Positions 1 to 37,676 of a stretch of 37,676 nt of DNA are shown one piece after another. Position numbers and translations under genes: made by a program. The notes beneath the pieces were generated by a model. That model was not told where the DNA came from and did no database searches. It saw nothing but the letters and a program-made list of their open reading frames with translations. The stretch comes from a virus. Within the stretch, counting starts at the first letter, position 1. Every line of letters starts with the position of its first letter. The stretch lies in the IMG/VR virus record IMGVR_UViG_3300044846_000946, positions 1-37,676 of that record. The stretch is one strand, 5' to 3'.

Positions 1-1116
1 ACTAGCCCTATGCTTTTCGGGGTTAAAACAGAAGGTCAACTAGGCGGAAGAGCAGAACTTCGGGAAGCATCTGAACTATTCCAGAACACCTATGTAAACG
101 CAAAGCAGCAAAGCCTTGAGGAGGTGGTAAATTACCTTTTGAAATTTAATGATATCATTGCCGAACTTGAGATCAAGAAAACTGAGCCTATTGCTTTCCA
201 ATTTAGCGAGCAAATTATTTCTACTAACATGACTCAGGATGAGATCCGTGAAAAGTTGGGACTTGCTCCAATCGAGAAGAAAGAAAGTCAAGGTTCACAG
301 GACATCATCAACTCATTGAACAGCCTTTCCCCATTGATTGCTACCAAGGTAGTAGAGAGCATGGATATAAACGAACTTCGAAGCCTGATTGGATTACCTA
401 CAAAGGTAGAGATAGTGACTCCTGAAAACATAGGTCAAGAACCTGCTGCTGCTTTCTCTGATTACCTACACCTTGAGTGCAGTATCTCAGAACACGATGC
501 AGACATCCTTAAAAAGTTTGAAGGCAAAGGGGTTTCAAAGGACAAATTCAAGGTAATTGAATCTTCAAAGATGCACTTCTCAAGCATGGAAGACTTCATC
601 AAGCAGGATCTATTTGCTGAGTATCAATTGAATGACGTGCAAAAGAAGATCATCACTCAGATCCAACGAAATGATGCGGTGACTATCCCACAAATAGCGA
701 AGGCTGTAGGGATTGATGAGGCTTCTGTGATATCAAGAATCAATACTTTGATAGATGACCAGGTGCTAGTAGAAAAGATTAGCCGTGAAGGCTTGATCAC
801 TAGATCGGTAACCCGTACAGGAGATGCAGCAATCAAAAGACTTCAGCCTGTTACATCCTTTAAGGTGCTTTATTCCTATGAGGAAAGACCAAACGTACCG
901 GAAGCAAAGAGCGGATCTAGACCTTTGTGCGAGAAGTTGTACGGAAGCGGGCTATTCTTTACCAGAGAAGAGATTCAAAACATATCCAATCAGTTAGGCT
1001 ATAGCGTTTTTCAACTTTGTGGAGGATGGTACACCAATCCAAACACGGGTAGAAGAACACCTTATTGCCGACATGAGTGGAAAAGAAATGTAGTAGTAGA
1101 AAAAACATCACGATGA
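1..1116 (+). CDS. Portal protein, C-terminal part (cut by window start)
   Basis: The reading frame is open from base 1 and corresponds to residues from about 297 to the end of the complete 667-aa portal at 31699-33702. The first part holds the end of the portal core (motif GVKTEGQLGGRAELREASE). A winged-helix-like segment follows (around QIAKAVGIDEASVISRINTL), then a C-terminal segment ending in GGWYTNPNTGRRTPYCRHEW. It differs from the full copy at only a handful of residues and has one extra C-terminal arginine, because the stop is TGA three bases later. The stop overlaps the next gene as ATGA. The portal forms the dodecameric DNA gate at the capsid vertex; the role of the C-terminal extension is unknown. 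Confidence 0.85.
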   Translation, partial: TSPMLFGVKTEGQLGGRAELREASELFQNTYVNAKQQSLEEVVNYLLKFNDIIAELEIKKTEPIAFQFSEQIISTNMTQDEIREKLGLAPIEKKESQGSQDIINSLNSLSPLIATKVVESMDINELRSLIGLPTKVEIVTPENIGQEPAAAFSDYLHLECSISEHDADILKKFEGKGVSKDKFKVIESSKMHFSSMEDFIKQDLFAEYQLNDVQKKIITQIQRNDAVTIPQIAKAVGIDEASVISRINTLIDDQVLVEKISREGLITRSVTRTGDAAIKRLQPVTSFKVLYSYEERPNVPEAKSGSRPLCEKLYGSGLFFTREEIQNISNQLGYSVFQLCGGWYTNPNTGRRTPYCRHEWKRNVVVEKTSR

Positions 1117-1706
1117 GCGCAAATGTATTGATGATCAGTGAGCAGTCCTTCAAGGATTTCACTGTGGCTTCCGCAAATATTGACCTGAAGAATGTAACTC
1201 AGGTGATCAAGATGACTCAGGACAGGTACATCCATCCTATCTGTGGGACTGCGCTATATGACAAGATCCTTCTACTAATTTCAAACGGCACTATAGGTCA
1301 AGGAGGTAATGCAGTCTATAAGACTTTTCTAGATTCCTACCTAACAGATACGCTATTCAACTATGTCCTAGGTGAATTGCCTATGGCTATGCAGTATAAG
1401 TTTGTGAACAAAGGGGTAGTGAAGCGCAAAAGCGAGAACATCACAGAGCCTACCTTCGCAGAACTTCAAAGCATTTCTCAGTACTACAAGGGGTATGCTG
1501 AATGGTACGCAGAACGGGCAATAAATTACCTATGTGCTAACTCTGAGCAGTACCCTGAGTACTTGAATCCTGGTAGTGATGTGACTACCATCCAACCTGT
1601 GAGCAATCAGTACAAGGTGGCTATCAATCTAGGACGTGGGGACTATGAAGATCACCGACCATACAGCGAAAGATACCAAGGCAATCGATACAAAAAACCA
1701 TTCTAA
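1113..1706 (+). CDS. Head-tail connector-like protein
   Basis: This 197-aa protein starts at ATG 1113 (MSANVLMISEQ), overlapping the portal stop as ATGA. The same start is used in the second copy (33702), where no upstream extension is possible, so the longer in-frame start at 1077 is rejected. The position directly after the portal, the helical N-terminal half and the family pattern known in Bacteroidota phages (DUF6712-like, from memory) suggest an adaptor that docks under the portal. The C-terminus is charged and tyrosine-rich (YKVAINLGRGDYEDHRPYSE). It differs from copy 2 at about five residues, clustered at ILLLISNG versus ILSLIVAG. No catalytic motif is visible. Confidence 0.6.
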   Translation: MSANVLMISEQSFKDFTVASANIDLKNVTQVIKMTQDRYIHPICGTALYDKILLLISNGTIGQGGNAVYKTFLDSYLTDTLFNYVLGELPMAMQYKFVNKGVVKRKSENITEPTFAELQSISQYYKGYAEWYAERAINYLCANSEQYPEYLNPGSDVTTIQPVSNQYKVAINLGRGDYEDHRPYSERYQGNRYKKPF

Positions 1707-1708
1707 AA

Positions 1709-1840
1709 ATGGCTTATTCTAAAAACGAAAAAAAGTTAAAAGAATTCCTAAGCAAGCAGCATGACATTAGTAGACCTAGTCAAAAAGTTAAAAGCAATCC
1801 AAGAAGCGCACCCAATGATCCGAACCTTCGGAGAGGGTGA
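1709..1840 (+). CDS. Conserved 43-aa small protein overlapping the next gene
   Basis: This short ORF begins MAYSKNEKKLKEFLSKQ and ends inside the following gene, which starts at 1761 in another frame. The counterpart at 34298-34429 has the same length. In the 17 codons before the overlap, ten codons differ between copies; nine of these changes are synonymous and the tenth is Phe to Tyr. That pattern is what a translated, selected reading frame gives. The lysine-rich N-terminus is the constrained part. The tail beyond the overlap diverges and may be only a by-product of the other frame. Function unknown; its place between connector and neck genes suggests a virion assembly role or translational coupling. 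Confidence 0.7.
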   Translation: MAYSKNEKKLKEFLSKQHDISRPSQKVKSNPRSAPNDPNLRRG

Positions 1841-2198
1841 CATCTATGACTATGTAGATAATGGGGGTGAAATTCAATACCCTGTACTTTGGACTGTGGT
1901 ACGGCCTGCCATTTATAACTCTACTACTTTACGCTATGACCTAGTCCTTCTCTTTGCTGATCTATTGACTGAAGACAAGAGCAACAGGCTACAGATCCAA
2001 AGTGACCAGATGCTCGTGGCTTTGGATGTCCTAGCAAAATTAAAACTTGACAATGACTACACCTTTAATACTGCTCCTAACTCGACTCTGGAATTCTTTC
2101 AGGAACGCTTTGATGACTTTACAGCCGGTGTATCAATCTCTGTACAGGTTACTGCTCCAATGCCTTTAGACCTTTGTTCCATCCCTACCGAATCATAA
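1761..2198 (+). CDS. Neck / tail-completion-like protein
   Basis: This 145-aa protein begins MTLVDLVKKLKAIQEAHP and is identical in amino-acid sequence to its copy at 34350-34787 despite many synonymous base changes, so it is under strong purifying selection. A helical start is followed by a mixed, probably beta-rich body (VLWTVVRPAIYNST, VSISVQVTAPMPLDLC). The size and position after the portal and connector fit a head-completion or tail-terminator protein of Bacteroidota siphophages. That is inferred from position; I see no diagnostic motif. No signal peptide or membrane segment is visible. Confidence 0.5.
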   Translation: MTLVDLVKKLKAIQEAHPMIRTFGEGDIYDYVDNGGEIQYPVLWTVVRPAIYNSTTLRYDLVLLFADLLTEDKSNRLQIQSDQMLVALDVLAKLKLDNDYTFNTAPNSTLEFFQERFDDFTAGVSISVQVTAPMPLDLCSIPTES

Positions 2199-2199
2199 A

Positions 2200-2403
2200 A
2201 TGAATATCTTGCAGAAAGATGAAATAGGAGTACCCTCCACATTAGTAGCAGTACTTGCGAATGTTTTCCAAGCCATAGGAATAGACTTCTTGAATGTGGT
2301 CTTGACTATGATCATTTCGATGCTTTCAATCGTGTGGCTAGTGTATAAAATCAAAAACGAAAAAGCAATTTTTGACAGCAGGAAAGATGAAGAAGGGAAG
2401 TAG
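2200..2403 (+). CDS. Small membrane protein, holin candidate (67 aa)
   Basis: A short N-terminus (MNILQKDEIGVP) leads into one long or two short hydrophobic segments (residues about 14-48), followed by a highly charged tail (KIKNEKAIFDSRKDEEGK). This arrangement, upstream of the amidase in both copies, fits a holin or similar lysis-control membrane protein. The copy at 34789-34992 differs by a single Met to Leu in the membrane segment. Its stop overlaps the start region of the basic 40-aa gene. Holin function is inferred from topology and position only; a virion-associated membrane protein is the alternative. Confidence 0.5.
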   Translation: MNILQKDEIGVPSTLVAVLANVFQAIGIDFLNVVLTMIISMLSIVWLVYKIKNEKAIFDSRKDEEGK

Positions 2404-2509
2404 TGTTCAGAAGGCTTCTGCATTTGGGAAGCGCAGAAAAGGGAAGGCTAAAAAATCCTATGCAAAAAACGAAAGCAGACCTAAAAAATACAGAGGTCAA
2501 GGCAGATAG
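2387..2509 (+). CDS. Small basic protein (40 aa), identical in both copies
   Basis: Starting at ATG 2387 inside the end of the 67-aa membrane gene, this ORF encodes a very basic peptide (MKKGSSVQKASAFGKRRKGK, ending RPKKYRGQGR). The copy at 34976-35098 encodes the same 40 residues; all three differing codons before the stop are synonymous, while the overlapping alternative frame changes its amino acids. This is therefore the coding frame here. It may bind nucleic acid or another acidic partner, judging from charge alone. The stop codon sits exactly at the module junction: TAG here, while in copy 2 a TGA overlaps the amidase start. Confidence 0.75.
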   Translation: MKKGSSVQKASAFGKRRKGKAKKSYAKNESRPKKYRGQGR

Positions 2510-2639
2510 AAAACGCTTGACCATTTGGGCTATTTCTTTGATAGTGATAGCAAGTGTGGCGGCCTATGTTCTTGAGCCTGAATCTCTCAAATACTTTTTA
2601 GAGTTCCTTCATATCATTATCACATCCTTAGTCATCTAA
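2460..2639 (+). CDS. Small membrane protein (59 aa), copy-1 specific
   Basis: The frame starting at ATG 2460 overlaps the last 50 bases of the basic 40-aa gene. It has a charged N-terminus (MQKTKADLKNTEVKADRKR) and two hydrophobic stretches (TIWAISLIVIASVAAYVL and YFLEFLHIIITSLVI), the layout of a class II holin-like protein. A longer GTG start at 2403 is possible but would lie entirely over the basic gene, so I prefer 2460. The stop overlaps the next start as TAATG. In copy 2 this frame stops after about 20 codons, and a different membrane protein (35517-35705) lies after the amidase instead. Confidence 0.5.
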   Translation: MQKTKADLKNTEVKADRKRLTIWAISLIVIASVAAYVLEPESLKYFLEFLHIIITSLVI

Positions 2640-3361
2640 TGGAGCAATACAGACCAAGATTAAATCAGCACGAATGGGAGATCATTCAGGGAATTAGAAA
2701 TGCAAAAAGAGGCGGTGGGGTTTTGGAGATTGGAGATCTGCATGAGCCTTTCTGTTTAGATGAATATTTAGATTTCTGCATTGAGCAGAAGCACAGGTAT
2801 AAAACTGAAAAGGTAGTATTCCTTGGTGACATCATTGACAATCACTATGCATCCTATCATGAGACAGATCCTGATGGAATGAGTGCCTTGGATGAATTGA
2901 ACCATGCTATAGATAGAATCAAAAAGTGGAGGGATGCTTTTCCTGAAGCCGTGGTGATTATTGGAAACCATGACAGGCTAGTAATGAGAAAAGCCTACAC
3001 GGCAGGGATTTCAAAGAAATGGATTAAGACCTACAAGGAAGTGCTTGAAACTCCAGGCTGGGACTTTGTTGAGGAGCATATCCTATATGACAATCTCTAT
3101 GTTCATGGTGAACAGGGTACTGCTATAGCAAGGGCTAAATCGGATTTGATTTCTACCATTCAGGGGCATAGACATACGGAAGCCTACACGAATTTCGCAG
3201 TAGGAAAGAACTTCAAACTATTTGGAAAGCAGGTAGGATGTGGAATAAATAAGCAGACCTACGCAATGGCATACGCAAAGGCAGGAAAGAAACCTGCTAT
3301 AGGTGTAGGTATTACCTTAGACTACGGAAAACTTCCCTTTAATGTAATGATGGAACTATGA
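2639..3361 (+). CDS. Calcineurin-like metallophosphoesterase, type A
   Basis: This 240-aa protein shows the ordered metal-binding motifs of the calcineurin-like superfamily: GDLHEPF (residues 32-38), GDIIDNH (63-69), GNHD (109-112), HGE (156-158) and GHRH (176-179). It should be a di-metal phosphoesterase; phage members act on nucleic-acid or nucleotide phosphates, but the substrate cannot be read here. It starts on a TAATG overlap with the membrane gene and ends overlapping the amidase start (ATGA-like). Copy 2 lacks this gene and has an unrelated-looking phosphoesterase after the amidase, so the enzyme class is kept while gene and position differ. Confidence 0.85.
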   Translation: MEQYRPRLNQHEWEIIQGIRNAKRGGGVLEIGDLHEPFCLDEYLDFCIEQKHRYKTEKVVFLGDIIDNHYASYHETDPDGMSALDELNHAIDRIKKWRDAFPEAVVIIGNHDRLVMRKAYTAGISKKWIKTYKEVLETPGWDFVEEHILYDNLYVHGEQGTAIARAKSDLISTIQGHRHTEAYTNFAVGKNFKLFGKQVGCGINKQTYAMAYAKAGKKPAIGVGITLDYGKLPFNVMMEL

Positions 3362-3780
3362 AAAGACCTATCAAATATATTGCAATTCATTGTACGGCTT
3401 CCCAACCTACTGCTACTGTGGCAGTCATTCAAAGGCATTGGAAAGATACGCTAGGATGGAAGGCACCTGGCTATCATCTACTGATTGAACCTAATGGAAC
3501 TATTCACAGGCTCATGGATTTTAACGGAATAGCAAACGGGGTAAGGGGTTTCAATAAGGAATCAGTCCACATTTCTTACATAGGAGGAATCACTAAGGAA
3601 GGAAAGCCTATTGACAACCGAACCGATGCGCAGAAAAAAGCCATTTTGCTGTGCATTAAAGAGGTGATTGAGTGGGCAGATAATAAGAAACTAATCATTC
3701 AGGGGCATAGAGACTTTCCAAATGCAAACAAAGCCTGTCCTTGTTTTGATGCAAAGGCGGAATACAGAGGAATCGTATGA
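3358..3780 (+). CDS. N-acetylmuramoyl-L-alanine amidase (endolysin)
   Basis: This 140-aa protein matches the Amidase_2/T7-lysozyme family in length and motifs: IAIHCTAS with His11 near the N-terminus, and GHRDFP with His117 followed by Cys127/Cys129 (KACPCFDA), the expected zinc ligands. It cleaves the amide bond between MurNAc and L-Ala in peptidoglycan during lysis. No signal peptide is visible, so export would depend on a holin; short membrane proteins lie beside it in both genome versions. The copy at 35095-35520 differs at scattered residues. Its start overlaps the phosphoesterase stop here, but overlaps the basic-protein stop in copy 2. Confidence 0.9.
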   Translation: MKRPIKYIAIHCTASQPTATVAVIQRHWKDTLGWKAPGYHLLIEPNGTIHRLMDFNGIANGVRGFNKESVHISYIGGITKEGKPIDNRTDAQKKAILLCIKEVIEWADNKKLIIQGHRDFPNANKACPCFDAKAEYRGIV

Positions 3781-3998
3781 AAGTAGAACTATCATTCAAC
3801 CTACCGGAGGAAGAGGAAGACTTCCGAGCAGCCATAAACGGGCAGAAGTTAAGGTCTATTACCTATGACTTTGACCAATGGCTAAGAAACCAAATCAAGT
3901 ACGAGGATCTCACGGATGAGGAGTATCAAACCTTGCAAAAATGCAGAGATCAGTTTAGGGCTATGTTTTACGATGAAGACCTTTTTATAACTCAATGA
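3777..3998 (+). CDS. Conserved 73-aa acidic phage protein
   Basis: The protein begins MKVELSFNLPEEEEDFRAAI and contains FDQWLRNQIKYEDLTDEEY. I recognise this from memory as a frequent, unnamed family of Bacteroidota phages (N-terminal beta strand, then an acidic helical body). The copy at 36605-36826 has identical amino acids. It overlaps the preceding gene at ATGA and the following gene by four bases, so it is translationally coupled within the lysis operon. Function unknown; no catalytic or membrane features are visible. Confidence 0.7.
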   Translation: MKVELSFNLPEEEEDFRAAINGQKLRSITYDFDQWLRNQIKYEDLTDEEYQTLQKCRDQFRAMFYDEDLFITQ

Positions 3999-4543
3999 AA
4001 GAACTGCTAGATGATGAACGGATCAGGATTGCTACCATCTCTTTTTTGATAGGTGTAATTCTTGCTTTTGTGATCTACCCTAGACCTGAAGTAGAGACAG
4101 TCTACAAAACAGAAACGAAGGTAGAAAGGGATACAATTTACTCTCATGTAGTGGACACTATTTATGTGCCAAAAACTAGGATAAAAACTCAGGTTTTAAG
4201 GGATACAGTACTAAAAGAATATAAGCCTAAAATAAGCCTGTTTAAGACCTCCTTTCCTTCGGACTATGGAAGTACCCATGTAAGCGGAGAAGTCCTTGGA
4301 GAAGTCCTTAAAATGACTGCTACAAACGATTTCAAAATACCTGTGGTAACGAACACAATAACCGAAACAAAAACAGAGACAATAATCAAGAAGCCGAAGG
4401 GGATTTACCTGGGTGCTGGAGTGAATTCTCTCTTGCAACCTAGCGCAAAAGTTTCCTACCTTGATAACAAGTACTTGTTTTCGTATCAATTCGAACCACT
4501 GCAGGGAGTGCATCAGGTAGGGGTATCAAAAAAACTATTCTAA
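3995..4543 (+). CDS. Membrane-anchored spanin-like protein (182 aa)
   Basis: One N-terminal membrane segment (residues about 12-29, IATISFLIGVILAFVIY) anchors a long periplasm-facing region rich in Thr, Lys and Glu with heptad-like repeats (VETVYKTETKVERDTIY). The C-terminal part (YLGAGVNSLLQPSAKVSYL ... VGVSKKLF) looks beta-rich. It follows the amidase closely, the usual place of inner-membrane spanins, and resembles DUF6808-type proteins of Bacteroidota phages (from memory). Spanin function is inferred from topology and context. Copy 2 has about ten substitutions, more than its neighbours, with the TETIIKK stretch shifted to TETKVIK. Confidence 0.5.
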   Translation: MKELLDDERIRIATISFLIGVILAFVIYPRPEVETVYKTETKVERDTIYSHVVDTIYVPKTRIKTQVLRDTVLKEYKPKISLFKTSFPSDYGSTHVSGEVLGEVLKMTATNDFKIPVVTNTITETKTETIIKKPKGIYLGAGVNSLLQPSAKVSYLDNKYLFSYQFEPLQGVHQVGVSKKLF

Positions 4544-4789
4544 ATGTGGATTGAAATAGAAGTCATGCTATCAGGTCAGACCATTGACTGGAAGGCTTTG
4601 GGCTTAGAGGTGCAGCATGAATGGTCTAGAAGAATGGTAAGGATTGGTGACATCCAATATGTGCAGGAGTTACTGCATGATATCCAGATCATCTACTTCT
4701 ACGATAATACTTCCTGCTTGATCAAGGGCAGGTATCAAGATATTAGGACTGAGATCCTTCACCTAGATCAGGAAAGTGATTTAGATTAA
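4544..4789 (+). CDS. Hypothetical 81-aa protein, last gene of the late operon
   Basis: This protein of unknown function begins directly after the spanin-like gene stop (MWIEIEVMLSGQTIDW). It is compact, with an acidic C-terminus (HLDQESDLD). The copy at 37372-37617 has one Ala to Ser change, so the sequence is strongly conserved. The VRIGDIQYVQELLHDIQIIYF stretch suggests an alpha/beta fold. It is the final gene before the terminator, so it should be expressed with the lysis genes. Confidence 0.6.
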   Translation: MWIEIEVMLSGQTIDWKALGLEVQHEWSRRMVRIGDIQYVQELLHDIQIIYFYDNTSCLIKGRYQDIRTEILHLDQESDLD

Positions 4790-4848
4790 TTCGGATTTTT
4801 TTCGAAAAAGTGCATGAAATTTTACTAAAAGTTAATGCATTTTTATAT
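4790..4848 (+). terminator. Bidirectional intrinsic terminator
   Basis: A hairpin at 4811-4839 has 13-base arms with 11 paired positions and the loop ACT, followed on the plus strand by TTTTTATAT. On the minus strand the same hairpin is followed by CTTTTT. It sits between the rightward late operon and the leftward genes ending at 4904, so it can stop both. A smaller palindrome, TTCGGA...TTCGAA (4790-4806), precedes it; in copy 2 it is the perfect TTCGGA...TCCGAA, so the base change is compatible with G-U pairing. Confidence 0.8.
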
Positions 4849-4903
4849 GCCAAAAGATATAATTTTTTAAGGATTTATCAGATTATATGCAAATGAATAT
4901 AGA

Positions 4904-5221
4904 CTAGTCTTCATTTGCTATTCTATTTTTCAGCCTGTTTTCCCTGTTCCTTTTGTACCTTTCCTCTTGTGTTTGAATCTTGAGCAGGACTAGGTAGCCT
5001 ACTAGATCATTGATCACATCTTCATCATCCTTTTCCAGGCTCCCGTTTTTAATGCGCTTGAGTTTATCATCTATCCTGACCAGTAGTCCTTCCTTTGCGG
5101 ACAACTTAGAGAAAACCCCTAGCGGCTCAAGGGCAGAATTCCCGTACTTCAAATTTTTGGTAATAAGCAGTTCACGGATTTCTAGGAGATAAGTCGAGAC
5201 CTTATTGGCAAAATCATTCAT
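4904..5221 (-). CDS. DUF1599/Nmad1-like protein
   Basis: This 105-aa leftward gene contains the pattern KNLKYGNSALEPLGVFSK then GLLVRIDDKLKRI and DVINDLVGYLVLL. That matches the all-alpha domain named DUF1599 or nucleotide-modification-associated domain 1, related to MazG-like NTP pyrophosphohydrolases (assignment from memory). It may act on nucleotides or support modified-DNA synthesis; the window also encodes two methyltransferases and a PP-loop protein. The C-terminus is basic (EERYKRNRENRLKNR). An upstream minus-strand promoter is visible at 5259-5289. Transcription converges on the terminator at 4811-4848. Confidence 0.65.
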   Translation of the reverse strand: MNDFANKVSTYLLEIRELLITKNLKYGNSALEPLGVFSKLSAKEGLLVRIDDKLKRIKNGSLEKDDEDVINDLVGYLVLLKIQTQEERYKRNRENRLKNRIANED

Positions 5222-5258
5222 GGGATAAGGTATTCAAAGATGGCTATAACTATCAAGG

Positions 5259-5289
5259 CAAAGATAAGAGAAAATCCAACTACTTTAAA
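5259..5289 (-). promoter_or_regulatory. Minus-strand Bacteroidota-type promoter
   Basis: Read on the minus strand, TATCTTTG (5266-5259) is a full match to the Bacteroidota -7 element TAnnTTTG. TTTA (5289-5286) lies 19 bases upstream, one base off the -33 element TTTG. Transcription would begin near 5252, about 30 bases before the ATG of the DUF1599/Nmad1-like gene. It would give that gene its own promoter within the two-gene leftward pair. Confidence 0.55.
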
Positions 5290-5296
5290 GAAGGAT

Positions 5297-5548
5297 CTAG
5301 AACGTGAACTCATGGCACTCCTTGAATGATTTAAACCTATCCCCTTTCAGGTACTGGCTTGATTTGAATTTTGACCTTCCTTTCTTTATCAGGAAACCAT
5401 CCTCAAAAAGGATGTAGAATTCATTTTCAGATACTACCTCATTGAATTGAATGTAGTCTATCCACCACTCAGCAGGCTTTCTGTTTTCATCCATGACTTT
5501 TGAAGCCATTCCGTATCCAAAAGGATTCAAGATATCGATTTCTTCCAT
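5297..5548 (-). CDS. Hypothetical 83-aa protein, leftward
   Basis: I choose the start MEEIDILNPFGYGMASKVM at 5548, because an A-rich leader lies directly upstream; a longer form starting at 5602 would add a poorly supported hydrophobic N-terminus. The protein contains EWWIDYIQFNEVVSENEF and a basic, aromatic C-terminal half (KGRSKFKSSQYLKGDRFKS). I do not recognise a family. It is the first of the two leftward genes and is probably expressed early. It lies 75 bases upstream of the DUF1599/Nmad1-like gene, which has its own promoter. Confidence 0.55.
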   Translation of the reverse strand: MEEIDILNPFGYGMASKVMDENRKPAEWWIDYIQFNEVVSENEFYILFEDGFLIKKGRSKFKSSQYLKGDRFKSFKECHEFTF

Positions 5549-5604
5549 AGTTTTTTTTTGCAAGTTATAACCATAAAAAAGCACACTCGAAAAAAATCTC
5601 ACTT

Positions 5605-5636
5605 TTTGTGTAAAATTTTTTCACAAATATTTTTTT
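5605..5636 (+). promoter_or_regulatory. Possible rightward early promoter in the divergent gap
   Basis: The gap 5549-5695 separates the leftward pair from the rightward early genes. TTTG (5605-5608) is followed after 20 bases by TATTTTTT (5629-5636), which matches TAnnTTTG except for the last base. The region is very AT-rich, so chance matches are likely. A start near 5643 would leave a leader of about 50 bases before the ATG at 5696. Some promoter is expected here because the genes diverge. Confidence 0.35.
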
Positions 5637-5695
5637 TTCTAATTTTTTCCTTCGATATTTGATTCATCAAACAGGGACATAAAACCAAAAGCACT

Positions 5696-5908
5696 ATGAA
5701 AGCAATCGAAAAAGTACAGCAGGAACTAAACAAAGTATTCGCAATGCAGGATCAACTTCAAAAAGAAGTTTGGACAAAGGAAAACTATCAGATCAATTCA
5801 ATGAGAGAAGATATGCTTTCAGAAATGGCATCTACTCTTTCTCAAGTATTGAGAACCTTAGAAGAAGAAAATGAAGACTTGGAATATATCAGCCTAAACG
5901 AAAGATAA
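5696..5908 (+). CDS. Hypothetical 70-aa helical protein
   Basis: The first gene of the rightward early region encodes an almost entirely helical, Glu/Gln-rich peptide (KVQQELNKVFAMQDQLQKE), probably a coiled coil, with an acidic C-terminus. No known family is recognised. The leader is A-rich (ACATAAAACCAAAAGCACT) without a Shine-Dalgarno sequence, as expected in Bacteroidota. A UUCG-capped hairpin follows the stop codon. Confidence 0.55.
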   Translation: MKAIEKVQQELNKVFAMQDQLQKEVWTKENYQINSMREDMLSEMASTLSQVLRTLEEENEDLEYISLNER

Positions 5909-5913
5909 AACAC

Positions 5914-5927
5914 AGCCCTTCGGGGCT
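5914..5927 (+). terminator. UUCG-tetraloop hairpin, weak terminator or processing site
   Basis: AGCCC-TTCG-GGGCT forms a 5-bp stem closed by the very stable C(UUCG)G tetraloop. It is followed by TTACTTT rather than a clean U-tract, so it may only attenuate transcription or protect the upstream mRNA end. It lies five bases after the stop of the 70-aa gene and 21 bases before the next start. Confidence 0.55.
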
Positions 5928-5948
5928 TTACTTTAAACCCTAAAAAAA

Positions 5949-6215
5949 ATGAACTACGAAACAGAAAATTTCTACGATCAAGAGATTGAATTCACCTACG
6001 AAGGTAGGGAGTACGTCTGGCAAGGAGACTATACTATCGAACACACAGGAGAAGATGAAAGCGAATTTGCTCCTGCCTATGGCGAAATGGAAATCAGCAT
6101 AGATCACACTACTAGCCTATCCTATTATGATGAAGATCTTGAGAAGGTGGTAGAGGTAAAGCCTACTGCTTCGATCCTCATGGAATTAGAAATCCAAATT
6201 GAAAGAAACTATTAA
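5949..6215 (+). CDS. Hypothetical 88-aa acidic protein
   Basis: A strongly acidic, aromatic-rich protein (MNYETENFYDQEIEFTYEGR; GEDESEFAPAYGEMEISIDH) with a likely beta-sheet character. I do not recognise a family. Strong negative charge is seen in some DNA-mimic anti-defence proteins of phages, but nothing specific supports that here. The start follows an A-rich leader (CCCTAAAAAAA). It immediately precedes the ERF recombination gene. Confidence 0.5.
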   Translation: MNYETENFYDQEIEFTYEGREYVWQGDYTIEHTGEDESEFAPAYGEMEISIDHTTSLSYYDEDLEKVVEVKPTASILMELEIQIERNY

Positions 6216-6234
6216 CCAAATAAACACAAACCAA

Positions 6235-6816
6235 ATGGAAAGATCACCGAGTATTCAAAACCTTACCCAATCCCTAGCAAAGTTTCATACTATGGTGGGG
6301 CGAATTTCAAAGGATGCCGCTAATCCTTTTTTTAAGAAGAATTATGCAAGCCTACCTCACATTATCAGCGAGATTTCCGAACCACTTGAAAAGTCCGGAC
6401 TCGTGATATCTCAGTTCCCAAATGGAGACGGACTTACTACTATGCTAATTCACGCAGATAGTGGGGAGTTTATCTCTGCTACCTATACCTTGCAAGTAGT
6501 ACGGCAGAACGATCCACAGGCTCAAGGTAGTGCTATCAGTTACGCAAGGAGGTATGCTATCACAAGCGTGCTGAATCTAGCCATTTCAGATGATGATGCC
6601 GAGGCAGCAATGAAGCCTTTAAGACAGGCACCTGCACAGGCTTCACCTGCAAAGGTGGCACCCTTTATTCCGCCCCTTTTTCCAACAGAGCAGCAGTTCT
6701 CCGGAATAGTACAGTACTTGAACGGAACTCCAGAGCAGCAGAAGACAGCCAAGGAGGCACTAAAAAAATACACCTTGACCAATGATCAAAAAGAAATAAT
6801 CGAAGGACTACTATGA
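6235..6816 (+). CDS. erf: ERF-family single-strand annealing protein
   Basis: I choose ATG 6235 (MERSPSIQNLTQSLAKFH); the in-frame TTG at 6199 overlaps the previous gene and has no leader. The 193-aa protein carries the ERF signature: NPFFKKNYASLPHI, LEKSGLVISQFP, then DPQAQGSAISYARRYAITS. ERF proteins anneal complementary single strands and drive phage recombination or genome circularisation. The C-terminal third (PAQASPAKVAPF) is a flexible linker followed by a short helical domain. It overlaps the Gp157-like gene by four bases, forming a recombination pair common in phages. Confidence 0.88.
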   Translation: MERSPSIQNLTQSLAKFHTMVGRISKDAANPFFKKNYASLPHIISEISEPLEKSGLVISQFPNGDGLTTMLIHADSGEFISATYTLQVVRQNDPQAQGSAISYARRYAITSVLNLAISDDDAEAAMKPLRQAPAQASPAKVAPFIPPLFPTEQQFSGIVQYLNGTPEQQKTAKEALKKYTLTNDQKEIIEGLL

Positions 6817-7295
6817 AACTATACCAGATAACACAGGAGGCGCAGTATTTGGCTGCCCTCCTTGAAACAGAGGAACTGACTCCAGAACTAGAAGCAGAAC
6901 TACTGATCAATCAGGAGCAACTTCAAAGCAAAGGCATAAACTATGCAAAGGTGATAGCCAACTACCAAAGTGAAAGCGATGCTATAGATGCGGAAATAAA
7001 GCGGCTCAAGGCAATGAAAGAAAGCAGAGATAAGAAGGTTACATGGTTAACAGAAAGCCTCAAGAAAGCCATGCTAGTGAGCGGAATCGAGAAGATAGAA
7101 TCACCCTTATTCAAGATATCATTGAGAAGATCAGAGGCTGTGGAGGTAGATGTAGTAGAAGCCCTGCCTGCTTCTTTTCAGAATGTCAAGAATGTAGTAA
7201 CGGCAGATAAGATGGCAATCAAAGAAGCCATTAAAAAAGGAGAGAATGTATTCGGTGCTAGACTAGTAGAAAACTTCAACGTATCAATCAAATGA
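6813..7295 (+). CDS. Siphovirus Gp157-like protein
   Basis: This 160-aa protein has the Gp157 layout: MKLYQITQEAQYLAALLE, a long coiled coil (about residues 45-95, with IDAEIKRLKAMKESRDKKV), then GIEKIESPLFKISLRR and a C-terminal VENFNVSIK strand. Members sit next to single-strand annealing proteins and are thought to work in recombination or phage resistance; the exact activity is not established. It overlaps erf upstream, and its stop overlaps the start of a 45-aa ORF downstream. Confidence 0.8.
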   Translation: MKLYQITQEAQYLAALLETEELTPELEAELLINQEQLQSKGINYAKVIANYQSESDAIDAEIKRLKAMKESRDKKVTWLTESLKKAMLVSGIEKIESPLFKISLRRSEAVEVDVVEALPASFQNVKNVVTADKMAIKEAIKKGENVFGARLVENFNVSIK

Positions 7296-7429
7296 AATAC
7301 CTAGGAAAAGAAATACAGCGACCTGGAGACCTTGCCCCAAAGGGGGTGAAGTCTACCTACCAAACAGAAAGACTACCATTCAATGAAACCTTTTATAGAC
7401 TATGGCTACTTGCAAACATGAAAGCCTAG
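7292..7429 (+). CDS. Small 45-aa protein coupled to the Gp157-like gene
   Basis: ATG 7292 overlaps the Gp157-like stop (ATGA). The ORF encodes MKYLGKEIQRPGDLAPKGVK, a middle with STYQTERLPFNETFYRLW, and ends at 7429, overlapping the next start at 7402 by 28 bases. It fills what would otherwise be a 106-base gap in a tightly packed operon, and both overlaps are typical of this genome. No family is recognised and no homologous copy is available to test selection. Confidence 0.5.
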   Translation: MKYLGKEIQRPGDLAPKGVKSTYQTERLPFNETFYRLWLLANMKA

Positions 7430-7731
7430 CACCCCTTGTCAAGGATCTATATGCTCAAGGCTATACGAGAAATAAGATAGCCGAGATGATGGGGGTCAAG
7501 AATATCGTAGTGCAGTACATCCTCTATAAGATTCTGCTAGTCAACAAAAGCAATTCAAGAAGTAACTTGATGGAAGTACTGCCAAAGGATCAGGTGAACA
7601 GAATAATAACCCTTTCCTGTTGGGGCTACAATAACTATGAGATAGCCGAGGATCTAGATTTGCCTGTCAAGAATGTCACTCTGGTGATCAAGGAAGCACG
7701 GAATAAAAAATTAATTCAAAAATTTTGTTGA
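7402..7731 (+). CDS. Double HTH DNA-binding protein
   Basis: This 109-aa protein appears to hold two similar helix-turn-helix units: LYAQGYTRNKIAEMMGVKN and LSCWGYNNYEIAEDLDLPVK, each followed by a recognition-helix-like segment ending in IVVQYILYKIL or VTLVIKEARN. Such proteins are usually phage transcription regulators. Its stop is only five bases before the strong promoter at 7737-7767, so it may act on the palindrome there; that link is inference. The length and duplicated HTH also allow a sigma-region-4-like role. Confidence 0.6.
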   Translation: MATCKHESLAPLVKDLYAQGYTRNKIAEMMGVKNIVVQYILYKILLVNKSNSRSNLMEVLPKDQVNRIITLSCWGYNNYEIAEDLDLPVKNVTLVIKEARNKKLIQKFC

Positions 7732-7736
7732 AATGT

Positions 7737-7767
7737 TTTGTGGATTCTAAACTATATATTAGTTTTG
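7737..7767 (+). promoter_or_regulatory. Exact Bacteroidota consensus promoter
   Basis: TTTG (7737-7740), a 19-base spacer and TAGTTTTG (7760-7767) match the Bacteroidota -33/-7 pattern TTTG-N19-TAnnTTTG at every defined position. Transcription should start near 7774, giving a leader of roughly 27 bases before the ATG at 7801. It is the best promoter I can find in the window and would drive the 7801-8923 gene block. Confidence 0.8.
7749..7765. promoter_or_regulatory. Palindromic operator candidate over the -7 box
   Basis: AAACTA-TATAT-TAGTTT is a 17-base perfect inverted repeat with 6-base arms. Its right arm covers most of the -7 element, so a bound dimer would block polymerase. Candidate binders are the double-HTH protein encoded just upstream and the XRE regulator at 14241. 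Confidence 0.5.
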
Positions 7768-7800
7768 GCTATTCAATTACATCAACACACCAAAAAGACC

Positions 7801-7899
7801 ATGAAAAAAGCACTTCAAATCACAGGCAAAATCATCTATTTTATCGTGGCAATGTCTCCAATCTTTGCACTTGGATATATGCTAGGAATGAAACTTTAA
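7801..7899 (+). CDS. Small membrane peptide (32 aa)
   Basis: ATG 7801 follows an A-rich leader (ACACCAAAAAGACC) at the right distance from the consensus promoter. The peptide has a short basic start (MKKALQITGK), then one hydrophobic helix (IIYFIVAMSPIFALGYML), ending GMKL. It is the first gene after the strongest promoter, so high expression is expected. Small phage membrane peptides of this kind often act in superinfection exclusion or host takeover, but no specific function can be assigned. Confidence 0.55.
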   Translation: MKKALQITGKIIYFIVAMSPIFALGYMLGMKL

Positions 7900-7925
7900 T
7901 CTAAACACCAAAACCAAAAACACCT

Positions 7926-8231
7926 ATGGAAAATTTCAAAATCAAAATCACTCAAACTCAGGAAGTAGAGAGCGAAGTCTCTATTCCAAAGTACTTCACC
8001 TTGAATAAGTACTATCACTACAAACTGCTTTCAGATTCGGCAGTCATAGCAGTAAACTACTTTACTGATAAACTTGACAACTTGGTAGCCCTTGAATTGT
8101 GGCCATCTATCAAGGTCGAGCACATCAGGTATGTCACCTACATTCTCAAGTCTGATAACCTAGAAGAGATCACAGAAGAGGAATTCACTTCACACCTAAA
8201 TGCTGCTAAAAAATTAATCTACTCGCTATGA
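7926..8231 (+). CDS. Hypothetical 101-aa protein
   Basis: The start MENFKIKITQTQEVESEVSI follows an A-rich leader. The N-terminal half looks like beta strands with many Tyr residues (KYFTLNKYYHYKLL); the C-terminal part is helical and acidic (NLEEITEEEFTSHL). I recall similar short early proteins from Bacteroidota phages but no function. It overlaps the HTH gene that follows by four bases. Confidence 0.55.
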   Translation: MENFKIKITQTQEVESEVSIPKYFTLNKYYHYKLLSDSAVIAVNYFTDKLDNLVALELWPSIKVEHIRYVTYILKSDNLEEITEEEFTSHLNAAKKLIYSL

Positions 8232-8434
8232 AATCCACAGACTCACAGACTGCCTTGATCAAGGGATGGCTATTGAATGGCTACTCGATCACCCAACTAG
8301 ATGCCTTGAATATGTTCGGCTGCTTCCGGTTATCCGCAAGGATAGCCAACCTACGAGAGGAAGGGCTTGACATTGTCACAGACATGGTGAATGTAAACGA
8401 TAAACGCATAGCAAAATACTACCTGAACAAATGA
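8228..8434 (+). CDS. Helix-turn-helix protein (PF14090-like)
   Basis: The 68-aa protein matches the small phage HTH pattern SITQLDALNMFGCFRLSARI-x-LREEGLDI, in which the conserved LFGC-R-sARI segment is the recognition region (family recalled as a helix-turn-helix domain of the PF14090 type). These short winged-helix proteins are frequent in early phage operons; whether they bind DNA as regulators is not established. It overlaps both neighbours at ATGA. Confidence 0.7.
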   Translation: MKSTDSQTALIKGWLLNGYSITQLDALNMFGCFRLSARIANLREEGLDIVTDMVNVNDKRIAKYYLNK

Positions 8435-8796
8435 CCAGAGAAGAAATAATCACCGAACTAAATCACAGGTCTACCCAAAAGTACTTGGTGTACCTAGCCC
8501 TGCAAGAGATCATGCTTGACTACTACGAGGATGTATCGATGCTCAAGTTCTTTGACCTGGATCTACAGACCAAGCACAAGAATATGATCAATGCATTGAA
8601 GCGAAAGTCTACACAGGCTTTCAGATACCTTGAGGGGTACGATAATGGCGAAGCAACTATCAAGCAGTTTCACGAGTTTGTGACCTTATTCGAAAAACTG
8701 CACACGGCTATAGATGAAGGAGGGAGCATCTTCCATGATTGCCTGAATGCTGTAGAAGAAATCCTTGATAAGCATGAAAAGGCGCAGGGTAACTGA
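8431..8796 (+). CDS. Hypothetical 121-aa helical protein
   Basis: An all-helical protein (MTREEIITELNHRSTQKYL; QTKHKNMINALKRKSTQAFR; LFEKLHTAIDEGGSIFHDCL) with no recognised family. It overlaps the upstream HTH gene by four bases and the downstream 49-aa HTH ORF by 23 bases. Similar helical proteins accompany replication genes in Bacteroidota phages, but the function is unknown. Confidence 0.55.
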   Translation: MTREEIITELNHRSTQKYLVYLALQEIMLDYYEDVSMLKFFDLDLQTKHKNMINALKRKSTQAFRYLEGYDNGEATIKQFHEFVTLFEKLHTAIDEGGSIFHDCLNAVEEILDKHEKAQGN

Positions 8797-8923
8797 AGAG
8801 GAAAAGCAGTTAATCTTTGAAGGATGGCAGGATAGAAAGCCTATTAAGATGATTGCTATTGAATTAGGCAGATGCTACGGGACTGTCTATACTGAATTAA
8901 AAAAAAGGTATCTAGTAGGATAA
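8774..8923 (+). CDS. Small HTH protein (49 aa)
   Basis: The ORF starting at ATG 8774 encodes a basic start (MKRRRVTEEEKQLIFEGWQD) and a clear helix-turn-helix (IKMIAIELGRCYGTVYTELK) ending in KKRYLVG. It resembles the homeodomain-like HTH_38 unit seen at the N-terminus of IS30-type transposases, but no catalytic domain follows, so it is probably a small DNA-binding regulator. It overlaps the previous gene by 23 bases and is the last gene before the structured RNA at 8952-9044. Confidence 0.65.
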   Translation: MKRRRVTEEEKQLIFEGWQDRKPIKMIAIELGRCYGTVYTELKKRYLVG

Positions 8924-8937
8924 TTAAAAAAAGTTTC

Positions 8938-8945
8938 TATATTCG
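8938..8945 (+). promoter_or_regulatory. Candidate -7 element TATATTCG before the structured RNA
   Basis: TATATTCG resembles TAnnTTTG and is identical to the -7 candidate upstream of the XRE gene (14215-14222), including flanking C and GT. It would start a transcript near 8952, precisely at the beginning of the folded RNA. No convincing -33 element is visible, so an activator may be needed or the match may be chance. Confidence 0.35.
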
Positions 8946-8951
8946 TGAATC

Positions 8952-9044
8952 AAGAATCATTTTTGAGGTAGGAGCCAAAAATGATTTTCCAAAGGTTTAC
9001 TAAACCTAGCCCGACAGACTCCTACCTGTTGGGCTTTTTTATTT
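8952..9044 (+). ncRNA. Structured RNA with kissing-loop/pseudoknot and terminator
   Basis: Three hairpins stand in a row. Hairpin 1 (8955-8986) has a perfect 11-bp stem with the loop AGGTAGGAGC. Hairpin 2 (8993-9007) is AGGTTT-ACT-AAACCT. Hairpin 3 (9008-9035) has a 10-bp stem, one pair being G-U, with the loop ACTCCTAC, followed by a U-run. Loop 1 (8966-8974) is complementary over nine bases to 9019-9027; seven of these are exactly the loop-3 bases, allowing loop-loop kissing. It may be an independent small RNA or a leader attenuator, because the start codon of the replication gene lies only a few bases after the U-run. Confidence 0.65.
9008..9044 (+). terminator. Intrinsic terminator before the replication gene
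   Basis: AGCCCGACAG pairs with CTGTTGGGCT across an 8-base loop (10 bp, one G-U pair), followed by TTTTTTATTT. It ends 3 bases before ATG 9048. Constitutive termination here would silence the replication genes unless another promoter or antitermination acts, so regulated attenuation is plausible. Confidence 0.8.
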
Positions 9045-9047
9045 ACC

Positions 9048-9764
9048 ATGAAAAAAGAAGCGTATTACTTTTCGCACGATGCAAATGCGAAAGATGATCC
9101 TAAGATCCTTCAACTAAGAATGGAAATGGGATGGGAAGGCTACGGCCTTTTTTGGGCATTGATTGAGATGCTGAGAAATGAATCTGATCACAGGATGCGA
9201 ACGCATTACAAAAGCATTGCATTCGCATTGCATACGCAAGAGGATAGCATAAAGAAGTTGATTAATGACTTTGATTTATTCGCTATTGAAGGTGAATACT
9301 TCTGGTCTGAAAGTCTTTTGAAAAGGATGGAGATGAAAGAATCTAAGTCTGAAAAGGCTAGACAATCCGCGAAGAAACGTTGGAATCAAGATAATGATGC
9401 GAACGCAATGCGAACGCATAGCGATAGCAATGCAAATGCTATGCAATTAAAGGAAAGTAAAGTAAAAGAAAGTAAAGGAAATATATTAACAGAGGAAAGT
9501 CATAATGAGATATTCAGAAAACTATGGGCATCTAGTATTTGGCTTGAAGGAATAGCAATAAAGAATAAAGTAAAAAAGGAGGAAGTACAGAATCACCTAA
9601 ATGATTTTAGACTTGAATGCATCTTAAAGGATGAATTAAAGGTAGATGAAAAGGATGCTAAAAATCACTTCATTAATTGGATGAAAAGAGGAAACCCTAT
9701 ACCTGTAAAGGAAAAAACTGCACCTAAATACGCAAAGTCAACTATAGAAGATAATTGGTGGTAA
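9048..9764 (+). CDS. Lin1244/DUF4373-type replication initiator-like protein
   Basis: The 238-aa protein begins KKEAYYFSHDANAKDDPKI then MEMGWEGYGLFWALIEMLRN, the typical DUF4373 (Lin1244/Lin1753 N-terminal) domain, a winged-helix found in phage replication initiators. A low-complexity linker (residues about 105-150, rich in N, A, S and K) holds iteron-like DNA repeats. The C-terminal part includes a helical segment with FINWMKRGNPIP. It lies upstream of a DnaB-like ATPase, as initiator and helicase-loader genes do. A role in origin binding is inferred from family and context. Confidence 0.75.
   Translation: MKKEAYYFSHDANAKDDPKILQLRMEMGWEGYGLFWALIEMLRNESDHRMRTHYKSIAFALHTQEDSIKKLINDFDLFAIEGEYFWSESLLKRMEMKESKSEKARQSAKKRWNQDNDANAMRTHSDSNANAMQLKESKVKESKGNILTEESHNEIFRKLWASSIWLEGIAIKNKVKKEEVQNHLNDFRLECILKDELKVDEKDAKNHFINWMKRGNPIPVKEKTAPKYAKSTIEDNWW
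9195..9492 (+). other. Candidate replication origin with iterons inside the initiator gene
   Basis: ATGCGAACGCA(T) occurs at 9195-9206, 9397-9407 and 9408-9419; the full 12-mer has inverted arms ATGCG/CGCAT. Related GCATTGCATTCGCATTGC and AATGCAAATGC runs lie at 9214-9237 and 9429-9440. They are followed by an A-rich, G/A-strand-biased stretch (9446-9492) that would melt easily. The arrangement resembles lambdoid origins, where iterons sit inside the initiator gene. It could also reflect only repeated codons for NANAM/DANAM. Confidence 0.45.
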
Positions 9765-10072
9765 TGGAAAGCAAGGATATACAGAAAATGAATGAACTGA
9801 ATAGGGATATTTGGGGCATGATAGTACAGGCACAGCGAACTAAGAACTGGGCATTGATAGAAGTCAACTTGAAGAGGCTCTATTCCTTACAAAAAAAGTA
9901 TATAAATCTTATCAATATCATGGATTATGAAGTCAAAGGTACTACCTTGATGCTGAAAGATGAAATAAGGGTAAGGAATCAATTTGAGAAGCAATGGTTC
10001 AAGGATGTAGCAGAAAGAAATAATGCCTACCAGGAGATGAAAGAGAATATAGATAAACACTTTGCTGAATGA
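9764..10072 (+). CDS. Hypothetical 102-aa protein between initiator and helicase
   Basis: The start ATG 9764 overlaps the initiator stop (TAATG); an in-frame TTG at 9755 is less likely. The protein is helical and charged (MESKDIQKMNELNRDIWGMI; LKRLYSLQKKYINLINIM). Its placement between a replication initiator and a DnaB-like ATPase suggests a helicase-loading or accessory replication role, but I see no motif to support it. It overlaps the ATPase gene by four bases. Confidence 0.5.
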   Translation: MESKDIQKMNELNRDIWGMIVQAQRTKNWALIEVNLKRLYSLQKKYINLINIMDYEVKGTTLMLKDEIRVRNQFEKQWFKDVAERNNAYQEMKENIDKHFAE

Positions 10073-11121
10073 AAAAGAAATCAGATAAGAACTTCGACCT
10101 GGACTTCTGTGAGTCATCTATCAAAACCTTTGCAGGGCAGAGGGATTCAATGCTGCAAAACTTCAGAAAAGGCAAGGAGGCAGGATCGAAGACCTATGTT
10201 AGGGATATAGATCAAATCAGTAGTGGAGGTATTCAAAATAAAATGTGGTCTTGGAAGGCAGGAGAATTTAACTTGTGGACAGGATACAACAATGAAGGGA
10301 AGTCTCAGTTCCTAATTTTTCTCTGCGTATTAAAGGCAATAAATGAAGGATGGAAGTTCGCTTTCTTCAGCCCTGAAAACTACCCGCCTGATGAATTCTT
10401 TGATGACATCATTCACACTATACTAGGTAAAAGCACAGATAGATTCTACAAGAATTTTGATGTATCTGAGAAGGAATATCTCAAGGCTTTTGACATGGTA
10501 AAGGACTCCTTCTACTTTGTCTATCCAGAAAAGAATGGGGTTCCTGATTTTACCATTGAGCAGATTGAATCAGTATTCGAGTTTCTAGTTTGGGAGAAGG
10601 ACGTTAAGGCTGTGGTAGTAGATCCATACATCAAGATACGGCACGAGATGACAGCGGGAGAGCCTGAACACCTGTATGCTTCTAGGTTCATGATGGATAG
10701 AATCAACTTCACTAGAAAGAACAATGTATCCTATCACCTTGTAATGCACCAGACCACACCTAGGAAAGAGAAGGATGGAAACTACCCTCCACCTAGCCTA
10801 TACCAAATCAAAGGCGGTGGAACATTTGCAGATTCTACGGATAATTCTATCAGCGTTTGGAGACCTAACAGAGCCACAGATCCAAATGATACCACAGTCA
10901 TCATTAAAACGGATAAGATCAAAAAGCAGAAATTGGTAGGCGTACCTTTTGAAATTGAGATAGACTTCAATAGAAAGAAGAATAGGTACATGGGGAAGGA
11001 TGGATTCGATTACTTTGAAAATGCAAAGGCTCAAGCAGTACCTGAACCAAGATTGGAGAAGTTCCACAAATCAGGATTAGAAGATTTTGAATTCAATCAA
11101 GAAACTATAACACCATTTTAA
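10069..11121 (+). CDS. DnaB/Twinkle-like replicative helicase ATPase
   Basis: This 350-aa RecA-fold protein has a Walker A GYNNEGKS (residues 72-79), a Walker B-like AVVVDPY (181-187), a sensor-type MHQTTPRK (226-233) and GGGTFADSTDN (249-259), the loop typical of Twinkle/T7 gp4 and DnaB C-terminal domains. No primase or DnaB N-terminal domain is present, so it is a short, helicase-domain-only version. It should be the ring ATPase unwinding DNA at the fork, loaded through the upstream genes. A strand-specific recombinase-like ATPase is the less likely alternative. Confidence 0.8.
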   Translation: MKKKSDKNFDLDFCESSIKTFAGQRDSMLQNFRKGKEAGSKTYVRDIDQISSGGIQNKMWSWKAGEFNLWTGYNNEGKSQFLIFLCVLKAINEGWKFAFFSPENYPPDEFFDDIIHTILGKSTDRFYKNFDVSEKEYLKAFDMVKDSFYFVYPEKNGVPDFTIEQIESVFEFLVWEKDVKAVVVDPYIKIRHEMTAGEPEHLYASRFMMDRINFTRKNNVSYHLVMHQTTPRKEKDGNYPPPSLYQIKGGGTFADSTDNSISVWRPNRATDPNDTTVIIKTDKIKKQKLVGVPFEIEIDFNRKKNRYMGKDGFDYFENAKAQAVPEPRLEKFHKSGLEDFEFNQETITPF

Positions 11122-11132
11122 AAAAAATAGAC

Positions 11133-11936
11133 ATGGAAATTAATAGGATATATAATGAAAGTAATCTTGAAACCATGAAAAGGATGCCTGATAATTACAT
11201 AGATTTGACTGTAACTTCACCACCTTATGATGACTTGCGTGATTACAATGGTTATTCTTTCCCGTTTGAAGAAATAGCATTTCAACTTTTTAGAGTTACA
11301 AAAATAGGAGGTGTTTTGGTTTGGGTTGTAGGTGATGCTGTAGTAAATGGATCAGAAACAGGTTCTTCTTTTAAGCAAGTTTTATTCTTTAAGGAATGCG
11401 GTTTTAATATTCATGATACCATGATTTATTCAAAAACTCCAAGTTTCCCTGCTAAAAATGGAGACAAAAGATATTCTCAGGCTTTTGAATATATGTTTGT
11501 TTTAAGCAAAGGAAATCCAAAAACTGTCAATTTATTGCAGGATAGAAAAAATAAATGGGGAGGTCATCAATCATGGGGTAATGCTTCTGTAAGATTAAAG
11601 AATGGAGAGATAAAAGAAAAGGATAAAATCAATGTTCAGGAATATGGGTATAGGTTTAATATCTGGGAATATGCTACAGGAAAAGGAAATACTACCAGAG
11701 ATGAAATAGCCTTTCAGCATCCTGCAATGTTCCCCGAAAAACTAGCAGAAGACCATATTTTAACCTGGAGCAATGAGAATGATTTAGTCTATGATTGTTT
11801 TGGCGGAAGTGGCACTACTGCTAAAATGGCTAATAAATGGCGAAGGAATTGGATACTTTCAGAAATAAGTTCTGAGTATGTTGAAATAGCAAAAAAAAGA
11901 ATAGAACCATATTTATCACAGACTACATTATTCTAA
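11133..11936 (+). CDS. N6-adenine/N4-cytosine DNA methyltransferase (beta class)
   Basis: Motif IV TSPPY lies at residues 28-32 and motif I DCFGGSGTT at about 221-229, followed by SEISSEYVEIAKKRIE. The order IV then I marks the beta class. The enzyme transfers a methyl group from AdoMet to an exocyclic amino group of A or C; SPPY does not decide which. No partner restriction enzyme is present, so protection against host restriction is the likely role. The gene is visibly more AT-rich than the helicase gene before it, suggesting separate acquisition. The start follows AAAAAAAATAGAC. Confidence 0.88.
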   Translation: MEINRIYNESNLETMKRMPDNYIDLTVTSPPYDDLRDYNGYSFPFEEIAFQLFRVTKIGGVLVWVVGDAVVNGSETGSSFKQVLFFKECGFNIHDTMIYSKTPSFPAKNGDKRYSQAFEYMFVLSKGNPKTVNLLQDRKNKWGGHQSWGNASVRLKNGEIKEKDKINVQEYGYRFNIWEYATGKGNTTRDEIAFQHPAMFPEKLAEDHILTWSNENDLVYDCFGGSGTTAKMANKWRRNWILSEISSEYVEIAKKRIEPYLSQTTLF

Positions 11937-12827
11937 ATGAAACACGGATCATTATTTAGTGGAATTGGAGGATTTGATTTAGCATCGGAATGGATGGGAT
12001 GGGAAAACGTTTTTCATTGTGAATGGAATCCCTTCGGACAAAAAGTACTAAATTATTACTGGCCTAATGCAATCACTTATCATGACATCACAAAAACAGA
12101 TTTTACTATTCACAGAGGAAGAATTGACATCATTACAGGTGGATTCCCCTGTCAGCCTTATTCATCCGCAGGAAAGCGACTCGGCAAGGAGGATGAGAGA
12201 CACCTCTGGCCTGAGATGCTTAGAGCAATTCGAGAGATTCAGCCGACCTGGATCGTGGGCGAAAACGTTCGCGGTCTTACTAATTGGAATGGAGGGTTGG
12301 TATTCGATGAGGTGCAATCTGACTTGGAGGCTCAAGGCTACGAAGTCACACCGTTTCTACTTCCTGCTGCAAGCGTCAATGCACCACACAGAAGGGAAAG
12401 AATTTGGTTCATTGCCTACAATGCTTCCTACTCCAACCTGTTTCGATTCGACAAATGCATCCAACACGATGAAGTCAACACAGGTCAAGGATGGTTCGAT
12501 GCATTCAGTAACATTAACGAGAGCGATGTCAATGGGTATGCTACCCACTCCAATAGCATCGGATTGCGGGGACAAAGTGACAGGATTGGAAACTCAAGAT
12601 TCATTAACAAAAAGAGCAAGGGAAATAACTGGCAAAACTTCCCAACTGTCTCCCCAGTTTGTGATGGAGATGATGGGATTTCCAACAGACTGGACTCTAT
12701 TACCTTTTCTAAATGGAGAAACGAATCAATCAAAGCAGGAGGAAATGCAGTAGTACCTCAGGTAGTGTATCAGATATTTAAAGCCATTGAAAAATATAAT
12801 GAACTAGATAAGCAGTTAACAATATGA
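11937..12827 (+). CDS. dcm: C5-cytosine DNA methyltransferase
   Basis: The motifs run in canonical order over 296 aa: LFSGIGGFDLA (motif I, residues 6-16), GGFPCQPYS with the catalytic Cys72, GENV (108-111), HRRERIW (151-157) and GGNAVVPQV near residue 274 (motif X). It methylates cytosine at C5; the target-recognition part is about residues 165-265 and short. Translation starts immediately after the previous stop (TAAATG). A second long open frame (12067-12753) covers most of the gene, and base composition turns more GC-rich inside that overlap. Confidence 0.92.
   Translation: MKHGSLFSGIGGFDLASEWMGWENVFHCEWNPFGQKVLNYYWPNAITYHDITKTDFTIHRGRIDIITGGFPCQPYSSAGKRLGKEDERHLWPEMLRAIREIQPTWIVGENVRGLTNWNGGLVFDEVQSDLEAQGYEVTPFLLPAASVNAPHRRERIWFIAYNASYSNLFRFDKCIQHDEVNTGQGWFDAFSNINESDVNGYATHSNSIGLRGQSDRIGNSRFINKKSKGNNWQNFPTVSPVCDGDDGISNRLDSITFSKWRNESIKAGGNAVVPQVVYQIFKAIEKYNELDKQLTI
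12067..12753 (+). CDS. Overprinted ORF inside the C5-methyltransferase gene (228 aa)
   Basis: This 228-codon frame lies wholly within dcm in another register. It is not random-looking: it contains RRMRDTSGLRCLEQFERFSR, PGSWAKTFAVLL, GWYSMRCNLTWRLKATKSHR, two LPTP motifs (about residues 120-123 and 159-162) and LSPQFVMEMMGFPTDWT near the C-terminus. From memory, phage proteins annotated next to or over dcm share this same LPTP...LSPxFVxxMMGFPxxWT plan, so I judge it probably a real second product. Function unknown; a DNA-modification partner is a guess. Ribosomes would have to start at ATG 12067 or 12082 inside dcm. Confidence 0.6.
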   Translation: MQSLIMTSQKQILLFTEEELTSLQVDSPVSLIHPQESDSARRMRDTSGLRCLEQFERFSRPGSWAKTFAVLLIGMEGWYSMRCNLTWRLKATKSHRFYFLLQASMHHTEGKEFGSLPTMLPTPTCFDSTNASNTMKSTQVKDGSMHSVTLTRAMSMGMLPTPIASDCGDKVTGLETQDSLTKRAREITGKTSQLSPQFVMEMMGFPTDWTLLPFLNGETNQSKQEEMQ

Positions 12828-13000
12828 AAAAAATACTAAAGAGTTTCACACCTTCAAAGCAGGATCTTTTCAGCATACAGTCTACCTTGCTTTCAATCTT
12901 TACCCTGCTGCATTTTGAATTTGAAGTAGGCTTTCTGTTTATGGTGATAGTAGCACTGTACACTATCGGGATGGATCTAATCTATAAGGCTTGCAGATGA
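12824..13000 (+). CDS. Small membrane protein (58 aa)
   Basis: ATG 12824 overlaps the dcm stop (ATGA), and the TGA at 12998-13000 overlaps the RusA start. The peptide has a basic N-terminus (MKKILKSFTPSKQDLFSIQS), then two hydrophobic stretches (TLLSIFTLLHFEFEVGF and FLFMVIVALYTIGMDLIY). The double overlap fits the tight operon and supports real translation. Function is unknown. Confidence 0.6.
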   Translation: MKKILKSFTPSKQDLFSIQSTLLSIFTLLHFEFEVGFLFMVIVALYTIGMDLIYKACR

Positions 13001-13338
13001 TACAATTCAAGATCAATGAGAAGCCTCTTTCAGTAAATGGGGCTTTCTTAGGTAGGAAGATAAAGTCAGCAGCCTACAGGGAACATGAAAAGACTATGCT
13101 TCTCAGGATGCCTGCCGGAAAAGTAGATCCTGATGTCATGCTTCGGGTAGAATTGTTTTTTGGATTCAGTTCAAAAGCCTCCGATATTGACAACGGGATC
13201 AAAGTCACCCTAGACCTAGCCCAAAAGAAGTACGGCTTTAATGATAAAATGGTCTTCGAGTTAAATGTCAGGAAGTGCATAGTGAAGAAGGGGGAAGAAT
13301 TCATTCAGATGGGGATTTATAAAATGCTACCTTTTTAA
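12997..13338 (+). CDS. rusA: RusA-like Holliday junction resolvase
   Basis: I choose ATG 12997 (MIQFKINEKPLSVNGAFLGR), overlapping the membrane-gene stop; the upstream TTG at 12991 is unlikely. The 113-aa length and the SKASDIDNGIKVTLDLAQK segment, with spaced Asp residues and Lys followed by YGFNDKMVFELNV, match the RusA family, which resolves four-way junctions during phage recombination and replication. It works with the ERF protein encoded earlier. The catalytic acids are probably in the DIDN motif. Confidence 0.82.
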   Translation: MIQFKINEKPLSVNGAFLGRKIKSAAYREHEKTMLLRMPAGKVDPDVMLRVELFFGFSSKASDIDNGIKVTLDLAQKKYGFNDKMVFELNVRKCIVKKGEEFIQMGIYKMLPF

Positions 13339-13340
13339 AT

Positions 13341-14174
13341 ATGAAAACTATCAATAGTTTAAGTGGAGGAAAAACTTCTTCCTATCTAGCAGTTCACTAC
13401 CCTGCTGATTTCAATATTTTTGCATTAGTGCAGATTGAAGATCTTAACTGCAAACCAAAAGATGAAAGCATAGTGAAATATGCATCTGAAAAGTTAGGGA
13501 AAGATTTCATAGCCACAGCAGAAAGTGATTTGACTTTGTATGCCATGAGAGACCTTGAGCAGTTATTAGGACAAGAGATTATTTGGGTAGGTGGAGATAG
13601 TTTTGAAATGGTAATCAAAAAACACGGAAATGTTGTGCCAAATATGGCAAGAAGGTTTTGCACAACTGATATGAAAATAAAACCCATTGCAGAATATATT
13701 TATAAAAATATAATTTCAGAAGGTGAAAAAGTATTTTCAAATATTGGAATTAGGTACGATGAAAAAGAAAGAGCAAAACAGACTAAAGAGGAAAGAGAAT
13801 TAAAAACAAAAATAGTAATTGGCAAAAGTGGATCAAGGAATAAATGGAAAGAAGTTAATTGGGGAATAGCAAATTACCCTTTGGTTTATGACAAAATAAC
13901 TCATTATTCAGTTTATAAATTTTGGCAAGGTCAAAACATTAAATTTCCTGATGATTCAAATTGTGTAGGCTGCTTTTGGAAAGATGTTCAACAACTTAGA
14001 AAAAATTATGATGATAGTTTTAATAAAATGGAGTGGTTTAATAAAATGGAAATAAATTCAAATTATAACTGGAAATCAAATATTACTTACGAGCAAATTA
14101 AAAAAATTGGATTGCAACAAGACTTTTTCTTCGGAACAGGTAGCGGATGTCAAGCAGGATTTTGTACAGATTAG
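13341..14174 (+). CDS. PAPS-reductase-like PP-loop protein
   Basis: The 277-aa protein begins NSLSGGKTSSYLA, the PP-loop (SGGxxS) that binds ATP in PAPS reductase/ATP pyrophosphatase enzymes. Further on, RRFCTTDMKIKPI matches the CT-x-xxK signature of phage PAPS-reductase-like proteins, and Cys pairs (NCVGCFWK; GCQAGFC) may bind metal or an Fe-S cluster. These phage proteins are of uncertain substrate; sulfur or nucleotide modification linked to DNA modification is possible. The gene is much more AT-rich than rusA before it, suggesting recent acquisition. Confidence 0.8.
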   Translation: MKTINSLSGGKTSSYLAVHYPADFNIFALVQIEDLNCKPKDESIVKYASEKLGKDFIATAESDLTLYAMRDLEQLLGQEIIWVGGDSFEMVIKKHGNVVPNMARRFCTTDMKIKPIAEYIYKNIISEGEKVFSNIGIRYDEKERAKQTKEERELKTKIVIGKSGSRNKWKEVNWGIANYPLVYDKITHYSVYKFWQGQNIKFPDDSNCVGCFWKDVQQLRKNYDDSFNKMEWFNKMEINSNYNWKSNITYEQIKKIGLQQDFFFGTGSGCQAGFCTD

Positions 14175-14193
14175 ACAAAATTCATCCTTTTAC

Positions 14194-14222
14194 CTTGGAT
14201 ATTAATTTTTATCCTATATTCG
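14194..14222 (+). promoter_or_regulatory. Promoter of the XRE regulator, with inverted repeat
   Basis: CTTG (14194-14197), a 17-base spacer and TATATTCG (14215-14222) form a promoter close to the flavobacterial pattern TTG-N17-23-TAnnTTTG. Within the spacer, GGATA-N8-TATCC (14197-14214) is an inverted repeat that could be an operator for the XRE protein made from this promoter. The expected start is near 14229, 12 bases before ATG 14241. Confidence 0.5.
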
Positions 14223-14240
14223 TAGAAAATAACAAACCAA

Positions 14241-14450
14241 ATGAGCGTAGAAGAAGGAAGATTCATAAGACAAGCCAGAAAGAAAAGCGGCTTTACCCAA
14301 CTAGAACTCTGCAAGAAACTAGGCATAAGCCATGCACCTATCAATCAGGTAGAGAATGGATGGGAATCTATTAGCCTATTCAATCTTAGAATGATCTGCG
14401 AGGCAGTAGGTCTGGAGGTAGTCATCCGAGAAAAGAAACAGAATGCCTAG
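14241..14450 (+). CDS. XRE-family HTH regulator
   Basis: This 69-aa protein is a single Cro/CI-type HTH domain: FIRQARKKSGFTQLELCKKL, then LGISHAPINQVENGWESISL and LRMICEAVGLEVVI. It has its own promoter with an internal inverted repeat, which suggests autoregulation. There is no integrase in the window, so it is more likely a lytic-cycle timing regulator or anti-host factor than a lysogeny repressor. A shadow frame starting at 14147 overlaps it and is not coding. Confidence 0.85.
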   Translation: MSVEEGRFIRQARKKSGFTQLELCKKLGISHAPINQVENGWESISLFNLRMICEAVGLEVVIREKKQNA

Positions 14451-14694
14451 AATGCTCCCAAAATCTAGACTAGATTATTCCCTTGAGATCCGCTACAGGC
14501 TTTCAAGCGGTGAATGGTCTAATTGGATGAATAAGGGAAAGGGCAGTTTTCAAAGTATTGAAATAGTACAGCAACAGATTAGACTCCTTGCGGCTTCATT
14601 TAAAGGCCGTGACAAAGAGATAAGGTTCGAATGGAACGGATGGCTATGCGACTACGCAGGACTTCCTACAGGCGAAGTAATTAGCCTTAAATGA
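14443..14694 (+). CDS. Hypothetical 83-aa protein
   Basis: The ORF overlaps the end of the XRE gene by eight bases and the next start by four. It begins MPRMLPKSRLDYSLEIRYRL and is rich in aromatic and basic residues (GEWSNWMNKGKGSFQS; FEWNGWLCDYAGLP). No known family is recognised. Overlaps at both ends support its being translated in the operon with the XRE and sigma-like genes. Confidence 0.5.
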   Translation: MPRMLPKSRLDYSLEIRYRLSSGEWSNWMNKGKGSFQSIEIVQQQIRLLAASFKGRDKEIRFEWNGWLCDYAGLPTGEVISLK

Positions 14695-15176
14695 AAGCGA
14701 TTGGATGGCTATATGATCAGGAGTTTAAATATGTTTTCCAGAACATAGGTAAGGATCTATGGGAAGATCTCAGGCAAGAGGTAGCAGTCATAGTACTAGA
14801 ATACGATCAGGAAAAACTCAGGGAATTAGAAGCCAAAGGAAAGCAGGTTTTCAAGTTCTGGATAGTTCGCATCTGCTGCAATCAAACTAATTCAAAATAT
14901 GGGAAGTTTGGCAGGATGTATGCAACCTTAGTACCTGTAGAAGACATAGTCAAGTTTATCAAAGAAGAGGAGGAAATCGATAACAGCCAGGCGGTAGCAG
15001 ACTCAATTTCAAAAATAGTAGAGGGGCTTTATTGGTACGATCAGGAAATTCTTAAGATGTACGTCGAACTCGGTTCAGTTAGGAAGGTATCAAAGCAGAC
15101 AGGCATTCCGCATACTTCAATTTTCATCACAATTAAAAACATTAGAAAATGTATCAAGCAGCAGTTAGTATACTAG
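14691..15176 (+). CDS. Sigma-factor-like protein
   Basis: The 161-aa protein has a region-2-like start (GKDLWEDLRQEVAVIVLEYD ... FWIVRICCNQTNS) and a C-terminal helix-turn-helix (MYVELGSVRKVSKQTGIPHT followed by IFITIKNIRKCIKQ), an arrangement like small ECF-type sigma factors. I recall similar proteins from Bacteroides and flavobacterial phages. It could direct host RNA polymerase to late promoters, consistent with its place just before the terminase. Sequence divergence keeps this tentative; a DNA-binding terminase accessory is the alternative. Confidence 0.55.
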   Translation: MKAIGWLYDQEFKYVFQNIGKDLWEDLRQEVAVIVLEYDQEKLRELEAKGKQVFKFWIVRICCNQTNSKYGKFGRMYATLVPVEDIVKFIKEEEEIDNSQAVADSISKIVEGLYWYDQEILKMYVELGSVRKVSKQTGIPHTSIFITIKNIRKCIKQQLVY

Positions 15177-15415
15177 GGTCAATCGGGATAACCTTGATTT
15201 ACTTCTACATCTTGAATGTACCTGCCCTATTTACAAGGGTAACAAAGCGGAAACTAGTCAAGCCTTTCTCCTGCTCCTTCTGTATGTCCTTCTGGATTAG
15301 CCTGTTTTTTCTAATCTTAAAAACGGATTTGCTAGAAGCGATATTTATCAGTAGTATAGTACCCTTCATCTACCTAAATGTGGAGGATCATTTCACTAAC
15401 AAATTTCAATCATGA
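15149..15415 (+). CDS. Small membrane protein with CxxC motif (88 aa)
   Basis: The start at 15149 lies inside the sigma-like gene (28-base overlap). Three hydrophobic segments are visible (about residues 5-24, 45-60 and 65-78), with KPFSCSFCMSFWISLFF between the first two; the C-x-x-C-x-x-FW pattern recalls DUF1360-type membrane proteins. The function in phages is unknown. The gene is coupled to its neighbours by overlaps at both ends. Confidence 0.55.
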   Translation: MYQAAVSILGSIGITLIYFYILNVPALFTRVTKRKLVKPFSCSFCMSFWISLFFLILKTDLLEAIFISSIVPFIYLNVEDHFTNKFQS

Positions 15416-15762
15416 CTCCAGAAGATCACGAACTATTCAAGAAGCATTTCGAACTTTACGAGTGCTATAAGAAGCACGCTTTCATTCGCAACTATAGCAA
15501 GGAAGTATATGCTGAACTCATTCACCTATACACTACCTACGTTAACCCGAAGCACAACTTCAGCCATTGGTGCAGTTCATGTAGGGCAGAACTAGTGAAC
15601 TACCTATACGGATGGTACACCAATGACCAAAATACTACTTGGTACAGAAAGCAGCAGGAAGAGGAAGCAGCACAGGCTTTGCAGGAGGTAGAGGTAGCAT
15701 TCACCACAGAGGCACCGGTGATAGAAAACAAGCCAATCAAGAGAAGAAGAAAAACCAAATAA
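15412..15762 (+). CDS. Hypothetical 116-aa protein
   Basis: A Tyr/His-rich protein (MTPEDHELFKKHFELYECYK) with NFSHWCSSCRAELVNYLYGW, a Cys-x-x-Cys segment that I recall from other Bacteroidota phage proteins of unknown role. The tail is low-complexity, first Glu/Ala-rich and then ending KRRRKTK, possibly nucleic-acid-binding. It begins overlapping the previous gene by four bases. Confidence 0.55.
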   Translation: MTPEDHELFKKHFELYECYKKHAFIRNYSKEVYAELIHLYTTYVNPKHNFSHWCSSCRAELVNYLYGWYTNDQNTTWYRKQQEEEAAQALQEVEVAFTTEAPVIENKPIKRRRKTK

Positions 15763-15769
15763 AAAACAC

Positions 15770-16060
15770 ATGGACAACAAACCAAAAACCAGACTAGGAA
15801 ACGGGAAGAAAAGAAGTGCATCATGGCTAACTGCTACTATCTGCTTGACAGAAGCAAAGAATCATGTCTACACCTATAACGGGAAAGAGTACTTCAATAT
15901 CAACATCAATATCAATGATCAGCCTAATGAGTTCGGTAAGGATGTGAATATTACCCTAAACGATTACAAGAAAGAGGAAGGGGCAAAGCCACAGGTTAAC
16001 AAGATGCCTGCTACTACTGCAACTCCTTACCAGGCGGAAGACTACGATCTACCCTTCTAA
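15770..16060 (+). CDS. Single-stranded DNA-binding-like protein
   Basis: This 96-aa protein has a basic start (KPKTRLGNGKKRSASWLTAT), a beta-rich body (HVYTYNGKEYFNINI, then NEFGKDVNITL) and a disordered tail ending in EDYDLPF. That tail is very close to the acidic DDDIPF tip by which SSB proteins recruit partners. The size is below that of a full bacterial SSB, so it would be a minimal phage version. It would serve the recombination and replication proteins encoded upstream. Confidence 0.55.
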   Translation: MDNKPKTRLGNGKKRSASWLTATICLTEAKNHVYTYNGKEYFNINININDQPNEFGKDVNITLNDYKKEEGAKPQVNKMPATTATPYQAEDYDLPF

Positions 16061-16062
16061 CT

Positions 16063-16188
16063 ATGGCAAAGTTCAAACTAGAAGTGGAGGAAGGATTCTA
16101 TGAATCGGACAGCCTTACATCACTGATCCTTGAGGTGCTGAAACATAGGTTTTGGCATCTCAGGACTCATGGGAAGTGGATGGATTAA
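16063..16188 (+). CDS. Small 41-aa protein
   Basis: ATG 16063, two bases after the SSB-like stop, opens a frame encoding MAKFKLEVEEGFYESDSLTS and ending in HRFWHLRTHGKWMD. It fills most of the gap before 16222. The sequence is amphipathic and ends with His/Trp-rich residues. No family or second copy is available to confirm it. Confidence 0.4.
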   Translation: MAKFKLEVEEGFYESDSLTSLILEVLKHRFWHLRTHGKWMD

Positions 16189-16221
16189 AAAGAAAACATA
16201 AACATCAAATCAAAAAAAATC

Positions 16222-16416
16222 ATGTCAAACTTTCAATTGAATTTCAATAGCCCTAAAAAGGTAGTAAGTATCACACTAGATGAGGAGGAAGGAATCTTTC
16301 AACTAGCGTACTTGTTTAAGAAGTTGCTAGATGATGCAGGGATTCCCAACAAAGTAGAAGAAAAAGAAGTAGAAGAACCTGAAGTGCTTCAGCAAGGAAA
16401 CGAAAAATTAGACTAA
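16222..16416 (+). CDS. Hypothetical 64-aa protein
   Basis: The start MSNFQLNFNSPKKVVSITLD follows a very A-rich leader (ATCAAAAAAAATC). A beta-rich start is followed by a helix (GIFQLAYLFKKLLDDAG) and an acidic tail (EEKEVEEPEVLQQ). No family is recognised. It is the last small gene before the terminase pair. Confidence 0.5.
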   Translation: MSNFQLNFNSPKKVVSITLDEEEGIFQLAYLFKKLLDDAGIPNKVEEKEVEEPEVLQQGNEKLD

Positions 16417-16438
16417 ACCTTTTACAAAATTTTACAAT

Positions 16439-16774
16439 ATGAAAAAGCCTGAGAGATCTGTGATAGAACAAGCCATTGTCAAGGCATTTGGTAACCTCTC
16501 AGCGGCCTCAAAGTCTTTGGGTATAGAAAGACCTACCCTTTACAAATGGATTGAACAGGATGGCTTAGAACAGGCTGTACAGGAAGGCAGAAATTCAAGG
16601 CTTGATTTTGTAGAAGGGAAACTAGATCAAAAGATTGATAGCGGTGATACTACTGCTATCATCTTCTTTCTTAAAACTCAGGGGAAATCTAGGGGCTATG
16701 TAGAACGGCAGGAGATCACGGGAGCAGATGGCAAAAAGGTATTCGAGGTGAAGATCGTGGATGACGGCAATTAG
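16439..16774 (+). CDS. terS: Terminase small subunit
   Basis: The 111-aa protein has an N-terminal HTH (AIVKAFGNLSAASKSLGIER followed by PTLYKWIEQDG), a central helical segment (RLDFVEGKLDQKIDSGDTTA) and IIFFLKTQGKSRGYVERQEI, the C-terminal pattern of phage small terminases. It recognises the packaging site and loads the large subunit. It overlaps terL by 14 bases, as expected. Confidence 0.82.
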   Translation: MKKPERSVIEQAIVKAFGNLSAASKSLGIERPTLYKWIEQDGLEQAVQEGRNSRLDFVEGKLDQKIDSGDTTAIIFFLKTQGKSRGYVERQEITGADGKKVFEVKIVDDGN

Positions 16775-17921
16775 TATCAAAACAAATAAGGTATTTCGCC
16801 ATCTTGAAAGTAGCAAAAGCAAGATAGTAGTACAGCAAGGTGGCACTAGATCAGGGAAGACCTATAACATCCTTCTCTGGATTATTTTTTCATACTGTGA
16901 AAAGAACAGCGGTAAGATTATAACGATCTGTAGGAAGACATACCCTGCTTTGAGGGGTACTGTCATGCGTGACTTTTTAACTATCCTCAAGGATCACGAT
17001 ATCTACTCAGAAGATGACCACAGCAAGACTGCATCTGAATACAAGTTAAACGGCAATACGATAGAATTCATCTCCCTTGATATGCCTCAGAAAATCAGGG
17101 GTAGAAAGCGTGATCTACTCTTTGCAAATGAGGCTAATGAGTTGACCTTTGAAGATTGGCAGCAACTTCTTTTCCGTACAAATGAAAAGGTGATCATTGA
17201 CTTTAACCCTTCGGAGGAATTCCATTGGATCTATGATCAGGTGCTACCTAGAAAGGATGTAGAATTCTATCAGACTACCTACAAGGATAACCCATTTTTA
17301 GGGGCTGAGATCAAGGCAGAAATTGAAAGGCTCAAGGAGATAGATGAAAACTACTGGCGGGTCTACGGGCTAGGAGAAAGGGGACAGAGCCGATCCCTAG
17401 TATATACCTTCAGTACTACTAAGCAGATCCCGAAGGAGGCTAAACTTGTGGCCTATGGTTTGGACTTTGGATTTAGCAACGATCCTACAGCATTGGTAAG
17501 GACTTACATCCTTGAGGATTCTATGTATGTAGATGAACTGATCTACAGGACAGGGATGACCAATCAGGACATAGCAAAAGAAATGCAGAGCCTAGGGCTT
17601 GATAAGTCAAATGAGATCTTTGCCGATTCAGCAGAGCCTAAAAGTATTGAGGAGATCTACCGGATGGGATGGAATGTGAAGCCTGTGGTGAAGGGTGCAA
17701 TCAATCTAGGGATAGACATCATCAGGAGATACAACCTTTTTGCAACGGAGGGAAGTTACAACTTAATCAAGGAACTGAGAAACTACAAATACATAGAGGA
17801 TAAAAACGGGCAGATGACTAACAAGCCTGTAGATAATTTCAACCATGCTCTGGATGCACTCCGCTATTCGGTGGTGAATAAGATCTCGAATAGTCACCTA
17901 GGCAAGTACTCCTTCCGATAG
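16761..17921 (+). CDS. terL: Terminase large subunit (PBSX/Terminase_3 type)
   Basis: The 386-aa packaging motor has Walker A GGTRSGKT (residues 27-34), Walker B-like LLFANEANE (119-127), a coupling DFNPS segment (about 147-151), and RNase H-like nuclease residues in GLDFGFSND (Asp235), ADSAEPKS (Asp289) and DNFNHALDALRY near residue 362. It cuts concatemers and pumps DNA into the prohead through the portal. The start overlaps terS. The next genes are tail rather than portal genes, an unusual arrangement. Confidence 0.93.
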   Translation: MTAISIKTNKVFRHLESSKSKIVVQQGGTRSGKTYNILLWIIFSYCEKNSGKIITICRKTYPALRGTVMRDFLTILKDHDIYSEDDHSKTASEYKLNGNTIEFISLDMPQKIRGRKRDLLFANEANELTFEDWQQLLFRTNEKVIIDFNPSEEFHWIYDQVLPRKDVEFYQTTYKDNPFLGAEIKAEIERLKEIDENYWRVYGLGERGQSRSLVYTFSTTKQIPKEAKLVAYGLDFGFSNDPTALVRTYILEDSMYVDELIYRTGMTNQDIAKEMQSLGLDKSNEIFADSAEPKSIEEIYRMGWNVKPVVKGAINLGIDIIRRYNLFATEGSYNLIKELRNYKYIEDKNGQMTNKPVDNFNHALDALRYSVVNKISNSHLGKYSFR

Positions 17922-17953
17922 ATACATCAAACCAAAAAAATATATTTAAAACT

Positions 17954-18556
17954 ATGTGGGATAAATTGACTGTCGGGCAGTTCATCAGCCTTTACGATAT
18001 CGAGACTAACGCAAATCTGAACATCATTGAGAAGCAGGCTAAGATGCTTGCAATCGTGGAAGGGAAAAGTGAGGAGCATTATGATACCTACAAGTATCGA
18101 GATCTCATGCATACCTACGCAGAGAAGTTGGATTTCTTCAATAATATCCCACAGACCAAGCCTGTAGACTATTTGCAGGTAGGGGAGAATAGGTACAAGT
18201 TCTGCCATGAACTACACGAGATCACGGCAGGCCAGTACATTGACATTCTTGCTTTTAGCGGTGAGATCATGCAGTTGAATAAGATTGCAGCGTGCTTCTT
18301 TCTACCGATGAAAGGCAAACGCTATCAGGGCTATGGGGTAGTGCCTCATGACGTGGTGGCAGATGATTTGCTAGGGGCAAAATTCATAGAAGTATATGCT
18401 TGTATGCTTTTTTTTTGTCAATTATTCAGCGAATTAATAAGCAATACCATAACCTCCTCAATGGTGAATCAGGAGATGGCGAAGAAGGTAGTGGATTTAT
18501 GGCGAGGTGGGGCTGGGTATTTAGCACTAAGCAGGTCGCAGACTTCCAGAACATAA
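17954..18556 (+). CDS. Tail assembly chaperone-like protein, frame 0 product
   Basis: The 200-aa zero-frame product begins MWDKLTVGQFISLYDIETNA and contains LHEITAGQYIDILAFSG and FFLPMKGKRYQGYGVVPHDV, which I recall from Bacteroidota phage proteins annotated as tail assembly chaperones. At 18408-18416 a run of nine T allows ribosomes to move -1, after which a frame open to 18681 continues the protein. The last 45 residues of the zero frame look less protein-like than the -1 frame. The leader is A-rich (CCAAAAAAATATATTTAAA). Confidence 0.65.
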   Translation: MWDKLTVGQFISLYDIETNANLNIIEKQAKMLAIVEGKSEEHYDTYKYRDLMHTYAEKLDFFNNIPQTKPVDYLQVGENRYKFCHELHEITAGQYIDILAFSGEIMQLNKIAACFFLPMKGKRYQGYGVVPHDVVADDLLGAKFIEVYACMLFFCQLFSELISNTITSSMVNQEMAKKVVDLWRGGAGYLALSRSQTSRT

Positions 18557-18681
18557 AGGTAAATGATGCCTATGATCTGAGGGTAGTTGAGTACTTGAAT
18601 ACCCTTGCATATTTGAAGGATTACAATAAGGACAAAGAAGCGCAGTTAAAGAAATGGCAGTTGCAACAAAAACTCAAGTAG
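18400..18681 (+). CDS. -1 frame extension of the tail assembly chaperone
   Basis: This frame becomes coding after the T-run. Slipping at TTT 18413-18415 joins residue 154 of the upstream frame to LSIIQRINKQ and gives a fusion of about 242 aa. Its end (GFMARWGWVFSTKQVADFQN, then LRVVEYLNTLAYLKDYNKDK) has the aromatic/helical pattern of chaperone C-terminal domains. It overlaps the next gene start at 18654. Its own ATG at 18400 is unlikely to be used. Either a programmed -1 frameshift (G/GT type) or a one-base homopolymer error explains the two frames. Confidence 0.6.
   Translation: MYAFFLSIIQRINKQYHNLLNGESGDGEEGSGFMARWGWVFSTKQVADFQNIKVNDAYDLRVVEYLNTLAYLKDYNKDKEAQLKKWQLQQKLK
18408..18416 (+). 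promoter_or_regulatory. Candidate -1 ribosomal slippery site (T9)
   Basis: Nine consecutive T include the heptamer T-TTT-TTT in the zero frame read as CTT TTT TTT TGT. A short stem ACCAT-N10-ATGGT (18446-18465) lies about 30 bases downstream, farther than usual for a stimulator. Homopolymer length is also a common sequencing error. Confidence 0.5.
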
Positions 18682-19274
18682 CGAATTTAAACATAGGCGG
18701 AAGGAAACTCGAGCCTAGCGAATATGTCGCTGCTGTAGAAGGCACGTTAATCAAAAACGTGAGCGATGCCATGACCAAACTAGGCATTAACATAGTTGAA
18801 AACCTAGCCAAAAATACACCTGCGGATTCAGGTAGATTGTCTTCCTCTTTTTCTGTGATCGGGGTAAAGGAAACAAAGACCGGATACAGGCTTGAGATTG
18901 GAATAGGGGTAGACTATGCCGACTACATAGACAAGGGGGTAAGGGGTATTCAAAACAAGCGGAAGACCTACAAGAATGATCAGGGTAAGTTCTACCAATT
19001 CAAGACCTACGGGATGCCTCCTGAAGCCTTACAGCAGTTGCAAGGATGGATGCAAAGAAAGAACATGGAGATAGAGGCGACTAATCTGATAGAGGGCAGA
19101 AATGTACTACCTCAGATTTCAACAAGTGCAAAAAGATTAGCATACTACATCAAAAAATATGGTATTGAAGGAAGGCAATTCATTAAGAAATCAATCGATG
19201 AAGCGACTCCCGAATTCAATGTCGACATTCAAACCATTGGAGCAGACTCACTCGTTTTAAGAATAAGCAAATGA
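18654..19274 (+). CDS. HK97 gp10-like tail-completion protein
   Basis: The 206-aa protein contains LAKNTPADSGRLSSSFSV then YADYIDKGVRGIQNK, the hallmark of the HK97 gp10 family (helix, TP-x-x-SGxL, then Y-A-x-y-i-x-G). These proteins finish or join the tail to the head. The C-terminus is beta-rich (IQTIGADSLVLRISK). Overlap by 28 bases with the chaperone -1 frame and by four bases with the next gene shows tight coupling in the tail operon. Confidence 0.7.
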   Translation: MAVATKTQVANLNIGGRKLEPSEYVAAVEGTLIKNVSDAMTKLGINIVENLAKNTPADSGRLSSSFSVIGVKETKTGYRLEIGIGVDYADYIDKGVRGIQNKRKTYKNDQGKFYQFKTYGMPPEALQQLQGWMQRKNMEIEATNLIEGRNVLPQISTSAKRLAYYIKKYGIEGRQFIKKSIDEATPEFNVDIQTIGADSLVLRISK

Positions 19275-20452
19275 TAACCCTAGTAGAACCAAGTATAGAC
19301 ATTCTTCCGGCATTCAATCGGATTAACTACACGATAAGCAGCACGAACTCGGAAGAGATCGGTTTCAAGTATGTGGTCAAGGTATACAACTCAGATGATG
19401 AACTCGTAACTACAGCATACTACGATAGCCCTGCTGATCCTGGAGATGCTGTAGAATTCGATGTTTCAAAATATGTCTCTGTAGACTTTACCTACAGCAA
19501 GGGGTTCTATGAAACGGCTACTTCCTCAAGTTCAAAGAATGCTATCAAGGGATACTACCTGAAGTGCTATGAGTACTATGAGGTAGATGGGGAATTTGTG
19601 ATAGTCCTAGCAAGCGAAGTAGTGAGTGAGACCAAGTACGCTTTCGCAGGTGCTTTGCCTTTGCTCGAGTTGAAGAATTGGTACTCAGGACAGGCTCAAT
19701 ATTGGGGATCTAGCAACACAGTCTACAAGCCTTTGACTGCATGGGATACCATCAAACTAAGAGAAACTGATTCTCAGGTTTTCGGCTTTATCAATACAGG
19801 CCTTTTGACCAATGTAGAACTATTGGTGACCTACAATAACGCTACAACTCAGACCTACTATATTACACCTACCACAGTAACAAGCCCGCACATCACTTAC
19901 ATTCAGATCACTCCTTTGACCTATGGCGGTAGTGTGGCATCTATTCAATTATTCGTAAATTGGAATAACGGCTCAGCAAGGCGGTACAAATTTGCTACCC
20001 TATATACTCAATCCTGTGGCAGGTACGATCCGATGCGGATAGCCTACCTCAATAAGTTTGGGGTTTATGATTTCTTCAACTTTGACCTAGTGAATAAGAC
20101 TAGTTTTCAGATTGAAAAGAAAGGCTATGAGAGAAACTATAACGGGGATATATACGAGGCTAATGGGATCGTGGTAAAGAACGTGAACCCTATCTACTTC
20201 ACAAAGGAAACTCAGAATTGGAGAATCATTTCGGACTACATTAATGACGTGCAGGCTGAACTTCTAAGGGAACTGTACTCTTCCCCTTTGGTATATTTGA
20301 ACTTGGTGAATGATAACTACATCACACCTTCATGGATACCGGTGAAGCCTAACGCTACCACCTACGAGGTGAAGAAAACTGCTTCGGATAAGTTATTCAA
20401 CTTAGAAATAGACGTAGAATTCCAACTACTAAACACCCGACAGGTAATATGA
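19271..20452 (+). CDS. Tail structural protein (393 aa)
   Basis: A large beta-rich protein (MITLVEPSIDILPAFNRINY; SEEIGFKYVVKVYNSDDELV) with few charged helices and many Tyr/Thr/Asn residues. It resembles the virion protein that precedes the large tail-tip protein in Bacteroidota siphophages. FKYVVKVYNS and the regular strand pattern suggest an FN3-like or distal-tail fold near the N-terminus. The assignment is from order and composition; no enzymatic motif is present. It overlaps neighbours by four bases on both sides. Confidence 0.55.
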   Translation: MITLVEPSIDILPAFNRINYTISSTNSEEIGFKYVVKVYNSDDELVTTAYYDSPADPGDAVEFDVSKYVSVDFTYSKGFYETATSSSSKNAIKGYYLKCYEYYEVDGEFVIVLASEVVSETKYAFAGALPLLELKNWYSGQAQYWGSSNTVYKPLTAWDTIKLRETDSQVFGFINTGLLTNVELLVTYNNATTQTYYITPTTVTSPHITYIQITPLTYGGSVASIQLFVNWNNGSARRYKFATLYTQSCGRYDPMRIAYLNKFGVYDFFNFDLVNKTSFQIEKKGYERNYNGDIYEANGIVVKNVNPIYFTKETQNWRIISDYINDVQAELLRELYSSPLVYLNLVNDNYITPSWIPVKPNATTYEVKKTASDKLFNLEIDVEFQLLNTRQVI

Positions 20453-22623
20453 GCGCAAGGCTATTCGTAGAAGGGATCGAAGCGGATACCCTTGGAGACA
20501 TTGACGTTGACTTCACCTTCTCGGTGGCGGATGTTAGCGACATTGAAAGGAGAAATACTTCCTATTCAAAGACTATTATCCTGCCAAACACGGCAAAAAA
20601 TCAAAGCCTTTTTGGGAACATCTTTGATATTTCTGTGAATAATGACTACTATGAAGAGGATGTCAACATAGGGGTAAACTTTAACCCTGCTAAACAGGCA
20701 AAAGCGCAGATCTTCCTTGATAATGTCAAGATATTTGACGGGGTTTTGAGGATGTCTAAGATCAATTCTAGGGAAGGAGACATCACTTATGAGGTCAATA
20801 TGTTCGGTAGGCTTCGGGATATCCTCCACGAACTAGGGGATAAGACTCTTGCAGAACTAAATTTTGCAGACTATGACCATGTCTGGAATAGAACCAATAT
20901 TCAGAACTCTTGGAATAGGACTGAATGGGTAGAAGGTGCGCAGAACTATGTCTACCCCTTGGTAGATTACGGCTATAGTGTTGACTCAATCACCTACCCG
21001 ATCAAGAACTTCAAGCCTGCTGTATTTGTCACCGAGATTTTGAGAAGGATTTTTGCCGAGGCTAACTTCCAAGTGACTGCTCCTTTCTTTAATTCTTTCT
21101 ACTTCAGAAAGTTGCTACTGATCACGGCAGAGAAGACCATCACAAGAGAAAGCACTACCCTACTAAATCAAACTACTAACCTATTTCAGCAAGAGGTAAC
21201 TACAGATCCTGACTTTACCCATCTGCTAGGATTTACATCCGTAGAGACTTCAGGATTCACCATTACTAACTCAGGCACTCGATTCACATGGAATAAAGCG
21301 CAGCCTTTAAACACGGGATTAAACCTAAATTTTAGGATTTTCTTAGAGGCTTTGCAGGGCTACACAGATAACGTCTGGACAGTCTCTGTTTTAAAGAATG
21401 GATCTGAGGTTTTATACAGCAGCAAGTTAGTTTCCTTTATTTCTGCAGGTCAAATCTATGCTTGGGATGTCTCAATAAGTGGAGGCATTGATCTTGCATT
21501 GAATGACTACTTTGAAATCAGGCTTACCGGAGAGATTGCAGGATCAGGAACGAATACCCAACTGCAGACCGAGGTAGTGATTCAGCCAGTAGGGACATTC
21601 AAGATAGGCAACACAGTACCCGTGGCGGTAGAACTTGAGGAAGGGGATACTATGAAGATAGGCTACACCTTGCCAAAGTCAATGAAGCAGAGGGATTTCT
21701 TGAAGTCTATCATTTCAATGTACAATCTTTATGTAACTCAGGACAGGCTTCGGACAAATGTCCTTGAGATAGTGCCCTACAATGAGTTCTACAGAACCTT
21801 TAAAGATCAGGCACTTGATTGGAGTGATAAACTAGACCAATCACAGGACATCACTATCACCCCTCTTTCCGAACTATCTGCAAAGGAATACAGGCTTACC
21901 TTTGATGATGATTCAGACTACTGGTCTACTTCCTATAAGACCAAATTTAATGAGGCTTATGGGGAATCTAGGACTATCATTGATAATGATTTTATACTTG
22001 ATACAAAGACTGTCAAGGTGGTCTTCAGTCCTCCGGTAATGAGGGAGCAGGTAGCAGGTAGAATCATGATTCACCTTTACAAGGTAGAGAATGGGGTGAA
22101 AGTCCCTGATAACTTCAAGCCTAGAATAGCATATTGGAAGCCACAGGTTGAATGTCCTTCTTGGAATATCGGATATTCTACGGGAAACATAGCCTATACT
22201 ACCTATCCGTATGCAGGTCACCTTGATGATCCTATCGAGCCGCAGACTGATGTGCTGTTTTCCTTCCCTAGGGAGGTCTATTTTAGCATAGGTCTATACC
22301 CTCAAAATAATAACCTATACACGGAGTATTACGAGGGGCTAATCACTTCGATAGGGGACAGGAATAGTAGGCTTTTAGAGGGGTATTTCTACCTAACTCC
22401 TACCGATATTTCAAACCTAGATTTCAGGACTATTGTCAAGGTAGGTGTTCACTACTTCCAACTTGAAAAGGTTGACAAATACAACCCGATAGCGAACGGA
22501 TTATCCTACGTTTCCCTATTCAAGATCCTGAGAAATATCAGCCCTGTGGACTATGACTACATCCTTCTTGAGAATGATGCCTATATGCTACAGGAAAACG
22601 GAAGTTCTAGATTTTATATTTAA
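20449..22623 (+). CDS. Large tail-tip/baseplate protein (724 aa)
   Basis: The N-terminus (LFVEGIEADTLGDIDVDFTF ... RRNTSYSKTIILPNTAKNQS) is a hallmark I recall from Bacteroidota phage baseplate or tail-hub proteins: an embedded-strand domain with the LP-T-x-x-N motif. A long beta-rich body follows, with repeated Tyr/Asn segments (DKTLAELNFADYDHVWNRT). The last residues (YDYILLENDAYMLQENGSSR) may contact the fibre, whose gene begins five bases after the stop. No lysozyme or peptidase motif is visible. Confidence 0.6.
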   Translation: MSARLFVEGIEADTLGDIDVDFTFSVADVSDIERRNTSYSKTIILPNTAKNQSLFGNIFDISVNNDYYEEDVNIGVNFNPAKQAKAQIFLDNVKIFDGVLRMSKINSREGDITYEVNMFGRLRDILHELGDKTLAELNFADYDHVWNRTNIQNSWNRTEWVEGAQNYVYPLVDYGYSVDSITYPIKNFKPAVFVTEILRRIFAEANFQVTAPFFNSFYFRKLLLITAEKTITRESTTLLNQTTNLFQQEVTTDPDFTHLLGFTSVETSGFTITNSGTRFTWNKAQPLNTGLNLNFRIFLEALQGYTDNVWTVSVLKNGSEVLYSSKLVSFISAGQIYAWDVSISGGIDLALNDYFEIRLTGEIAGSGTNTQLQTEVVIQPVGTFKIGNTVPVAVELEEGDTMKIGYTLPKSMKQRDFLKSIISMYNLYVTQDRLRTNVLEIVPYNEFYRTFKDQALDWSDKLDQSQDITITPLSELSAKEYRLTFDDDSDYWSTSYKTKFNEAYGESRTIIDNDFILDTKTVKVVFSPPVMREQVAGRIMIHLYKVENGVKVPDNFKPRIAYWKPQVECPSWNIGYSTGNIAYTTYPYAGHLDDPIEPQTDVLFSFPREVYFSIGLYPQNNNLYTEYYEGLITSIGDRNSRLLEGYFYLTPTDISNLDFRTIVKVGVHYFQLEKVDKYNPIANGLSYVSLFKILRNISPVDYDYILLENDAYMLQENGSSRFYI

Positions 22624-22628
22624 TCGTT

Positions 22629-25600
22629 ATGGCAGATAAGAGAATAAGTCAACTGATAGAAAGAACGGACATTGCTAATAACGATGTCCTTCCTATAGTA
22701 GCAAGCGGTGCTACCACTACGAACAAGGTAACTGTATCAACCCTTCAGGATTGGATGCAAGATAACCTAGATGTGGGGGTGACTTCGGTAGGTCTTTCAG
22801 TACCTTCTGCCTTTACTGTATCAGGTAGCCCTGTAACTACTTCAGGAAACATTACTATTTCAGGAGCAGGTACTACAGCGCAGTACATCCGTGGAGATGG
22901 TAGCCTAGCAGACTTCCCTTCAAGTATAGGTGGAGGCGGTGCTTCCGTTTCTTACTACCTAAATGGATCAGTATCTCAGGGTACTATCGGAGGTGTGGCT
23001 TATCTTGAATTGAGCAAATCACCTATCTTAGGATCAGGCACAGATTTCACCATCAATGCAGACGGCTACATAGCCTCATTCATTACGGATGCCGGAGATC
23101 CTAGCCTACTTGAGATTCCAGGCGGTAATTGGAATTTTGAAACCTACTTCCAAGCATCTTCAGGAGGTGGAACTCCTTCCTTCTATGTAGAACTTTACAA
23201 GGTAAGTTCAGGCGGTACGGCTACCTTGATAGCGACTAGCAGCGGAAGTCCTGAGTTGATTGCTTTCGGTACTAATACTACCCCTTACTTTTCTTCTTTG
23301 GCAGTTCCTACCACTACCCTAGCCCTTACAGATAGGCTTGCTATCCGTTACTATGTGGCTCACTCAGGTAGGACTATCACGCTACACACAGAAAATAATA
23401 CCCTTTGTCAAATCATTACTACATTCACTACGGGCTTAACTGCTTTGAATGGGTTGACTGCTCAGGTGCAGAACTTCGCAACGGGTACAAGTGGCACGGA
23501 TTTCAATATCTCAAGCGCAAGCACTACCCACACCTTTAATCTTCCAGATGCCTCTGCTTCGAATAGGGGTGCAGTCACTACAGGAAGCCAAGTTTTTGGA
23601 GGTGTTAAGACCTTCGCGAATGGCTTATCTTTACCATCTGCCGGAGGTAGCAATCAGGTGACTAGATTGGTTAACATTGGAACTCTACACGAAGGTAGTG
23701 CTACCTTGAACCAGATAGGATTCAATAGTGCAAATAATATCTACTTCGGAAAAGGTCTTTCAAATGGAGGGGTACTTCAATGGACAAATTCAGCGGTAAG
23801 GTATTACACTTTGCCGGATGCTGATGGTACTCTTGCTTTGGCTAGTCAACTAGGTGCATACCTTCCTTTGGCAGGCGGTACTTTGACCGGTGCTTTGAAT
23901 GGTACTTCCGCAGTTTTTAGCGGTGATGTTCAAAGTGGAACTAGACTCATTGCTGCTGCTTCAAGTCAATCTATTCTTTTGACTCCTAATTCAGGAGGAT
24001 CTACCAACCGAGTAGAGAGTGTTGGCACTTTACCTTTGGCTTTGGTATCTGCTGCTGCTATAACTATGGCGGCAGGAGGAACTACTCCACAGATTACTTT
24101 GACCACAGCAGGCAATGTAGCAATAGGAACAGGATCAGTAACAGGAGCAATTAATGCTGATTCATTAAGGGCAAACTTAATTTTAGGTGCTGCAAATAGC
24201 AATAAGATTTCATTTAATAATGGATCTACAACTGAAACAGGATTTATTTATAATGATCCATCAGAAACTGCTATAGGCTACCCATCAGCAGGGTCATTTA
24301 AAATTCAAAGAGTTGGTGTAGGTAGTGTATTAACCCTAGCCTCCACAGGCGCGGCTACCTTCTCAAGTAGCGTGACGGCTACGCAAGGAGTGTTTAATGG
24401 CAGCGGTACAAATGATTTACTTTACTTAGATGCAGGAATAAATACAGATTTTGCATTTAAAATAGTTTCAGGATCAAATGATGTATTAACTTTAAGAAGG
24501 CAACACGCAACCCTTGGGAATTTAGATATTATAAGTTACGGGTTCAACGGCAACGTAGGCATAGGCACGGCTAGTCCTAGCGGAAGGCTTCATGTTCAAA
24601 ATGGTGTAAGCGGTCAAACAATATCAAATATTACAAACCTAGTTCTTGAGAATAATGGTACTGCTAATGACTTCTATGTTTTCCAAACTGCAACAGCAGG
24701 AGGTGGCAAATCATTTAGCATCACCAACGCAGGCAACGTAGGCATAGGCACGGCTAGTCCAACAAGACCTTTAGAAATATATAGAGCAGGAAGTAGTACG
24801 GCACAAATGAGAATAGGAGATGCTTCAGTTTCAAAGGGTTATTTTGGCGTATTTTCAAATAGTCTTTATATAACTCAAGGAGGTGTCTTTGATGGCTCTT
24901 GGGCTACAGATGGAAGCAATGGAATTTCAAACATTGTTTTAGAAACTACAAATGGAGGTTCTTCAATTGCATTTGGAACTGCTTCAAGCAATACATTTCC
25001 AACCGAAAGAATGCGCATTACTTCGGGGGGGTACTTAAAGGCTACTAGTGATGGAACTTATGTAGCATCTGGAAGTAACTTTCATGAAATGACTGCCACT
25101 GCAAATGGCACAAATTTGATATTGTTTAGACATAAGGGTACAGATCCTTATGGTTTAGAAATTTCATTTTCAGGAGCGACTCCAAATAATAGCACAAACT
25201 GGTTTCAATATTTTCAAGATGCCTCTGCTGCAAGATTTATAGTTCGTTCAAACGGAGGTTTACAAAACTATCAAGCAAATGATGGAAACCTTTCGGATGA
25301 AAGAACAAAGAAAGACATTGAGCCTCTTGAATCTTATTGGGATAAATTTAAGGCTATTGAGATAGTTAAATTCAAGTACAAAGATCAAACTCATGATGAC
25401 TTTAATATCGGAGTAATTGCTCAACAAGTTGAAGCGGTAGCACCTGAATTTGTAGATGTAGATGGATGGGGTAAGCCTGAACTAGATGAAGAAGGTAATG
25501 AGATAGTAAGCGAAGAAGAACCTTTAAAATCTATCTATACCGCTGACCTTTATCATGCTACTATCAAAGTACTACAGGAAGCAATGGCAAAAATAGAAAA

Positions 25601-25637
25601 ACTAGAAGCAGAAATAGATTCACTTAAAACCAAATAA
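22629..25637 (+). CDS. Tail fibre with S74 intramolecular chaperone (1002 aa)
   Basis: The N-terminus (MADKRISQLIERTDIANNDV) is a typical virion-attachment start with the RISQL motif. The body is low-charge, rich in Gly, Ser, Thr and Ala, with repeated GNVGIGTASP units and FSSSVTATQG-like segments. The last 115 residues are a Peptidase S74 domain: LSDERTKKDI with Ser889 and Lys894 five residues apart (the known dyad spacing), then NIGVIAQQVEAVAPEFV and a coiled-coil end. The domain trimerises the fibre and cuts itself off. Several AT-rich blocks inside the shaft suggest exchanged segments. Confidence 0.85.
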   Translation: MADKRISQLIERTDIANNDVLPIVASGATTTNKVTVSTLQDWMQDNLDVGVTSVGLSVPSAFTVSGSPVTTSGNITISGAGTTAQYIRGDGSLADFPSSIGGGGASVSYYLNGSVSQGTIGGVAYLELSKSPILGSGTDFTINADGYIASFITDAGDPSLLEIPGGNWNFETYFQASSGGGTPSFYVELYKVSSGGTATLIATSSGSPELIAFGTNTTPYFSSLAVPTTTLALTDRLAIRYYVAHSGRTITLHTENNTLCQIITTFTTGLTALNGLTAQVQNFATGTSGTDFNISSASTTHTFNLPDASASNRGAVTTGSQVFGGVKTFANGLSLPSAGGSNQVTRLVNIGTLHEGSATLNQIGFNSANNIYFGKGLSNGGVLQWTNSAVRYYTLPDADGTLALASQLGAYLPLAGGTLTGALNGTSAVFSGDVQSGTRLIAAASSQSILLTPNSGGSTNRVESVGTLPLALVSAAAITMAAGGTTPQITLTTAGNVAIGTGSVTGAINADSLRANLILGAANSNKISFNNGSTTETGFIYNDPSETAIGYPSAGSFKIQRVGVGSVLTLASTGAATFSSSVTATQGVFNGSGTNDLLYLDAGINTDFAFKIVSGSNDVLTLRRQHATLGNLDIISYGFNGNVGIGTASPSGRLHVQNGVSGQTISNITNLVLENNGTANDFYVFQTATAGGGKSFSITNAGNVGIGTASPTRPLEIYRAGSSTAQMRIGDASVSKGYFGVFSNSLYITQGGVFDGSWATDGSNGISNIVLETTNGGSSIAFGTASSNTFPTERMRITSGGYLKATSDGTYVASGSNFHEMTATANGTNLILFRHKGTDPYGLEISFSGATPNNSTNWFQYFQDASAARFIVRSNGGLQNYQANDGNLSDERTKKDIEPLESYWDKFKAIEIVKFKYKDQTHDDFNIGVIAQQVEAVAPEFVDVDGWGKPELDEEGNEIVSEEEPLKSIYTADLYHATIKVLQEAMAKIEKLEAEIDSLKTK

Positions 25638-25644
25638 AAACAAA

Positions 25645-25791
25645 ATGAAAATCACGCTTAACGAAGACCAAATCAAAATGCTAGAAGCATGGGCGCAAGA
25701 GTTGCCTACTAAGTACGGGATGTCCTTCATCCAATTCCTAGCGCAGCAAGTGCAGGAGCAGAACCCGAAGGAAGAAGCAGAAGCAGAGTAA
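25645..25791 (+). CDS. Small 48-aa acidic protein after the fibre
   Basis: ATG 25645 follows an A-rich leader (ATAAAAACAAA) seven bases after the fibre stop. The peptide MKITLNEDQIKMLEAWAQEL ... ends in an acidic tail (PKEEAEAE) and is helical. It may be a fibre-assembly helper by position, since small chaperones often follow tail-fibre genes; this is inference. A strong palindrome lies between its stop and the tape-measure gene. Confidence 0.5.
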   Translation: MKITLNEDQIKMLEAWAQELPTKYGMSFIQFLAQQVQEQNPKEEAEAE

Positions 25792-25800
25792 AAATCAAAT

Positions 25801-25824
25801 GGGGAATTCTTGGGGATTCCCCAA
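25801..25824 (+). promoter_or_regulatory. GC-rich palindrome between fibre and tape-measure genes
   Basis: GGGGAAT and ATTCCCC (25801-25807 and 25816-25822) can pair, and TTGGGGATTCCCCAA (25810-25824) is a near-perfect palindrome offering an alternative fold. No U-run follows, so it is not a classic terminator. mRNA processing, partial attenuation or a protein-binding site are possible. Confidence 0.45.
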
Positions 25825-25844
25825 ACCTTTAAAATACCTATCCA

Positions 25845-28052
25845 ATGGCTGAAGAAAATAAGATCATTTTAGATGCAGATGTCAAACCCCTCAAGAAACA
25901 ATTAAGGGAAGCGACTCAAGAGTTACAAGTAGCACGGCAGAAATACGGAGAGTTCTCAGATGAAGCCGTAAATGCAGCGCAAAAGGTAGCAGGCATTCGT
26001 GATGAGATTGATGCAGCCAATGAGGCGGCTCAGTTATTTGATCCAGGCAAAAGGTTTCAGGCATTAACCACAGCAGCAACTACAGCAGCCGGAGGTATTG
26101 CAGCAGTTCAGGGTGCTATGGCTTTATTCGGTAACCAATCTGAAGAGGTAGAAAAAGCACTCCTAAAAGTTCAGGGTGCTATGGCACTTTCTCAGGGGCT
26201 TTCTCAGTTGAAAGACATAGGCAAAGTAGGTGAGCAATTGAGCATCACTTTCAAGGGATTGACGGCAGGAGCAAACGGATTTAAAAAGGCTTTGATCTCT
26301 ACGGGTATCGGTGCGCTAGTAGTGGCTGTGGGCTTATTAGTGGCTTACTGGGAAGACATCATGGCTTTGGTGGGTGGTGTATCAAGTGAGCAGAAAAAAC
26401 TCAATGAACAGACCCAAAAAGACCTAGCAGCGAATCAGGAAAAACTTGAGGCTATTGATGGGCAAACTAATCAATTGAAACTTCAAGGAAAATCTGAGGA
26501 AGAAATCCTTCAGTTGAAGATGGCACAAACTGATGAGGCTATCAAATCGGCTGAGATCAATCTTCAGAATGCAGAGGCTACTAAGCAAGCACAGGTAGAA
26601 GCGGCTAAAAGGAATCAGGCTATCCTTGCAGGGATACTGAAATTCGTATCTCTACCATTGACAATGATCCTAGGATCTATTGATAATATCAGCATGGCCT
26701 TGAAGCAGTTTGGGGTTATTGAGGAAGCAACTACTCTACTAGATGACACCACTAACTACCTAGCCTCTTTTGTATTTGATCCTGAAGCGGTAGCGGAAGA
26801 GGGAGATGCTACGATCAAAGAAGCGCAGGGTACTCTTGACCGATTGAAGGAGCAGAGAGCAGGCTATGATTTGGCAGTAATGGAAGGCCAAAAAGCAGCC
26901 GGAGAAAAGGCAAGTGCAGAAAGAGAAAAGCAGATGCAGAAGGAGATGGAGGCTGAGGCTATACTTCAGGAGGCAAGAACTAAAATGCTAAACGAGCAGC
27001 AGCAGCAGGAGGAAGCAATCAAGAAAACCTATGCTGAAAAGCAGAAGAAACTAGATGAAGCAGGGGTAAAAGATGACGGCAGTTTAGAGGCTGCAAGAAG
27101 CAAAGAACTTCAGGCGGTTCGTGATAAATTCCAAAAGGAGGAAGCCCAAAAAGAGGCGGAATTTCAGAAGCAATTGAATGACATTAGAACTCAGATAAGG
27201 CTTGAAGGAATCACAGATGAAAACGAAAAAGCAAGGGAGCAGATCCTGATAGAATACCAGAAGCAGAGGGATGAAATTCTCAATAACGAGAAACTAACTT
27301 CCGAGCAAAAGACAGCACTTCAACTAGAACTTGCACAGCAGGAAAAGCAGGCTTTGGATAATCTTCAAATGACCATTGATCTAGCAAATTCAGAAAGGGC
27401 TATAGCAGAACTAGATGCAGAGATGAAACAGGCGGAGGCAAGTTTCCAAATTCAAAAGGATTTAATTGACCAGAAAGAAGCCCTATCCCTTGAGCAGTTT
27501 CAAAAGGGATTGATTAACGAGCAGCAATACAATGAAGCCTTGAAGGGATACTCTGAGGCTCGTATGGAAATTGACAAAAAAGAGAATGAGGCAAAGATGG
27601 CAAATGCCGCAATGGCTGCAGGTCTTCTAGGCACTGTTTCTGATCTAGTAGGAAAGAACACGGCTGCGGGAAAGGCTACGGCTATAGCGGCTACAACTAT
27701 TGATACCTATCTAGGGGCGCAGAAAGCCTATACTTCGCAGTTGATTCCAGGTGATCCATCTTCACCTATTCGTGCTGCTATTGCTGCTGCTATTGCGGTA
27801 GCCGGTGGTATTAAGAACGTGAGGGAGATCGTGAAAACTAAGGTGCCTGGAGGTGGTGCTGCATCTGCTCCTTCTATTTCGGCTGCTGCTCCGGGTGGTG
27901 TTCCTCAAGTACCTACCATAGGGAACAGTCCTATCACGGCACTAGGTGCTGCCATGCAACCTACCCAACCTTTACGGGCTTATGTAGTAGAAAGCGAAGT
28001 GACAGGAACTCAGAAGAGGGTAGCAGATATTGAACGTAGAGCAGGATTCTAA
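25845..28052 (+). CDS. Tail tape-measure protein (735 aa)
   Basis: It opens with a coiled-coil start (ADVKPLKKQLREATQELQVA), hydrophobic segments near residues 130-175 and 265-290 (KKALISTGIGALVVAVGLLV), a long Lys/Glu/Gln-rich coiled coil (about residues 340-620), and an Ala/Gly-rich end closing in RAYVVESEVTGTQKRVADIE. This C-terminal RAYVVES motif is typical of Bacteroidota phage tape measures. It sets tail length and is ejected with the DNA. At 735 residues, a short to medium tail is expected (about 0.15 nm per residue by the family rule). Confidence 0.85.
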   Translation: MAEENKIILDADVKPLKKQLREATQELQVARQKYGEFSDEAVNAAQKVAGIRDEIDAANEAAQLFDPGKRFQALTTAATTAAGGIAAVQGAMALFGNQSEEVEKALLKVQGAMALSQGLSQLKDIGKVGEQLSITFKGLTAGANGFKKALISTGIGALVVAVGLLVAYWEDIMALVGGVSSEQKKLNEQTQKDLAANQEKLEAIDGQTNQLKLQGKSEEEILQLKMAQTDEAIKSAEINLQNAEATKQAQVEAAKRNQAILAGILKFVSLPLTMILGSIDNISMALKQFGVIEEATTLLDDTTNYLASFVFDPEAVAEEGDATIKEAQGTLDRLKEQRAGYDLAVMEGQKAAGEKASAEREKQMQKEMEAEAILQEARTKMLNEQQQQEEAIKKTYAEKQKKLDEAGVKDDGSLEAARSKELQAVRDKFQKEEAQKEAEFQKQLNDIRTQIRLEGITDENEKAREQILIEYQKQRDEILNNEKLTSEQKTALQLELAQQEKQALDNLQMTIDLANSERAIAELDAEMKQAEASFQIQKDLIDQKEALSLEQFQKGLINEQQYNEALKGYSEARMEIDKKENEAKMANAAMAAGLLGTVSDLVGKNTAAGKATAIAATTIDTYLGAQKAYTSQLIPGDPSSPIRAAIAAAIAVAGGIKNVREIVKTKVPGGGAASAPSISAAAPGGVPQVPTIGNSPITALGAAMQPTQPLRAYVVESEVTGTQKRVADIERRAGF

Positions 28053-28063
28053 TACTTAAAGAT

Positions 28064-29104
28064 ATGGAAAAGAAACTACCACTATATGAAATGATGATCG
28101 GGGATACTATCGAAGGTGAGGAAGAAGTAGACTTCATTGCCCTAGTAGAATACCCTGCAATTCAAAAAAACTTTTTAGCCTTTTCGCAGCAGTTCGTAGA
28201 GCCTAGCCAAGGTGAAAGCAAAGAAGACTTTCTACCTAGATGCATTGAATACATGATCAATGAGGGAAAGGAATCAGATCAGGCGGTGGCTATCTGCTCG
28301 ACTCAATGGGAAGGAAGATTCCAAGAAGACTCATATAATGACTACCCTCAATCAGCAAAGGATAATGCCGAAAGGGGTATCCGTTTGAATGAGGCAATAG
28401 GGAATAGATGCGCTACTCAGGTAGGAAAGGTCAGAGCGACTCAAATAATGAATGGTGAAAACCTTTCTAGAGAGACCATCCGTAGGACTTATTCCTACCT
28501 AAGTAGAGCAGCCGAGTATTATAACCCAGATGACACAGAAGCCTGCGGGACTATCTCTTATCTTTTGTGGGGTGGTGAGCCTATGCTTAGATGGGCAGAA
28601 AGCAAAATGAATCAGGAAGACTTTCGGGCTGTAGGTTTTAACAAGTTCAGCATTGAGAATCAGGATCAGAGAATCGTGACTGGGCCTTTGATGGTTGCTG
28701 ATCTACCAATCTACAGAAGGGATCAGGATGAGGAATACTACGTTTCTTTCTCTGCTGCCGAGATCAAAAAGATAGTGCAGAGATTCTTCAAGAAAGGCTA
28801 CCAATCCAAGGTAAATGTAGAGCATAGCACTCCGGTAGATGGGGTCTATATGTTTGAATCCTACATCATTGACAGGGAGAAAGGTATCATGCCTCCGAAG
28901 GGATTTGAAGATATCTCAAACGGCTCATGGTTTGGGTCTTTCAAAGTTGATAACGAGAAGATATGGAATGAAGTGAAGGCAGGTACTTTCAAAGGCTTTT
29001 CTGTGGAGGGTCTTTTCCGCTATGAGAAGACCAACAAAGTAGTAACTCAGGAGGAGCAGATCATGCAGCAAATCTTCAAGATACTTTCTCAAATTGAACA
29101 TTAA
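28064..29104 (+). CDS. Prohead protease, XkdF/S78_2-like
   Basis: The 346-aa protein has an N-terminal MEKKLPLYEMMI start, an insertion with EDFLPRCIEYMINEGKESDQ and SYLSRAAEYYNPDDTEAC, and a C-terminal protease domain: IVTGPLMVADLPIYRRD, then NVEHS with His254, and FKGFSVEG with Ser313. This matches the XkdF (Peptidase S78_2) pattern of His and Ser catalysis. It trims scaffold and capsid proteins during maturation. It lies directly upstream of the scaffold-like gene and major capsid, as expected. Confidence 0.82.
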   Translation: MEKKLPLYEMMIGDTIEGEEEVDFIALVEYPAIQKNFLAFSQQFVEPSQGESKEDFLPRCIEYMINEGKESDQAVAICSTQWEGRFQEDSYNDYPQSAKDNAERGIRLNEAIGNRCATQVGKVRATQIMNGENLSRETIRRTYSYLSRAAEYYNPDDTEACGTISYLLWGGEPMLRWAESKMNQEDFRAVGFNKFSIENQDQRIVTGPLMVADLPIYRRDQDEEYYVSFSAAEIKKIVQRFFKKGYQSKVNVEHSTPVDGVYMFESYIIDREKGIMPPKGFEDISNGSWFGSFKVDNEKIWNEVKAGTFKGFSVEGLFRYEKTNKVVTQEEQIMQQIFKILSQIEH

Positions 29105-29127
29105 AAATCAATTTAATATTTACAATT

Positions 29128-29724
29128 ATGAACGCAAAAGAAGCACTAGTAGAAATCAAAAAACTACTTTTCTCAGAGGCAGAAAAGCAGGCAGCCTTCG
29201 CACTTGTTGAAGGTAAACTTGTGGACGGCACAGTAGTAGCCTACGATCTTGAGGCGGGTGATATTTTCGTAATCGGTGAAGATGGGGCACAAATCCCTGC
29301 ACCTGTTGGAGAGCATCAACTTGAATCAGGTGAAATCGTGGTAGTACTTGAGGAAGGTAAAATTGCAGAGGTAAAGAAAGCAGAGGAAGAGCCTAAGATC
29401 GAAGTAGAGATTGAGGCTGCTGCTGAAGTACCTGCTGAAGAAGATCCTAAGAAGGATGAAGCAATGGCTAAGGTAGAGCAAGCCATGGGTGACCTTGAAA
29501 AAAAGGTAGAAGAATTGACTGCAAAAGTTAAGGCAATGGAAGAAAAAGCAGGTAGTGTAGAGGAAGCGGTGAAAATGTCTGCCGTAGTCCTTGAGTCTTT
29601 GGCAAAAGAACCAAGTGATAAGCCTATCACAAGCCCAAATCAATTTGCAAAGCAGTTGAAAGTAGAAAAAAATGACAGGTACACCAACCTTCAAAGCGCA
29701 TTTCAAAAATTAAAAAACAAATAA
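29128..29724 (+). CDS. Scaffolding-like protein
   Basis: This 198-aa, highly acidic protein has an N-terminal compact part (LFSEAEKQAAFALVEGKLVD, AYDLEAGDIFVI), a central Glu/Ala/Pro/Lys-rich linker, a coiled coil (MGDLEKKVEELTAKVKAMEE) and a basic end (YTNLQSAFQKLKNK). The coiled coil plus basic C-terminus, placed between protease and capsid genes, is the usual form of a phage scaffold, whose basic end binds capsid. The function is inferred. It is probably removed by the upstream protease. Confidence 0.68.
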   Translation: MNAKEALVEIKKLLFSEAEKQAAFALVEGKLVDGTVVAYDLEAGDIFVIGEDGAQIPAPVGEHQLESGEIVVVLEEGKIAEVKKAEEEPKIEVEIEAAAEVPAEEDPKKDEAMAKVEQAMGDLEKKVEELTAKVKAMEEKAGSVEEAVKMSAVVLESLAKEPSDKPITSPNQFAKQLKVEKNDRYTNLQSAFQKLKNK

Positions 29725-29728
29725 AAAA

Positions 29729-30685
29729 ATGGCACTAGATTTATCAGGATTAACTAACTATGTGAAGGAGAATGAATTGCAGTTGACATCTGCTGCGATC
29801 TTCTCAGCAAAAACTGCTTCTTTGATTGAAGCACTTGGTAACGTTCAGGTCGGAGTGAAATCCGCTGAGACTATCAACATCATGACTACCGATGCTGTAT
29901 TCCAGGCTGGCGGTACTTGCGGATTCAACTCTTCAGGAACTACCACTATCACACAGCGTACTATCACAGTAGGTAAAATCAAAATTCAGGAAAGCATCTG
30001 CCCTAAAGCATTTGAGGCTAAGTACACTCAGAAGGCTTTGCGTGAAGGATCTACCTATGACTACATGGCATACGCTGCTGAATTCTCTGCTCAGAAAGTT
30101 GCAAGAATCGGTGCTGCTTTGGAAACTGCTATCTGGCAGGGTAACACTGCTTCTTCTGATGGTCAGTTGAACAAGTTCCAAGGATTTGCTACTATCATCA
30201 ATGCACTTGGTTTCGGTGGTTCAGGTGACCCTATCAATGGTAACACAGGCAACCAGACTACCTTGACTTCTAGCAACGTGATTGCTGCTGTTGACATGGT
30301 ATTCGCTGCCCTTCCTGCTGCCCTTTTGGACAAGGATGATGTGGTTATCTTCTGCGGAAACGATACTTTCCGTGAGTATGTTCTTGCTTTGAGAGATGCT
30401 AACTTGTATCACTACCCTGTAGATGCTGCTAACATGGAGTTGATTATCCCAGGTACTAACATCAAATTGATTGGTGTGAATGGCTTGAATGGAACTGACT
30501 ACCTAGTAGGTTTGTCTATGTCTAATATGTACCTAGGTACTGACCTTTTGAATGAGCAAGATCGTTTCGAATTGTTCTATGCAAAAGAGGCGGATGAAAT
30601 GAGATTCGTAGTTGAGTTCAAACTAGGATGCCAAATTGCCTTCCCGGATGAAGTAGTATTCTGGAAGAAGTACGTTGCTCCTTAA
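29729..30685 (+). CDS. Major capsid protein
   Basis: The 318-aa protein starts MALDLSGLTNYVKENELQLT, contains FQAGGTCGFNSSGTTTITQR and ends MRFVVEFKLGCQIAFPDEVV, the pattern of the HK97-fold major capsid family common in Bacteroidota phages (P-domain near EFKLGCQIAFPDEV). Codons here shift strongly to CT-ending forms such as GCT and ACT, as in a highly expressed gene. It begins five bases after the scaffold-like gene and is followed by a strong hairpin, giving a stable, abundant mRNA. Confidence 0.85.
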   Translation: MALDLSGLTNYVKENELQLTSAAIFSAKTASLIEALGNVQVGVKSAETINIMTTDAVFQAGGTCGFNSSGTTTITQRTITVGKIKIQESICPKAFEAKYTQKALREGSTYDYMAYAAEFSAQKVARIGAALETAIWQGNTASSDGQLNKFQGFATIINALGFGGSGDPINGNTGNQTTLTSSNVIAAVDMVFAALPAALLDKDDVVIFCGNDTFREYVLALRDANLYHYPVDAANMELIIPGTNIKLIGVNGLNGTDYLVGLSMSNMYLGTDLLNEQDRFELFYAKEADEMRFVVEFKLGCQIAFPDEVVFWKKYVAP

Positions 30686-30695
30686 TTCAAATCAC

Positions 30696-30718
30696 GGGTA
30701 GGGGATTCACCCCTACCC
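30696..30718 (+). terminator. Strong hairpin after the major capsid gene
   Basis: GGGTAGGGG-ATTCA-CCCCTACCC is a perfect 9-bp GC-rich stem with a 5-base loop, followed by TATTTTACT. The weak U-tract suggests partial termination or 3'-end protection of capsid mRNA, letting some transcription continue into the tail-tube gene. Confidence 0.65.
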
Positions 30719-30747
30719 TATTTTACTAATCTTTAAAAAAATAAAAT

Positions 30748-31251
30748 ATGGCTTGCGCATTAACTCAGAACTATACCCTTGACTGCAAAGATTCTATCGG
30801 TGGTTTGAAGGCAGTATGGTTTGCAGCCGTAGAAGATATTGCATCATGGACAGGTACTGCCGGAACTTACACCGGTGTGACTATGGATTCAGGCAAGTAT
30901 TTCTGGAAGTATGACCTAGTAAAGGAATCTTCCAACTTTGCTGAAGCCGTAAATACCAACGTTCAGAATGGTACTGTATTCTACGCTCAGACCTTGGAGA
31001 TCATCCTAAATAAATTGCAAGTGAACACTCGTAATGAGATCCTTCTACTTGCTAAGAATAGACTAGTTGCCCTTGTTCAGGATAACAATAACAAGACTTG
31101 GGTTCTAGGAATTGACAATGGACTTGACTTGACCGGTGGCGGTTCAGGATCAGGTACTGCATTCGGTGATCGTAACGGCTACACCTTGACATTCACAGGA
31201 AACGAGAAAGAACTTGCTGCCCTATTTACTGGCACTCCTCCTGTAGATTAA
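30748..31251 (+). CDS. Major tail protein (tail tube)-like
   Basis: The 167-aa protein begins MACALTQNYTLDCKDSIGGL, followed by a beta-rich body with NGTVFYAQTLEIILNKLQVN and RNEILLLAKNRLVALVQD and ends in DRNGYTLTFTGNEKELAALF. I recall this plan (LDCKDS-x-GG ... RNGYTLTF) from Bacteroidota phage virion proteins assigned as tail tube. Biased, CT-ending codons indicate high expression, like the capsid gene. It lies between two terminator-like hairpins and so may form its own abundant transcript. Confidence 0.6.
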   Translation: MACALTQNYTLDCKDSIGGLKAVWFAAVEDIASWTGTAGTYTGVTMDSGKYFWKYDLVKESSNFAEAVNTNVQNGTVFYAQTLEIILNKLQVNTRNEILLLAKNRLVALVQDNNNKTWVLGIDNGLDLTGGGSGSGTAFGDRNGYTLTFTGNEKELAALFTGTPPVD

Positions 31252-31277
31252 TATTTGGTTTGTTGTTTAGATGTGAA

Positions 31278-31308
31278 AAGCAGCCCTAATTTTGGGGCTG
31301 TTTTTTTT
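31278..31308 (+). terminator. Intrinsic terminator after the tail-tube gene
   Basis: CAGCCC (31281-31286) and GGGCTG (31295-31300) form a 6-bp stem, extended by A-U/G-U pairs, with loop TAATTTTG, followed by eight T. This is a strong rho-independent terminator. Portal and lysis genes downstream therefore need readthrough or a promoter; TTTG at 31306 and TATTTATA at 31332 are a weak candidate. Confidence 0.8.
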
Positions 31309-31342
31309 GTGTACATTGGTTGAGTTTTTTCTATTTATAGGT

Positions 31343-31702
31343 ATGGTGATAATTGAGAAGGGTGCAAATAGCGTGATCTATTTAGCCCTATTTGATAAAC
31401 GAGAAACGACAAGCAATTCCTATACCTTTCTATTTCAGCATGAAGTAACAAAGGAGGAAGTGACTTTAAACCTAAACGATGTGAGTGATTTTAAAGATAG
31501 ATACTCAGAATTTGCTATCAGTCAAGCATCCTTTACAAGTAGCACAGTAGGCTTTTGGCGTTACTATGTTACCCAAACGGGAAGCGGTGCGGATATTATT
31601 GCCACAGGGAAAATGGAGTTAACTGCACCTAATCTTTCTACTACAGGAGTGGTAAGATACAACGGCTACAATGGTACTTATAAGACCTATACAACAGCAT
31701 GA
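31343..31702 (+). CDS. Neck or minor head protein (119 aa)
   Basis: I choose ATG 31343 (MVIIEKGANSVIYLALFDKR), because the longer frame from 31292 would start inside the terminator hairpin. The protein is beta-rich (SYTFLFQHEVTKEEVTLNLN; GFWRYYVTQTGSGADIIATG). I recall this short family from Bacteroidota phages as an unnamed structural protein. Its stop overlaps the portal start (ATGATAA). A head-decoration or neck role is a guess from position. Confidence 0.55.
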   Translation: MVIIEKGANSVIYLALFDKRETTSNSYTFLFQHEVTKEEVTLNLNDVSDFKDRYSEFAISQASFTSSTVGFWRYYVTQTGSGADIIATGKMELTAPNLSTTGVVRYNGYNGTYKTYTTA

Positions 31703-33702
31703 TAAAATTATTTAAGTTTGACCAAGTGCCTCTACCCGTTTACAAAGAAGTAAAAGGGAAAGAATACGTTTACTACGGGGAAAAGAATGACTACCCTAAC
31801 TACCTTCTAAGGATCTACAACAATAGCGCAAAGAATAATGCTATCATTACAGGCAAGGTAGACTATATATGCGGTAATGGGTGGACTGTCAAGGCTGAAG
31901 ATGAAATGCAGAAGGCGAAGGCATTCGGCTTGATTGATAGAATCAACACCAAGGAAGAAAGCCTTAACGAGTTGACTAAAAAACTTGTTACCGATTTATC
32001 TATTTTTGGAGGCTACTACCTACAGGTAATCTGGACAAAAGGAACGGGTGAAATTGCAGAACTTTACCATGTTGACTACTACAAGGTTAGAACGAACCTA
32101 GATAATAGTGAGTTCTACGTTTCGGACAATTGGATCAAGAATGATAACGTCAATCCTAGACCTGATTTCGAGACCTATCCTGCATTCGATCCTAATAACA
32201 CCACAGGCACACAGATCCTGTACTTCAAAGAATACAGAGCAGGGGCAAATACCTACTCTCTACCTGATTATCGAGGGGCTATTTCCTACATTGAACTAGA
32301 TATCTCTATCGGGGAATACCACCTGAACACGATTAATAACGGGATGTTCTCTTCTAAACTTATCAACCTAAACGGGGGTAAGGTAAGCCAGGAGGAAGAG
32401 GATAGAATCGAAAGACAATTCAAGGACAAATTCTCAGGATCTAAGAACGCAGGTAAATTCATGCTTGCTTTCAATGATTCAAAAGAAAATGAGCCTTCAA
32501 TAGTTGACCTATCAGGCACCGAATTAGACAAGCATTTTGACCTTCTAAATAAGACTGTTCAGCAGGAAATTTTTACAGGCCATAAGGTGACTAGCCCTAT
32601 GCTTTTCGGGGTAAAAACAGAAGGGCAACTAGGCGGCAGAGCAGAACTTAGAGAGGCATCTGAACTATTCCAGAACACCTATGTAAACGCAAAGCAGCAA
32701 AGCCTTGAAGAGGTAGTGAATTACCTTTTGAAATTCAATGACATAGTAGCAGAACTTGAGATCAAGAAAACTGAGCCTATTGCTTTCCAATTTAGCGAGC
32801 AGATTATTTCTACTAACATGACTCAGGATGAAATCCGTGAGAAGTTGGGACTTGCTCCAATCGAGAAGAAAGAGAGCCAAGGATCACAGGATATCATCAA
32901 CTCTTTGAACAGCCTTTCTCCATTGATTGCGACTAAGGTAGTAGAGAGCATGGATATAAACGAACTTCGAAGCCTGATTGGATTACCTACAAAGGTAGAG
33001 ATTGTGACTCCTGAGAATATAGGTCAAGAGCCTGCTGCTGCTTTCTCCGATCACCTACATCTTGAGTGCAGTATCTCAGAACACGATGCAGACATCCTTA
33101 AAAAGTTTGAAGGCAAAGGGGTATCTAAGGATAAATTCAAGGTAATTGAAAGTTCAAAGATGCACTTCTCAAGCATGGAAGACTTCATCAAGCAAGATCT
33201 ATTTGCCGAGTACCTACTTAATGAGGTGCAGAAAAAAATCCTAACTCAGATTCAAAGAAATGAGGCCGTAACTATCCCACAAATTGCAAAGGCTGTAGGG
33301 ATTGATGAGGCATCCGTGATCTCAAGAATCAATACTTTGATAGATGATCAGGTGCTAGTGGAGAAGATTAGCCGTGAAGGATTGATTACTAGATCTGTGA
33401 CTAGAACAGGAGAAGCGGCTATCAAAAGGCTTCAGCCTGTGACTTCCTTTAAGGTGCTTTATTCCTATGAGGAAAGACCAAACGTACCGGAAGCAAAGAG
33501 TGGATCACGTCCTTTGTGTGAGAAGTTGTACGGAAGCGGGCTATTCTTTACCAGAGAAGAGATTCAAAACATATCCAATCAGTTAGGCTATTCGGTATTT
33601 CAACTTTGTGGAGGATGGTACACCAATCCAAACACGGGTAGAAGAACACCTTTCTGCCGTCATGAGTGGAAAAGAAATGTAGTAGTTGAAAAGACATCAT
33701 AA
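31699..33702 (+). CDS. Portal protein, complete (667 aa)
   Basis: The N-terminal half is a portal core: EYVYYGEKNDYPNYLLRIYN, VDYICGNGWTV (residues about 53-63), VTDLSIFGGYYLQV, then a wing/stem region and TSPMLFGVKTEGQLGG. It is longer than typical PBSX portals (about 400-500 aa) because of a C-terminal extension of about 200 residues with a winged-helix-like segment (around 505-580) and the motif GGWYTNPNTGRRTP-x-CRHEW near the end. The portal is the DNA entry and exit ring. It lies downstream of the capsid and tail genes, not next to the terminase. Its C-terminal part is duplicated at 1-1116. Confidence 0.88.
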   Translation: MIKLFKFDQVPLPVYKEVKGKEYVYYGEKNDYPNYLLRIYNNSAKNNAIITGKVDYICGNGWTVKAEDEMQKAKAFGLIDRINTKEESLNELTKKLVTDLSIFGGYYLQVIWTKGTGEIAELYHVDYYKVRTNLDNSEFYVSDNWIKNDNVNPRPDFETYPAFDPNNTTGTQILYFKEYRAGANTYSLPDYRGAISYIELDISIGEYHLNTINNGMFSSKLINLNGGKVSQEEEDRIERQFKDKFSGSKNAGKFMLAFNDSKENEPSIVDLSGTELDKHFDLLNKTVQQEIFTGHKVTSPMLFGVKTEGQLGGRAELREASELFQNTYVNAKQQSLEEVVNYLLKFNDIVAELEIKKTEPIAFQFSEQIISTNMTQDEIREKLGLAPIEKKESQGSQDIINSLNSLSPLIATKVVESMDINELRSLIGLPTKVEIVTPENIGQEPAAAFSDHLHLECSISEHDADILKKFEGKGVSKDKFKVIESSKMHFSSMEDFIKQDLFAEYLLNEVQKKILTQIQRNEAVTIPQIAKAVGIDEASVISRINTLIDDQVLVEKISREGLITRSVTRTGEAAIKRLQPVTSFKVLYSYEERPNVPEAKSGSRPLCEKLYGSGLFFTREEIQNISNQLGYSVFQLCGGWYTNPNTGRRTPFCRHEWKRNVVVEKTS

Positions 33703-34295
33703 TGAGCGCAAATGTTTTAATGATATCGGAACAATCCTTCAAGGATTTCACGGTAGCCTCCGCAAATATTGACTTGAAGAACGTCACTCAGGTGATTAAG
33801 ATGACTCAGGATAGGTATATACATCCTATCTGTGGGACTGCGCTTTATGATAAGATTCTCTCTTTGATCGTGGCAGGTACTATAGGTCAAGGAGGAAATG
33901 CAGTATACAAGACCTTGCTAGATTCCTACCTTACAGATACCCTATTCAACTATGTGCTAGGTGAGTTGCCCATGGCTATGCAATATAAGTTCGTAAATAA
34001 GGGGGTAGTAAAGCGCAAGTCTGAGAACATCACAGAACCTACCTTCGCAGAATTGCAGAGCATCAGCCAATACTACAAAGGATATGCTGAATGGTACGCA
34101 GAAAGGGCTATCAATTACCTATGTGCTAACTCTGAGCAGTACCCTGAATACTTGAATCCTGGAAGTGATGTGACTACTATCCAACCTGTAAGCAATCAGT
34201 ACAAGGTGGCTATCAATTTAGGACGTGGGGACTATGAAGATCACCGACCATACAGCGAAAGATACCAAGGCAATCGATACAAAAAACCATTCTAA
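33702..34295 (+). CDS. Head-tail connector-like protein, copy 2
   Basis: This is the 197-aa counterpart of 1113-1706. Its start overlaps the portal stop as TAATG, which fixes the start codon for both copies. It differs from copy 1 at about five residues (ILSLIVAGTIG and KTLLDSY), while many codons differ silently. DNA-facing or portal-binding surfaces cannot be told from sequence. The next small ORF starts two bases after the stop. Confidence 0.6.
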   Translation: MSANVLMISEQSFKDFTVASANIDLKNVTQVIKMTQDRYIHPICGTALYDKILSLIVAGTIGQGGNAVYKTLLDSYLTDTLFNYVLGELPMAMQYKFVNKGVVKRKSENITEPTFAELQSISQYYKGYAEWYAERAINYLCANSEQYPEYLNPGSDVTTIQPVSNQYKVAINLGRGDYEDHRPYSERYQGNRYKKPF

Positions 34296-34297
34296 TC

Positions 34298-34429
34298 ATG
34301 GCCTATTCCAAGAACGAAAAAAAACTCAAGGAATATTTAAGCAAACAAGATGACTCTAGTAGATCTGGTAAAAAAACTCAAGGCAATACAGGAAGCCCAT
34401 CCAATGATAAGAACATTCGGAGAAGGTGA
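34298..34429 (+). CDS. Conserved 43-aa small protein, copy 2
   Basis: The ORF begins MAYSKNEKKLKEYLSKQ and overlaps the next gene from 34350. Both copies keep the same start, the same 43-codon length and the same N-terminal residues apart from Phe to Tyr, while third positions vary freely. After the overlap begins, the two peptides differ (HDISRPSQK versus DDSSRSGKK), as the other frame dictates. Function unknown. Confidence 0.7.
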   Translation: MAYSKNEKKLKEYLSKQDDSSRSGKKTQGNTGSPSNDKNIRRR

Positions 34430-34787
34430 CATCTATGACTATGTAGATAATGGAGGGGAAATTCAATACCCTGTCCTGTGGACTGTGGTACGGCCTGCCA
34501 TTTATAATTCTACTACTCTACGCTATGATCTAGTCCTTCTTTTCGCTGATCTATTGACTGAAGACAAGAGCAATAGGCTACAGATCCAATCGGATCAGAT
34601 GCTTGTGGCTTTGGATGTCCTAGCCAAATTAAAACTTGACAATGACTACACCTTTAATACTGCTCCTAATTCGACTCTGGAATTTTTCCAAGAGCGCTTT
34701 GATGACTTTACAGCCGGTGTATCAATCTCTGTACAGGTTACTGCTCCAATGCCTTTAGACCTTTGTTCCATCCCTACCGAATCATAA
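34350..34787 (+). CDS. Neck / tail-completion-like protein, copy 2
   Basis: The 145 residues are identical to those of 1761-2198 although many bases differ, for example in the first 20 codons. This is the best evidence in the window for strong protein-level constraint. The role, inferred from position after portal and connector, is head completion or tail termination. Confidence 0.5.
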   Translation: MTLVDLVKKLKAIQEAHPMIRTFGEGDIYDYVDNGGEIQYPVLWTVVRPAIYNSTTLRYDLVLLFADLLTEDKSNRLQIQSDQMLVALDVLAKLKLDNDYTFNTAPNSTLEFFQERFDDFTAGVSISVQVTAPMPLDLCSIPTES

Positions 34788-34788
34788 A

Positions 34789-34992
34789 ATGAATATCTTG
34801 CAGAAAGACGAGATCGGAGTACCCTCCACATTAGTAGCAGTCCTTGCGAATGTTTTCCAAGCCATAGGTATAGACTTCTTGAATGTGGTCTTGACTATGA
34901 TCATTTCGCTACTTTCAATCGTGTGGCTAGTGTATAAAATCAAAAACGAAAAGGCAATTTTTGACAGCAGGAAAGATGAAGAAGGGAAGTAG
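34789..34992 (+). CDS. Small membrane protein, holin candidate, copy 2
   Basis: The 67-aa counterpart of 2200-2403 differs only by IISLLSIVW versus IISMLSIVW in the hydrophobic segment. In this version it is followed, after the basic protein, directly by the amidase, so it is the only membrane gene upstream of the endolysin. That favours it as the common lysis-timing protein of the two strains, though a second membrane gene follows the amidase. Confidence 0.5.
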   Translation: MNILQKDEIGVPSTLVAVLANVFQAIGIDFLNVVLTMIISLLSIVWLVYKIKNEKAIFDSRKDEEGK

Positions 34993-35098
34993 TGTTCAGA
35001 AGGCTTCTGCATTTGGGAAGCGAAGAAAAGGGAAGGCTAAAAAATCCTATGCAAAAAACGAAAGCAGACCTAAAAAGTACAGAGGTCAAGGAAGATGA
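34976..35098 (+). CDS. Small basic protein (40 aa), copy 2
   Basis: The same 40 residues as at 2387-2509, ending RPKKYRGQGR. Its stop codon TGA overlaps the amidase ATG (ATGA at 35095-35098), whereas copy 1 uses TAG and then continues into the inserted block. The switch in stop codon marks the exact edge of the module exchange. Confidence 0.75.
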   Translation: MKKGSSVQKASAFGKRRKGKAKKSYAKNESRPKKYRGQGR

Positions 35099-35520
35099 AA
35101 AGACCTATTAAATATATTGCTATCCATTGCACAGCATCTCAACCTACTGCTACCGTGGCAGCCATTCAAAGGCATTGGAAAGATGCGTTAGGATGGAAGT
35201 CACCAGGCTATCATCTACTGATTGAAGCGAATGGCACTATTCACAGGCTCATGGATTTTAATGGAATAGCAAACGGGGTAAGGGGTTTTAATAAGGAATC
35301 AGTTCACATATCCTACATAGGTGGAATCACCAAGGAAGGAAAGCCTGTAGATAACCGAACCGATGCGCAGAAAAAAGCGATTTTGCTGTGCATAAAAGAG
35401 GTATTAGAGTGGAGTGATAATAAGAAACTAATCATTCAGGGGCATAGGGATTTTCCAAATGCAAATAAAGCCTGCCCTTGCTTTGATGCAAAGGCAGAAT
35501 ACAGAGGGATAGTACAATGA
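35095..35520 (+). CDS. N-acetylmuramoyl-L-alanine amidase, copy 2
   Basis: The 141-aa counterpart of 3358-3780 keeps the zinc-ligand motifs (IAIHCTAS; GHRDFP ... KACPCFDA) and adds a C-terminal Gln. Changes such as KDALGWKSPGYH versus KDTLGWKAPGYH are conservative and away from the ligands. It lies immediately upstream of a different membrane gene, overlapping its start by four bases. Confidence 0.9.
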   Translation: MKRPIKYIAIHCTASQPTATVAAIQRHWKDALGWKSPGYHLLIEANGTIHRLMDFNGIANGVRGFNKESVHISYIGGITKEGKPVDNRTDAQKKAILLCIKEVLEWSDNKKLIIQGHRDFPNANKACPCFDAKAEYRGIVQ

Positions 35521-35705
35521 AATTGAAGAACCTAAAAGCATGGAAGACTACAGCCCTAGGAATTATTCTAATTCTGGCTAGTATCTTGAGTGTTTTTGTG
35601 AAAAGTGTATCTTGGTCTGATGCTTCCTTCGGGATAGGGATCGGCCTAGTTTTAATCTTCAGCCCTGATACCATTTTAAGCAGGTTTGAAAAGTTCGTAA
35701 AGTAA
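35517..35705 (+). CDS. Small membrane protein (62 aa), copy-2 specific
   Basis: A basic N-terminus (MKLKNLKAWKTTALGIILIL) leads into a first hydrophobic segment, a short polar turn (KSVSWSD) and a second hydrophobic segment (FGIGIGLVLIFS), ending in a charged helix (SRFEKFVK). This two-segment hairpin form is holin-like. It shares no obvious sequence with the 59-aa membrane protein at 2460-2639, so the two strains appear to carry different membrane genes in this module. It starts in an ATGA overlap with the amidase. Confidence 0.5.
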   Translation: MKLKNLKAWKTTALGIILILASILSVFVKSVSWSDASFGIGIGLVLIFSPDTILSRFEKFVK

Positions 35706-35726
35706 AGGAAACCAAATATTCCCTAA

Positions 35727-36608
35727 ATGGAATTAAATAAAATAGCACGCAATGTGCATTCTCTTTCACTAAGCAAAGAGGAAAACAGAGTAGCCCTTCT
35801 TTCGGATCTTCATTGGGATAATCCAAAGTGTGACAGGGATATGCTCAAGAGACATCTAGACTACTGCCTTGAAAATCAAATTCCTGTTTTTATTAATGGG
35901 GATTTTTTCTGCTTAATGCAGGGCAAGGGAGATCGAAGAGGAAATAAAAGCGACATTCTTCCTGAGCATAACAATGCAAAGTACTTGGATAGCATAGTAG
36001 AAACTGCTGTAGAGTGGTGGTCTCCTTATGCTTCCATTTTGACTGTGATAGGGTACGGAAACCATGAGACTGCTATAATCAAATATCAGGAGACCGATAT
36101 CCTTCAGAGATTTGTAGACCTATTCAACTACAAGAATCAAAGCAATGTTTACACCGGTGGATATGGCGGATGGATAGTCCTTAAATACGAAATGAAAACA
36201 AATACTTTTATGACTAAAAATCTCAAGTATTTTCATGGATCAGGCGGAGGTGGAATTGTTACCAAGGGCGCTATCAACTTGACAAGAGCCTTGGAGACCT
36301 ATGAGAATATGGATGTCTTTGTCATGGGTCACATTCACGAGAACGCTAGTAGAAATGATGTAAGGGACTGCCTCCACTATAACCAAGGGAAGCGAGTCTA
36401 CGAATTACAGCAGAAGCAGATTCACCTTGCTATCACGGGATCTTATAAGGAAGAGTACGGGGATGGATCTCATGGATGGCATATTGAGAGGGGCGCACCT
36501 GTCAAGCCTGTAGGTGGTAGGATACTAACCCTGCACGGCAGAAGATCAGTAAGGGATGGTTCAGAGAATTATGAAATACTAGTAGACTCACATAAGTTTC
36601 CGCTATGA
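35727..36608 (+). CDS. Calcineurin-like metallophosphoesterase, type B
   Basis: This 293-aa protein has SDLHWD (residues 26-31), NGDFF (57-61, GDFF in place of the usual GDxxD), GNHET (111-115), HGSGGGG (170-176) and GHIHE (201-205). The GDFFCLMQGKGDRR stretch is typical of a phage subgroup that I recall. The motifs define a metallophosphoesterase, but alignment with the 240-aa enzyme of copy 1 is not evident beyond them. It sits after the amidase and membrane gene, and its stop overlaps the 73-aa gene (ATGA). Confidence 0.82.
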   Translation: MELNKIARNVHSLSLSKEENRVALLSDLHWDNPKCDRDMLKRHLDYCLENQIPVFINGDFFCLMQGKGDRRGNKSDILPEHNNAKYLDSIVETAVEWWSPYASILTVIGYGNHETAIIKYQETDILQRFVDLFNYKNQSNVYTGGYGGWIVLKYEMKTNTFMTKNLKYFHGSGGGGIVTKGAINLTRALETYENMDVFVMGHIHENASRNDVRDCLHYNQGKRVYELQQKQIHLAITGSYKEEYGDGSHGWHIERGAPVKPVGGRILTLHGRRSVRDGSENYEILVDSHKFPL

Positions 36609-36826
36609 AAGTAGAATTAAGTTTTAACCTACCGGAGGAAGAGGAAGATTTCCGAGCAGCCATTAACGGGCAAAAGTTAAGGTCTATCACCTATGACTTT
36701 GACCAATGGCTTCGCAACCAAATTAAATACGAAGATCTCACGGATGAGGAATATCAAACCTTGCAAAAATGCAGAGATCAGTTCAGGGCTATGTTTTATG
36801 ATGAAGACCTTTTTATAACACAATGA
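36605..36826 (+). CDS. Conserved 73-aa acidic phage protein, copy 2
   Basis: It is identical in protein sequence to 3777-3998, with silent differences. Here the start overlaps the end of the type B phosphoesterase instead of the amidase, so the same gene is translationally coupled to two different upstream genes in the two strains. Confidence 0.7.
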   Translation: MKVELSFNLPEEEEDFRAAINGQKLRSITYDFDQWLRNQIKYEDLTDEEYQTLQKCRDQFRAMFYDEDLFITQ

Positions 36827-37371
36827 AAGAACTGCTAGATGATGAAAGAATAAGGATTGCTACCATCTCTTTTTTGATAGGGGTGATCCTTGCTTTTGTG
36901 CTATTCCCTAGACCAGAAGTAGAGACAGTCTACAAAACAGAAACGAAGGTAGAAACGGATACAATTTACTCTCATGTAGTGGATACTATTTACATCCCAA
37001 AAACTAGGATTAAAACTCAGGTTTTAAGGGATACAGTACTAAAAGAATATGAGCCTAAAATAAGCCTATTTAAGACCTCTTTTCCTTCGGAGTATGGAAG
37101 TACCCATGTAAGCGGTGAAGTCCTTGGAGAAGTCCTAAAAATGACTGCTACAAACGATTTCAAAATACCTGTGGTTACGAACACAATAACCGAAACAAAA
37201 ACCGAGACAAAAGTAATTAAGCCGAAGGGGATCTACCTGGGTGCCGGAGTGAATTCTCTCTTGCAACCTAGCGCAAAAGTTTCTTACCTTGATAACAAGT
37301 ACCTATTTGAATACCAATTCCAACCACTACAGGGAGTGCATCAGGTAGGGGTATCTAAAAAACTATTCTAA
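36823..37371 (+). CDS. Membrane-anchored spanin-like protein, copy 2
   Basis: The 182-aa counterpart of 3995-4543 keeps the N-terminal membrane anchor and the Thr/Glu-rich middle. It differs at about ten places (AFVLFPRPE, KVETDTIY, KEYEPK, TETKVIKPK, LFEYQFQPL), making it the least conserved of the shared small lysis-region proteins. That fits a host-envelope-facing role. Confidence 0.5.
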   Translation: MKELLDDERIRIATISFLIGVILAFVLFPRPEVETVYKTETKVETDTIYSHVVDTIYIPKTRIKTQVLRDTVLKEYEPKISLFKTSFPSEYGSTHVSGEVLGEVLKMTATNDFKIPVVTNTITETKTETKVIKPKGIYLGAGVNSLLQPSAKVSYLDNKYLFEYQFQPLQGVHQVGVSKKLF

Positions 37372-37617
37372 ATGTGGATTGAAATCGAAGTCATGCTATC
37401 AGGCCAAACCATTGATTGGAAGTCTTTGGGCTTAGAGGTACAGCATGAATGGTCTAGGCGCATGGTAAGGATAGGGGACATCCAATATGTGCAGGAGTTA
37501 CTGCATGACATCCAGATAATCTACTTCTACGATAATACTTCCTGCTTAATCAAAGGCAGATATCAAGACATCAGGACTGAGATCCTTCACCTAGATCAGG
37601 AAAGTGACCTGGACTAA
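37372..37617 (+). CDS. Hypothetical 81-aa protein, copy 2
   Basis: The counterpart of 4544-4789 has one substitution (Ser for Ala in DWKSLGLEV). It is the last gene before the terminator and the last complete gene of the window. No function is recognised. Confidence 0.6.
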   Translation: MWIEIEVMLSGQTIDWKSLGLEVQHEWSRRMVRIGDIQYVQELLHDIQIIYFYDNTSCLIKGRYQDIRTEILHLDQESDLD

Positions 37618-37676
37618 TTCGGATTTTTTCCGAAAAAGTGCATGAATTTTTACTAAAAGTTAATGCATTTTTATAT
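37617..37676 (+). terminator. Terminator at the window end, copy 2
   Basis: The hairpin 37639-37667 has the same arms (TGCATGAA... / ...TTAATGCA) as at 4811-4839, followed by TTTTTATAT, where the window ends. The small upstream palindrome TTCGGA-TTTTT-TCCGAA is perfect here. One internal base of the main stem differs from copy 1 without changing the number of pairs. Confidence 0.8.

Follow-up and report, generated by a model that had tools for sequence, protein, structure and literature searches.

Directly upstream of a replication initiator gene, the phage sequence studied here (IMG/VR virus record IMGVR_UViG_3300044846_000946; one strand of 37,676 nt, all of which we refer to as the window) carries a predicted RNA of about 91 nt that folds into three hairpins, the first and third of which have complementary loops. 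We regard the three-hairpin structure and the pairing of the loops as near certain. The RNA represents a real, previously unlisted family with very strong loop-loop covariation, and the function proposed below is plausible. The pattern suggests an RNA lock-and-key, not described before, by which replication of these viruses is probably controlled. As for how, we tentatively favour (with a probability of roughly 0.4) a self-recognising leader RNA, encoded by the phage, whose kissing loops pair between RNA copies and control expression of the replication initiator.

The RNA and its surroundings

The region contains the following features:

8765..8923, + strand: gene for a 52-aa helix-turn-helix protein (ORF list, translation, Pfam HTH_38 E = 6e-8)
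8938..8945, + strand: Bacteroidetes -7 promoter element TATATTCG, consensus TANNTTTG (sequence, homologues, PMC6847099)
8950..9040, + strand: predicted three-hairpin kissing-loop RNA, ~91 nt (fold, covariance-model matches, 100 distinct homologues)
8955..8986, + strand: hairpin 1 (H1), 11-bp stem 8955-8965/8976-8986, loop AGGTAGGAGC, kissing core GTAGGAG at 8968-8974
8993..9007, + strand: hairpin 2 (H2), 6-bp stem 8993-8998/9002-9007
9008..9040, + strand: hairpin 3 (H3), an intrinsic terminator (terminator scan), 10-bp stem 9008-9017/9026-9035, loop ACTCCTAC, core CTCCTAC at 9019-9025, T-run 9035-9040
9048..9764, + strand: replication initiator gene, Lin1244_N + DUF7833 (Pfam PF14297 6e-12, PF25200 9e-9; PHROG 2562 replication initiation protein 3e-24)
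9194-9237 and 9396-9450, + strand: two clusters of ~11-bp GATGCGAACGC-like direct repeats within the initiator gene

The compact three-hairpin RNA described in the initial annotation has the sequence given there, and its fold is well above background; H1, H2 and H3 together reach -33.9 kcal/mol (z = -5.5), and 0/200 shuffles were equally good. The exact complementarity claimed for loops 1 and 3 also holds in the window, where AGGTAGGAG (8966-8974) occurs once and is the exact complement of CTCCTACCT (9019-9027); the portion conserved among relatives is the 7-nt core within the loops. When both strands were scanned for successive hairpin pairs with 7-nt complementary loops, the second hairpin being a terminator, this was the single site in 37.7 kb, and dinucleotide-shuffled windows gave 0/40 positives in the same scan. 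The annotation had also recognised no RNA family of this form, in agreement with Rfam 15, which gave no match in the window or for the RNA region at gathering or permissive thresholds; the best permissive matches were far under the cut-off (e.g. RF04312, 25.2 bits vs 59). Within the literature covered by a search on flavobacterial phages, no such RNA is described.

Hairpin 3 is the sole terminator-like site in 8700-9300 and has the build of an intrinsic terminator, a GC-rich stem-loop followed by a U-run (10-bp stem and T6). The U-run after hairpin 3 is also found in the homologues examined. At the other end, the Bacteroidetes -7 element TANNTTTG has been placed at -12 to -5 (PMC6847099), so that the predicted +1 lies at about 8950, 4 nt ahead of H1, which would start from +5. 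Either TATATTTG or TATATTCG is present in 83/100 homologues, and the commonest H1 start among them is +3 (48/100).

The stop codon of the helix-turn-helix gene lies 14 nt upstream of the promoter element. This gene is one of several early genes on the + strand, the others encoding an ERF-type ssDNA annealing protein, a Gp157/Gam-like end-protection protein and small proteins. Downstream, the initiator ATG (9048) is 7 nt past the T-run of hairpin 3, and a DnaB-like helicase gene follows at 10069. The GATGCGAACGC-like repeats inside the initiator gene are possible origin iterons, in an arrangement resembling that of lambda O.

Elsewhere in the window, the helicase gene is followed at 11133-12827 by two neighbouring DNA methyltransferase genes, one of the N6/N4 type and one of the C5 type, and a 1002-aa ORF contains an exact 29-nt direct repeat (24549-24577 and 24732-24760). 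A search for tRNA and tmRNA in the window found none. The window ends (1-4848 and 32590-37676) are ~91% identical repeats with the same gene order; the phage probably has a circularly permuted genome of ~32.6 kb, the ends having been joined from two strains during assembly. The window has no DNA similarity to deposited phages, among which its protein relatives are distant.

Loop complementarity among homologues

Several hundred homologue loci were collected by protein searches and by patterns in viral contigs. Covariance searches, using a model (R1) of the three stems in which both kissing loops are treated as unpaired, together with scans, yielded 100 distinct homologous RNAs in IMG/VR phages. 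The R1 model found the RNA once per phage in the 12 phage records tested, and in all loci examined it lies directly upstream of a replication initiator.

In every one of the 100 distinct RNAs, loops 1 and 3 are exactly Watson-Crick complementary over at least 7 nt, compared with 18% when loop-3 sequences are shuffled among the RNAs. Homologues that keep the stems and lose the loop complementarity were named beforehand as the test of the idea, and 0/100 were found. The covariance-model check on related phages proposed at the same time likewise came out in its favour: the loop-loop pairs vary compensatorily, and the stems are compensated too. Across the 100 RNAs there are about ten different kissing cores, six of them in the first 74 unique RNAs (GTAGGAG, GTGAGAG, GTGGTAG, GTGGAAG, GTCGGAG and GTCGCAG). 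Core position 3 is G-C, A-U or C-G, position 4 is G-C or A-U, and position 5 takes all four Watson-Crick pairs. G-U pairs occupy 0/518 cells of the kiss vs 19/552 in H1 and 46/444 in H3, a contrast that is suggestive only, because the rows are related and the types few (about ten). The most demanding test is that of seven diverged RNAs scoring 33-65 bits with the loop-blind model (L401, L402, L406, L409, L410, L411 and L412): all keep an exact complement of 7-8 nt, and five of them carry previously unseen cores: GTCGTAG (two RNAs), GCGAGAG, GAGAGAG and AGGAGAGA.

The initial annotation had further noted that pairing of all nine bases would open the base of the terminator loop. This 9-nt pairing is exact in the window, but the extension that would open the terminator stem is seen in just 29/74 unique RNAs, with 33/74 matching over 7 nt. 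Since the extension is restricted to some types, opening of the terminator stem by the kiss is not conserved. A ligand riboswitch was also considered and rejected, as little is conserved besides the stems, the fixed core ends and the loop pairing.

Among the initiators downstream of the RNA, Pfam or the sequence itself distinguishes at least three N-terminal modules (Lin1244_N, DUF6291 and 'GWIKVHRQL'), and a fourth, 'MANKF', was seen twice; the DUF7833 C-terminus is common to the Lin1244 and GWIKVHR initiators. As the RNA is kept beside differing initiator classes, it belongs to the site and not to one gene family. The exchange within the initiator is an observation in its own right: the N-terminal domain (window 9048-9350 and homologues) is swapped among about four unrelated classes, with the C-terminal DUF7833 (where scanned) and the helicase retained, and this may represent a modular swap of replication specificity.

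Outside these phages, the RNA was not found in ~790 Bacteroidota genomes (397 from the family and 395 from the class, around two genomes) apart from two weak matches, the filters in these large searches being stricter and weak relatives possibly lost. L269, the one of the two that was inspected, is an ordinary terminator and has no kissing loops. No similar elements were found upstream of distant Lin1244 genes in the 248 kb scanned. One relative (L407, 1250-1700) wholly lacks the RNA and its terminator; its helicase is similar (78%) and its initiator DUF6291-like. It offers a natural deletion for comparison and shows that the RNA is not indispensable. A search for tyrosine integrases found none in 18 phages with the RNA, some of whose records may be incomplete. 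For this reason the phages look virulent, and lysogenic immunity of the P4 type is unlikely.

Exchange of loop types

On a tree of the 560 upstream bases, the 96 rows require no fewer than 44 changes of loop type, where the possible minimum is 5 and shuffling gives a mean of 57.5; type is therefore almost unlinked to upstream ancestry. We compared all close pairs, with upstream DNA at least 88% identical. Among these, RNAs of the same type are 98.8% identical, above their flanks (93-96%), and RNAs of different types ~79%, indicating that whole RNA alleles are replaced. Diversifying selection through point mutations in the RNA was rejected on the same data, which show whole-allele replacement instead. 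Selection for mutually orthogonal loops was also rejected: the observed loops are no better than random triplets (P ~0.45), and as random loops would be about equally orthogonal, nothing points to selection for mutual exclusion.

The initiator N-terminus was scored over its first 300 nt, as exchanged below 80% identity and as kept at 90% or above. Loop type differs in 92% of pairs with an exchanged N-terminus vs 21% of those with a kept one. The RNA thus tends to travel with the initiator N-terminus and the possible origin iterons, and sometimes travels alone. An example of the latter is the pair L194/L198, where the upstream DNA is 93% identical, the RNA 80% and the downstream DNA 99%.

Possible modes of action and comparison with known RNAs

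If the RNA is a self-recognising leader, most transcripts would stop at hairpin 3 and yield a short RNA of ~90 nt. With 7 nt between the T-run and the ATG, a promoter would not fit there, and expression of the initiator would depend wholly on transcripts that continue past hairpin 3. Copies of the RNA would then kiss through loop 1 of the first and loop 3 of the second; both copies may be free, or a free copy may meet a nascent or read-through leader. The amount of short RNA, hence phage copy number, would thereby feed back on read-through into the initiator or on its translation. Such control would recognise its own kind, because only matching loop types pair. Its sign is most likely negative, although this is a guess. 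Structure close to the initiator start codon may also hinder translation; in Flavobacterium, structure near start codons lowers initiation (PMC6847099).

Whether the loops meet within or between molecules depends on the space between the hairpins. The linkers are mostly 0-5 nt between H1 and H2 and mostly 0 nt between H2 and H3, and by a rough geometric estimate a 7-bp kiss within one RNA needs a sharp bend if H2 is folded; together, these favour pairing between RNAs. Pairing within one molecule would have the advantage of local concentration, and H2, at about -4.4 kcal/mol, could open.

An attenuator or tertiary fold acting in cis only is a possible, though doubtful, alternative: loops 1 and 3 would kiss inside a single RNA whose H2 is open or bent, and this would stabilise or delay the terminator hairpin with no intermolecular recognition. 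The kissing partners are always in the same RNA, 40-45 nt apart. A partner elsewhere in the phages was not found, own-type 7-mers (as type-matched sites in trans) showing no enrichment there, and the cores are unpaired in predicted folds, where a melted H2 would free enough linker. The conserved H2 and the short linkers nevertheless speak against a 7-bp kiss that leaves every stem intact, and hairpin 3 would be expected to fold faster than the kiss could form, leaving little time to affect termination. We prefer pairing between copies to the cis-only fold on account of the short linkers with H2 folded and the lack of another partner in the phage.

It is unlikely that this is a stand-alone small RNA with another role (with a host target, as a protein binder or as a counter-defence decoy), hairpin 3 ending both the early operon and the RNA, and the initiator being expressed from leaky read-through. 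The RNA does have its own promoter element and terminator, lies on the same strand as the upstream early genes, is conserved beside unrelated initiator classes and is more conserved within a type than its flanks are. However, a free-standing role sits poorly with a position always directly ahead of the initiator and nowhere else in the phage, and with the tendency of the RNA to be swapped jointly with the initiator module.

Much less probable again is an antiterminator like the put RNA of HK022, in which the RNA, while still nascent, would bind RNA polymerase and keep it from terminating. The early-operon position and the stem-loops near the 5' end would suit it, and HK022 put RNA needs no protein factors (PMC9378689), but the RNA would need to act on its own terminal terminator, and its stems and loops vary freely with pairing alone conserved, unlike a polymerase-binding surface. 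In DNA the two cores are an inverted repeat, and a small helix-turn-helix protein is encoded next to the RNA. We nevertheless give hardly any weight to a DNA-level feature, with the cores serving as the site of a DNA-binding protein, because the spacing varies by 5 bp, about half a helical turn, the cores are always in hairpin loops with compensated stems, and loop type does not track the upstream genes.

Returning to pairing between copies, a more specific version, which we consider improbable as a whole, would make the RNA a loop-typed means of self-recognition for apparently virulent phages. A resident phage's short RNA would pair only with leaders of the same type and shut or tune their initiator, and the types would act as RNA incompatibility groups between co-infecting phages, exchanged by recombination together with the initiator/origin module. 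To our knowledge, few natural RNAs recognise their own copies via complementary loops. Functional RNA multimers have themselves been said to be rarely observed (PMC7357161). The RNA family described here has about ten loop types that can replace one another, and it occupies the replication switch of a phage group that is widespread. Pairing of its loops between molecules would make it a system of RNA incompatibility among lytic phages, and would also provide RNA engineering with a naturally occurring set of 7-bp kissing pairs.

Several known RNAs share parts of this design, and IsrK, P4 CI and IncK RNAI are precedents, none of them homologous to the phage RNA. The prohead (packaging) RNA of phi29 is likewise one RNA with two mutually complementary loops (PMC7357161), as found here in 100/100 RNAs. 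It pairs between copies by a 4-bp kiss in the packaging motor, whereas the RNA described here has 7 bp, ends in a terminator and lies beside a replication gene, in a phage that encodes a Terminase_3 large subunit and portal and not a motor of the phi29 type. HK022 put is also a phage early leader RNA with stem-loops that influence termination (PMC9378689), but it acts via polymerase binding, and no loop-loop covariation has been described for it.

P4 CI RNA stops transcription into replication genes (as described in PMC4825925). It is on the same strand as its target, is complementary to sequences in the same leader and acts just before the replication genes. P1 c4 RNA is similarly same-strand and complementary to its own leader, and acts just before antirepressor genes. 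CI, however, arises by processing of a longer leader, in which the sites it pairs with flank it on either side; instead of the flanking complementary sites of P4 CI and P1 c4, the phages described here, without tyrosine integrase in 18 records, have both partners inside one 90-nt RNA.

IsrK of prophage Gifsy-1 is a short RNA that ends at a leaky terminator and acts on its own read-through mRNA (PMC4825925). The short form comes from an intrinsic terminator, and the read-through mRNA from the same promoter contains it; the predicted promoter element, the terminator and the gene 7 nt further on fit this arrangement. In contrast to our RNA, which is known from sequence and precedes a replication initiator, the short form of IsrK acts in trans and activates orf45-anrP translation in a temperate phage (PMC4825925), and no typed loop-loop complementarity has been described for it.

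Typed recognition is instead familiar from the antisense copy control of plasmids (ColE1 RNAI/RNAII, IncK RNAI, pT181). These RNAs are read from the opposite strand and match their targets from end to end, whereas complementarity in the phage RNA is confined to 7-9 nt in two loops that one strand encodes. The proposed likeness is that loop sequence sets the recognition type, that a kissing intermediate forms, and that expression of a replication gene, or priming, is controlled; in IncK RNAI, changes in the loop switch compatibility (PMC10724649).
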